Origin: Paralichthys olivaceus
Taxonomy: Eukaryota; Chordata; Actinopteri; Pleuronectiformes; Paralichthyidae
NCBI RefSeq assembly: GCF_024713975.1
Contig: NC_091108.1
Span: 91,001-155,000, forward strand
Length of the DNA: 64,000 nucleotides
Reading direction: 5' to 3'
Shown here: piece after piece, positions 1 through 64,000 of the stretch
How positions within the stretch are numbered: the stretch's first letter is position 1
How the letters are laid out: each line of letters opens with the position of its first letter
The notes under the pieces: model-generated
What the model was told of the DNA's origin: nothing
Databases searched by the model: none
Seen by the model: the letters and a program-made list of their open reading frames with translations, nothing else
Program-made: the position numbers and the translations under genes

Positions 1-808
1 GCAAGCCAGTCGCCAGCAGCCTGTCCATTACCAACACCCCCACATTGTCTTTGCTTTCTACAACGGCGTCTCTTGCCCCATGGCGGACCGACTCAGGGAC
101 ATGGGTGTCTCTGTGCGTGGGGACATTGTAGCTGTCAATGCCGTGGCGACAGAGGAAGGCAGAGAAGACGAAGCCGAGGAGGAGGATGGGCAAGCAGCAG
201 AAGAAGACCATGAAGAGGAGATGGAGGCGTGTGAGCTGACCCGAGTGGACCGCGGCACAGTGGTGGCCAGCCTGGCGTTTCCTGTCCAGGTGCAGGTGGA
301 GGAGTGTCAGCGGGTGAACCTGGACATCACCACACTCATTACGTATGTGTCATCGCTGAGCCACGGCCGCTGTCACTTTACCTTTAGAGAGCCAGTGCTG
401 ACTGATCAGGCCACTCAGGAGCGCTGCCAGCAGGTGCTGCCGCAGCTCGACGCCTTCATGTCGGGAAAGGAGCTGTTTGCCTGCCGTGCCGCTGTTTCTG
501 ACTTCCAGCTGATCCTGGACACACTAGGGGGGCCAGGTGAGAAGGGGCGCGCTGAGAAGTTGCTGGCACGCCTTCACCTGGTGGATGACCAGCCATCAGA
601 GCGAACTATGCGTCTCACACCCAGTGCCAAGGTCAACCAGCGCTCGCTCACCATCTTTGGGACTGGAGACTCGCTGAGAGCCGTTACCATGACAGCAAAC
701 AGCAGGTTCGTTAGGGCGGCAGCTAATCAGGGCGTCCGATACAGCGTGTTTATCCACCAACCACGTGCTCTAACTGAGGGCAAGGAGTGGAGGGCCACAC
801 CCATCTGA
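1..808 (+). CDS. c7orf25: C7orf25 homologue (UPF0415 family), 3' part
   Basis: The open frame runs in from the window edge (frame starting at base 2) to a TGA at 806-808, so the 5' end is missing. The methionine at 80 is probably internal because the frame stays open upstream and the residues before it (ending [12 protein letters not shown]) read like family sequence. The visible part, about 268 residues, has no intron, is acidic around bases 165-230, and ends in a compact domain with the segment [20 protein letters not shown] recognise it as the UPF0415/C7orf25 family, a conserved metazoan protein without a well-defined role; I assign no activity. An AATAAA at 928-933 fits its polyadenylation signal. 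The family call rests on recall of the human protein, not on a search. Confidence 0.78.
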
Positions 809-973
809 GACAGAGACTTCCTGTGCTGTGAAGGGACTGATAGGAGTTGGAGCTCAGTTAAATTATATGAACCTGATCAGATGACTTATATTTATGTTCA
901 TGAATTAATTATCTATATTCACTGATCAATAAAGCATCACAGTCACTTGTGTGTCAGATGTTCTAACATAAAC

Positions 974-1105
974 CAGGGCCCTGTACTACATATAGTACTG
1001 TTCAACATATCCACGATCTCTTTCAGTTATCCAGCTGAACTTAACCTAACAATCACAGTCAGGCTAAGTGGTCACATGAAGCTGATTTAAACTTATGAAG
1101 TTAAC
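974..1105. repeat. Dispersed MITE-like repeat (copy 1)
   Basis: This segment, beginning at the GGGCCCTGTACTAC end, matches in reverse complement the segment 45965-46097, with shared blocks for the outer end, the TTAACCTAACAATC-type centre and the GGTCACATGAAGC-type inner part. A shorter related piece is visible near 6780-6830. Two inverted copies about 45 kb apart and no coding potential suggest a short non-autonomous DNA element. The rest of the intergenic stretch 809-1874 shows nothing else except the likely promoter of the next gene close to 1875. Confidence 0.5.
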
Positions 1106-1874
1106 TCAGGTTTTCCTCTGGATATGAGGGGGGCGGAGTTTACTGCATATGACCAATCACAGATGTGGACAGAGCTAAGGATCAAACTGTTGAATAATAA
1201 AAATCCGAGGAGAACCAACATCCAGAATAACAAGTATCATAACTGTGTGGGACAGTTTTAGTCTTTCAGGTGAAACCCTGGTGGCTTCAAGCTCAGCTGG
1301 AAGAAATAAAACACAAATATACTGTAAAGATGGAAGTAGACTGATTTTCATATTATGTATTACATATCATAACACTGATTCTATTTCTACTGTATAAGGA
1401 CATCAGTGCGCACATGTACAATGAGGTTTGAAAACAAGTCAGATACGGAAATGATATGCAGACAGTCTGGTACTGTGAGTACTTTGCTCCTACGGGTCAG
1501 GTTGGTTCTGTTGGGCTCCAGCAGCTGACAAAGGTTTATCCTCTGAGGAGAATCTAGATCTTACAGAAACTCCTCAGAGGATCTCAAAGGTTCTTGTGGG
1601 TCTCTGAAGACCCTGGTCCTCCTCAGAGACTGAAACAATCCACACCAGCTCCACAATCCTCTAAAAACATGATGTCATGGTTCAAAGGAATTTTTAAAAG
1701 AAAACAAACTTTCACATTAAAGCTCAATGTGTGTTTTCACGTGATTTATTTGTACAAACACTGTACCCCAGCTTGGCCTTTTAATTTGAAAAGCTGAAAG
1801 CGCATGTGGATGTGTCGTGTTTACATGAGAGCTTACAGCTGTTAGCCTGTTAGCAGGTGTACGTGAAGCAGAAA

Positions 1875-4800
1875 ATGTCTCGAGTGAAAGCAGAGGACGA
1901 GCTGCGGACTCTGTTGGAGGTGAGTCTCTAAACTTTCAGTTTCTAATCTAACTTCACCACTTCAGCTGCTGCAACCTGATTAGCATGTGCAGCTAACAGG
2001 GACTCTCCATTATGACCCATTCATAGCTGTTAAGGTTAGCATGATGCTAACAGTGTCCCCTCTGTCCCTCAGTGTAAATACGTGTTTCCAGAACAGACTG
2101 TATTTGATCTGCAGCGGGTTCGAACCCTTTATTCGGATCTTCGACTTTATGTGGATTTTTATTGTAAGTATCGAATTTATCCCTTTACTTCCTGTCTGTT
2201 TCAAGATAAAAGCACGTTGACGGAGTGTTGACCACAGGTCTTAAGAATCGGGTCTTGGTGGTTCCTGATCGCCCAGAGTCTGATCCTGCACGATCTGGTT
2301 CAGATTGTATTACTTATAAATCAAACGAAAAATGTGTTGATCAAATATTATTGATTAATGTAGCCATTGTTTGTCTAAACAGGTTTTCCAAACAAAGAGA
2401 AGAAGAAGCTGGTTTACCTGGCCGGGACACTTCCTGTTCACTATGAAGGTGAGACCAACAGGTGACCTGGTCTGACCTGGACTCTGACCTCATGTGTAAC
2501 TGTGGCGTACGAACAAAACAAGATTTGAAAGATGAGTTCACCACAGTGAGAATGTGCGCACTTGTACAAACATGTTGGAGAAGAGAAAGTGTTGATGCAG
2601 ATGATAAAATGAAGTCAGATCCACTTTATCATAAACGTTAAAGCAGACGTGTTATTTGTTCTGAGACTGAAGTATTCCATAAGAACCTTTAATTGTAAAA
2701 GATGAAAACAATTTAAAGCAAATTACACTCACTAAAACAACAGTTACAGAACGGAGAGATTCATAGTTTTTAATACTATTCTAACACTGTGTGTGTACAC
2801 TTGAACTTATTTCTTTGTGAGGACTATTTTGAGCATAGATCCTACAGAGTGAGGACATTTTGAACAGTCTGCACTTTTTCAATGGGCTTTTTGAGGGTTA
2901 AGACTTAGCTTTAGAATTAGGTTTAGGTTAGAGTTAGGCATTTAGTTGAGTTAGGGTTAATGTTAGAGGCTGGCATATGCATTATGCCTATGAGGGTCCT
3001 CACTATGATAGAAGCACAAGACTGTCTGTGTGTGTGTAGTCTGGTCTGGATCAGTCTGGTGTTGTTGACTCTCTGCAGGAAGTGAGTATAATATCCCAGT
3101 GTGCATCTGGCTTCATGAGACCCATCCAGTGTCCCGTCCTCGCTGTTATGTCTGTCCATCCGTCACCATGCTGATTAACCCATCCTGTCGCTGTGTGGAC
3201 GCCTCCGGCAACATCAGTCTGACCGAACTAAAGAACTGGACACTCGTAAGTCCCAGTTAGCATGCTCAGTCCACCTGGATACACCTATCCAGTAGCAGAC
3301 TGTAGTAATCCAGATCCTGTCAGTGCTGCTGGTCCACTAAACCAGGATCAGGACAGAATCTCTCCTCTGTCCTCCTGAATCCGAGCTTCTAATGTAGACC
3401 CAGTGCTTTCAGTTACCAGGGAAACAGACAAGTCTTCCCTCCAGTTCCTTGAGTTCCAACATTTTAGCCTAAGTTCTTTTCTGGTTCTTTACTGTCTCTC
3501 TTTAGCTCTTTTTGATTCAAGAACGATTTTCAGTTGAAAATTTTAATCAATATTTCCCATGCAACAAATGACTTGTCATTGTTGCTAATGTTGATGTCAC
3601 TTCCTGTCAGGGTGTGTCCAACCTATCACTGCTCATGTCAGAGATGAGGCGGGCCTTTCAAGTCGACACACCCCTTTATGCCAGGTGTCCCCAACAAGCC
3701 CTGCCCCCTGCAGACGGAAGGTCACACAGGTTATCACTACATGTGCTGTTGATGATCGTTAAATATTATTGATTAGTGGTTATAATCAAGTTTTTACTGC
3801 TCTGTTTCTTCTTCCTGCAGCCTCCACCATACCTCTATCCTCTCCTCCTCCATCACATCCTCCTGCCTGTCAGCACAGAAAGGTTAATCATATCTAAGCT
3901 AAATAATAGCTTTTTAGCATTCTAACTTTATCATGCATGTTTGTGACCTGATGAAGCCCCTCCCCCTGTGTTTCAGCCAGTCAGTGGGAGCAGAGCAGGG
4001 AGATGAGGGTGAGGAAGTCGTACACTGAGGAGCTGCTGGGGATCGACTTCAGTGCTCCACCTTCCTCTAATCACAGCAACCTCCTGCTGACCTCCACCTT
4101 CTCAGGTGAGACTGGACAGGTGAACTCAGGTTAACGAGCTGACTGAGCTGAGGTACACATGGACCACAGGAGTCAAAACCTCTCTCACAGACACACACGA
4201 CCTGGAGGAGTCGATAATTGAACCACAGAACTGATCTGGAATGAAACTGACTCTACTCCACTTGGTTTTGGTTCCTGCAGGTCTCCCTCCAGAGCCCCTC
4301 AGCAGGATGATGGGGGCTCTGAGACTGGATGAGTCAACTAGTGACCAGCAGAGTGACTCACTTGAAAAGATTGTCCAATCAGAGGCAGCGAGAGACAGGC
4401 ATGGAGCAGGCTCCGGACCACCACCTGGACTTCATCAGTACATGTGTCCTCAGAGTCAGTGTGAAGTAGCAGCTGGAGGGGGCCACATTAAGGTGAAGAC
4501 GACTGTAGGTCTCAATCCATCTCAGGTGTTGGTCCCAGTTGGTCTCAGTTTTCCTCTGTCCCTCCTTAGATGGTGGACCATCTTCCACCAGACCAGGCGG
4601 CCATCTTCCTCTCTCTAATGAGGATGGAGGGGCGGAACTTCAGGCCCAGTGATGTCATGGAGGCGGTCCGACTCAACAGAGACCTGCCGTCAGCTCTCAG
4701 GTTCCTGACTCACTGCTGCCCCATCTGTCAGGACCAGGTGACATTTAGCAAGGTGAGACCATGGACGTCTCAGGTGTCTTCTCTGATACAGATGTTTTCT

Positions 4801-7800
4801 TCTGTCAACTTAGTCTTCTCTTTATTTCCTGCAGATCATCACCATGACTCACTGCTCCTGCTTCCTGTGTCAGACTTGTTTCAAAACGTTTTTTTCAGCG
4901 GCTATTAAAGAGCGAAGTGTCGACCAGCTGGTTTGTCCTCAGTGTGGCAGACCTGAGGTCAAAGGTCAGGGGGCGATGGTGGAGTCCATGGAATACTTCA
5001 ACCTGCTGGACACTCAGGTGACCAGGTCACATGATCCGCTTTATTTCATCCATGGAAATGGTTGATGAAAAATGAAACCAGTTTTTTTGTTTATTTTGTT
5101 TGTTTGTTTGTTTGTGTAGATCCGTCACTTCCTGTCTCCTCAGGTTCATGAACTCTTCCAGAGGAAACTTAGAGATCGAGCTCTTCAGGAGATGAAGAAC
5201 TTCTGCTGGTGTTCTCACGTAAGTTAAACAAACAAAAACAAACACATCCTTGTTGGAGCTGGATGTGAAAAGTCTTTATTTGGACAAAATAATTCTGATT
5301 GTTTGTTTGTGTGAGGACACAGTTTTTAGTTTAAGTGGACAGACAGATCAAAGATTATTCATGTTCACATGACCTGATTATGTTTCTGTGTGTTACAGTG
5401 TTCGTTCGGTATACTTCATGAGGCTGAGCGATTGAGGATGGACTGTCCCAACTGTAAGAAGAGTACCTGCTCTCAGTGTAGATCACCTGTAAGACACACA
5501 CGCACACATAACTGTCTGTATCGTTGTACTGATATAAAACAGACACACATGTTTGCAGACTTCACTGTGACATCATTGTGACTCAATGTGATGTCACTGA
5601 CTCATTGTGACATCACTGGCTCATTGTGACTTCACTGAGACTCATTGTGATTCAATGTGATGTCACTGAGTCATTGTGACATCACTGACTCATTGTGACG
5701 TCACTGGGACTCAGTGTGACTCATTGTGACACGTTTGTCTGTTCCTCAGTGGTCTCGTCATCATCAGGGTCGGTCATGTGATCAGTTCCGACTGTGGCAG
5801 CAGCAGAACAAGTTAGACGACACCACGATGCTCAGCTACAACAGCATCGGTACGAATTCTGCAACATGAAGCTGGGTCCCTAAGGCCCCTCAGGACTCTA
5901 GAGCCCAAGCTGTAACTGAACATTATAGTTCTTCTCTGGTTCATGGGGCAGTGTTTTCTTGGGGTTAGGGAATGCATTATGTCAATCAGTGTCCCCACAA
6001 CTACAGAAAGACAAGTGTTGTGTGTGTCTCTCTGATGTGTGTGTGTTTGTGTAGAGTGTCCTGGGTGTTTCTGTGTCTTCAGTTTGTCGAGAGGAGGTTG
6101 TCTTCACTTCACCTGCAGTCAGTGTCAACATCAGTTCTGTGGAGGCTGCAGTCAGACGTTCAGCCAAGGAGCAGTGAGTTCTGCTGGTTCTACTGTTGAT
6201 TTGATTCATTAGATTATGTGGATGAATTTATAAAACTGAGCTGCTCTTCAAAACTTTCACTTTGTGAAACTTGTCACTCACTTGGCACCCACCCTTGAAA
6301 GAACTCGCTCCTGAAAAATCTTTTTTAGATGATGTTTTTTTTTTAGGACTGTGGGTTCTCTGTCGACTGTGGAACCAAAGGTCTTCATGCCCACCACCCC
6401 AGAGACTGTCTGTACCACCTGAGAGACTGGAGTGTGAGCCGCCTCCACCTGCTGCTACAGGTAAGAAGACCTGACACTGTTTGACGGAGCTGTTGCTTGA
6501 TGTTGACGTGAACTGTGCTTCTTTTCTAACAGTATTACAGAGTGTCTCCTTCCTGGTTTGAAGCAGCCAATGGCAGCTCATCTGACGACGGTCTGACAGG
6601 TGAAGTCTCTTCTGTTTCTCAGGTATGAACTGGGTTCTCTCACCTTCTTTAACATTGTGATTTATTTTCAGGAATGTGTTTGGTTTTGGAGCTGAGAGAC
6701 CATGGCAGTTTGCGGGAGGAGCCATGTGGACGACCTAATGAATACAGAGGATACTGCCGGTAAGACTAAACTATCACCAACAAACTATATAGGAGTAAAT
6801 CACCATGGTGACTGATGCTCAAGCAGGTTAAGGTCAAGATAAGATCAAAAAAGTACAGCAACTACTGATCAATCAGATCATTGAAAAATATGTGAATAGA
6901 GTCTTCCAGCAGGTGTCAGTGTTTCTTCTCATGTAAAAAACTTTTTCACATCGTCAGTAATTAATGACTCATGGTCGGGGTCAACCAGTTAGTTATTCGG
7001 TCAGTCTGTCTCCACCCATCTGTTCTGGCAGGTTGCACTATAAAGAGCATTTGGTGGAGTTGATCAACTGTTGTGGTGCAGACCCGGCTGTCCTCTTTAA
7101 TGTGGCAGAGATGACAGCAGAGCTTCAGCGCTGTCAAGTCGCCGTGCCGATTCGGAAACCAGACGAACTGGAGCCGCTGTACGCTCACCGTCTGCGTCTG
7201 GTCAGTGACATCAACATCATAAACACAAGCTTAAAATGTCCTTAAAGGGATAGTTCAACCAAAAATGAGAATTCCCTCTTTATCTTCTCACCACTATGAT
7301 GGAGGGGGGGTGAAGTGTTTGAGTCATAAAACACTTCTGCAGTTTCAGGGGAAAACAGTATTAGAGCAGAATCCAACACAACTGAAGGCTAAAATGACAT
7401 TTAGGCTAAAAACTTGGTGTAAATGACCTTGTTTCCAGTTGAATTTGAATGTCGGGACTTGTGGACACTTGATGACATCACAGGAGCAGGATGGAGGCAT
7501 GTTGTGATTTTTATTGTTTTATTACTTCTGTAGCTGGTCACCAGTTACTTCAGTTTGGATTCTGTGACTTTTAACAGCTGTCTCTGTGCTGTGATGGATT
7601 CTACATCCTGACTGAAAGTTTTCCAACAAACCATTACTGTCTGAATCGTCACACAGCTGGTTAGCAACAGCTTTCTCTAGGATTTCAGAAATGAAGGTTT
7701 GATATGGGTCTGTAATGAGCTCAGACCTCTGGATCAGGCGTAGGCTTTTTAAGCAGAGGTTTAATTACAGCTACTTTAAAAGCTTGAGGTACGTAGCTGG

Positions 7801-8229
7801 TTAACAAATACATGTTCATCTGATTTAATATGGAACTGTCAATCAGGGGGAATACTTCCTTAAAAAGTCCAGTTGGGACAGAGTCTAATAAAGTTGTTGG
7901 TTTAGATGATGAAACTAGTGATGTCAGTTCAGAAGATCAATAAAAGAAAAGAGGTTCAAATATAAATCTGGTGCTACAGAATCATCATCAATAATAATCA
8001 TTATTAACAGAATCATGGATTTTATGTGTCTGGTTTAAGTTTGTTATTTTTTATTTTTACTTTCAGCCAATCACTGAGTAGGATTCTGTCTGTTCTTTAG
8101 ACTCTAACCAATCAAGTTCCTCTCAGGAAGCAACCACGCTCGCCGCTGAAACTTCACGACGACCTCCATCCTCTGACCTCTGCTGTAACGACTGGACGTC
8201 CGCCCCCTCCAAACACGCCACTGCATTAA
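1875..8229 (+). CDS. UEV-RBR-LDD protein: HOIP/RNF31-like E3 ubiquitin ligase with N-terminal UEV domain
   Basis: Nineteen exons with GT-AG borders: 1875-1919, 2073-2163, 2383-2448, 3079-3245, 3611-3729, 3821-3882, 3977-4105, 4281-4492, 4570-4752, 4835-5017, 5120-5218, 5399-5488, 5750-5849, 6055-6173, 6347-6460, 6533-6599, 6672-6759, 7032-7200, 8101-8229; phases close to 743 residues. Residues about 15-150 are a UEV domain (YNIPVCIWLHETHP, then VDASGNISLTELKNW) like TSG101, with no Cys at the E2 active position. A low-complexity linker follows. From about residue 305 it tracks human HOIP: helical segment, RING1 (CPIC...C.CF.C), IBR, RING2 with GGCLH (nucleophile Cys about residue 531, codon 6099-6101) and an LDD with HHPRDC, LRDW and a zinc-binding C..C..H cluster. 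HOIP's PUB, NZF and UBA parts are absent. By family it should form ubiquitin-thioester and possibly linear chains; substrate unknown. AATAAA at 8314-8319. Confidence 0.85.
2775..3045. repeat. Dispersed GTGAGGAC-type repeat in intron 3
   Basis: Contains GTGAGGAC ends, a central run resembling TTAGGTTTAGGTTAG/GTTAGGG and the phrase TGCATTATG. The same ingredients occur in opposite orientation at 27002-27225 and, partly, at 5935-6020. This is a short interspersed non-coding repeat; its class cannot be fixed by eye. Confidence 0.5.
5567..5735. repeat. Minisatellite in intron 12 of the UEV-RBR gene
   Basis: Imperfect tandem units built on TCATTGTGACATCACTGAC. It sits between the exon ending the IBR segment (5488) and the next exon at 5750, stopping only about 15 bases before the splice acceptor. 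Confidence 0.75.
7246..7400. repeat. Dispersed AAAGGGATAGTTCA-type repeat (copy 1)
   Basis: Starts with the AAGGGATAGTTCA...AAAAATGA motif common in teleost genomes and continues with CTCACCACTATGATGGAG and GGGGAAAACAGTATTAGAGC. A second copy is at 21555-21665 in an intron of the zinc-finger gene. Both lack coding potential; probably a non-autonomous DNA transposon remnant. Confidence 0.6.
7540..7930 (-). mobile_element. L2-like LINE fragment (reverse transcriptase region), minus strand
   Basis: The stretch carrying CTGTGCTGTGATGGATTCTA and CACACAGCTGGTTAGCAACAG matches equivalent stretches in the minus-strand LINE copies at 14880-15030 and 62690-62790. It is a short decayed piece lying in the last intron of the UEV-RBR gene and has no usable open frame. 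Confidence 0.6.
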
Positions 8230-8799
8230 AAGTGCTCTGTCACCATAGCAACCACTGACTGTGGTTTAGAGGTTTAGTTTCAGTGATGAACTAACAAATT
8301 CTAACAACACTTAAATAAATGTTTAATGCCGGTGACATTATTGGTGACATCCCTTGTCAGCTTCCCTCTGTGGCTTCTGATTGGCTCACTGGACTTCATA
8401 GAAACACAGCCAGAGAAAAATAAAAGGGACCAAAGAAAATCTAAGCAGCCAAACCGAGTTCAGAAGTGCAATTAACTTCAACGAGTTAAATGTTAATGAA
8501 AAGAGACAAGTTCTAATGTGCTGATGATGCTAACGAGCTTCTCAGTACAGAGTGTGGTTAACAGCAAGCGTTTGTTAGCATTTGGCCGACATTTGAGTGG
8601 TTTTATTCTTCTGCACTGTTTCAATAAAAAAATAATAAACGTATTTAAACATCTTTCAAATTCCTGTTTCCATGACAACCACAATAGGTAAATAGTGAAA
8701 GTCTCACACTGATTTTCCATTCTTCAGAAAAGAATGAGACGAGTTCAAAGGTCAAACTGAGACAAACAAGTAGAGTCACCAGTCTATATATAAACATAC

Positions 8800-8828
8800 A
8801 GTGTATATATATATATATATATATATAA
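8800..8828. repeat. (TA)n microsatellite
   Basis: Uninterrupted TA run in the 3' intergenic region of the UEV-RBR gene. The surrounding stretch 8330-8930 is AT-rich and shows no gene. Confidence 0.85.
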
Positions 8829-8929
8829 TCTTAACATAAAATTCCTTATCATGTTTATATAAAATCATTAATCACATTTATATAAAGTCATTGATCGTCT
8901 TTATATACAATCACATTTCATCTTTACAT

Positions 8930-9300
8930 GTTGATTGTTTTTATCAATCTCATAGTCTCATATCCAGTTTGTCTCATATTCAGTTTGTCTCATCGATGTC
9001 AACAGGCAGCAACGTCCTCTGTCCATTACTCAAATAGAGTCAAACTACAGAGACACTTTCTGAGCAGTAACTGAAGCTCAGAGTCACATGTGAGGATCCG
9101 TCTCCAGGACACAAGGACAATAGATGCTGATGAACTGAAGACATCAACACAACAACAGATTCTCTACATTAGAAGAAACAGTTTGTGACTTCATGTTTAA
9201 AGTATTTGTACATGAGAACATGTCTGATAGAGATGAAGGAGCAGCTGAAGGGTAACTGATGGTAAAAGATGTGAGGAGACATGTTCAAGAATCTCAAGCC
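8930..9300 (+). repeat. Duplicated non-coding segment (copy 1; partner at 51290-51750)
   Basis: About 290 bases from 9000 (ATGTCAACAGGCAGCAACG) to 9290 are nearly identical to 51450-51740, both preceded by CAGTTTGTCTCATATT tandem units. The order of landmarks is the same in both copies: CTTTCTGAGCAGTAACTGAA, GGATCCGTCTCCAGGACAC, GATGCTGATGAACTGAAGAC, then GTATTTGTACATGAGAACAT. No open frame of note. Either a family of interspersed repeats or a local duplication. Confidence 0.8.
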
Positions 9301-9835
9301 TGAAGTCTGTGACAGCAGAAGTGACTTGATTTGACTATATGCATATGCTATGCATCCTAATTTAATTTGTATCTGACTGAACAGATTGTAATATATTGTT
9401 CCAGAGGAGGCAGAATTATATAAAAAAAACTAAGTAACCTGTTTAAATCTATGGAAGTGGTTTATTTTGTTGTTCTGTATTTAATCATATCCCTTATAAA
9501 TAGGACCAGAGCAAGGCTTGAATGATTCCTTCCTAACCAATATGGATGCATTAATATGTAAGCCAACTTATATACCTTTCTTGTTATTATTTTTTTTATG
9601 GTTGGCATGGAAAGATATTTGTGTTTGTCTATTTCTACCATTCTGCCCTTCCTCAATCCTTTCATCAACCTCACCCAATAAATGTCTCTTGGTCCTTGTG
9701 TTTAAATGTGCACACCAGCTAGAGGCTCTATGGTCCAGTAATCCTTGCACTACTGAATCAAATATACTTAATAGTCTTTTTCATGCTAGATATCAAGAAG
9801 TCTTGTTTGACCATAGTCCCTAATCAGGATCTGCC
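9300..9835. other. Intergenic stretch, nothing recognised
   Basis: AT-rich sequence with short random ORFs on both strands; no splice-compatible coding exon, RNA gene or family repeat was recognised. Confidence 0.5.
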
Positions 9836-10140
9836 ATGATCACAGTCTACGTTGAAGATTCAATGGAGGTGTGACTCTGTGAGCTACAGAGCTGAAGAGA
9901 GACCTGGGGTTGTTTTTATTTTCCTCCATAATGTGGAGTAGTAAGCAGCTCCTACTTTGTGGAGCCTTCCTATAAACTCTTAACACTATCTTTCCAGGCT
10001 AGATGATTTTCAACACAGTTGTTGGAGTGCCACTCCCTTTCTAGTTTTCTTGATGCTTGTTTTAATTCATGTGTTAGATTATACCAGGGAGCTAGTTTAC
10101 CTTGTTTTACTCGCTTTTTGTCTAACATTGGTTTACAACT
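9835..10140 (-). mobile_element. LINE fragment, linker between endonuclease and reverse transcriptase, minus strand
   Basis: Read on the minus strand with stops ignored, it gives the pattern LAPWYN-L..ELKQASRKLEREW, then a tyrosine/threonine-rich helix and NNPR-like remnants. This is the usual stretch between the endonuclease and reverse transcriptase parts of teleost L2/CR1-group LINEs. Several in-frame stops and indels; a dead copy. Confidence 0.5.
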
Positions 10141-10616
10141 GTCTGACCTGCCCGAACGTCACCTGAACGTCAGCGGGATGATGTAGTGCACTTACTCCGT
10201 TGGTACCTCATGCTTTTTATGTGATGAATGAGGAAAAAAGAAATAACAAGAGGTGTCTTTTAATAATGGCAAATGTACTTACAACAAAAGTTCAAAAATT
10301 CCACAAACATTAAAACACTGGAAACTAGAAAAGACTAAAAAAAGCGTGAAAGTGAATAGCAACGATAAACAAAGGATGACAAGAGCAACTCAGGAAACAT
10401 GACGAACAAGACAAACTGAAGCACAGAGACTTTTCTACACAAGTGAAACAGCAGGAACAGGTTTCACTTTATATACTTGTTGAACTGCTGCCCTCTACCT
10501 AGTGTCATAGCCGATCAATAAAGATTATGAATGATTAATAATATTAGACAAACTTTATTCATCACAAACCAAGTGACATTAAATCAGTTGTATAACCCAC
10601 AATGCACTGCAGTTCT

Positions 10617-12163
10617 TTACAATTGTGGTGGCAGAGTGTCGTCTCTGATTGGACTGAAGGGGTCGATCTCTTTGACGATCTTCTCAGCGACAGTTCTGTT
10701 GTTAGCAGCAACGATTCTTCTGGACATCAGGTCGACGGTTCCTCCTGAACACAGGTGAGAGACACTCAACATCTGCAGCTGGAACCTCAACCTGCGACTA
10801 CATTCCATATTTACCGTCCACGTCCATCAGGACTCCTCCAGCCTCAGAGACGATCAGCGAGGCGGCGGCGATGTCCCACACATGAACGCCAATCTCATAA
10901 TAAGCCTCGACACAACCAGATGCAACCAGACACATGTTGATGGCTGCAGTTCCTGCGCTGCGAACCCTGGAACATGTGTAAACTGTTACTGATGTAAAGG
11001 TACAGGTGTGTGTCAGTTGTGTGTTACAGGTATGTGTTACCCTTGTACAGGGAGACACAGGATGTTCCTCAGACTGGAGAAGATTTTGTTGACAGCTTCA
11101 ACATCTCTGTTGGATCCGAACTCGGTGGCAATGATCGACTGACGAACGTCTGAGAAACAAAACACATCAAGAGTCAGATTCTTTGCTCTGACTGGATCAG
11201 GGCATCATGACGTGTCATTTATCTGACAGGTGTCGTCACCATGTTATTGATGAGGACATATTATTGATTACAGACCTTCCTGATCAGAAACCTGCAGTGG
11301 TTCTCCGTTACAGAATGCTCCTCTCCCTCTCCTCGCAGTGAACATCTTGTCTTCCAGACAACTGTACACGACAGCAAACTCACTCTGTCAGAGAGGAGAG
11401 ACAAAGAACAGAAGAACCTTCAGACTGTTCTACACTGGAACCACAGAGAACCTTCAGACTGTTCTACACTAGAACCACAGAGAACCTTCAGACTGTTCTA
11501 CACTGGAACCACAGAGAACCTTCAGACTGTTCTACACTGGAACTACAGAGAACCTTCAGACTGTAGTACATCGGAACCAAAGAGAACCTTCAGACTGCTC
11601 TACACTGGAACCACAGAGAACCTTCAGACTGTACTACAACATCAGAACCAAAGAGAACCTTTAGACTGTACTACAATATCAGAACCAAAGAGAACCTTTA
11701 GACTGTAATAGAACATCAGAACCACAGAGAAGCTTCAGACAGAGTGTGCTAGAACATCTGAACTACAGAGAACCATATTAGATTAACTGTAGTACTGCTG
11801 TGCTCATGTAGATGGAAGCACTGTACTGATGTGACCTCTGACCTGCTTGTTGACGTAGAATCCGATGGAAACTGCAACAAAAGGGAAACTGTCAGAAACA
11901 AGAAGGTTATTCAAAAGATCAGTGAGAGTCGTCACAGTAACAGTCACTAAACATCATGCTGACGATGATGCAATTAAACATGTTTCATTAATTAACTCAC
12001 GCATGAACAAAGTTGGTCGTTCCGTCGATGGGGTCAATGATCCAGGTGGGACTGTCTGTGAGGTCACAGGTTTCACCTGCCGCCACTGACTCCTCCCCTA
12101 TGAACCTGACACATACACATACAAAGTAGATCTGTGTTGTCAATCAAGTTATCAATCACACAC

Positions 12164-12207
<44 letters not shown>

Positions 12208-12511
12208 CGTCCTACCTGTGTGTGGGGAATTTCTCCTTCACTAATTGGATAATGAGATGCTCAACCTTCTGGTCAGTTTTCGTCACCAAGTCGATGGACG
12301 AACTCTTCGTCATCACCGTTCTGTCGTCACGTAGAGCCTCACGTATCACCTGATCAATACACAGATCAATGCACAGATCAATGCAATTTCTGTCTGATCC
12401 GATGACAGATAAATACAATAAAATATTATGTAAAAAAAATTAAATGACCTCTCCAGATTTTCGTGCGATGGCGACAGCGTGGTCCATGGCGTTCTGCCAG
12501 AGGTCGGCCAT
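10617..12511 (-). CDS. impa1: Inositol monophosphatase, IMPA1-type
   Basis: Eight minus-strand exons: 12449-12511, 12216-12349, 12001-12105, 11843-11888, 11276-11384, 11041-11149, 10815-10966, 10617-10744; total 846 bases, 281 residues, against about 277 for human IMPA1. The family signatures are intact: [10 protein letters not shown], the metal-binding [14 protein letters not shown] block and the C-terminal [15 protein letters not shown] block, followed by [12 protein letters not shown]. The enzyme is a Mg-dependent, lithium-sensitive cytosolic phosphatase releasing free myo-inositol from inositol monophosphates. Start is the Met of [10 protein letters not shown], matching the family N-terminus. 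AATAAA (minus strand) at 10554-10559. It is closer to IMPA1 than IMPA2 and has a paralogue at 60843 with matching exon sizes for exons 2-4. An odd poly-C tract (sense strand) follows the exon-2 donor. Confidence 0.93.
11405..11785. repeat. 34-bp minisatellite in intron 4 of the IMPA1-type gene
   Basis: About eleven imperfect tandem units of roughly 34 bp containing AGAGAACCTTCAGACTGT and TACACTGGAACCAC, diverging toward the high-coordinate side. Confidence 0.85.
12166..12206. repeat. Poly-G homopolymer of 41 bases
   Basis: An unbroken run of 41 G on the plus strand (C on the sense strand of the IMPA1-type gene). On the sense strand it begins about ten bases after the exon-2 splice donor (exon edge 12216). 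Length may be uncertain because homopolymers of this kind are error-prone in assembly. Confidence 0.85.
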
Positions 12512-12599
12512 GTTGGATCTTAATAAGAAGCCACTTCCTTTTTTTGACCAGTGAAGAAAAAAAGCTAAAAGAACAGGAAATGTCAGAGTTCATGTCACT

Positions 12600-13300
12600 T
12601 CCTGTCCCAGGACGAATAGAAGAGAAACATTTGATGAGAAATGGAGGGGTTCAAGGATGGCGGAGTGAGTAGCCGCTACTTTGCAGGCTCTGATGAGGTT
12701 TTGATAAAGTCCTTGTAAAGTAAATTATTTGTGTAAGTCTGTCGATTTAGTAAGTTAAATGATTATAGTTAGAACCAAGACGACTGAATAGTATGTATGA
12801 CCACGACTAACCTGGCAGCTCCACAAGACATGTGACGACGAAGATATACAAGAAATAGAATTAAGGAGGAAATCGTTCTTCAAGAAACGGTCGGGGATCT
12901 TCAAAAAGAAAATATCTCACTAAGAAATAAACATGAAGAGCATGTTGTGGAATATGCAGTTGTCCAGTATACTGGAGGAAGAGAGAGAGGACACACTGGA
13001 GATCATCATCAGGATACTAAAGACAGAGATTCCACTGTCCGTGGACCGTCAGCGAGAGACGGTACTGTCCATCGCCTGGGAAGAAAAGCCGATCCTGCTA
13101 CTTCCAACAACACACAGAGGCCTGTCATCATCCAATTCAAGATGAGAACCGCCCAGGACGACATCAGGAAGAGATCCAGAGATGCTCATTCACTTCAGGG
13201 GAAAGTTTCTTCAAGAAAGAATTCATTTAAATTATCTGAAATCCCAATTACACAATATGTTTTTGGAAAAATAAAAAGGAGCGTTTAAATGTTCAAGAGT
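12600..13300 (+). mobile_element. L1-group LINE ORF1 remnant
   Basis: The plus-strand frames around 12933-13288 contain a coiled-coil-like acidic segment, then HRLGRKA...TQRPVIIQFKMRTAQDDIRKRSRDA, which resembles the C-terminal part of L1-type ORF1 nucleic-acid-binding proteins (HR.G....RP.I..F). The frame is broken by shifts and no reverse transcriptase follows, so this is a dead 5' fragment. It lies upstream of the IMPA1-type gene. Confidence 0.5.
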
Positions 13301-13776
13301 TTGTTTTGATTGAAAATTCAACTTATTTCTTTGCTTGCATAAAACCACAACAAGATTTTCTATGTCAATTTGTACAAATCAGATTTCTCTAAAGATGATT
13401 GTGATTAGTTTTTTGGAAAAGTCCTAAACTACAATAAGATAATGGACAAAGAAATCCAGTTACACTTGGTGGAAAAGCTTAAAATTGAAGAGTTGGAGCG
13501 ATTTTACAGATGTCTAAAGGGACCCTAAAACTGAAATACTGTGATACTGGACTCAGTTTAACACAAAGATCCAACATCACAAATCTATAGAATCTAGATG
13601 ATGAGTGATTACACTTTGTATCGCTAATCCTGTGTTTTATTGTTTTTATGTGTTTGTTTGTTAAAATTTATTAAAATAAAACATTAAAATCATATTTTTT
13701 TAAAACATTGTAGCTGCGGGTGATTGGTTTTGTTATTGATTATCGATCGATCAGACGTATTTAATAAGAACCTAAA

Positions 13777-13960
13777 GTGTCGGGTTCTAGTCGCAGAACT
13801 TTACTCACATTTTCAGACGGAGCGAGAATAAGATGCGAACCTAACACTTCCGGGTTTCTTCTTCTTCAGCTGTGGAGTCGCAGCACAGCGCTGCTTCCTC
13901 TCGCAGGTCCCTCGGTGAGACTACATGTGCAGCAGCTTCCGGTAGAAACAATTCATTCAA
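13777..13960 (-). promoter_or_regulatory. Possible promoter/5' exon region of the IMPA1-type gene
   Basis: A locally GC-richer island in AT-rich DNA. On the minus strand it holds two CCGGAAG ETS-type sites (about 13846-13853 and 13937-13944), typical of TATA-less vertebrate promoters. It is 1.3 kb upstream of the coding start at 12511, so it would need a non-coding first exon; no transcript evidence. Inference only. Confidence 0.3.
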
Positions 13961-14059
13961 TAATCAGTAATAAACGAACGATTTGGAACTTAGAGTAAAG
14001 GACTAAGGCTGTTTATCATATATATATATATATATTATATGTTGGTGTGTGTTTGTGTG

Positions 14060-15030
14060 TGTCTATTATTCAATTATATTTTATTTGTATATCATCAAAT
14101 CATAATAAACATGATCTCAAGGCTCTTTACATATTAAGACCTGAAAGGGGTTAGGGTTATAGAGAAACCAACAGTTCACACAATGAAGAGCTCCGACGAC
14201 TGGGAGAGAACAAACTCTTTAACTGGAAGAAAGAACCAGAGTCAATGTGAGAAAGAGAGAGACAGAGAGAAAGAGAGAGAGAGAGAGGGACACAGAGTGA
14301 GAGAGAGAGAGAGTCCAGTCCAGAGGGAATAAATGGATGAGTTTCTCAGCGTCCTTCTGAGACAGGATGTTTCTATTGTTTTTAATATTGTGCAGGTGGA
14401 AGAAAGCTGTCCTAGAGACTTGTTCTATGTGTTGGTCAAATGTCCTGGTCCAACATAACTCAAGGTTCCTCACAGTGGAGCTGGAGGACAAACTCACACC
14501 AAGGTGACTCTGTTCAGACAGTGATTCTCTGAGATGTTTAGGGTCAATTACAACGACCTCAGTCTGAATTTAGAAGTAAGAAGTTGTGGCTCATCCAGGC
14601 CTTGATTTTCTGGAGACGTTCCTGAAGTTGAACTGAGTGATTAGATTCATCAGGCTTCAGAGAAATGTACAGCTGGGTGTCGTCTGCGTAACAATGGTAG
14701 TGTATGTGGAGCTTTCTGATGATGTTGCCTAAGGGGAGCATGTATAAGGTGAAGAGTATGGGTCCAAGGACAGAACCTTGTTGAACTCCATGACTAACCT
14801 GCATGTGCATGGGGGGGGGGGCATTGTTGACGTTGACAAATTGAAATCTATCTGATAAATATGATTGAAACCAGTCTGATGTTCCTCTGATCCCTTCACA
14901 CAGCTGGTTAGCAACAGCTTTTTCTAGGGTTTTCTAGGATTGTGGTACGTAGCCAGTTAACAAAGACATATTAATCTGATTTAACATGGAACTGTCATTA
15001 TGGGGAAAACTTTCTTAAAAAGTTAATGTG
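14060..15030 (-). mobile_element. L2/Maui-like LINE, 3' half, minus strand
   Basis: Minus-strand frames encode reverse transcriptase fragments: [21 protein letters not shown] with the catalytic YADDTQLY nearby (14559-14810), and a downstream thumb piece with FFHLHNIKNNRNILS (about 14330-14430). The low-coordinate end (14060-14160) is the 3' UTR type also seen at 61505 (tatttgtatat..., GGCTCTTTACAT). Frameshifts, a (GA)n insertion at about 14255-14315 and 5' truncation make it inactive. Confidence 0.8.
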
Positions 15031-15628
15031 TGTCTGTCGTATGTCTGCTGTCTGAAACCAATTTTTAATTTTTCTCAAAGGTAAAAAGATGAGGGTTAGG
15101 GTTTGCAGATGACATTTTATATTTTTCACACATTTGAATAAAAACATGTGAATCCAAATTTAATACAAACATTGAGATGTTTTACAGAACAGAGTGAAAA
15201 CATAAACAGGATGTGAGGAGGAAGTGAAGAAACCAGTGTGACTGATCAACTTCCTCCTGTCATGCTCACATGTACAATCTCTACATCTTCATAGACCAAA
15301 ACATCCAGCAAAACTATTTACATATGAGCATCTGTCATCTGTTAGCAGCTCTGACAGTAACACATGAGTTTTGTTTGTTCACTTGTATTTTGAGATTCAC
15401 TTCCTGTTAAAGATGCAACACAGTCAATATGAGAAGAAAACAGACGTTTCATGACCCAAGGAAGCTACACATCACTTTTTTTCCTGGAAATGTCCTAGAA
15501 AGACAACAAATTCAATTATTTAAAAATAGTTTGAAGTGAAACTCAATTAAATGATGGAGTGATGAAGTTGATGAGACATTGATGAGATTGATGTCTGTGT
15601 CAGCTCAAGTGTAAAATTGAGTGTGTTG

Positions 15629-16863
15629 TTACAGTGACAGTGCCTGTGAGGTGTCACTGTCTGACATCACAGAGACTCGAGTTGAGCTAAGCGGACTCCT
15701 GTTGGTCTGACCCAGTTGACTCTTGTTGACCAATGGCATGCAGCGGCTGCTGCTGCAATGCAGGAGCTGTAGTACATCGTGGCGGAAACGCACGCCCACA
15801 AATGCATAGAGGAAGGGGTTGAGGCAGGCGTGCATGTAAGCCAGACTCTTTAGTACCTGTCCCAACATGTCGAAACGCTTCACCTCCTCGCAGTCCGTCA
15901 TAGTCATGTTGGAGGCCTGCGTAACCTCCATGACCAGTACACCATTGTAAGGCAGCTGGGACATGACGAACACTACCACCACAGCCAATATGACGCGCAT
16001 GGCCTTGTGCTTTTGGAAGTTTCGGGTATTGAGCAGCTTGGCAACAATAACGCTGTAGCAAAATGCCATGATGATGAAGGGTAAGAAGAACCCCATGCTC
16101 ACCAGTAATGACAGCACCACGATCTTGGTGCAGTTGCCCAGGTAAGTGGGGAACACCATCCTGCAGTACTGCTGAGAGTCCACGTTAACGATGGTGGCAA
16201 ACACAAGCTCAGGAGTGGCCAGCAGCAGGGCCAGCAGCCACACCCCCACACACACCAAGCAACTGTAGCGACGGCGCTCAAGCTGTGAGTTTTGTGCCCT
16301 GGTGGACTGGACAATGACAACATAGCGGTCAACACTGATGCATGTGAGCAGTAGCATGCTGCTGAACAGGTTCACCTTGTAGAGGGCGGAGTTGATCTTA
16401 CAGAGGGCAAAACCAAAATTCCAGCCGTGTGATGCCTCGGCCGCCCACAGCGGCAGTGTGACCAGGAACAGCAGATCGGCCACTGCCAGGTTCAGCAGGT
16501 ACACATCTGACATGGTCTTCAGTCGCCGCCGGAAGTTCAGGTAGATCCACACCACAGCCAGGTTCCCAGCTCCGCCAACCAGGGTGATCATCCAGAACAG
16601 CGGCGGCTCAAACAAACGCCTGAAAGTCCGCACTGGTGCCCGGTCACACATCAGGTCCTGGTCCTCGTAGTAGTCATCAGTGGTGAACAAGGACGGTTCC
16701 TAATTGGAAGAAATGATACACGTGAACTCAACTGCTGCACGTTTACCAGTCATTCGTCAAACCAATCAATGAACACACCAAATTGCAAAATAATCAATAA
16801 CTAACTGAACAGATTATTTCTTACCTTGGTGGTGAATCCTGTGATGTTCTTGAAGGCATCCAT
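15629..16863 (-). CDS. ccr9: Chemokine receptor, CCR9-like
   Basis: Two minus-strand coding exons: 16825-16863 (MDAFKNITGFTTK) and 15629-16699, total 369 residues. The second exon frame has no ATG at its left edge (TTG at 16690), and the canonical acceptor at 16700-16701 plus donor AAG|GTAAG at 16824 join in phase, which fixes the real start. It is a class A GPCR with seven hydrophobic segments, SVDRYVVIV at the end of TM3, LNPFLYAF in TM7, and conserved extracellular Cys residues. The N-terminus has an NIT glycosylation site and a DDYYEDQD tyrosine-acidic patch suited to sulfation and chemokine binding. The C-terminus ends in QALSL, close to human CCR9's GALSL. In the family, CCL25 binding drives lymphocyte homing to gut and thymus; the ligand in this fish is not shown. 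Confidence 0.88.
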
Positions 16864-17104
16864 GGAGTCAGCTTCTTGTGGATGAGGTCATTCAGTGACC
16901 TTCACAGGAATGAATCAATCAATCAAACAGTTTGAAGGTGTCTGTGAAGTGTGTTTTCCTCCTCTTCAGTCAACTTTAGTCAAAATTATTTTTTCATCTG
17001 TGATGATCAACATTGCTTCATACTGCACAGTTGATGAACAGATGATGTGGAATAAGTGAGCATGAAGAAACTCATCATTCATTTAAATTGTCATCGGAAA
17101 TTCA

Positions 17105-17480
17105 GTTTTAGTTACAGACAGAGATAGAATGACAGACAGTTACAGACAGAATGACAGATAGTTACAGACAGAATGAAAGACAGTTACAGACAGAATGACA
17201 GATAGTTACAGACAGAATGAAAGACAGTTACAGACAGAATGACAGATAGTTACAGACAAAATGAAAGACAGTTACAGACAGAATGACAGATAGTTACAGA
17301 CAGAATGAAAGACAGTTACAGACAGTTAGAGACAGATAGTTACAGACAAAATGAAAGACAGTTACAGACAGAATGACAGATAATTACAGACAGAATGAAA
17401 GACAGTTACAGACAGAATGACAGATAGTTACAGACAGAATGAAAGACAGTTACAGACAGTTAAAGACAGAATGACAGACT
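17105..17480. repeat. 22-bp minisatellite (ACAGACAGAATGA type)
   Basis: Tandem units of about 22 bp alternating GACAGATAGTT and GAAAGACAGTT variants, giving a higher-order period of about 44 bp. Located upstream of the chemokine receptor. The rest of 16864-18030 shows no gene. Confidence 0.9.
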
Positions 17481-18039
17481 CACAGCAGTGTCTTCCTCTG
17501 TCAGTGTGTTTGTCGTTGACTTGGTGTCAGTTAAACCACAGAGCTCAGAGATGAGAAAAACAGGAAGTTACAGCCTTAGGGGGAGAGGTCAGAAAACTGT
17601 CACACTGAAAGTTTTATTTTAAAAATCTACAACCCTTTATTTTAAGACCTTAATGAAGAGATAAAGTAGGTTTAAAGGTTCCTTAACTTACAGCTGAATG
17701 TGACACAAGACACAACGGATGAGTTAAGGTTTTATTAAATAGTTATCGATTAGTTATCAATTTTTTATTTATGTGTTTTAAAGAGTTATTAAAGACACAC
17801 ACACTTTTCCTGAGTCTTTATTTATAATATATCAATTGATTGTTATGACTGACCTCCAGTCGCTAACAGACACTTGTCATCAATATAAAATATAAAACAG
17901 AACTCAATTCAGTTTCTGTTTGTTTCTTAATACAGTTTTTTGGATTGATTTATCAATGAACTGGAAACAGAAATGTATTTTATTTTTTCACCTCTCTGTC
18001 TTTCTCATGCCTCTCCTGTAGGAGGCGGTATAGAATGGC

Positions 18040-18097
18040 CATGTTTCCGTTCAGATCGTAGAAGAAGAAGTAGCGGAAGTAAACAGTGTCACTTCAG
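18040..18097 (+). other. Probable non-coding first exon of the zinc-finger gene
   Basis: A GCGGAAGT ETS-type site and a strong donor CAG|GTGAGT at 18097/18098, preceded by a GC-richer stretch, suggest a 5' UTR exon. The short ATG frame inside it terminates at once. Linked by inference to the coding exon whose acceptor is at about 18696. Confidence 0.4.
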
Positions 18098-18731
18098 GTG
18101 AGTTTGTGATCGTGTCAAATTCGTTTAACGTTATTGCTTCATTTCACCGTTAACCGTTAGCTCCTCCGTTAGCTTCCTGTCGTGCTCATTCTAATGTGTG
18201 GTGACAAATATCGTTGTTGAATCGTTAAATGTTTGAGAGAAACATGAATCAAGTGAATGTATTTACAAACACACACAGAAATATAAATAGAATTGAGAAT
18301 ACGATAAGCAAAGTTACATTAGAAAGAGAAACTAATACTTCAATAAAAGGACAGTAAGTAGAAATGATACAGGAGCAAGTAATACTGGATATTGCACATT
18401 ATGAATACAAAAAGTAATTTTACTTAAATTGCACATTGATGTTGTTATTGCACATTAAAAATAAAAAAGCAACATTATATTGCACTTCTATTGTGTATGT
18501 TTTTGGAATTATTTCTAAGTGTCCGATTATAATCCGTGGTCCTATGCATAAGGAGGAGGAGTTATACCGTTTTTTATTTTTAACCAATATTTTAGGGATT
18601 TGCTTTATGTATTGTCTGGTGTTGAAACTCTGATATTATCGCTTTGATAATATTTGAATAATTTAATTTTAATATCTGCCTCTTCTGTCCAATCAGAGGA
18701 GACTGAGCTGAATCCTGCTGATGTCGTGGTG

Positions 18732-19217
18732 ATGTCATCAGTAAAGCAGAGGTACCGTGACATCAGCCCTGTCACTCTGCAGGTATTGGGTGGGGCTGTG
18801 ATCTCCAGTCTGTACTGTGGGGAGGTGGAGGGTCTGTTGGGGGAGGCAGGGGGGCTGGTGGAGTCCTTCCTGGTGGAGCTTTATCGGTGTAAACTCTGTC
18901 AGTTCACCTGCGGCCTCAAGTCTGACATCAGCAGCCACCTACTGCACAGGCACCACCCCCCCGCCCTCGCCTATCTGGGGGAGGCTGATGAAGGGGACGG
19001 GGCTGAGGGTGGAGATGAGGCGGGGCTCCATCAGGGGGCATCGCCCTATCAGCTGGACCTGAACGCGCAGTCAAAGCAGAGCGACGAGGATGAGGACTTC
19101 CTGCTCTACAACATGCTGGACAACATGAGCCCGCCCACCTGTGACATCAGTACGGAGGGAGGACTGCAGGTTGCACACACCTGTGAGGTGACACAACTGA
19201 AACACACACACACACAG

Positions 19218-19249
<32 letters not shown>

Positions 19250-22200
19250 GGATGTGTGAAACATCTGTGTCGCTTCTCCTCATTAGGTCAGTACGCTGTT
19301 TGAGGAGGAAGAAGAGGGGGAGGAGAAGGAGGAGGAGGGGGGGGGCTCCATCTTCCGTCTGCAGGGGGGCTCAGTGGATCTTTCTTGTCCCATCAACCCC
19401 CCCGCCACCAAGGAGGAGATGGCTCAGTCTGCTCACCTCATGACTCTCGGACTCTGTCGCATCTCAGCCGCCAGACATCCTCCCCCTCCTTCCCCCACCC
19501 AACCCCTTCCTCCCCCCGAACGCCCCCCCCATGTGTCCCAGGCCAACAGGAAGCGGTGCAAGACAAACAGTCGACAGATGAGGACTCCGCTGCCATGTCT
19601 CCTTTGTCCTGTGATGCTTTCGTCCAGGCGGCTGCTGGACGTCCACGTCCAGTCCCACCGAGCAGCCGGTGGCTTCAGCTGCGTCCGCTGCAGCTGGATG
19701 GCCAACAGCTGGGATGACCTAGAACCTCATTGGACAAGCCATTGCAGTAGGAAAAGGAGGAAGGAAGAGGCGGAGGGGGAGAAAGAGGCGGAGGGGGAGA
19801 AAGAGGCGGAGGGGGAGAAAGAGGCGGAGGGGGAGAAAGAGGCGGCGGCGGAGGCAGCATTGAGTTGTCCTGTCTCTCTGAGGACGTTCAGGAATGTTGC
19901 ATCACAAAACAGTAGTCCCCACAGTAACAGCTCAGGTCAGTTTGTCTTCAACTGCAGCTTCTGATGATCTATCAATAATCAGTCATCAATATTAAAATGG
20001 TCAGTAATCAATAACTTGTTGATTCTTGCAGGCAGATGGAAGAGCCAACTGATTGGACAAGCAGGAGGGGAGGAGGCGGAGCTTACAGACAGGTGGATGA
20101 CCGAGGAACTGTCATACAGTTTTAAAAACTTTATTGACATTGTTCTGATGACCCTTCCTGAGTTATCGCTAAAATAAACATAAACATTTTCATGTGTGGG
20201 GATGATGGTCATTGATTTGAGGTACATGAAGCTACAGTGTAGATTTGGGGGGCGGCAATCAGCTGACAGTAGATCCATGTCCCTGACTTCATCTGTGTCA
20301 GAGTGTGACATGTTCAGTGGACATTACTGTCACTGGTTCTTCGATTCTCCTGGAGTTCCTTCACCGTGTGACTGTCTGAAATGGACAAATCGTTTACTTC
20401 AGTATCAAAATCATCTAATGTCAAAATGTTTCGTTAACATTAAGATGTTTGTGCGACACAGACAGACACCTGGCAGCCAATCAGACACCAACCTAAGTGT
20501 GATGGTTCCTGGTCTGACTGGTAGGCGACAGCCTGGCTCACTGCAGAGCACCACCAGTACCACCAACAACAACAAGAAGAAGACCAGGAGAAAGAAAAAG
20601 AAAGAAAAAGATAAAGAGGAGGCTACGGAGACGGGTTTCTGCTGCTCACTATGTCACAGGTTACTACTACATTACTCACAATCCGTCAGCCCACACATCA
20701 GAAAGCCTGCTTCTCCTCTGTGGTGTATTTACAAAGATGCATAATGAGTAATATAAACACAAGGCAAGTTTATGCTAAGATTTAAGTGGACAGCGACTGC
20801 CTGAAACAACAGAGATTTAATGAGATAAACGAAATGTGAATGGCGAGTCCATGTATTTCCAGAGAGGATTCGAAGCAGAGCGTGTGGTGTGGCGTGACAC
20901 GTGCTGAGTTGGTTTCAGAGTCCAAACAGAGTTGAGATAAATCCTGCGATGAATGGACAGAGATTGAGCATAAGGCAAAAGGCACCATGACAAATTGCAA
21001 AAGCAACAAAAGACTACAAAAAGAAGCATTGAAAAATAAATCAAGTGTTAAAAAGGAGTTAAATACAGAATAAATGATTGGATAGATAAAATAAGAAATC
21101 AAAGAGTGGAAATAACAGTGCAGTTTTAGAAATGAGTAATTGTATAAGGCTGTGGCAAACAGCAACATTTTTAGCATTGATTTAAAAGAACTAAGATTTT
21201 CAGCTGACCTTCAATTCTCTGGGAGCTTGATGCACAAACGTGGAGCATAGAAACTGAACGCTGCTTCTCCATGTTTAATTTTGACTCTGGGGACAGAGAG
21301 CAGATCAGGTCCAGATGACCTGAGGGGTCTGGATGGTTCAAAATGTAGAAATCATCCAAACTATTTAGTTGGTACCTGGAGTGATATCATCCAGTTTCTT
21401 GATGTTAGCAAGGACTGGAGAGGCAGCATTTTTAATTACCTGTGAGACCTTTGAACACACCATCACCATTAATACTTAAGTTGGCTATTGCATAGCTATT
21501 GCATGGACATTTTTTTCTAAATCATAGACATAAATACTTTAATACTTGATATTTTCTAAAAGGGATAGTTCACTAAAAAATGAAAATTCCCTAATTATCT
21601 ACTCACCACTATGATGGAGTTTCAGGGGTAAAGAATGTTAGAGCATAATCCAAAACCAGAGTGGAGGGTCATCACACAGCAGCTCTGCACGAAGCAATGT
21701 TCTGTTGCTTAAGCTCATTACTTTGACATTGGTTGTGCTCTCAGTCGAGGGCGTAAACCTGACCAGTGTGATGCTGCCGCTGTCTCTCCCACTGCCGTCT
21801 CTGCCGCCTCCTGGGTCAGCTGATAGTCCACAGCGATCCCACTGGTCTAACTCTCCAGTTTATTGTGACGTTGACTAAAGACACTAATAAGCGAAAACAA
21901 AAACACACAAAATAAAAAAGAATAGCTGCTAGTGTTAATCCAGGTGTGTCACCTGTTTTCTGTGATTGGTAATTTCTTCTGTGATGTGTTTCCTCTACAG
22001 GAAGTTCTCCTCTAAACTGACTCTGAGGCGTCACCTGGGAGTCCACGGAGGAGAGAGACCATTCACCTGTCCACAATGTTCATACAGCAGCCGACTGAGG
22101 GCCTCGCTGCTGCAACACCTGAGGACGCACACAGGTAACACACGCCTGAACACACAGGTAACACAAACACTAGCACACAGGTCACACATGCCTGAGCACA

Positions 22201-22716
22201 GGTAACACACACCTGAGCACACAGGTAATACATGCCTGAGCACACAGGTAACACACGCCTGAGCACACAGGTAAAAAAAACACGAGGACTCAGGTACCAC
22301 ACGTCTACTAGACACCTGGGGGCAGTAATTTGATGACTGTGTGTTCTGTATTGTCAGGTGAGAAGCCGCACAGGTGTGGTCAGTGTCCGTACGCCTCAAT
22401 CGATCGCAGCTCTCTGATCAGACACAGTCGAACTCACAGTCAAGAGAAACCCCACAGATGTACACACTGTGACTACAGCAGGTAACACACACTGTGGTTG
22501 CCACAGCGATGATTTTTAGGTTGGCCCATGATTACCATAGTAACTGGTTGTGTTTTTCTCAGCATCCAGAAGAAGAGTTTGGACCTCCACGCCCGTCGTC
22601 ACCACACAGGTGAGGCATTTCCATGCGGAGAGTGTGTATACTCAAGCCCGGACCGTCAACTCCTGCTCAGACATGTTCGCAGACACCATGCCCCCTTGCA
22701 GCACGCTGCTCTGTGA
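18732..22716 (+). CDS. C2H2 zinc-finger protein, eight fingers
   Basis: Modelled exons: 18732-19187 (alternative donor after 19169), 19287-19935, 20032-20092, 20462-20659 (weak acceptor), 22001-22134, 22358-22481, 22563-22716; about 591 residues. Start chosen as the Met of MSSVKQRYRDIS because the upstream exon has stops. Fingers: one early (YRCKLCQF...), two central (LPCLLCPV..., FSCVRCSW...), then a C-terminal block of five (CSLCHRKFSSKLTLRRH, FTCPQCSYS, HRCGQCPYA, HRCTHCDYS, FPCGECVYS) with TGEK/QEKP-type linkers. The fourth finger is split by the intron 20660-22000. Acidic runs (EEEEEGEEKEEE) and a proline-rich stretch separate the finger groups. No KRAB, BTB or SCAN domain is visible. 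Presumably a DNA-binding nuclear protein; I do not recognise the orthologue with confidence. AATAAA at 22811-22816. Confidence 0.75.
19200..19248. repeat. (CA)n microsatellite
   Basis: CA run with a few interruptions at the start of the first coding intron of the zinc-finger gene, immediately after the donor at 19188. Confidence 0.85.
19765..19850 (+). repeat. Coding 18-bp tandem repeat in the zinc-finger gene
   Basis: About five units of 18 bp (GAGGCGGAGGGGGAGAAA) in frame, encoding repeated EAEGEK hexapeptides between the third and fourth fingers. Unit length is a multiple of three, so copy-number change would lengthen or shorten the linker without shifting frame. Confidence 0.9.
20780..21430 (-). 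mobile_element. LINE 3'-region-derived repeat, minus strand
   Basis: Carries the block around 21190-21330 (TCAATTCTCTGGGAGCTTGATGC..., CTGAACGCTGCTTCTCCATG, AGATCAGGTCCAGATGACCTGA) that is typical of 3' parts of teleost non-LTR elements. Situated in the long intron of the zinc-finger gene; no intact frame. Family assignment is from recall. Confidence 0.45.
21555..21665. repeat. Dispersed AAAGGGATAGTTCA-type repeat (copy 2)
   Basis: Matches 7246-7400 over the first about 110 bases (AAGGGATAGTTCAcTaAAAAATGA, CTACTCACCACTATGATGGAG), in the same orientation. Confidence 0.6.
22135..22295. repeat. Short minisatellite after the fifth finger exon
   Basis: Imperfect units based on ACACAGGTAACACACGCCTGAGC begin exactly at the splice donor 22135. 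Each unit contains a CAG|GTAACA copy of that donor, so several donor-like sites follow the real one. Confidence 0.75.
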
Positions 22717-23004
22717 ATTCCAAGCGCTCTGATTGGACTGTTAGCTTGTGAGCGGAACTACACTGATGATGTCACAGTCAGACTTTAACAAAGTTTTTAT
22801 TGATAACGAAAATAAAATGTAAAAAATGAATCAGTGTGTGAGTGAGTCAGTGTCTAGAGTGACTCATGTTATAACTCATCCCGGCTGCAGACGCCCGGCG
22901 TTCACACTATGATGATGATGTGACAGCGTGGGCGGAACCCCGTCATCCTGCTGAGTTTTAGGAAGTGGATTATCACGTGGTGGGATGACCCCTGTTATCT
23001 CTAT

Positions 23005-24330
23005 CAGCCGACATCCAGCCGACATTCAACCAACATCCAGCGTTCAACCAACGTGCAGCCGACATTCAACCAACATCCAGCCGACATTCAACCAACATCC
23101 AGCCGACATCCAACCAACATCCAGCCGACATCCAACCAACATCCAGCCGACATTCAACCAACATCCAGCCGACGTTCAACCAACATCCAGCCGACATCCA
23201 ACCAACATCCAGCCGACATTCAACCAACATCCAGCGTTCAACCAACGTCCAGCCGACGTTCAACCAACATCCAGCCGACATCCAACCAACATCCAGCCGA
23301 CGTTCAACCAACATCCAGCCGACGTTCAACTAACATCCAGCCGACATCCAACCAACATCCAGCCGACGTTCAACTAACATCCAGCATTCAACCAACGTCC
23401 AGCCGAAATCCAACCAACATCCAGCCGATGTTCAACCAACATCCAGCCGACGTTCAACCAACATCCAGCCGACATCCAACCAACATCCAGCCGACGTTCA
23501 ACCAACATCCAGCCGACGTTCAACCAACATCCAGCCGACATCCTGCGGACATCCAACCAACATCCAGCCGACATTCAATCAACATCCTGCCGACGTTCAA
23601 CCAACATCCAGCCGACGTTCAACTAACATCCAGCATTCAACCAACGTCCAGCCGAAATCCAACCAACATCCAGCCGATGTTCAACCAACATCCAGCCGAC
23701 GTTCAACCAACATCCAGCCGACATCCAACCAACATCCAGCCGACGTCCAACCAACATCCAGCCGACATCCTGCGGACATCCAACCAACATCCAGCCGACA
23801 TTCAATCAACATCCTGCCGACGTTCAACCAACATCCAGCCGACATCCAACCAACATCCAGCCGACATTCAACCAACATCCAGCCGACGTTCAACCAACAT
23901 CCACCCGACGTTCAACCAACATCCAGCCGACATCCAACCAACATCCAGCCGACGTTCAACCAACATCCAGCCGACATCCTCCGGACATCCAACCAACATC
24001 CAGCCGACATTCAACCAACATCCTGCCGACGTTCAACCAACATCCAACCAACATCCTGCGGACATCCAACCAACATCCAGCCGACGTTCAACCAACATCC
24101 TGCCGACGTTCAACCAACATCCACCCGACGTTCAACCAACATCCTGCGGACATCCAACCAACATCCAGCCGACGTTCAACCAACATCCAGCCAACGTTCA
24201 ACCAACATTCAACCAACATCCAGCCGACATTTAACCGACATCCAGCCGAAATTCAACCGACATCCAGCCGACATTCAACCAACATCCAGCCGACATTTAA
24301 CCGACATCCAGCTGACATCCAGCCGACATC
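23005..24330. repeat. 22-bp minisatellite array, about 1.3 kb
   Basis: Tandem units of CATCCAGCCGACATTCAACC-AA type (22 bp), roughly 60 copies, with CATT/CATC/CGTT variants and a few CCTGCGGAC variants. Because 22 is not a multiple of three, three units give 66 bases and the absence of stops yields a 393-codon plus-strand frame and several minus-strand frames; no start context or splice logic supports a gene. A pyrimidine-rich tract (24330-24440) follows, then an AATAAA at 24673-24678 of unknown ownership. Confidence 0.95.
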
Positions 24331-24782
24331 CTTCTCTATCTTTTCCTTCCTTTCCCCCTTCCTTTTTCCTTCCTTTCCTCCTCCCCTCCTTTTTCCTTCC
24401 TTCTTTACCTTCTTCCATTCTCTCCCACCTCCTTGGTACCATCCAGTCTTCAAATCATCATCCAGTCTTTGTCTTTACCACCTGCATTTCTTCATTTATT
24501 ACCTCCATCTTTCCTCCCTCCTTACCTTTTTTATCCTTTCTTACTGTCATTGACAGCCAGCTGAAGTTTCCCTTCCTGCAGCTTAAGTCACAAACATGTA
24601 TTTTTTTTATGAAATTGTTTTATATTGTTGAGTCTCTGTAGACTCTATAATTGTCAATGTACAGCTGCTGTCAATAAAGTTGAGTGGCCTGAAGCTGTTA
24701 ATCTTTCAGATTAGCAGTGTGCTCGGTCCGTCAGCAGTTAGCAGATAAACTCTGTGCCGCTAATCTCCGTTAATCAGTCGAC

Positions 24783-26788
24783 ATGTTGGACAGAAGGAAC
24801 TCGGTCCTACTCTCAGGTACGTTCTCAACTAAACTTACACCCATTCTGAATCACAGGTCTCAGCTGTGAGCTAATGCTAACCCTGACCCTGTTCAATGAG
24901 GCTGGACGTTGATTTCATGTCAGAGCTGCAGAAAACTGTTTGTATTTAGTTTACTGACTCGTCACCTGACCATCACGTTTATCTGAAATGCGTCATGTGA
25001 CAATTGTTTTAAACTTCCTGTTTCTGTCAGTCAGCCAATCATAGAAAATGATCCATGTGAGACCTCTGTCTGACAGGTGAGTCACTCCACCATTTTAATT
25101 GACTCACCTGGTTAGGTTTCTACTTTGATTGAACTCAAGCTTCACTTACTCACTTTTGTGGAGCTGTCCACTCTATTATATGCTCCTCATCATCAACAGC
25201 CTTAGTTTGAGTCTGAAAAGTTCAGAGCGCCACCTGCTGGTAAAGACTTTAGTACAACTGAAAGCACGTGTTACAAAGTGAGTCAGTGTGAGTTAGAGCT
25301 GGAAATTTGTGTTATTTATTTGTGTGTTTGTTGTCGTCAGTGCTGCTATGGTTATGTGCGTCACTGGTGTCGTCCTTCGTGGAGGAGCTGGACGATTCGT
25401 AAGTACAAACAGCATCAACAAAACCTTTTATACATATTCTCTCGATCTATTTACAAGCTGATCTGGAGCTTTTCATTGTGTCACATGATCCTCAGCAGAT
25501 TCAGTCATTCCAGTTATGAATTGTAGATGTTTAATATTTAATTTTGTCGCAGGGAAGATTCTGTTGAAGTTCATGTAATCTAAAGCTACTAAATGGATCT
25601 TTGTTTTCACTGTGAACTATTTGTCTCCTATGAGCCTCCATACAGCTGCTGATCATTGTTCTTCAGTGATCTGCTTGTTAATCATCACAGAAACGTATCA
25701 ATCAATAATCTGATTCTGTTTAACAGCTTCAGGGAAACCAGAGGAGACGACGACATCTGGCTCATCAAAGTACGAACACATTTATTGTTTTGGATTCAGC
25801 AAAGAAAAAGCTCCTTATGTCCATTAGTAAAAATAATGTGATTCTGAGAAGAGAGAGTCAGATACCTCACAGTGGAGCTGGAGGTTATCTGAGTAACCAC
25901 ATGATAAGATCACCTTTATCTCAGGTGAATTCAGAAGTAAAAAGGTTTAACAACTGTTTTATTCTTATTCACCAGGCGGAACCTTTAGTGTAGTCATTGG
26001 AACATCACAGCGTTCTTTAAAGTTCTTTCACTGGGCCTCTCTTATTTACACTTGACATTTTATTTCCCCTGAGACATGTCATCCACACACACAACTGTCA
26101 TATAGAGATGACACACAACTGCAGCCCCCCAATACTCAATAATCAATATCCATTGATCAGATCAATATTCTTAATGACAATTTCCTGCAGCCATATATTG
26201 TTAAGACAAGGTTATTTCTCTTGACCCAGACACCATCATTGCAAATCTATTGTGACAATGTTGTCATGTTGTTCTCTGTGCAGTTCTACGCCCCCTGGTG
26301 TTCCTTCTGTAAACAGCTGGATCCTGTTTGGCATCAGATTGGATCAGAACTGAAGAGTCTTGGTTCTCCAGTGAATGTTGGCAAATCAGATGCCACTGCC
26401 AACACCGGTCAGTCATACTATCAAAATAAATCAATCACCTGACTCAGCCACACACAGTGAAATTATAATCAAATGAATAGGTGGGTGTGGTCGGAGGTCA
26501 CAGTTGAGGTTGTGTTTTCTTGCAGGTTTGGCAGAAGAATTCAGGGTCAGAGGTTATCCAGCAATCATCATGTGAGTCCATCACTGCACACCAGACAATC
26601 AGAAGAGGCTGAATGATTATTACTTACATTATAATTATGATTATTATATACAGATCAACAATCAATAATACAGATGAGATCATGTCTGAACTGATTATTT
26701 TTTTTAGGTGGAAGAAAAACTTGAAATATGTTTATTCAGGAAAAAGAACAAAAGAAGAAATAATGGAGTTTACCCATCGAGTCTCAGG

Positions 26789-26839
<51 letters not shown>

Positions 26840-29800
26840 CATGTTGTGTACATGTAAATATCAGTGTGTGTTTTGTTCAGGCCCTTGGTTCGATCTCTGA
26901 ACAGTCTGCAGCTTTTCCAACATGCAATGAGCCGCCATGATGTCATGTTTGTGTATGTAGGGGCCACATCACAACTGAAGGTACAAACACACACCCACGC
27001 ACACACGTTTGTACTTCTGTCTTAGTGAGGACACACATTGGCATAATGCATTCCCTAACCAACCATCCAAACTAAATGCCTAACCCTTAACTTAACCTAA
27101 ACCTGATTATACCCCCAAACAGTCCATTAAATTTGGGTCAATAAGTGAGGACCGGCCAAAATGTCCTCACTTTGTAGGTTGTTCACTGAAACTGGTCCTC
27201 ACAAAGATAGCTACACAAGAGCATTCTCTCTCACACACACACTCTGACCTCTGGTGTTTTTCAGGGAAACTTCTCAGCTGCTGCAGAACATCTGATCGTT
27301 CACACCAACTTCTTCTCTGCTGCCAGAGACGTTCTACCAAAGGTCACACATGACTGAAGGAACAGTAGAACACAGTAGAACAGACATAGATCAGGAGAAC
27401 ACAGGAGAACTAAGTAGAACAGACAGAGAACAGTAGAACAGACAGAATAGTAGAACAAAGTAGAACAGACAGAACAGTAGAATAGACAGAGAATGGTAGA
27501 ACACAGTAGAACAGACAGAACAGTAGAACAAAGTAGAACAGACAGAGAACAGTAGAACAGACAGAATAGTAGAACAAAGTGGAACAGACAGAACAGTAGA
27601 ACAGACAGAGAATGGTAGAACACAGTAGAACAGACAGAGTACAGCAGAACAGACAGAGAACGGTAGAACACAGTAGAACAGACAATGAACAGTAGAACAA
27701 AGTAGAACAGACAGAGAACAGTAGAACACAGTAGAACAGACAGAGAATGGTAGAACAAAGTTGAACAGACAGAGAACAGTATAACAGACAGAGAACAGTA
27801 GAACACAGTAGAACAGACAGAGAACAGTATAACAGACAGAGAACAGTAGAACACAGTAGAACAGACAGAGAATGGTAGAACACAGTAGAAAAGACAGAGT
27901 ACGGTAGAACAAAGTAGAACAGACAGAGAACAGTATAACAGACAGAGAACAGTAGAACACAGTAGAACAGACAGAGAACAGTATAACAGAAAGAGAACAG
28001 TAGAACAGACAGAGAGCAGTAGAACACAGTAGAACAGTAGAACACAGTAGAACAGACAGAGAACAGTAGAACAGTAGAACACAGTAGAACAGACAGAGAA
28101 TGGTAGAACAGACAGAGAAAAGTAGAACACAGTAGAACAGACAGAGAAGAGTAGAACACAGTAGAACATACAGAGAATGGTAGAACAGTAGAACACAGTA
28201 GAACCGACAGAGAACAGTAGAACAGACAGAGAATGGTAGAACACAGTAGAACAGACAGAGAATGGTAGAACAGTAGAACAGAGTAGAATAGACAGAGAAC
28301 AGGAGAACACAGTTGAACAGACATAGAACAATAGAACAGACAGAGAACAGTAGAACTCAGTAGAACAGACAGAGAATGGTAGAACAGACAGAGAATGGTA
28401 GAACAGACAGAGAACAGTAGAACAAAGTAGAACAGGCAGAGAACTGTAGAAAAGTAGAACAGACAGCCTCTGGCAGATGGTTGATCATCTTCACCTGTAC
28501 AGTACACCTGGACTCGTGAGTCATTAAAGTCAGTCTGTGTCTTTAGGTCATCGCTCTGACGTCTCTGCCGGCCGTGGTTCTATTTAAAGACGGAACCTAC
28601 TTCACCTACAGCGGTAAGTCTGAAAATTCTCCGGCTCTTTACTTGCTGACATGACATCAGACACCATGGGCATCATCAAGACTAGAAAAGTTCAAAATAT
28701 AAACAAACCATCATTGGTTGCTCAATTATGAGTCATGTGACCTGAGGTATGTGGTCATGTGACCTTCATTGACATGTGATTGTCTTTCAGAAGAACGTGA
28801 CGGAGATCTGCGGTCGTGGATCAACAGAGAACGTTTCCCAAACTTCTCCAAGATTGACAGCTACACTCTGTATGCCATGGGAGAGACAGGTAACACACAT
28901 CTGTCAAATCAATCAATCAAATGTATTAATATAGCACGGTATCACAACAAACAGTTGTCTCAGGGTGCTGCATAAAAGTCCAAGATCTTAAGAAACACAA
29001 AATCCAACCGAGCAACCTCCGGCAGAACCGGGCTCGGTGTGGACGGCCTCTGGCTGGACCGGTTAGAGTGATGGAGAAAGAACAAATAATACAGGGGAAC
29101 AAAAGGAAATAAAGGGGGGGGTTGAGTCATAGTCTCAGGTCATGGGCTTGAATCCAGCCCTGGAATATCCACATGGACATTCGCATGGTCTTCCAAGGGT
29201 GCATTGGTCCCCCCGGGAACTCCTGCCTCCCTCATGGTCAAACATGCGCAGTAGTAGGACCGATGGCTCCAGAGGTGGGAGGTCCTCAGGTGAGAGTGCT
29301 GGTGGTTGCGTGACCCTCCATGTCAGCCCTGCGACAGACCGGCGACCTCACTAGGTCCATCCCTCATCAGGACCCGAGCCAGGACGGGCTCCGGAGAGCC
29401 GCACAGTATGGACCAAGGAGGGGAGGAGAAGACCCAAGGAGTTAGAGATATGTAATAAGATATAACAAAATAAACCAGACAGAGAGTGAAGAAGAGAGAG
29501 GAAGATAGAAGGTGCTGGTGCCTGATGGGTAATCCCCCAGCAGTGTAGGCCTATAGCAGCATAGCTATGGATGACTATGGTTCAGGGTTGAGCTAAAAGC
29601 TTTATCAAAAAGGAAGGTTTTAAGTCTAGCCTTAAATGTAGAGACTGTGTCAGCCTCCCTCACGGAGAGTGGGATCTGGTTCCACAGGAGAGGAGCTTGG
29701 TGACTAAACGTTCTACCATTCTACTCTTAGTAACTCTAGGCACTACAAGGAGTCCAGAGTTTAGGGAGCGACGTGGTCTGTGGGGCAGTAAGGGGTTAAG

Positions 29801-32739
29801 AGCTCTTTAATGTAGGATGGGGCCTTATAAGTCAGTAGGAGGATTTTGAAATCTATCCTCTGTTGAACAGAGAGCCAGTGAAGTGAAGCTAAGGAGTAAT
29901 GTGATCCCGTCTTCTGGTTCCTGTCAGTGCTTTTGAAGCAGCGTTCTGCATGAGCTGAAGGGATCTTGATCCTGATAACAGGGAGTTGCAGTAGTCTAGC
30001 CTCGACGTAATAAAGGCATGAATCAGTTTTTCAGAATTCTGTTTTGACAGGATGTGTCTGATTCTCTTTATATTACGCAGATGAAAGAAAGCTATTCTGG
30101 AGGTTTGACTAATTTGTTGGGTAAATGACAGATCAATGATAACTCCTAGGTTCTTCACAGTGGAGTTCGGAACCAGGCGGATGTCATCTAGGTTAACCGA
30201 CTGGTTAGACAGAGTTTCTCTGAGATGCCTAGGACCCAGGATTATGACCTCAGTTTTGTCCAGCAAGCAGGTTGAAGTTTTAGAGGATGAGACTATTGAA
30301 GATAGTCATTGTGATTGAAAATAGTCTTTGGGAGTCTTTGGGAAAGGGTTCTTTGGGAGAAGATCTAACCGTGAGTCTAGATCTACACTTTTTTCATAGG
30401 TGACAGTTTGTGACCGAGTTTTTGGGGAGTAAAGATGAATTACCTTTGCTAGTCATAAATTCAAATGAGAGAAGGAAATGATCTGACAATAAAGGGTTGG
30501 AATCACACACTACTAGATTCTCAACATCAATGCCATGTGTAAGTATAAGGTCTAAGGTGTGGTTTAAGTTATGAGTCGGTTTATCTACGTGCTGACTGAA
30601 ACCAAATGAATCTATCCTAGAGTTAAACGCACCTCTAAGGCTATCATTGGCTTCATCAACATGAACGTATAAAGTCGCCCATGATGATGATTTTATCTGC
30701 ACTAAGGACTAATTCTGACAGAAATTCTGCAAATTCATTTAGAAACTCTTTATAAGCAGTGGGTGGGCGATAAAGGATGGTTAAATAAACAGGTTTATGT
30801 TGTTTGAGGGTTGGGTGGGAAAGACAAAGGGTGAGGCTTTCAAACGATGTAAAATTTTCTTTAACTTGAGGGGTGATTGTAAGGTAAGAGTTATATATTG
30901 CTGCTACCCCTCCACCTCTACCTGTACTTCGGGGAGTATGTGTATTACTGTGGGTTGGAGGTGTAGCTTCATTCAGGATCACAGATTCATCCTGTTGGAG
31001 CCAGGATTCTGTTCTACAGAATACATCAAATTTGTGATCACTAAGCACTAAGCTTCTTTCCTTGGACAGTCACCCAATCACCCTGACTTCCCGGCTGCTC
31101 AGGAACCGCTGGGGGGGCTGAGGAAGCTAAAGCCTAGTTTATTCTTCTGCGTCACGCCGTCGACAAAAAACTAAGAATTAAATTGAAGTTTGAGAAACAG
31201 AAATTAGAAAGACGTCAGAATAAGAAGTCTTTGCCATGGTGATGTTTTCATTTCTTTTTGTCCATAGCTTAAAAATAATAACTAATTAACAAAAAATGGA
31301 CAAACTAACAGATTGTGTCAAAAGTTTTTTTGTTTAATTTTCAAATCATTTTTAATATTCTGATCACAGACAATAAAAGCTTGAGAAAACGTTGGACGGA
31401 ACTTTTTTCTGGCAACTTGATTCTACTCGTCTGACATTTTTGAGACACAGCTAAACAGAGCTAAATCGTAATCCTGGTACAGAGCAGGCTAGCTCTGAAG
31501 CATAAATTACAATGGTTACTGCACCGGAATTAGTTTAAGCCATGGAACTGATCTCTCACTTAAATTAGCCAGACTTATCAAAGAAAACCAGGATTACCAT
31601 TTAGCCACACCGCTAATGATATTCAACAACAACGTAATTTAGGAAAACCTCAGCATAGTAAAAGTTTGATCACAGTAGCACCTGGTGGACGTTTCATTTA
31701 TTTGGACCAGGTGAAGTGACCTTATCTGTCCCCTGCAGGTAAACTGGTGTCGCTGGTGCTAGTGGATGAGAAGAACATGTGTGAAAAGAGTGTGAGGTAA
31801 AACTCCAACGATTATCTATCAGGTAAACAGGTGTGAACTTCCTGTGACGCCTCTGATTCACCCGTACAGGTACAAAGTTCTCATGGAGAAAGTGGCTTCA
31901 GATCACAGAGACACCTTCAGCAGGTCAGACTTTTATTTTGATAAAACACTGAGCAGAAAATACACAATAAAAGCTAATAGTGTATCTGTGTTTTAGAAAC
32001 TTCTACTTTGGCTTCATGGAGGAAAACGACTACATCAACGGACTGATTATGATGTGAGTCAGTGAAGTGGTTAACGTACAGAGGCCGGACTCAAACATGG
32101 ATGCACGTAAATGGCGAAGATCGTTAGATGAAGGAGGGTTTCACCCCATTTGCTCAGACATACTCTCAGTTTTATTGTTTGTTTCTGTCTGTGTTCTCAG
32201 GGACGTGATCGTGCCGTCATTTGTCGTGGTTAATTTGTCAAACGATGGTTACTTCCTGCCACAAGGCACCGTGGATACAGAGCGCCAACTCTTTGACTTC
32301 CTGGACGGGATTCGGGATGGCACCATCCAGGTAAGTCTGGAGCAACTCACTGATGGAGAAGATTCGACAGTTACTTTTCTTTCTGAAACATCTGTTTGTT
32401 CTGTGTTTCCAGTGTCAGGGAGGAAATGGCGTTGTCCAGCGTGGCAGACGCCTCATCTATGACACAAAACTCCTGCTAACAGTAAGTGGTGACATCATCA
32501 GTCCAGGTTCCTGTCTACCTGACTGCCTGTCTTCTGATATCCGACCTTTCTGTCCTCCATCTGTCCAGTCGCTGTTCGACCAGGCTCCACTGCTTGGCTG
32601 CTTCTTGCTCAGCTTCCCGTTTGCCATCGCCACCGTCTTCTGTTACCTGTGCTGTAAAGCCCGACCCACTTCCAGTGAAGACGAAGACGAAGACGCACCA
32701 CAACGCTGCAAAAAACTGACCAACAAGAAGTCTGACTGA
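24783..32739 (+). CDS. tmx3: Thioredoxin-related transmembrane protein 3 (TMX3-type)
   Basis: Sixteen exons: 24783-24816, 25341-25398, 25727-25769, 26284-26407, 26526-26571, 26708-26788, 26881-26980, 27265-27342, 28547-28613, 28791-28889, 31739-31796, 31870-31923, 31997-32053, 32201-32330, 32413-32481, 32569-32739; 422 residues (human TMX3 about 454). A hydrophobic signal segment spans exons 1-2. The first thioredoxin domain has FYAPWCSFCKQLDPVW, then VRGYPAI with the cis-proline. Catalytically silent thioredoxin-like domains follow (including SWINRERFPNF and VVNLSNDGYF), and a membrane segment near the C-terminus (LLGCFLLSFPFAIATVFCYL) precedes an acidic tail and a terminal KKSD, a KKXX ER-retrieval signal. 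Role by family: ER disulfide oxidoreductase. The active site is CSFC, not the CGHC of human TMX3. Intron 8 holds a 1.1-kb minisatellite and intron 10 a LINE. AATAAA at 32775-32780. Confidence 0.93.
26790..26837. repeat. (GT)n microsatellite
   Basis: GT run beginning at the exon-6 splice donor of TMX3, so the donor GT is the first unit of the repeat. Confidence 0.9.
27002..27225. repeat. Dispersed GTGAGGAC-type repeat in TMX3 intron 7
   Basis: Inverted relative of 2775-3045: GTGAGGAC ends, GGCATAATGCATTCC, CCTAACCCTTAACTTAACC centre, and a terminal TCCTCACAAAGATAG. A short interspersed element. Confidence 0.55.
27358..28470. repeat. 1.1-kb minisatellite in TMX3 intron 8
   Basis: Tandem and nested units such as AACAGTAGAACACAGTAGAAC and AGACAGAGAATGGTAGAAC. 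The minus strand is Cys/Leu/Phe/Ser-coding for over 300 codons in two overlapping frames (27300-28331 and 27410-28507), which follows from the lack of stop triplets in the unit and is not evidence of a gene. Confidence 0.95.
28905..31065 (-). mobile_element. L2/Maui-like LINE, nearly full 3' and endonuclease parts, minus strand
   Basis: Sits in TMX3 intron 10. The low end (28905-28925) is the 3' tail of TCAA repeats, only about 16 bases after the exon-10 donor. Next comes a 3' UTR with CGAGCAACCTCCGGCAGAAC, then a reverse transcriptase C-terminal part (29889-30266: LGVIIDLSFTQQISQTSR, FFHLRNIKRIRHILS, SRLDYCNSLLSG). The upstream half (30394-31048) encodes APE endonuclease pieces: TESWLQQDES, STGRGGGVAAIYN, LTILYRPP, IIMGDF and LSDHFLLSF. 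The palm with YADD is missing, so there is an internal deletion. Several stops and frameshifts; inactive. Confidence 0.88.
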
Positions 32740-33621
32740 CGAGGACGTTATGAGGAGCTGAAACGTCTGTGTAAAATAAAATAAAATCTGATTCTTATCA
32801 ATTTGTCAAAGTCTGATAGACGTTTCACTGAAAATCTACAAAATGTTGAGAAGTGATGTGTCTTTTTACCTCATCAACACCAAAGAAGGAGAAGAAATTT
32901 GATTATTATAAATTCACTTGAAATGTAAAATCAGGTGGTTGAACACCTGGAAGTACCTGCAGGATTCATGACATCACTACTGAAACGGTCTAATCAGAGT
33001 CCAGCGGGGCTGAAAGATCTTTAACATGTTTAGAGAAGAAATTAATTTGGATTAAATTGAGAGAAAAGTAGAATAGATAAATAGAATTTAATAAATGATA
33101 AATATTATAATAAAATGTGTATAACATGAAGTAGAAAAATCTGTTTAATCTTATCTTGAATCATGTTTAACTTTTCAAACATGTTTAATTCATGTGTAAA
33201 ATGTATTAAGATGTTTTAATAAATTTGTATTTATTTCCTTCCTAATCGATAAATTCAAGTTTGTGTCGGATTGTTATGTTTCAATAATTTAAGTGTTTCA
33301 GCAACTTAAAAAAGAAAACCTGGATTGTAATCTTTAAAAATAAATAACAAACATTCCATTGGTTATAATGAAAAGAATCTCATGCAAATTAAAACATTAC
33401 TGAGCAGCGGTCTGGGGCTTTTCTTTTGTAGGTGAGAGTCTGACCGGATATGTCGTGGAGCTGCTATAAGCTAACAGCTAACAGCTAACAGATAAACTCG
33501 GACCCGGAGGACGCGCACACACGGAGCTCGTGTCAGGAGGAATAGACGTGCACCTTTTCTCTCATGCTCGTGCTCACCTGAACAAGCTTCTGGAAGCTGC
33601 TCGTGCATGCGCACAGTCTCC

Positions 33622-36600
33622 ATGGCTACGGAGGAGTTCTACGAGGTGATGCGAGCTAATACTCTAATGCTAATCTTAGCTAGCGGTAGCGTTCAGAGTT
33701 ATTGTGCAAGTGGTGAACTCAAGGGAAGTAACTAACGTGTTAGTTAGTTAGATTAGTAAGTTAGTTAGCAGCTGGTTGACTCGTTCACGTGACTCTTGTT
33801 GGAGATAAACACAACTGATCGAGTTAGCTCAGTGCCACAGTTAGCTTCTGGAAGTAGCCGCGGTGTTAGCTGGTTCAGGCTGGGTGGTAGCTGGTGTTTG
33901 CTGGTGTTAGCCGGTGACAGCTGGGTGTTAACCGGTGTTAGCTGGGGGACAGCTGGGTGTTAGCTGGGTGATGGCCGGGTGTTAGCTGGGTGATGGTCGG
34001 GTGTTAGCTGGGTGACAGCTGGGTGTTAACTGCTGTTAGCTGGGTGTTAACCGGTGTTAGCTGGGGGATGGCCCGGTGTTAACTTGTGACAGCTGGGTGT
34101 TAACTGGTGTTAGCTGGGTGTTAACTGCTGTTAGCTGGGGGACAGCTGGGTGTTAACTGGTGTTAGCTGGGTGATGGCCGGGTGTTAGCTGGGTGATGGC
34201 CGGGTGTTAGCTGGGTGACAGCTGGGTGTTAACTGCTGTTAGCTGGGTGTTAACTGGTGTTAGCTGGGGGATGGCCCGGTGTTAACTTGTGACAGCTGGG
34301 TGTTAACTGGTGTTAGCTGGGTGTTAACTGCTGTTAGCTGGGGGACAGCTGGGTGTTAACTGGTGTTAGCTGGGTGATGGCCGGGTGTTAGCTGGGTGAT
34401 GGCCGGGTGTTAACTGCTGTTAGCTGGGTGTTAACTGGTGTTAGCTGGGGGATGGCCCGGTGTTAACTTGTGACAGCTGGGTATTAACTGGTGTTAGCTG
34501 GGTGACAGCTGGGTGTTAACTGGTGTTAGCTGGGTGATGGCCGGGTGTTAGCTGGGTGATGGCCGGGTGTTAGCTGGGTGTTGGCTAGGTGACAGCTGGG
34601 TGTTAACTGGTGTTAGCTGGGTGACAGCTGGGTGTTAACTGCTGTTAGCTGGGTGACAGCTGGGTGTTAACCGGTGTTAGCTGGGGGATGGCCCGGTGTT
34701 AACTTGTGACAGCTGGGTGTTAACTGGTGTTAGCTGGGTGTTAACTGCTGTTAGCTGGGGGACAGCTGGGTGTTAACTGGTGTTAGCTGGGTGATGGCCG
34801 GGTGTTAGCTGGGTGATGGCCGGGTGTTAGCTGGGTGACAGCTGGGTGTTAACTGCTGTTAGCTGGGTGTTAACTGGTGTTAGCTGGGGGATGGCCCGGT
34901 GTTAACTTGTGACAGCTGGGTATTAACTGGTGTTAGCTGGGTGTTAGCTGGGTGTTAGCTGGGTGATGGCCGGGTGTTAGCTGGGTGATGGCCGGGTGTT
35001 AGCTGGGTGTTGGCTAGGTGACAGCTGGGTGTTAACTGGTGTTAGCTGGGTGACAGCTGGGTGTTAACTGGTGTTAGCTGGGTGATGGCCGGGTGTTAGC
35101 TGGGTGACAGCTGGGTGTTAACTGCTGTTAGCTGGGTGACAGCTGGGTGATGGCTGGGTGTTAACTGCTGTTAGCTGGGTGACAGCTGGGTGATGGCTGG
35201 GTGTTAACTGCTGTTAGCTGGGTGACAGCTGGGTGATGGCCAGGTGTTAGCTGGGTGTTAGCTGGGTGTTAACTGCTGTTAGCTGGGTGACAGCTGGGTG
35301 ATGGCCGGGTGACAGCTGGGTGTTAACTGCTGTTAGCTGGTGTTAACTGGTGTTAGCTGGGTGACAGGCCGGGTGCTCTTTGACATACATTACACACATT
35401 ATATAGTTTTTGTTGACATTTCCTATATGCATTGATAATTTCTTTGCAGGTTTCGATTCCATTTGATTTGTTGGAATATTAAATTAGTTCAGGATATTTC
35501 TGTGTACAATAATTTGCCTAGATATGAAAGAAATTCTCAGAGAATGAAAGCTGTAAACTGTGAAACCTCTTGACTTGGTGCATTATTTATAATTCTCAGG
35601 TAGACCCTTCACAATCATCGGTGTGTGTGTTCTCTCTTTACATTTTCATTGTCTTTAAATGCATCTCAAAAACTCTCCAGAGAATCAAACAAACACAAAG
35701 TAAACTTCAGTTCTGTTCAGGTTCTAATAATGTGTGATGAGTGCTGGTGTTTAATGTGAAAGTGTAAAGTGATCTCAGTTCAGCAGGAAAGTGGAGGACA
35801 ACACACAAGAGACTCTGACACTTCTGTTCTGATCCTGAAGCAGCAGGATAATTTTACAGCGTTGGTGGAAACTGTATTCACACTTTCTATTTTCACTGAC
35901 ACACATCACCTGTGTCAGTGTGTGACTGTGGGCGGGCACTGTGTATGTGAGTGTAAACTCCGCAGAGGAGATGAGATGAGGAAGCAACTCGATCAAATAT
36001 CTTGATATTTTCTGGGATTTTGCCGATAATAATAATAAGACTGCTGATGGAGCATGGCCAGGGTGGAAAAAAGAGAGGGGTAAGGCTGAGACCCACATTT
36101 CTGGTTCTTGGTGTTCTCTGTAGAGTCAAAACCACAAAAACTCTTTTCTAATAAATTGTTTCTAAACATTTTTGCACACACCGATGACATCACTGGTCAT
36201 GCTGGTATCATGACTTAGTCAGTGGTCCACCTGAACAAGATGCAGTTTCAGTAACATAAGTCCTGAATGTCTCATTTTATTTTAATGTTTGTTTTTCTTC
36301 TGCTGTTTTGGTTGATTTGAATAAACGGTGCTGCGGCGCCTCCTGCAGGTGGAGAGGATAATCGATAAGAGGAAGAACAAGAAGATGAAGTTGGAGTACC
36401 TGGTCAGGTGGAGAGGTTATGGTTCAGAGGAGGACACCTGGGAGCCCGAGAGTCACCTATCCACTTGTATGATCTACGTCCATGAGTTTAACCGTCAGCA
36501 TGCAGAGCGGGAGAAAGACAGCACGTTACTGCGCTCCACGCGAAGCTCACCCAGCCTCCACTATATATCTGCCCACAGACAACCCTTCAGGCCGCCAATC

Positions 36601-39576
36601 ACTGCCTCAGCTCGAAGTGACATCAGTGTGGTTTTAACTGGGGACTGTAAACAGGTGAGTCCAGCTCACCTGCCTCCTATTGGACTGACCAGTCCGACCT
36701 CTGTGGGCTCACACCAGCCCCTGCCGGTTGACAGGTTCAGCAGTGGCCTGATGTCGGCAGCTCCAGCCTGCTCAGCCCGCCGTAGCATGGATCTCTCCAA
36801 GACTGGCATCAAGATCTTGGTTCCGAAGAGTCCAATGAACAGCCGTCTGGACTCGGAGGAGTCTCCCAGTGAGGCGGCTCACAGTCTTGAGGCTGGACCT
36901 CAAGAGGCTCACCAGGTCCCACCTGAGGTCGCTCTTCTGGAGAAACCAACCGGAGTCCAGCTTGGGCCCGGAGAAGAGAGGGCCCGCATGGGGACCAGAC
37001 CCCGCAGCCAGAACCCTCTGCCCCCACCCCGAGTCCCCATCACACCTGCTGCCATGCGCTCCCTCAGTGGCACAGGTGAGGTCCTAGGTCACATAGTTTG
37101 CATGAGTCTGATTGGTTATCACAGCAGCTTGTTTGGATGTCTCAGAAATCATAATCTTAATCTTGGTCACAAAAAAACGTTCAAAACAAATTTAATGAAT
37201 TTATATAAATAACCTGTTGTTCATGAATGAGGTCAGAGGTTGTGTGAATAAAAAAACACTGGAATGGCCTGTGTTTTTCTTCTTACAGGTAACGTTGCGT
37301 TACTAGAGGCTGTTACTGCCAGCGGGATGTCAGGTGGGCAGAGTGCTGTTGCTGGGGCAACCAGTGTGGCAGGGAAGCGTCGTCTAGAGGAACGCTCTGC
37401 TTTTGACAAACGCCTGAGGTTCAGTGTTCGACAGACAGAGAGTGCTTACCGTTACCGTGACATTGTGGTGAAGAAACAGGACGGCTTCACCCACATTCTG
37501 CTTTCCACCAAGAGCTCTGAGAACAACACGCTCAACCCTGAGGTGGGATCATGCCCCCATCAATTAACCCACACCCCATAATAACAGAGCTCTACAAGTT
37601 GTTTTCTGTGATCTTGCTACTTCATTTTTTTAACCCAGGTCTCTTTCATGTGATCATGCCTCTCTGTTCTGATATCACCAGTCCAAACTTGCTCAGGTTA
37701 AACTCCACATGTCATGGTGACTGACCTCAGCAGTAATGTCGTCTCCCATTGTCCTCATCAGGTGATGAAGGAGATCCAGAGCGCCATGGCAACTGCGGCA
37801 TCGGATGACAGTAAGCTGGTGTTAGTTAGTGCTGTCGGCAGTGTCTTCTGCTGCGGCCTAGATTTTCTGTATTTCATCAGGCGATTGACGGACGACCGGA
37901 AGAAGGAGAGCATCAAAATGGCTGAAATCATCAGGTGATGCTCACTGAAGTCACAATGGTAACCCTGACATCGGATAGAGGTGTAGATCTCTGACCCTTG
38001 TTTCCTCCACACCAGGACTTTTGTCAACACCTTCATCCAATTCAGAAAGCCGATTGTAGCGGCAGTGAACGGGCCAGCGTTGGGCCTTGGTGCCGCCATC
38101 CTGCCACTTTGTGATGTGGTGTGGGCCAATGAAAAAGCCTGGTTCCAGACACCGTACACATCCTATGGCCAGACGCCTGATGCCTGCTCATCGTTCACCT
38201 TCCCCCGCATCATGGGTCTCGCCTCGGTCAGTCTTCCTCTTCATTTCCATTCACTCACCTTCTCGCTTCGTTTACCATCACTCACCCTACTGCTTCATTT
38301 ATCCTCACGTTCAGGGTTCAATGTTCTGTTTAGTAAAACGTTCTGTGTTTAAACGTTCTGTGTTTAAACGTTCTGTTTAAACGTTCTGTGTTTAGTTAAA
38401 CGTTCTGTGTTTAAACATTCTGCGTTTAAACGTTCTGTGTTTAGTTAAATGTTCTGTGTTTAAATGTTCTGTGTTTAAACATTCTGTGTTAAGATAAATG
38501 TTCTGTGTTTAGTTAAACGTTCTGTGTTAAGATAAACGTTCTGTGTTTAGTTAAACATTCTGTGTTAATATAAACGTTCTGTGTTTAGTTAAACGTTCTG
38601 TGTTAAGATAAATGTTCTGTGTTTAGTTAAACGTTCTGTGTTAAGTTAAACGTTCTTTGTTTAGTTAAACGTTCTTTGTTTAGTTAAACGTTCTTTGTTT
38701 AGTTAAACGTTCTGTGTTTAGTTAAATGTTCTGTGTTTAGTTAAACGTTCTTTGTTTAGTTAAACGTTCTGTGTTTAGTTAAACGTTCTGTGTTAAGTTA
38801 AACGTTCTTTGTTTAGTTAAACGTTCTTTGTTTAGTTAAACGTTCTTTGTTTAGTTAAATGTTCTGTGTTTAGTTAAACGTTCTTTGTTTAGTTAAATGT
38901 TCTGTGTTTAGTTAAACGTTCTTTGTTTAGTTAAACATTCTGTTAAATGTCGTGTTTTGCTAAATGTTCCATTGTGTTCCAGGCTAACGAGCTGTTGCTG
39001 AGTGGCAGGAAGTTGACGGCTCAGGAGGCGTGTTGTAAAGGTTTGGTGTCTCAGGTTCTGTGGCCGGGAACCTTCACACAGGAAGTGATGCTGAGGATCA
39101 AAGAACTGGTGACAGTCAACTCACTGGTCAGTCAATACACACACACGGACACTAATACTCAAACACAGACACTAATACACGGACACTAATACACACACAC
39201 GGACACTAATACACACACACGGACACTAATACACACACAGACACTAATACTCAAACACAGACACTAATACACACACAGACACTAATACACACACAGACAC
39301 TAATACACACACAGACACTAATACTCAAACACAGACACTAATACTCAAACACAGACACTAATACACACACAGACACTAATACTCAAACACAGACACTAAT
39401 ACTCAAACACAGACACTAATACACACACAGACACTAATACACGGACACTATCACACACGGACACTAATACACACACACACACAGACACTAATACTCAAAC
39501 ACAGACACTAATACACACACAGACACTAATACACACACAGACACTAATACATGGACACTATCACACACGGACACTA

Positions 39577-39610
<34 letters not shown>

Positions 39611-40044
39611 TCTAATACTCAAACACAGACACTAATACACACAAAGACACTAATACATGGACACTATCACACACGGACACTATCACACACGGACACTAAT
39701 ATACAGACACTATCACACACGGACACTGGTACACACACACGGACACTGGTACACACACACGGACACTGGTACACACACACGGACACTGGTACACACACAC
39801 AGACACTAGTACACACACACAGACACTAGTACAGACACACACTCCTGTTCTTCACGCTGTGTCTCTGCTGGTTCCTGTTCTGCAGGTTCTGCGGGAGTCC
39901 AAAGCCTTGATGAGGAACACCAGCCGCAGTGCTCTGGAGCAAGCAAACGAGCGTGAGTGTGAAGCCCTGAAGAGAGTGTGGGGCTCACCACAGGGAACAG
40001 ACTCCATCTTGCAGTTCCTGCAGCGGAGAACCGAGCTCTGCTAG
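33622..40044 (+). CDS. cdyl: Chromodomain Y-like protein (CDYL)
   Basis: Seven exons: 33622-33645, 36349-37075, 37289-37542, 37762-37934, 38016-38226, 38983-39126, 39886-40044; 563 residues. The chromodomain (residues about 5-60: YEVERIIDKRKNKK, EYLVRWRGYGSEEDTWEPE) has the aromatic residues that bind methylated histone H3 lysines. A linker with the conserved block MDLSKTGIKILVPKSP follows, then the crotonase-like C-terminal domain from FDKRLRFSVRQTESAYRYRD through VFCCGLDFLYF, FVNTFIQF.KPIVAAVNGPALGLGA-like sequence, to QANERECEALKRVWGS. By family it is a chromatin corepressor that links H3K9/K27 methylation readout with REST/G9a-type complexes, with reported crotonyl-CoA hydratase activity. 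Introns 1, 5 and 6 are dominated by minisatellites. A strong cryptic donor lies inside exon 2 at 36654/36655. Confidence 0.95.
33885..35375. repeat. 1.5-kb G-rich minisatellite in CDYL intron 1
   Basis: Tandem units of about 15 bp mixing GTTAGCTGGGTGACA, GCTGGGTGTTAACTG and GATGGCCGGGTGTTA variants in higher-order blocks that recur over about 250-300 bases. Nearly every unit has a GGG or GGGGG run on the sense strand. Confidence 0.95.
38325..38945. repeat. 19-bp minisatellite in CDYL intron 5
   Basis: Tandem GTTCTGTGTTTAGTTAAAC units with TTTGTT and AAGATAAA variants, ending about 40 bases before the exon-6 acceptor at 38982. Confidence 0.93.
39135..39840. repeat. 18-bp minisatellite in CDYL intron 6
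   Basis: Tandem ACACTAATACACACACAG units with ACACGG and TCAAAC variants, grading into CA dinucleotide runs (about 39580-39607). It starts directly after the exon-6 donor (39127). Confidence 0.93.
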
Positions 40045-40134
40045 AACCTCCACCAGAACCTGGACCTGTGACTCATCACTTCTGAGCTGGCAACAGTGAA
40101 TCAGTGGGAAAGGCTGAATGTTTATTTTTGTTTA

Positions 40135-40560
40135 TTGTTCAACTTTAAGTTATGGTTTCAGCAGAACATTTTTTGCCTAGCTTAGCACAAAGACTGTGAG
40201 CAAGGGGAAACTGTTAGCCTAGCTTAGCAAAAATACTGGAAGCAGGGAAAAACTGTTAGCCTCGCTCTGCATCCAAAACCCAAGATAGTGTTTGTGCTAA
40301 TGTTTTAAACCCTCTGGGTTTGTTAGGGAGTATTTAACAAATTAAAACATTGTGAACTGGACATAAGTGAAAACATTAGGAGACTCCACCTCTTTTCTGG
40401 TGATATACAAATCTGTGTTTCTATGACATTCTGACAAAAGCAGCTGATTTCTACATTTGATTTTTTAACGACTCTCTGCTTCCAGTCTTAATGCTAAGCT
40501 AGGCTAAGTCTGTTCAATCAGATATGAAACTGAACTACAACAGAGAACAGGATAGTTGAG
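40135..40560. repeat. Interspersed non-coding repeat (TTAGCCTAGCTTAGC type)
   Basis: Recurring blocks CTTAGCACAAAGACTG..., GAAACTGTTAGCCTAGCTTAGCA and the inverted AAGCTAGGCTAAG near 40497. This is a common teleost short interspersed repeat style and may form part of the CDYL 3' region. A possible distant AATAAA is at 41117-41122. Confidence 0.45.
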
Positions 40561-40806
40561 GGCCTCCGCCATTCTCCTAGTGCTCCCTCCGTGCAGGAGC
40601 AAGAAATGAACGCAGACATTCGACCTCACTTTCCTCTGCAGCGCTCCCAACAGGACACTACAGGTTCAACTCCTGCTCACTGTCACACAGTAACAGTGCT
40701 GAGTCATGGGTCAAAACAAACCTGAGTTGATGCAGTGTGTGGGCGTGGCCTGACAGTCGTGTGATCGATTCAGTCACAAGTTTATGACTTAGTTTAAACA
40801 AATAAC

Positions 40807-40998
40807 TTTAAAGGAGCAGTTCAACAGTTTATTATTAAAATTGGAAACGGGGAAACAGCTGTTTTAGCATAAAAGGTATGAATCTACACACAGAAAACAG
40901 TCATAACATGTTAAGCTAAAAAAAACCCTCACTGCTCTATCCACCTGGCAACAGAGCTTAGCAGAAGATTTCCTTAAATGTTGAACTGGTCCTTTAAA
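40807..40998. mobile_element. 192-bp MITE with terminal inverted repeats
   Basis: The first 20 bases (40807-40826, TTTAAAGGAGCAGTTCAACA) and the reverse complement of the last 20 (40979-40998) differ at one position. Interior is non-coding. Length and inverted ends are those of a non-autonomous DNA transposon. No clear target-site duplication is visible. The following stretch to 41640 is AT-rich and holds no recognised gene. Confidence 0.7.
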
Positions 40999-41743
40999 TT
41001 CTTTGTGAACCAGGTTCAATTTGTGCTGACATCACAAATACAAGCCGTACAAACAATGACAAGGAATTTTTTAACTCATTGGACAAACTTTTATACAAAC
41101 ACAGCTGAAGCAGTGAAATAAAAAACTGTTCAGTCTGAATTGATGGACACAATGTTTTATTTTGAAAGGATCAAATGATGGAACATAAGTAAATAATGAT
41201 CAGCTGATTCTCATTGCTGCAGAAAAAATACTGAAAATAAATTTACTGACACATTTTTATATTTACGACAAAATAATTTGAGACAAATTATCTGGTGATT
41301 AAGTGTTAAGATAATTATCACCTGATGAGTCATGAAGAAGAAAACTTGATTTTACTAATTGATCATTAGCTCACAGATTAACTCTCATTCTATTTGCCAG
41401 TTATTAACATGAATAATAAATATCAGAGAACGTCTAAAATCAATCAGTAAATTTTTTTTTCTCAATCTAAAAGACAACTTCATAAACATGTAAATAAAAA
41501 TCAGAGCAGAGCTGCGGTTTATAATTTTTTTAAAATTTTAACCAAAGTTCAGTTTCAAAAACATTCAAAAATCTGATCCTCTTTTTAAAACTCAGATTTT
41601 ATTTCATTTTGTCTAAATGATTTTATTTTAATCAGTTATTTAGTTTGAGACATTTGACGGGAAACAAGTTTCTACAACGAAACCTGATTAAAGTTAAACA
41701 AAAACAGCTCAAAGATCAAGGCAGGCGCTCGCTGATGACATCA

Positions 41744-42752
41744 TCATGGTGGACAGGTGTCATGTGCCCCTGTAGCCAGGTGAAGATGGTAGGTGTGGTC
41801 GTGGAACATCAGCAGGTTGTAGAAGTTCTCTCCTCCTGTCAGGACTCCGTGCTCACCATCCCCCCAAGATACAGGACTGTCAACGAAACCGTGAACCGTC
41901 AGAGACGCCCAGGGTGCCAGTCGAGGCTGCTGCAGGTGACACCTGCAGGACAGGTGAGGAAATGACACAAAGATAAACAGATGTTTTTTCAAGAAACCAG
42001 AAGTCTGGAAAAACCAGATGCCACCACTGAGACAAACTGCAGTCAAACAAACATTACGTCTTGATGTCAGATGCCCGTAATAACAGATCCACGGTTCTTA
42101 AGTTATCCAAGTCAGGACTTAGAGGTTGTTACGACAACCAGTAAAAAAGTTTCACCTGAGCTCCTGGACGAGCCGCTGGACATCCTGAGGAAGCAGCAGT
42201 CCACAGATGGAGACCCTCAGAGCTCGACTCAGTGTTGTCTTCGGCTCCGGACAGACCATTGAGGACAGGAAGCTGCTGGACGAGTTCTCACTGAAACACA
42301 GAAGACTAGTTCACGGTTTCCTGTCTGACAGGTGTTCACAGAGAAGGTTCAAAGAGACCAGTCGTCACCAGCTGATGTCGGCGTCCACGGCTCCCAGCCA
42401 CTCCAGGCAACTGTGAGCATCATCTGGCTGCAGGTCAGAGGACAGCAGGGCGGGACAGGACAGGTGTTTCAAGACCTGACTGCTGATCTCAGGTCTGTGC
42501 TCCGACCAATCATAACGCGACAGAAGGGGCTGCAGAGAGGCTCCACCCTCTGCAGAACAGACAGCTGTGGGTTATGGGTAAAATAACATTGGTAACATGT
42601 TGAAACGTGTGATGATGTAACTCACCTGGATGATGTGACAGCAGGAAGTCGCTCCTCAGGGGAAGTCGTGACCTCAGACCTGTGAGGAGTCTGACATAGC
42701 CCCGCCCACCAGGAGCCATGCTGCTGTCAGTCAGATCCACGGATACAACTGT

Positions 42753-42787
<35 letters not shown>

Positions 42788-45318
42788 TCAGTTTTTCTGA
42801 CATCAGAGTTGAAGTTCTTCAAGTAGAGATTTATATGATTTATATTATACCCATATTATTATTTTTATATTGTATTTATTTGATAGGGACAGAGCATGTT
42901 AATGAACATCAGTTTAAAAACACGACATGTAAACATGCCAGATTCTAGCATGAACGCTAATTTACAGCTGTAGTCCTGAGGCAGGTAACAAATATAACCA
43001 TGACATGAGTTGAAGAGGTGAAAACATGTCCTGTATCTAATCACAGTTCTGGTGTGAGATGTGTAGGTCACCTCACAGTCCTCTCTAGTGGTGCCCTGGA
43101 GCCAATAATAATTCATTTGAGGAGGTGGGCCAAACCTTGTATATAAAACAAGCATTGAATTTTTTTTAATTCTCAGACCTCTAGATTATCCTTTGCGAGA
43201 ATGATACAATGACATAAAGGTCGATTTTGAATGGCTTTCTTGGAAAGTGACTATTGGTTGAATGTACATGAACAGTTAGTAAAACAAGACTCAATGTCTG
43301 AGAGAATCATAGAATGTAAAAGAAAGTCCAAGCAGCATTAACTGTTCAAAAAAATTTGTTTCAATTTTTGCAAGTTAAATTTTGGATCCAACATGAGCCA
43401 AGATACTTGAACACATTATCTTCACCTTGTTTTAGGTGTTCAATCCTGAACATGTTGCACATGTGAATAGTGAGGAGGCCTCTCGAATTTAAATTATTTT
43501 CATTCATTAATATTCTATTATTGTCATTATTATTAATATGATTATAAAGTTCTGTGACATGAACAGACCAAATCTGTTCTTTGTTCTGTGGTTGAACTTC
43601 GATGGTTTCCCCTCAACTCCCAACACCTGGAAGGAATGTTTGTCCAGCGAGAGAAACAGTCGACCTGCACACACACACACACACAGTAACAATGTGTCTG
43701 TATAAATTTAAAACTCATATAGATCAAATGTACGATATGTTGTGAGAATGATGTCAGAGGAAGATCATTAAAGTTTTCACCATTCGGCATCAGAGCAACA
43801 CAGTTATCTTCATCGATCCTGGTTCTGTGCGAGAGACCGGACACACTTCCTGAATCCGAAATACAGAAACATGTCACGTTTGTCAAGTCTGAACATGTGA
43901 GAACCATTGATGGCAAAGACATCTCCTGACACTACGCTGCCATTTTGTGGTGATGATGTAATTTACAGTCAGAGTCTGAGCAGTAGTGATCGTGGGGTGT
44001 AGCCGTGGTACCAAAGTCCCGCCCATACACACAGTTGACCAATCCTGAGTCAGTGTCAGCTGTCAATCATGACGTCTCCTCCTGTTTTTATATCATAAAT
44101 AACTAATTAAACCAAACTGATCCGAAAAACATATCTCTCTGATGAACAAAAATTAGATAGATAAGAATGACCTGAAATGACAGAAACATCTTTGACAAAC
44201 ATTTATTTTAACGTCTACTTTGACTTGTAAACTTCCATGTCCCATCTGCTAACATGGAGGAGGGGTTATGACCTATACTTCAGCCAACCACCAGGTGGCG
44301 ATCAAAATGATTTTTATTTTTTGGAGCTGTCATATCGTCCATCTTGAATTACACGTGTTCAAGGGTCCCCTCCTTCGTAGACCACCTACGCTGAAACAAA
44401 TTGAGATGTTCTGGTCTCAAAGGATTTCTATGCTCAGAGTCACCTGCTTGTCCAACCTTACCGCTGTCACCTAGCAAGAGTTGCAGTTGGACAGAATAAG
44501 GAAGTTTTAATGCTTCCTGGTGTTCATGTGTGTGAGGAGTTACCGTGGTACACGGAGGTCTCCAGGAAGTGTTTATCCAGCAGTTCACATATGGGCATGT
44601 TCCTGATCAGGTAGAAACTGTTGAAGCTTTTCAAAACAGAGTCCAGGTGAGAGGGGGCGGAGCTACACTCAGGCAGCAGCATGGACACCTGCCGTAAAAC
44701 AAGTCACTTTAGAACCTGCAGCAGCACATTTATGTTTACATCACTTTTCTGAACTAGAACTTTAAGGAAGTTCTTCCTAGACCTGCTCGACTTTGGCAAA
44801 AATCATGATCACTCTTGGTTTTGGTCAAGATTGTAATTACGTTCATTTAACACAATTACTCATTGACATCACATACTTGTTGAATGTTCTTTGTTCTTTT
44901 CATTTTCTCTGATGTCGACCTACTGAGTTTTTTAGGCTGGTGGTTTAGGTTTACTGAGGGGGGGGGGGTAGTACTGGTATTTGTTCGAAGCAGTAGAACT
45001 ACTGTGGCTCTAATGGTTAAAGGTTTAAAAGAACTTTGAAAGAAGTAACGTTCCTCGCAGCTTTTCATGAACACAAATGTGACTAAGCCGACTTTTATTT
45101 TGAAATTCCTACCACCACGTGTTTACGCTGCTAACTCACACTGACGTTAGTTAATGTTAGTTAGCACTAGTTAACGAAGCTGTCGCTGCTAACGTGCTAA
45201 CCTTGTAGTTGAAGTGCAGCTGCTGCAGCTGAGAACTGATCCGGTTCTTCCCATCCAGGAAAGAGGATCGATCACAGACCAGCACAGACCGCGGAGCGTG
45301 AGACACATCCACAGACAT
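41744..45318 (-). CDS. rpp40: Ribonuclease P/MRP protein subunit p40
   Basis: Eight minus-strand exons: 45202-45318, 44544-44688, 43781-43849, 43569-43664, 42626-42748, 42369-42549, 42156-42290, 41744-41942; 1065 bases, 354 residues (human RPP40 about 363). Landmarks shared with human: HAPRSVLVCDRSSF, NYKVSMLLPEC, IDEDNCVALMPNG, LFLSLDKHSFQVLGVEG, and the C-terminal RLAPWASLTVHGFVDSPVSW, GGENFYNLLMF, HLATGAHDTCPP. It is a protein subunit of nuclear RNase P and RNase MRP, acting in tRNA 5' maturation and rRNA processing. The start at 45318 (MSVDVSHAP) aligns best; an in-frame Met at 45339 is possible. It lies tail-to-tail with CDYL and head-to-head with RIOK1. Possible AATAAA (minus) at 41622-41627. 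Confidence 0.92.
42752..42786. repeat. (CA)n microsatellite
   Basis: CA run a few bases from the exon-5 acceptor of RPP40 (sense strand: GT run ending at the GAGACAG acceptor). Confidence 0.85.
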
Positions 45319-45713
45319 CTTCCCCCGAGCAACCGACACAAGAGCTAATGGCTAGTTAGCTTCCACTAAACAACAACAACGGCTACACGACACTTCCTCG
45401 AGGGCTTTTCAAGTTAAAAGGTCCTGACTGTTTTTAGGCTAAAATAAACGAACATTCAGTTTTAAAATTTCCGTTTAAACGATGATTTATAGAATAAAAA
45501 AAACAACAGCAAAGGAAACAACTGAACTTTATTTATTTTCTATATAGTGTAGTTTAACTGAGAGATTCCGCACCGGAAGTTCCACCCACTTTACTCACCG
45601 TAGTCACATGTTCAAACCCGGAAGTGAAGTGGCGAACACGCTTCTCTGACTTTGGGATCAACTCGGACCCGAATCAGTTCGTGGTTGTGGTCTTACCAGT
45701 GCAGTGTGACGTC
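45319..45713. promoter_or_regulatory. Bidirectional RPP40/RIOK1 promoter
   Basis: Only 395 bases separate the two divergent start codons. Two CCGGAAGT ETS-family (GABP/ELK-type) sites are at 45573-45580 and 45618-45625, close to the RIOK1 start; no TATA box stands at a convincing position. This is the usual make-up of housekeeping bidirectional promoters. Inferred from sequence only. Confidence 0.6.
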
Positions 45714-48700
45714 ATGTCGGTGGTCGGGTGTGTACCTGGACAGTTTGATGACGCCGTGGAGAACAGGTGAGATCACGTGTTTGTTCTGTTCCAGAAACGA
45801 AATAAAACTAGTGTTTGATTGACAAGTCGATCGATTGATTAATGTCTGGACTCTAAACTGAGAGTTTAAAGTTGTTCACTTTCAGTCTGACGTGATTTGT
45901 GGTTATCAGAGTAACTTCAGGTTTAATTCAGAGTTTTCAATCCTACGAAGCTCGTTCACTTCTTATCGGGGTAAATCACCATGGTAACTTGGCTTCATGT
46001 GACCACTTAGCCTGATTGCTATTGTTAGGTTAAGTTCAGCTGGATAACTGAAAGATATCCTGGGTATGTTTAACTCACGTTGTAGTACAGGGCCCAGTTC
46101 TGTGATCGGGTCTCAGGTCAGAGGTCAGACTGTGACATCACCTGGCAGCCACATTAGGTTTTGTTCCTCTGGTTTGCAGCGACCAATCAGAGGTGTCTAC
46201 TGTACGGCATGAGGTCAGTGATGTCACTCTGCAGCCGCCACATCAAGAGGAGGAGGAGGAGGAGGAGGACTACGATGATGATGAAGAGTGGGCATGGCAT
46301 TCAGCAGGAGGAAATCTGACCAAGAGATACAACAGGATGACTCTCAACTCTCAGGTCTGATCACCTGATCAATGAGATCAATGATACTGATTGATGATTG
46401 ATCAGCTGTTTGTTCTGACTCTCGTTTTTTTGGATTTTCAGTCCAATAGACAGAATCCGTCCAATAAGACGCTGCCATCGTCAACGCCTTCTGATAAAGC
46501 TCTAAGGAAATACGAACACAAGATCAACCTGGGTGATTTGTTTTCACTGATTGACCGTACTGGTCAGAGTTTGTTCGCTGAAAATCAATAAATATCGACC
46601 GGGAGTTTGTTCTGATCTTTTTGTGACCGTTTCAGATAAACTGAACTACGCAGACTCTGTGATCAATAAAGTGACGATGATGCAGAAACAGAAAGATGCT
46701 GACACGTACGTGGGGTTATATCTGAATATTGATTTCATCACGTCATGTGACTTTGACTCACTATCTGATTGGCTGCTCTCCACAGGTACAGAGTGAAGGA
46801 CAAATCAGATCGAGCCACAGTCGAACAGGTGAAATGCAGACGCTTTTATTTAGAAAAGGCTTTACAAGAAATGTAAATATATTTCATTTGTTTTATTTTG
46901 AAATCCACTTAAAACCATGATTAAATCAGGAGGACTGAACATAAACATTCTGACCCGAAGGATCAATAACCAGCAGATAATCAATGTTTATTGATCGTCT
47001 CTTCTTTTCCTTCAGGTTTTAGATCCTCGGACTCGAATGATTCTGTTTAAGATGTTGAGTCGTGGAGCAATCTGTGAAATCAACGGCTGCATCAGCACCG
47101 GGAAGGAGGTCAGAGGTCACTCGTCAAGTCATTGATCTAATCTTGAAAAATCATCATTCCACATTTCAAATGTTTACTTTCTGAATACTGTTAATGTGAC
47201 ATTTCACTTTTTCTCCATTTCTTTGTCATCATTATTATTTATTATAGATCACATTTCAGCTTCAGACATTTGAACCTAGTTAGCTTGGCCTCCTAATGTT
47301 AGCCCTAAATATGATGGCTGTGGTCTTTTCAGCTAGTCGCTCATCAGGTGATAAGTTAAATGTCAGGAACAGGAAGTCACAAACAGGTTATTTGATTTCA
47401 GGCGAACGTTTATCACGCCAGCACTTCGGCCGGAGAACGCCGCGCCATCAAGATCTACAAGACGTCCATCTTGCTGTTCAAAGACCGAGACAAATACGTC
47501 AGTGGAGAGTTCAGGTGAGTCCCACCACAGAAGAAGAACGGTTCAGGCTGTTTGACTCACTCTTTAATCACTATATAGCAGGTCTGTCCGAATGTTTGTG
47601 TAAATGTAAATACGAGTATCACAACACAAACTGTGACACTTTGTTATTTCAAGAGTAAAGTAAACATTTAAAATTTCCTATGGGACATTCAGTCCTTTGA
47701 AGTTGACTTTGTAGTTGTTTGATTTGCTCAAGAGTTTATGAGACACGCAGTTCTTCAACTACACTCTTTTTTGTGTTCAGTAACAGGGTTCTAAATTCTT
47801 CTGTTGCTTCCAGGTTCCGTCACGGTTACTGCAAAGGGAACCCCAGGAAGATGGTGAGAACCTGGGCAGAGAAGGAGATGAGGAACCTCATCAGGTCAGA
47901 ACCTGTAGAACACATTAGAAACCACATTAACACACAGGTAGAATTTACTTAAGAACCAATTAGAACCAAATGTCAGAGTTTAGAGGCCAGTTAAACCTGG
48001 TGTAATTGTTAGAACCCTGTAGAAATTGATCTAATTGCAGCTATTTTAATAATTGGTACCCAGTAGAACCGGATTTAATTATCGGTACTCAGTAAAAAGC
48101 CAACAGTGCTTGTGTTCCAGGCTACAGACGGCAGGAATCCCGAGTCCAGAACCTCTGCTGCTCAGAAGTCACGTTCTGCTGATGAGCTTCATTGGAAAAG
48201 ACGACATGTAAGAACCAATCAGTTATTGATCAGTGATGCAAACAGACTAATATGACTGTTATGTTGTGTACTGATTGTGTACTGATCCTGTGTTGATCAG
48301 GCCGGCTCCTCTGCTGAAGAATGCATCGTTGTCGGAGTCGAAGGCTCGTGAGCTCTACCTGCAGGTTCTACAGAACATGAGGAAAATGTTTCAAGAAGCT
48401 CGTCTCGTCCACGCCGACCTCAGCGAGTTCAACATGCTGTAAGGCCACGCCCACCAGCAGGACACACCCACCACAGACGCCTCTTCAAAATAAAAATTCC
48501 TGTGAAATTTCTGTAGAATTAGGATCTTTACAGTCAATCAATCAATCAAATGTATTTATATAGCACGGTATCACAACAAACAGCTGTCTCATGGTGCTGC
48601 ACAAAAGTCCAAGATCTTAAGAAACAAAAAATCCAACTTGTTCCCCACCGAGCAAGCATGAGCAACAGCGGGGAGGAAAAACTCCCAAGTGGAAGAAAAA

Positions 48701-50332
48701 CTTCCAAGTGGAAGAAACCTCCGGCAGAACCGGGCTCGGTGTGGACGACCTCTGGCTGGACCGGTTGGGGTGATGGAGAAAGAACAAGTAATACAGGGGA
48801 ACAAAAGGAAATGAAGGGGGCTGTGGAGACAGTGTCAGGTCAGGGGCTTGAATCCAGCCTGGGAATCTCCACATGGACGTTTGCATGATCTTCCAAGGGC
48901 GCGTTGGTCCCCCCGGGAACTCTTGCCTCCCTCATGGTCCAACATGCGCAGTAGAGATTTATTGATCAACAGGCAGCGTTGGACTGAATGTGAAACTGCT
49001 CTTTGAATACAAACTACAGATTGTTTTTTTCTTGTCACCTGAACGCAGGTATCACAACGGAGACGCTTACATCATCGACGTGTCACAGTCGGTAGAACAC
49101 GATCACCCTCATGCTCTGGAGTTCCTTAGGAAGGACTGCTGCAACGTGAACGGTGATAGTTACTGTTTTCACTCCTCGTTCAAAAGATGAAATGATTTGT
49201 GTCGTCGTCAGTGACGTCGCACTGAAGGAAACTGACTGTCTGCTTCTGTTTCCCAGAGTTCTTTGTGAAGCACGGTGTGGCGGTGATGACAGTCAGAGAG
49301 CTGTTTGACTTCATCACCGACCCGTCCATCACCTGTCACAACATCGATCAATACCTGGAAAAGGTCTGATACCATCCAGCACAAAACATTCTCAGAAAGA
49401 ATCTGCTTGTTGGTTTATTGTTGTGTCTGTTTTGTCTAGGCGATGGTGATTGCAGCTGAACGCACGTCGGAACAGCGATCAGATCAGGATCGAGTGGACG
49501 AAGAGGTCACATGTTGTTTTAGAACGTTTTTCATTCATCAGCTCAACCGTGGTGGCCGCTGTAATCTCATGTGTCAGCCGCAGTTTCATAATAAGCTCCT
49601 CCCACACTAACATGTGAAGTTTGTCGTTGTTGAAATGTGGCGGTGATCTTATCTGCCCTCCCACCACAGGTTGTTACAGTAATAACCACCTGTTTGTGAC
49701 CTTTGACCCACTCCTCCCTCTCAGGTGTTTAAGAAGACCTACATCCCCCGCACGCTGACAGAAGTGAGTCACTACGAGCGAGATGTCGACCTGATGAGGG
49801 CGACGGAGGAAGAGTCGGTTGTCAGCCGTCACGACAATGTGAGTCAAGTTTCTTTGAAGAAAATGTTGACATGATGACGATGGTGGTGATGAAGACCTTT
49901 TTCTCTTCAGATCTTGTATCAGACTCTCACCGGACTGAAGAAAGATCTGTCAGGAGTTCAGACGGTACGTCACCTTACACTAGTATTAGCTTAGCTTAGC
50001 TTAGCCTGACTGTGTTTCACGTCTCCTCAGATTCCTGCTCTCCTGGAGGACGACAAGCATTCATCGTCCTCTTCTTCCTCCTCCTCGGAGGAGGAAGAGG
50101 AAGAGGAGACAGCTGACCAGGAGCAGAATGAGAAAACTCCGATGGACAAAAAGGTGTTTGAGTCTTGCATCTTTGAGGCTTTGAATCTTTGAAATGAAAA
50201 CTAATAGGGAGTTCATTTCAGGAGAAGAAGAAGCAGGTGAAAGAAGCTCAGAGAGAAAAAAGAAAGAACAAGGTCCCAAAACACGTGAAGAAGAGGAAGG
50301 AGAAGGTCGCCAAGATGAAGAAGGGCAGATGA
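45714..50332 (+). CDS. riok1: Atypical serine kinase RIO1
   Basis: Seventeen exons: 45714-45766, 46180-46354, 46442-46532, 46636-46705, 46786-46828, 47016-47108, 47402-47514, 47814-47894, 48121-48207, 48301-48438, 49049-49152, 49257-49363, 49440-49505, 49725-49838, 49911-49964, 50031-50153, 50222-50332; 540 residues (human about 568). The RIO domain is complete: nucleotide loop STGKEANVYHA, catalytic loop [11 protein letters not shown], metal-binding [13 protein letters not shown]. The N-terminus has an acidic [15 protein letters not shown] run. The C-terminus has a serine/acidic run and a basic [14 protein letters not shown] tail. Family role: cytoplasmic maturation of pre-40S ribosomal subunits, and a pICln-competing adaptor for PRMT5. 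AATAAA at 50590-50595. Confidence 0.96.
45965..46097. repeat. Dispersed MITE-like repeat (copy 2, inverted)
   Basis: Reverse-complement partner of 974-1105, in RIOK1 intron 1, ending in GTAGTACAGGGCCC. Confidence 0.5.
48533..48955 (-). mobile_element. LINE 3' end fragment in RIOK1 intron 10, minus strand
   Basis: Starts with the CAATCAATCAATCAAATGTA tail and continues with CGAGCAAGCATGAG, CCTCCGGCAGAACCGGGCTC and CATGGTCCAACATGCGCAGTAG. Closely matches the 3' UTR of the LINE at 28905-29270. Truncated before any reverse transcriptase sequence. Confidence 0.85.
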
Positions 50333-50702
50333 CTTCTTGTGTGTCGCCACGACAAGGATCCCAGTAAACATGAACACCACACTAACAGCTCAAATCTGTC
50401 TCAGCTCAATGTCCACTTACTCAACACAGATGTGGCTGAAAGCTCTGGAAGAAGCTGCGGCTCTGATTGGTTAATAACAAACATTACGAAGGCGTGGCCA
50501 GTGTGGGGGCAGAACCGCAGCAGCTGTGTTCACGAATCTGACTGACTCGAGGTCGAAGGTCACAGACAGAATCTGCAACGCAAACATGAAATAAAACGTC
50601 TTGTTCTTCTGATTCTGATTCTGACTCTTTTATCAGAAACAGTTTTTATGTCACGTCATTTAACAGTGTCGAGTCGACCTAGTAACCATGGAGATGACAC
50701 GA

Positions 50703-51289
<587 letters not shown>

Positions 51290-51290
<1 letters not shown>

Positions 51291-51750
51291 TCAGTTTGTC
51301 TCATAACCAGTTTGTCTCATATTCAGTTTGTCTCATATTCAGTTTGTCTCATAACCAGTTTGTCTCATATTCAGTTTGTCTCATAACCAGTTTGTCTCAT
51401 ATTCACTTTGTCTCATAACCAGTTTGTCTCATATTCACTTTGTCTCATTGATGTCAACAAGCTGCAACGTCCTCTGTCCTTCACTCAACAAGAGTCAAAC
51501 TACAGAGACACTTTCTGAGCAGTAACTGAAGCTCAAGTCACATGTGAGGATCCGTCTCCAGGACACGAGGACAATAGATGCTGATGAACTGAAGACGCCA
51601 ACACAACAACAGATTCACTACATTAGAAGAAACAGTTTGTGACTTCAGGTTTAAAGTATTTGTACATGAGAACATGTCTGATACAGATGAAGGAGCAGAC
51701 ACATGAACTGAGGAGTCACTGATGAAGATGAGGAGACATGTGTATCAACA
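51290..51750 (+). repeat. 16-bp tandem repeat plus duplicated non-coding segment (copy 2)
   Basis: About nine CAGTTTGTCTCATATT units (51290-51445) lead into a 290-base segment nearly identical to 9000-9290. The 16-bp units are more numerous here than in copy 1, where only two or three are present. Confidence 0.85.
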
Positions 51751-51984
51751 AGTCTATCTTCTGATACTGACACACACACGCACACATTGGTTGAGTAGTT
51801 TCTCTATAACTTTTAAGATCTTGACCTTCTATGTAAAGAGCCTTGAGATAATGTATAATATGATTTGGTGCTAGATACACACACACACTGTTTAGTGCAT
51901 GTGTGTTAACTCGGCCCTCAGAAACCATTGATGAGGAAGAAGAGGAGAGAGAGGATGTGAGGGGGAGGGGCCTTCTGGTCCAGG

Positions 51985-52060
51985 CATCGTTTCTATTGGA
52001 TGGGGTTAAGGTTTATTGGGAGTTGAGCTCTGATTGGCTGTTTGTTCTATAAAAAGAAGT
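51985..52060 (+). promoter_or_regulatory. TATA box with upstream CCAAT-type motifs
   Basis: TATAAAA at 52048-52054, with ATTGG (inverted CCAAT) at about 51995 and 52033. A CAG|GTTTCT donor-like site occurs at 52102/52103, exactly where the 9-bp array begins. This could be the promoter and a short non-coding first exon of the IMPA1-type gene at 60843, with the array as its first intron. Inference. Confidence 0.35.
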
Positions 52061-52103
52061 TTAGACGACAAACTTGTTTTCCATTACATGCTTCAGACTC
52101 AGG

Positions 52104-55100
52104 TTTCTATTGTTTCAATTGTTTCTATTGATTCAACTGTTTCTATTGTTTCAACTGTTTCAACTGTTTCTACTGTTTCTATTATTTCTATTGTTTCTAT
52201 TATTTCTACTGTTTCAACTGATTCAACTGTTTCTATTGTTTCAACTGATTCAACTGTTTCTACTGATTCAACTGTTTCTATTGTTTCAACTGTTTCTACT
52301 GTTTCTATTATTTCTATTGTTTCTATTATTTCTACTGTTTCTACTGTTTCTATTATTTCTATTGTTTCTATTGTTTCAACTTTTTCTATTGTTTCTATTG
52401 TTTCTATTGTTTCAACAGTTTCTATTGATTCAACTGTTTCTATTGTTTCAACTGTTTCTATTGTTTCAACTGTTTCTACTGATTCAACTGTTTCTATTGT
52501 TTCAACTGATTCAACTGATTCAACTGTTTCTATTGTTTCAACTGTTTCTACTGTTTCTATTGATTTAACTGTTTCTATTGTTTCAATTGTTTCTACTGAT
52601 TCAACTGTTTCTATTGTTTCAACTGTTTCTATTGATTTAACTGTTTCTATTGTTTCTACTGTTTCTATTGATTTAACTGTTTCTATTGTTTCTACTGTTT
52701 CTATTGATTTAACTGTTTCTATTGTTTCTACTGTTTCTATTGTTTCTATTGTTTCTATTGTTTCTATTGATTCAACTGTTTCTACTGATTCAACAGTTTC
52801 TATTGTTTCTATTGTTTCAACTGTTTCTATTGTTTCAACTGTTTCTATTGTTTCTATTGTTTCAACTGTTTCTACTGTTTCTATTGTTTCAACTGTTTCT
52901 ATTGTTTCTATTGTTTCTATTGTTTATATTGATTCAACTGTTTCTACTGATTCAACAGTTTCTATTGTTTCTATTGTTTCAACTGTTTCTATTGTTTCAA
53001 CTGTTTCTATTGTTTCTATTGATTTAACTGTTTCTACTGTTTCTATTGTTTCAACTGTTTCTATTGATTCAACTGTTTCTATTGTTTCAACTGTTTCTAT
53101 TGTTTCAACAGTTTCTATTGTTTCTATTGATTTAACTGTTTCTACTGTTTCTACTGTTTCAACTGTTTCTATTGTTTCTATTGTTTCAACTGTTTCTATT
53201 GTTTCAACAGTTTCTATTGTTTCTATTGATTTAACTGTTTCTATTGTTTCAACAGTTTCTATTGTTTCTATTGATTTAACTGTTTCTACTGTTTCTACTG
53301 TTTCTATTGTTTCAACTGTTTCTATTGATTCAACTGTTTCTATTGTTTCAACAGTTTCTATTGTTTCTATTGATTTAACTGTTTCTACTGTTTCAACTGT
53401 TTCTATTGTTTCAACTGTTTCTATTGTTTCTATTGTTTCAACTGTTTCTATTGTTTCAACAGTTTCTATTGTTTCTATTGATTTAACTGTTTCTATTGTT
53501 TCTACTGTTTCTATTGATTTAACTGTTTCTATTGTTTCTATTGTTTCTATTGTTTCTATTGATTCAACTGTTTCTACTGATTCAACTGTTTCTATTGTTT
53601 CTATTGTTTCTATTGTTTCAACTGTTTCTATTGTTTCTATTGATTTAACAGTTTCTATTGTTTCTATTGATTTAACTGTTTCTATTGATTTAACTGTTTC
53701 TATTGATTTAACAGTTTCTATTGTTTCTATTGTTTCAACTGTTTCTATTGTTTCAACTGTTTCTATTGTTTCAACTGTTTCTATTGATTTAACAGTTTCT
53801 ATTGTTTCTACTGTTTCAACTGTTTCTATTGTTTCAACTGTTTCTATTGTTTCAACTGTTTCTATTGTTTCAATTGATTTAACAGTTTCTATTGTTTCAA
53901 CAGTTTCTATTGTTTCTACTGTTTCTTTTGTTTCTACTGTTTCTTTTGTTTCAACTGTTTCTATTGTTTCAACTGTTTCTATTGATTCTATTGATTCAAC
54001 TATTTTTATTGATTCAACTGTTTCTATTGTTTCTATTGATTCAACTGTTTCTATTGTTTCTATTGATTCAACTGTTTCTATTGTTTCTATTGATTCAACT
54101 GTTTCTATTGTTTCTATTGATTCAACTGTTTCAACTGTTTCTATTGTTTCAACTGTTTCTACTGTTTCTATTGTTTCTATTGTTTCAACTGTTTCTATTG
54201 TTTCAACTGTTTCTACTGTTTCTATTGTTTCAACTGTTTCTATTGTTTCAACTGTTTCTATTGTTTCAACTGTTTCTATTGATTTAACAGTTTCTATTGT
54301 TTCTATTGTTTCAACTGTTTCTATTGTTTCTACGGTTTCTATTGTTTCAACTGTTTCTATTGTTTCAACTGTTTCTATTGATTCAACTGTTTCTATTGAT
54401 TCTATTGATTCAACTGTTTCTTTTGATTCAACTGTTTCTATTGTTTCTATTGATTCAACTGTTTCTTTTGATTCAACTGTTTCTATTGATTCTTTTGATT
54501 CAACTGTTTCAATTGTTTCTATTGTTTCTATTGATTTAACTGTTTCTCCTGTTTCAGTTGTTTGTACTGTTTTTACTGTTTCTATTGTTTCTACTGTTTC
54601 TATTGTTTCTATTGATTTAACAGTTTCTATTGTTTCTATTGATTTAACTGTTTCTATTGTTTCAACTGTTTCTATTGTTTCAACTGTTTCTATTGTTTCA
54701 ACTGTTTCTATTGATTTAACAGTTTCTATTGTTTCTATTGTTTCTATTGTTTCTATTGATTCAACTGTTTCTATTGTTTCAACAGTTTCTATTGTTTCTA
54801 TTGATTTAACTGTTTCTACTGTTTCAACTGTTTCTATTGTTTCAACTGTTTCTATTGTTTCTATTGTTTCTATTGTTTCAACTGTTTCTATTGTTTCAAC
54901 AGTTTCTATTGTTTCTATTGATTTAACTGTTTCTATTGTTTCTACTGTTTCTATTGATTTAACTGTTTCTATTGTTTCTATTGTTTCAACTGTTTCTATT
55001 GTTTCTATTGATTTAACAGTTTCTATTGATTTAACTGTTTCTATTGTTTCTATTGTTTCTATTGTTTCTATTGATTCAACTGTTTCTACTGATTCAACTG

Positions 55101-58100
55101 TTTCTATTGTTTCTATTGTTTCAACTGTTTCTATTGTTTCTATTGATTTAACAGTTTCTATTGTTTCTATTGATTTAACTGTTTCTATTGATTTAACAGT
55201 TTCTATTGTTTCTATTGTTTCAACTGTTTCTATTGTTTCAACTGTTTCTATTGTTTCAACTGTTTCTATTGATTTAACAGTTTCTATTGTTTCTACTGTT
55301 TCAACTGTTTCTATTGTTTCTATTGATTCAACTGTTTCTATTGATTCAACTGTTTCTACTGATTCAACTGTTTCTATTGTTTCTATTGATTTAACAGTTT
55401 CTGTTGTTTCAACTGTTTCTATTGTTTCAACTGTTTCTATTGTTTCAATTGATTTAACAGTTTCTATTGTTTCAACAGTTTCTATTGTTTCTACTGTTTC
55501 TTTTGTTTCTACTGTTTCTATTGTTTCAACTGTTTCTATTGTTTCAACTGTTTCTATTGATTCTATTGATTCAACTATTTTTATTGATTCAACTGTTTCT
55601 ATTGTTTCAACTGATTCAACTGTTTCTATTGTTTCTATTGATTCAACTGTTTCTATTGTTTCAACTGATTCAACTGTTTCTATTGTTTCTATTGATTCAA
55701 CTGTTTCTATTGATTCAACTGTTTCTATTGTTTCAACTGTTTCTATTGTTTCAACTGTTTCTATTGATTCTATTGATTCTATTGATTCAACTGTTTCTAT
55801 TGTTTCAACTGTTTCTATTGTTTCAACTGTTTCTACTGTTTCTATTGTTTCAACTGTTTCTATTGTTTCAACTGTTTCTATTGTTTCAACTGTTTCTATT
55901 GATTTAACAGTTTCTATTGTTTCTATTGTTTCAACTGTTTCTATTGTTTCTACGGTTTCTATTGTTTCAACTGTTTCTATTGATTCAACTGTTTCAACTG
56001 TTTCTATTGTTTCTACGGTTTCTATTGTTTCAACTGTTTCTATTGATTCAACTGTTTCTATTGTTTCTATTGATTCAACTGTTTCTATTGTTTCTATTGA
56101 TTCAACTGTTTCTTTTGATTCAACTGTTTCTATTGATTCTTTTGATTCAACTGTTTCAATTGTTTCTATTGTTTCAACTGTTTCTATTGATTTAACTGTT
56201 TCTCCTGTTTCAGTTGTTTGTACTGTTTTTACTGTTTCTATTGTTTCTACTGTTTCTATTGATTCAACTGTTTCTACTGTTTCTATTAATCCAACTGTTT
56301 CTATTGTTTCTATTGATTCAACTGTTTCTATTGTTTCTACTGTTTCTATTGTTTCTATTGATTTAACAGTTTCTATTGTTTCTATTGATTTAACTGTTTC
56401 TATTGTTTCAACTGTTTCTATTGTTTCAACTGTTTCTATTGTTTCAACTGTTTCTATTGTTTCAACTGTTTCTATTGATTTAACAGTTTCTATTGTTTCT
56501 ATTGTTTCTATTGTTTCTATTGTTTCTATTGTTTCAATTGTTTCCCCTGTTTCTATTAATCCAACTGTTTCTATTGTTTCTATTGATTCAACTGTTTCTA
56601 TTGTTTCTACTGTTTCTATTGTTTCTATTGATTTAACAGTTTCTATTGTTTCTATTGATTTAACTGTTTCTATTGATTCAACTGTTTCTATTGATTCAAC
56701 TGTTTCTATTGATTCAACTGTTTCTATTGTTTCAACAGTTTCTATTGTTTCTACTGTTTCTATTGATTTCTCTGTTTCTACTGATTCTATTGATTCAACT
56801 GTTTCTATTGTTTCTACTGATTCAACTGTTTCTATTGTTTCTACGGTTTCTATTGTTTCAACTGTTTCTATTGATTCAACTTTTTCTACTGTTTCTATTG
56901 ATTCAACTTTTTCTATTGTTTCTATTGATTCTATTGTTTCAACTGTATTTATTGATTCAACTGTTTCTATTGATTCAACTGTTTCTACTGTTTCTATTAA
57001 TTCAACTGTTTCTATTGTTTCAACTGATTCAACTGTTTCCATTGTTTCTACAGTTTCTATTGTTTCTATTGATTTAACAGTTTCTATTGTTTCTACTGTT
57101 TCAACTATTTCTATTGTTTCAACTGTTTCTATTGTTTCTATTGATTCAGCTGTTTCTATTGTTTCTATTGTTTCTATTGTTTCAACTGTTTCTATTGATT
57201 CAACTGTTTCTATTGATTCAACTGTTTCTATTGTTTCAACTGATTCAACTGATTCAACTGTTTCTACTGATTCAACTGTTTCTATTGTTTCTATTGATTT
57301 AACAGTTTCTATTGTTTCTATTGATTCAACTGTTTCTATTGTTTCTATTGATTTAACAGTTTCTATTGTTTCTATTGATTCAACTGTTTCTATTGATTCA
57401 ACTGTTTCTATTGATTCAACTGTTTCTATTGTTTCTACTGATTCAACTGTTTCCATTGTTTCTACAGTTTCTATTGTTTCTATTGATTTAACAGTTTCTA
57501 TTGTTTCTATTGATTTAACAGTTTCTATTGTTTCTACTGTTTCAACTATTTCTATTGTTTCTATTGTTTCTACTGTTTCTATTGTTTCTATTGATTTAAC
57601 AGTTTCTATTGTTTCTATTGATTTAACTGTTTCTATTGTTTCAACTGTTTCTATTGTTTCAACTGTTTCTATTGTTTCAACTGTTTCTATTGTTTCAACT
57701 GTTTCTATTGATTTAACAGTTTCTATTGTTTCTATTGTTTCTATTGTTTCAATTGTTTCCCCTGTTTCTATTGTTTCAACAGTTTCTATTGATTTAACTG
57801 TTTCTATTGATTCAACTGTTTCTATTGATTCAACTGTTTCTATTGATTCAACTGTTTCTATTGTTTCAACAGTTTCTATTGATTTCTCTGTTTCTACTGA
57901 TTCTATTGATTCAACTGTTTCTATTGTTTCTACTGATTCAACTGTTTCTATTGTTTCTACGGTTTCTATTGTTTCAACTGTTTCTATTGATTCAACTTTT
58001 TCTACTGTTTCTATTGATTCAACTTTTTCTATTGTTTCTATTGATTCTATTGTTTCAACTGTTTCTATTGATTCAACTGTTTCTACTGTTTCTATTAATT

Positions 58101-60711
58101 CAACTGTTTCTATTGTTTCAACTGATTCAACTGTTTCCATTGTTTCAACTGTTTCTATTGTTTCTATTGATTCAGCTGTTTCTATTGTTTCTATTGTTTC
58201 AACTGTTTCTATTGATTCAACTGTTTCTATTGATTCAACTGTTTCTATTGTTTCAACTGATTCAACTGTTTCTACTGATTCAACTGTTTCTATTGTTTCT
58301 ATTGATTTAACAGTTTCTATTGTTTCTATTGATTCAACTGTTTCTATTGTTTCTATTGATTTAACAGTTTCTATTGTTTCTATTGATTCAACTGTTTCTA
58401 TTGATTCAACTGTTTCTATTGATTCAACTGTTTCTATTGTTTCTACTGATTCAACTGTTTCCATTGTTTCTACAGTTTCTATTGTTTCTATTGATTTAAC
58501 AGTTTCTATTGTTTCTATTGATTTAACAGTTTCTATTGTTTCTACTGTTTCAACTATTTCTATTGTTTCAACTGTTTCTACTGTTTCTTTTGATTCAACT
58601 GTTTCTATTGTTTCTATTGTTTTTACTGTTTCTATTGTTTCAACTGTTTCTATTAATTCAACTGTTTCTATTGTTTCAACTGATTCAACAGTTTCCATTG
58701 TTTCTACAGTTTCTATTGTTTCTATTGATTTAACAGTTTCTATTGTTTCTACTGTTTCAACTATTTCTATTGTTTCAACTGTTTCTATTGTTTCTATTGA
58801 TTCAGCTGTTTCTATTGTTTCTATTGTTTCTATTGTTTCTATTGTTTCTATTGTTTCAACTGTTTCTATTGTTTCAACTGTTTCTATTGATTCAACTGTT
58901 TCTACTGATTCAACTGTTTCTATTGTTTCTATTGATTCAACTGTTTCTTCTGATTCTATTGATTCAACTGTTTCTATTGATTCAACTGTTTCTATTGATT
59001 CAACTGTTTCTATTGTTTCTATTGATTTAACAGTTTCTATTGTTTCTATTGATTCAACTGTTTCTATTGTTTCTATTGTTTCAACTGTTTCTATTGATTC
59101 AACTGTTTCTATTGATTCAACTGTTTCTATTGTTTCTACTGATTCAACTGTTTCTTCTGATTCTATTGATTCAACTGTTTCTATTGATTCAACTGTTTCT
59201 ATTGATTTAACTGTTTCTACTGTTTCTATTGTTTCTACTGATTCAACTGTTTCCATTGTTTCTACAGTTTCTATTGTTTCTATTGATTTAACAGTTTCTA
59301 TTGTTTCTACTGTTTCAACTATTTCTATTGTTTCAACTGTTTCTACTGTTTCTATTGATTCTTTTGATTCAACTGTTTCTATTGATTTTACTGTTTCTAT
59401 TGTTTTTACTGTTTCTATTGTTTCAACTGTTTCTATTGATTTAACTGTTTCTATTGTTTCTATTGTTTCTACTGTTTCTATTGTTTCAACTGTTTCTATT
59501 GTTTCTATTGATTCAACTGTTTCTATTGATTCAACTGTTTCTATTGATTTAACTGTTTCTACTGTTTCTATTGATTCAACTGTTTCTTCTGATTCTATTG
59601 ATTCAACTGTTTCTACTGTTTCTACTGTTTCTATTGTTTCAACTGTTTCTATTGTTTCTATTGTTTCTATTGATTCAACTGTTTCTATTGATTTAACTGT
59701 TTCTACTGTTTCTATTGATTCAACTGTTTCTATTGATTTAACTGTTTCTACTGTTTCTATTGATTCAACTGTTTCTATTGTTTCAACTGTTTCTATTGTT
59801 TCTATTGTTTTTACTGTTTCTATTGTTTCAACTGTTTCTATTGATTTAACTGTTTCTATTGTTTCTATTGTTTCTACTGTTTCTATTGTTTCAGCTGTTT
59901 CTATTGTTTCTATTGATTCAACTGTTTCTATTGATTCAACTGTTTCTATTGATTTAACTGTTTCTACTGTTTCTATTGATTCAACTGTTTCTATTGTTTC
60001 TATTGATTCAACTGTTTCTATTGTTTCAACTGTTTCTACTGTTTCTATTGATTCAACTGTTTCTATTGTTTCTATTGATTCAACTGTTTCTATTGTTTCT
60101 TTTGATTCAACTGTTTCTATTGTTTCTATTGATTCAACTGTTTCTACTGTTTCTATTGTTTCTATTGTTTCTTTTGATTCAACTGTTTCAATTGTTTCTA
60201 TTGTTTCAGTTGCTTTTCCTGTTTCTATTGATTCAATTGTTTCTATTTTTTCTTTTGATTCAACTGTTTCTATTGTTTCAACTGATTCAACTGTTTCTAT
60301 TGTTTCTATTGATTCAACTGTTTCTACTGTTTCTACTGTTTCTATTGTTTCAACTGATTCAACTGTTTCTATTGTTTCAACTGTTTCTACTGATTCAACT
60401 GTTTCTATTGTTTCTATTGTTTCTATTGATTCAACTGTTTCTACTGTTTCTATTGTTTCAACTGTTTCTATTGATTCAACTGTTTCTACTGTTTCTATTG
60501 TTTCAACTGTTTCTATTGTTTCAACTGTTTCTATTGATTCAACTGTTTCTACTGTTTCTATTGTTTCAACTGTTTCTATTGATTCAACTGTTTCTACTGT
60601 TTCTACTGTTTCTATTGTTTCAACTGTTTCTATTGATTCAACTGTTTCTATTGATTTAACTGTTTCTATTGATTCAACTGTTTCTACTGTTTCTATTGTT
60701 AACACTGTTTC
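52104..60711. repeat. 8.6-kb array of 9-bp units
   Basis: Roughly 950 tandem 9-mers of the form (T/A)TT(C/T)(T/A)A(T/C)(T/A)G, mostly TTTCTATTG, TTTCAACTG, ATTCAACTG, TTTCTACTG, ATTTAACTG and ATTTAACAG. Combinations of variants recur as longer blocks (for example around 54540 and 56190, and 56750 and 57870), showing later segmental duplication inside the array. The unit is a multiple of three and the register is kept throughout, so one plus-strand frame is open for about 2,900 codons (Val-Ser-Ile/Thr repeats, ATG at 52088, stop at 60749-60751) and one minus-strand frame for 2,600 (Glu-Thr-Val/Ile repeats). I do not annotate either as a gene. Confidence 0.97.
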
Positions 60712-60842
60712 ATGCTCGTCATCCATCCTTTCTTTCCTTTCCCTTCTTTGATTTCACGTCATGACTTTCTCTTTCTTATCACCGTGCTCTTCTCCTCTGT
60801 CTGACAGGAGGTCTCACTCTGTCACTTTTTCATCTGTCCATC

Positions 60843-63800
60843 ATGGCCGACTGGAGTGACTGTTTGAACTTTGGCCTGACTGTAGCCAAACAGGCCAGTG
60901 AGGTAAGAGATGCAGCAACCAATCAGAACGCAGCACTGGTTCAAACATCAGGAGCAGTGACATCACATTTAGAAATGACCAATCAGAGAAGGTCAAGAAA
61001 CTTAATTAAATGATTAAACTTAATTAAATTGATCAACGTCATTAAAATGATTAAACATCCAACATCAATGATTCATTATTGTTATGCTCTCAGGTCATCT
61101 TGTCAGCGATTCAGCAGCAGAAAGAAGTGAAACTGAAAAGTTCTCCAGCTGATCTGGTGACGGAAACTGATCAACAGGTCGAGAAGATCCTGATCAATTC
61201 AATCAAGAACCGATATCCACTGCACAGGTTCTGTCTGTTCTGTCTGGTCCTTTAATTGAATCTAATTGGACAGAATCTGACCTGTGACCCATGACCCTCA
61301 GGTTCATAGGGGAGGAGTCTGTAGCTGCAGGTGAAAGTGTGGAGCTCAGTGACGCCCCCACCTGGATCATCGACCCCATTGATGGAACCGTTAACTTTGT
61401 GCACAGGTGACACACATACACAGAGTTACTACTCTGAGAACCGTAGTTACTCATTAGGTCAGTGGGTCAGAGACTTCACACAAACTTCCTCCGAGTCATT
61501 CACAGTAAATTCAATTCAATTCAATTTTATTTATATAGCTCCAATTCATAATTTACATTATCTCAAGGCACTTTACATTTAAAGGTCAAGACCTTAAAAC
61601 AATATTAACATGGAGAAACCCAACAGTTCCCACAATGAGCAAGCACAGGCGACTGTGGAGGAAAAACTCCCTCATTAACAGGGAGACACCTCTGGCAGAA
61701 CCAGGCTCAGTGTGGGCGGTCATCTGCCTCGACCGGTTGGGGTGAGGAAAGAAAAGTAAGGGGGGAGGAAAGGAGAGATGGGTGGAAAGTGGGGGAGAGA
61801 AGAGAGAGATGAGGTGGAGAGAGAGAGACCGGGAACAATTTGGCACCATCAAAATCAAGGCTGACTATAACAATAACAATGTATAGATCTACAACATGAC
61901 TAGATATATTAATGAATTGCTGAGTTCTTGTAATAAATGCAGACAATGGTGATGGTGGTCGTTGTGGTCCTGTAGTCCCGGTGCCGGAGTTATCTGAAAC
62001 GAGATAGAGAGAAGAGCCAGAGGGACTATGGGAGGACAAAGTGACACTTTGACATGATGACATGTTAAAACTAATAAATAAATAAATAAATAAATAAAGA
62101 GGTGTGGGGGGGCAGAGAGACAGAGGGAAGTGAAGAAGTGCTCAGTGCATGATGGGAGTTCCCCCAGCAGTCTAAACCTATAGCAGCACAACTAAGGGAT
62201 GGTTCAGGACTCACCTGATCCAGCCCTAACTATAGGCTTTGTCAAAGAGGAAGGTTTTTAGTTTTACTTTAAATGCTGGGACAGTGTCTGCCTCCCGAAC
62301 CCAGAGTGGGAGCTGGTTCCACAGGAGAGGAGCCTGATAGCTAAATGTTCTACCTCCTGCTCTACTCTTACAGACTCTTGGAACCACTAGAGAGCCTGTG
62401 TTTTGGGAACGAAGTGATCTACTTGGATAATAAGGTGTTATCAGCTCTTTGATATATGAGGGGGCGTGATTGTTGAGGGCTTTAAAAGTGAGGAGCAGGA
62501 TCTTGAATTCTATTCTAAATTTTACCGGGAGCCAATGTAAGGAAGCTAAGACAGGAGTGATATGATCTCTCCTTCTAGTTCCTGTCAGCACTCTTATGAT
62601 CTATTGTGTCGAAGGCTGCACTAAGGTCCAACAAGACGAGGACAGAGACAAGTCCCTCATCTGATGCCATAAGAAGGTCATTAGTGACTTTCAATAGTGC
62701 TGTTTCTGTGCTGTGATAGGTTCTAAATCCTGACTGAAATTTTTCCAATAAACCGTTACTATCTAATCTAAATGCAGTGATTTCAAACATATCTGATATG
62801 ATACAGCTTCATCTCCAGTCTGACTCTAGTGATCTGACAATTCATCTATTCAATGAAAACAATGTGGAGAAAGATTAACAGCACATGTGAAACAGTTTGA
62901 AATCAAAAGCTTGGTTTATTAAAGCCTGGTTTATTTAAGCCTGGTTTATTAAAGCCTGGTTTATTAAAGCCTGGTTTATTTAAGCCTGGTTTACTAAAGC
63001 CTGGTTTATTAAAGCCTGATTTATTTAAGCCTGGTTTATTAAAGCTTGGTTTATTTAAGCCTGGTTTATTAAAGCCTGGTTTACTAAAGCCTGGTTTATT
63101 AAAGCCTGGTTTACTAAAGCCTGGTTTATTAAAGCCTGGTTTATTAAAGCCTGGTTTATTAAAGCCTGGTTTATTTAAGCCTGGTTTATTAAAGCCTGGT
63201 TTACTAAAGCCTGGTTTATTTAAGCCTGGTTTATTAAAGCCTGGTTTATTTAAGCCTGGTTTATTAAAGCCTGGTTTATTAAAGCCTGGTTTATTTAAGC
63301 CTGGTTTATTAAAGCCTGGTTTACTAAAGCCTGGTTTATTAAAGCCTGGTTTATTTAAGCCTGGTTTATTAAAGCCTGGTTTACTAAAGCCTGGTTTATT
63401 TAAGCCTGGTTTATTTAAGCCTGGTTTATTAAAGCCTGGTTTACTAAAGCCTGGTTTATTTAAGCCTGGTTTATTAAAGCTTGGTTTATTAAAGCCTGGT
63501 TTATTAAAGCCTGGTTTACTAAAGCCTGGTTTATTAAAGCCTGGTTTATTAAAGCTTGGTTTATTAAAGCCTGGTTTATTTAAGCCTGGTTTACTAAAGC
63601 CTGGTTTATTAAAGCTTGGTTTATTTAAGCCTGGTTTATTAAAGCCTGGTTTATTGAAGCCTGGTTTACTAAAGCCTGGTTTATTTAAGCCTGGTTTATT
63701 GAAGCCTGGTTTATTAAAGCCTGGTTTATTGAAGCCTGGTTTATTTAAGACTGGTTTATTAAAGCTTGGTTTATTAACGCCTGGTTTATTAAAGCCTGGT

Positions 63801-64000
63801 TTATTAAAGCCTGGTTTATTTAAGCTTGGTTTATTAAAGCCTGGATACTTTGATAGTCATTATTGTTTTTCTCAACAGGTTTCCATTTGTGGCCGTCTCC
63901 ATCGCCTTCACTGTCAACAAGCAGGTAGAGTCACTTGCAGGTCAGAGGTCAGAGGGCTTAGACAGGAAGTAGACTAACACCCTGTTGTTGTTGTCGTTGT
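60843..64000 (+). CDS. impa1: Inositol monophosphatase, IMPA1-type, second gene (5' part)
   Basis: First four coding exons: 60843-60902, 61094-61227, 61302-61406, 63879-63924; the gene runs out of the window. The protein so far is [12 protein letters not shown]..., with [15 protein letters not shown] and [23 protein letters not shown], unmistakably the N-terminal half of IMPA1. Exons 2, 3 and 4 have the same lengths and phases (134, 105, 46 bases) as in the minus-strand paralogue at 10617-12511; exon 1 is one codon shorter. The second Thr of the DPIDGTT motif is Val here. Start context is ATCATGG. A possible 5' UTR acceptor (CTGACAG) is at about 60808. Intron 3 contains a LINE and a 15-bp minisatellite. 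Confidence 0.93.
61505..62810 (-). mobile_element. L2/Maui-like LINE, 3' part, minus strand
   Basis: Low end has an AATTCAATTCAATTC tail and TTTATTTATATAGCTCC, the 3' end of the element. Minus-strand coding remnants: [65 protein letters not shown] (62226-62591), and further upstream [23 protein letters not shown] and FDTIDH (62575-62790). The stretch with YADD is deleted between the two parts. A short AAAT repeat is at 62070-62098. Inactive copy in IMPA1 intron 3. Confidence 0.88.
62915..63845. repeat. 15-bp minisatellite in IMPA1 intron 3
   Basis: About 60 tandem units of CCTGGTTTATTAAAG with TTTAAG, CTAAAG, TTGAAG and CTTGG variants, in strict 15-bp register so that line-by-line the sequence repeats every four units. 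It ends about 35 bases before the exon-4 acceptor. Confidence 0.96.

What the first reader, a model, noticed from the sequence alone, without database searches (positions are those of the whole stretch)
1875..8229. UEV domain fused to the HOIP catalytic half: a possible ESCRT-style reader joined to a linear-ubiquitin ligase
Seen: a continuous, phase-consistent 19-exon model encodes a TSG101-type UEV followed by a HOIP-type RING1-IBR-RING2-LDD. The RING2 nucleophile (GGCLH) and LDD LRDW segment are retained. In the UEV the two tyrosines of the VHYEGSEYNIPV stretch and the Met of VTMLIN sit where TSG101 contacts P(T/S)AP peptides. Known: HOIP normally carries PUB, NZF and UBA domains, none of which is present here. 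Inferred: a ligase recruited by PTAP-like or ubiquitin signals, perhaps independent of HOIL-1L and SHARPIN, that builds linear chains. I know of no characterised protein with this architecture.
Basis: partly seen in the sequence, partly recalled or inferred. Interest (0 to 1): 0.85.

Follow-up and report, generated by a model that had tools for sequence, protein, structure and literature searches.

The report
UEV-headed HOIP-type ubiquitin ligase gene
This fish gene joins the peptide-binding domain of the membrane-sorting protein TSG101 to the catalytic half of HOIP, the enzyme that builds linear ubiquitin chains; it suggests that linear-chain building could be sent to TSG101's partners without the usual LUBAC partner proteins.

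Summary
At 1875-8229 (+) a 19-exon, phase-consistent model encodes 743 aa: an N-terminal TSG101-type UEV (Pfam PF05743, E=1.3e-33), a ~150-aa linker, then HOIP RING1-IBR-RING2-LDD (PDB 5edv, E=2.6e-83). No RWD, PUB, NZF or UBA_HOIP is detected. All 28 Cys of the aligned human HOIP catalytic part, plus H887, R935 and D936, are kept. The same genome holds two other HOIP genes that do carry the UBA; the window gene is a third, older or fast-evolving relative. Ten intron positions of its HOIP half match a fish HOIP gene and four of its UEV half match three fish UEV genes, so it arose by fusion of genomic exons. Best reading: an active HOIP-type ligase, probably building linear chains, recruited by P(T/S)AP-like peptides and uncoupled from HOIL-1L/SHARPIN. 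The peptide-reading step is the weakest: 7 of 12 groove residues are kept, against 6 of 12 in a UEVLD-like gene. Ubiquitin reading by the UEV is not supported. That one transcript joins both halves has good sequence support but no RNA evidence here. The paper searches made did not turn up this architecture.

The parts
1875..1919 (+). exon 1, start Met; N-terminal part of UEV
   Evidence: aligned with TSG101 from residue 6
2073..2163 (+). exon 2 (UEV)
2383..2448 (+). exon 3 (UEV; 66 nt as in the three other UEV genes of the genome)
3079..3245 (+). exon 4 (UEV core with most peptide-groove residues)
3611..3729 (+). exon 5 (UEV C-terminal part; possible donors after 3684, 3720 and 3729 all leave the same phase)
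3821..3882 (+). exon 6 (linker; least certain exon, open in all three frames)
3977..4105 (+). exon 7 (linker, KSYTEELLGIDFSAPP)
   Evidence: only this frame is open
4281..4492 (+). exon 8 (linker)
   Evidence: only this frame is open
4570..4752 (+). exon 9 (HOIP-like pre-RING1 segment and start of RING1)
4835..5017 (+). exon 10 (RING1)
5120..5218 (+). exon 11 (RING1-IBR; 99 nt as in both fish HOIPs)
5399..5488 (+). exon 12 (IBR; 90 nt as in both fish HOIPs)
5750..5849 (+). exon 13 (end of IBR, linker to RING2)
6055..6173 (+). exon 14 (RING2 with the catalytic Cys of GGCLH, residue 531)
6347..6460 (+). exon 15 (RING2/LDD, HHPRDCLYHLRDW)
6533..6599 (+). exon 16 (LDD; a donor after 6590 is an in-phase alternative)
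6672..6759 (+). exon 17 (LDD)
7032..7200 (+). exon 18 (LDD)
8101..8229 (+). exon 19 (LDD end, proline-rich tail, stop)
   Evidence: start matched blind
8314..8319 (+). AATAAA, likely poly(A) signal 85 nt past the stop (an ATTAAA also overlaps the stop at 8225)

Best explanation
One gene, made by fusion of the UEV exons of a TSG101/UEVLD-type gene to the 3' half of a duplicated HOIP gene. Shown by sequence: the domain order, shared intron positions of both halves, kept zinc ligands and catalytic Cys, and that it coexists with two other HOIP genes, which have a UBA. Inferred: the protein is an active RBR ligase. An E2~ubiquitin binds RING1-IBR, ubiquitin passes to the RING2 Cys, and the LDD presents the acceptor ubiquitin so that mainly Met1-linked chains form. 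The UEV takes the place of HOIP's N-terminal adaptor half and brings the ligase to proteins with P(T/S)AP-like motifs (ESCRT-0, arrestin-related or similar endosomal factors; clients recalled, not tested), so that linear chains can be made on endosomal or budding-site cargo without HOIL-1L/SHARPIN docking. My step probabilities: single fusion gene 0.88; active ligase 0.75; mainly linear chains 0.65; P(T/S)AP-like recruitment 0.45 (lowered from 0.5 after one search showed that a UEVLD-like gene keeps almost as many groove residues); freedom from HOIL-1L/SHARPIN 0.7. The confidence given is for the core: a fused gene making an active HOIP-type, UEV-directed ligase.
For: UEV E=1.3e-33, LDD E=1.1e-19; HOIP E=2.6e-83 over residues 347-711; TSG101 UEV E=2.9e-25 over 6-148. 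35 of 43 Cys/His of the aligned human HOIP chain are kept, 28 of 28 Cys; the 8 lost are all His, and 3 of those 8 are changed in both fish HOIPs as well. C885, H887, R935, D936 kept; LUBEL mutants at the positions equivalent to R935 and D936 make fewer linear chains, and full-length LUBEL works without HOIL-1L or SHARPIN (PMC5090701, passages). Intron positions from the blind alignments: ten of ten in the HOIP half agree with the C16 22.5-Mb HOIP in residue and phase (one of them through a window donor 9 nt from the model's, same phase); against the C17 HOIP eight agree exactly and two are 1 and 3 residues off in the same phase; four of four UEV-half introns match three other UEV genes, the first within 1-2 residues. 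UBA_HOIP is found at two HOIP loci but not in the window gene in one and the same search. No AATAAA or ATTAAA between 1716 and 4904, hence none between UEV and RING1; linker exons 7 and 8 are open only in the model frame; linker GC3 0.60 against GC 0.40 in the introns.
Against: No transcript, protein or second-species evidence was available; with free choice of splice sites an in-frame path across exons 6-8 is not surprising, exon 6 is open in all three frames, and the donors of exons 5 and 6 depart from consensus (GTTATC, GTTAAT). The RBR-LDD is only 39-40% identical to each of three HOIPs, which are 61-75% identical to each other; only 3 of 17 HOIP-invariant columns are kept in the IBR-RING2 linker, which is also 5 residues shorter, and HOIP positions 974 and 983 read L and E instead of Q and D. 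UEV groove: only 7 of 12 contacts identical, against 12 in fish TSG101, 8 in its neighbour gene (2 positions unaligned there) and 6 in the UEVLD-like gene. A Met opens exon 9 and another lies in exon 7, which would allow shorter, UEV-less products.
Confidence: 0.5

Rival explanations
1. Two neighbouring genes: a small UEV-only gene and a short HOIP-like RBR gene whose own promoter lies in or near exons 6-8.
For: Only 840 bp separate exon 5 from exon 9; exons 5 and 6 have donors that depart from consensus; Met codons exist in exon 7 and at the first codon of exon 9.
Against: No poly(A) signal of the two kinds sought between 1716 and 4904; linker exons 7 and 8 read open only in the joining frame with coding-like GC3; three possible exon-5 donors all leave phase 2 into exon 6; exon 9 sits behind an acceptor in phase 0, as the corresponding HOIP exon does.
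Confidence: 0.1
2. A fusion gene that is expressed but whose ligase half is no longer a linear-chain enzyme (changed linkage, a weak ligase, or a regulator of LUBAC), or a gene in decay.
For: Long branch (1.49 against 0.17-0.40 substitutions per site for the three HOIPs); IBR-RING2 linker divergence and deletion, Q974L, D983E.
Against: All 28 aligned Cys, catalytic C885/H887 and R935/D936 kept; LDD keeps 52 of 79 and RING2 19 of 26 HOIP-invariant columns; frame intact over 743 codons.
Confidence: 0.25
3. Ligase as in the best explanation, but the UEV is a structural or other protein-binding module (as may be the case in UEVLD) rather than a P(T/S)AP reader.
For: Tyr63, Tyr68, Asn69 and Met95 are kept in all five UEVs compared, UEVLD-like included; the window keeps 7 of 12 listed contacts, the UEVLD-like gene 6; R64E, V141L, F142Y.
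Against: D34, T58 and I70 are kept in the window but not in the UEVLD-like gene, and F142 is replaced by another aromatic.
Confidence: 0.4

Closest known systems
HOIP / RNF31 (LUBAC catalytic subunit)
   Same: pre-RING1 segment, RING1-IBR-RING2-LDD, catalytic Cys, all 28 aligned Cys, ten intron positions
   Different: no PUB, NZF or UBA_HOIP detected; UEV at the N-terminus; 39-40% identity in RBR-LDD; two other HOIP genes in the same genome carry the UBA
LUBEL (Drosophila CG11321)
   Same: a HOIP-type RBR-LDD acting without HOIL-1L/SHARPIN (PMC5090701, passages)
   Different: LUBEL has B-box, NZF and UBA domains and is described as larger than HOIP; no UEV among the domains named in the passages seen
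TSG101 (ESCRT-I)
   Same: UEV over residues 6-148 with four shared intron positions and 7 of 12 listed peptide contacts
   Different: no coiled coil or steadiness box; UEV 38% identical to human TSG101; recalled ubiquitin contacts diverged; ligase half instead
UEVLD
   Same: another gene in which the same UEV exons precede an enzyme (dehydrogenase-like) half
   Different: unrelated enzyme half; UEV 33% identical to the window UEV

Membership tests
HOIP family (catalytic half) | RING1-IBR-RING2 with catalytic Cys and LDD | tested here: met
HOIP family (catalytic half) | LDD residues R935/D936 important for linear linkage | tested here: met
   role from PMC5090701 passages
HOIP family (catalytic half) | gene structure of HOIP | tested here: met
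   10 of 10 introns of the aligned part match the C16 HOIP, one through an in-phase alternative donor
LUBAC subunit HOIP in the full sense | UBA region that binds HOIL-1L | tested here: not met
   no UBA_HOIP listed; one search finds it only at two other loci
LUBAC subunit HOIP in the full sense | PUB and NZF domains | tested here: not met
   not listed at E up to 0.1, nor for the linker at E up to 10; PUB not at the window (that search also lists no PUB at the C17 HOIP, so its reach is limited); no genome search with an NZF model was made
LUBAC subunit HOIP in the full sense | Met1-linked chain synthesis | not testable with these tools
   needs an enzyme assay
UEV (TSG101 type) | UEV domain over the Pfam cut-off, no Cys at the E2 active-site region | tested here: met
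   115.8 bits against cut-off 27; residues at TSG101 107-112 are G, N, I, S, L, T (site recalled)
UEV (TSG101 type) | P(T/S)AP groove residues | tested here: inconclusive
   7 of 12 identical, UEVLD-like gene 6 of 12 (list from PMC7650771)
ESCRT-I subunit TSG101 | coiled coil and steadiness box | tested here: not met
   no such Pfam family listed at E up to 0.1; frames of that look lie in the C7 TSG101 gene (read by eye)
RWD domain (rival for the N-terminal half) | match to RWD rather than UEV | tested here: not met
   no RWD listed

The most novel reading that the evidence does not exclude
A vertebrate lineage has a second, LUBAC-independent route to linear ubiquitin: a stand-alone HOIP-type ligase whose TSG101-like UEV delivers Met1 chains to P(T/S)AP-bearing ESCRT clients or to retroviral and other budding proteins that carry such late motifs, tying linear ubiquitin to endosomal sorting and budding-site defence.
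Probability: 0.25. Interest if true: 0.88.

Novelty: new variant of a known kind. Interest (0 to 1): 0.64.

Why it matters
Mammalian full-length HOIP needs HOIL-1L or SHARPIN to make linear chains (PMC5090701, passage), and I recall it as the only linear-chain enzyme described in vertebrates. A third HOIP relative in one fish genome, with its adaptor half replaced by an ESCRT-type domain, would be a natural test of what the LDD alone specifies and would link linear ubiquitin to ESCRT clients. It makes direct predictions: UEV peptide binding, Met1 chains from the bare protein, endosomal location.

Tried and rejected
Looked for relatives in viral contigs: 2 stretches matched a pattern, none confirmed. 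The collections here hold no other eukaryote genomes, so conservation in other fish could not be tested. Considered a recent teleost duplicate of one of the two fish HOIPs: not favoured, since at 68 sites where both fish HOIPs agree against human, the window shares the fish state at 15, the human state at 12, neither at 41, and states private to either fish HOIP are shared at 2 and 2 sites. Considered retroposition: rejected by shared introns. Tried to tie the gene to a trout locus called RNF31-like near IRF4-like and signalosome subunit 5 (PMC6723134, one table passage): the one CSN5_C match listed is on C17 at 4.62 Mb, and the nearest of the 24 listed IRF matches on C16 is about 9 Mb away, so no support. 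Changes of a salmon 'RNF31-like' protein on virus infection (PMC12575339, passages) cannot be assigned to this gene. Linker motif search: of six patterns two matched, a clathrin-box-like LLGID at residue 203 (seen in 5.6% of shuffled linkers) and an LIR-like FSGL (55%); leads at most. The five-sequence UEV tree does not put the window UEV inside the TSG101 clade (support 88 for TSG101s plus the neighbour gene, without window and UEVLD-like), so the donor UEV gene is undecided. NCBIfam gave nothing for the UEV part (a prokaryote library). A Sharpin search did not complete.
Full report
What is there. The window lies at 91,001-155,000 of contig C16 of a 588-Mb genome in 25 contigs. At 1875-8229 on the + strand a 19-exon model reads 743 codons without a stop; all 18 introns are GT-AG. 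My first exon-14 end was 4 nt too far and broke the frame; the donor follows 6173. Pfam finds UEV at 25-145 (E=1.3e-33), two IBR-type families, and the HOIP C-terminal family PF18091 at 586-678 (E=1.1e-19). Against solved structures the best matches are human HOIP, 347-711, E=2.6e-83, and human TSG101 UEV, 6-148, E=2.9e-25 for the UEV part alone. The N-terminus nearly coincides with that of TSG101 and the C-terminus runs 32 residues past the last residue aligned with human HOIP, so the coding region looks complete. An AATAAA lies at 8314.

Independent check of the exons. I wrote a spliced protein-to-DNA aligner; it recovers the 19 exons from the protein. Given human HOIP or TSG101 residues only, it finds the boundaries of exons 2-4, 10-15, 17 and 18 and the starts of exons 16 and 19; it ends exon 16 at 6590 instead of 6599, in the same phase, and adds a few spurious short pieces where the human query has no counterpart. 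Scores 638 and 205 compare with 103, 117, 140 and 72, 82, 81 on two shuffled windows and the reverse strand. Exons 1 and 5-9 were not recovered by that blind test; exons 1, 5 and 9 rest on the alignments, exons 6-8 on frame alone.

Relatives in the same genome. LDD matches lie in three genes: the window, C16 near 22.545 Mb and C17 near 18.95-18.97 Mb (5 places). UBA_HOIP matches lie in the latter two only (5 places). A PUB match lies at C16:22,519,883, upstream of that HOIP, below the family's curated cut-off; the other two PUB matches (C20, C3) were not examined, and none is listed at the C17 HOIP. The C17 gene sits next to an IRF gene (C17:18,946,335-18,946,728), which fits the human IRF9-RNF31 neighbourhood that I recall; it is therefore the likely RNF31 ortholog. 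UEV matches lie in four genes: the window and three on C7: a gene 82% identical to human TSG101 in the UEV, its upstream neighbour, and a gene at 4.869 Mb followed by dehydrogenase-like reading frames, hence UEVLD-like (the last assignment is by eye). These searches score only the best candidates of a first look, so the counts are lower bounds.

Origin. In the blind alignments the ten introns of the window's HOIP half lie at HOIP positions 711, 769, 802, 832, 870, 910, 948, 967, 999 and 1056 with phases 0,0,0,0,1,0,0,1,2,0; the C16 HOIP has the same ten, the C17 HOIP eight of them exactly and the other two 1 and 3 residues away in the same phase. I left out short spurious pieces: before 711 in the window and C17 (two each) and one at 909 in C16. 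The intron at 967 in the window is reached with the donor after 6590, 9 nt before the model's. The four UEV introns (13/0, 43/1, 65/1, 120/0 in TSG101 numbering) match those of the three C7 genes, the first within 1-2 residues; two spurious window pieces, at 7 and 123, are left out. Exon 9 also carries a HOIP-like stretch before RING1 (local score reached by 7 and 15 of 2000 shuffles against the two fish HOIPs). So genomic exons of a UEV gene were fused to the 3' half of a HOIP gene, with the break somewhere in exons 6-8. The RBR-LDD is 39-40% identical to human HOIP and both fish HOIPs, which are 61-75% identical to each other; shared states do not favour descent from the fish HOIPs (15 fish-like, 12 human-like, 41 neither, of 68 sites). 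Either the duplication predates the split of fish and tetrapods or the gene evolves fast; four sequences cannot separate these.

Is it one gene? Between exons 5 and 9 there is no AATAAA or ATTAAA; linker exons 7 and 8 are open only in the joining frame (exon 6, 62 nt, is open in all three); GC at third positions of the linker is 0.60 against a GC of 0.40 in the introns; three possible exon-5 donors leave the same phase. Exons 5 and 6 have donors that depart from consensus. In-frame joins can arise by chance when splice sites are chosen freely, so this is good but not final evidence; RNA is needed.

Catalysis. Of 43 Cys and His in the aligned human HOIP chain 35 are kept, among them all 28 Cys; the eight changed are all His, three of them changed in both fish HOIPs too. 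C885, H887, Q896, R935 and D936 are kept. Of 201 columns identical in three HOIPs the window keeps 115: RING1 15 of 28, RING1-IBR linker 12 of 25, IBR 14 of 26, IBR-RING2 linker 3 of 17, RING2 19 of 26, LDD 52 of 79 (domain limits set by me). R935 and D936 matter for linear linkage, and Drosophila LUBEL makes linear chains alone (PMC5090701, passages). The prediction is an active ligase that mainly makes Met1 chains, with a caution from the divergent IBR-RING2 linker and from Q974L and D983E (positions chosen from memory as acceptor-side residues).

Recruitment. PMC7650771 (one passage) lists D34, T58, Y63, R64, Y68, N69, I70, T92, M95, V141, F142 and S143 as TSG101 contacts of the native peptide. 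The window has D, T, Y, E, Y, N, I, S, M, L, Y, A: 7 of 12 identical. Fish TSG101 has 12, its neighbour gene 8 (two positions unaligned), the UEVLD-like gene 6. V43, N45, D46 and F88, which I recall as ubiquitin contacts, are C, P, N, Y. HOIP binds HOIL-1 through its UBA and Sharpin through NZF2 (table in PMC3940038, passage); both are undetected here.

Literature. Nine paper searches were made. Those aimed at the architecture: UEV domain with RBR and HOIP (0 papers); UEV with RBR ubiquitin ligase and HOIP (9 papers held the terms, 8 listed, none of the 8 opened); UEV with RNF31 and domain architecture (1 paper, PMC3940038, whose one UEV passage is about Uev1a as a binding partner); four of UEV domain, IBR, RING, gene fusion, fish (229 papers, 20 listed, none on this by title). 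None described this architecture as far as seen. Only open-licence papers are searched, and predicted proteins in sequence databases could not be queried, so automatic annotations such as RNF31-like may already cover the gene.

Verdict. Observation confirmed; interpretation partly supported. A real and unusual variant of the HOIP ligases, well worth an RNA and enzyme test.

Noticed in passing
G000 C16 22.515-22.555 Mb (L019-L022) and C17 18.945-18.985 Mb (L015-L018): Two further HOIP genes, both with UBA_HOIP matches, 75% identical in RBR-LDD; the C17 copy lies beside an IRF gene, so it is the likely RNF31 ortholog and the C16 copy an extra paralog.
   Followed up: partly
G000 C17, about 18.953-18.964 Mb (L015, L016): Roughly 10 kb of a tandem repeat (reading DFGSHSLLCRFF...) lies between LDD exons of the C17 HOIP gene.
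   Followed up: no
G000 C7 4.4617-4.4628 Mb (L023): A UEV gene directly upstream of TSG101, 48% identical to it in the UEV, possibly a tandem TSG101 paralog; its other half was not examined.
   Followed up: no
window 2-805: 3' end of a DUF1308/DUF5614 gene (C7orf25-like by recall) just upstream of the finding, same strand.
   Followed up: no
window 10801-11097 (-) and 61055-61252 (+): Exons matching inositol monophosphatase on opposite strands about 50 kb apart, so two such genes.
   Followed up: no
window 36325-38349 and 42513-42818: Chromodomain and enoyl-CoA hydratase exons (CDYL-like by recall) followed by an Rpp40 exon on the other strand.
   Followed up: no
window 15632-16699 (-): Rhodopsin-family receptor in a single open frame of 356 aa.
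   Followed up: no
window 52034-60748; also 22924-24638 and 62901-63974: Very long open frames made of short tandem repeats, not genes by their look.
   Followed up: no
window 3977-4105, residue 203 of the protein: Clathrin-box-like LLGID in the linker; a motif of this form appears in 5.6% of shuffled linkers.
   Followed up: partly
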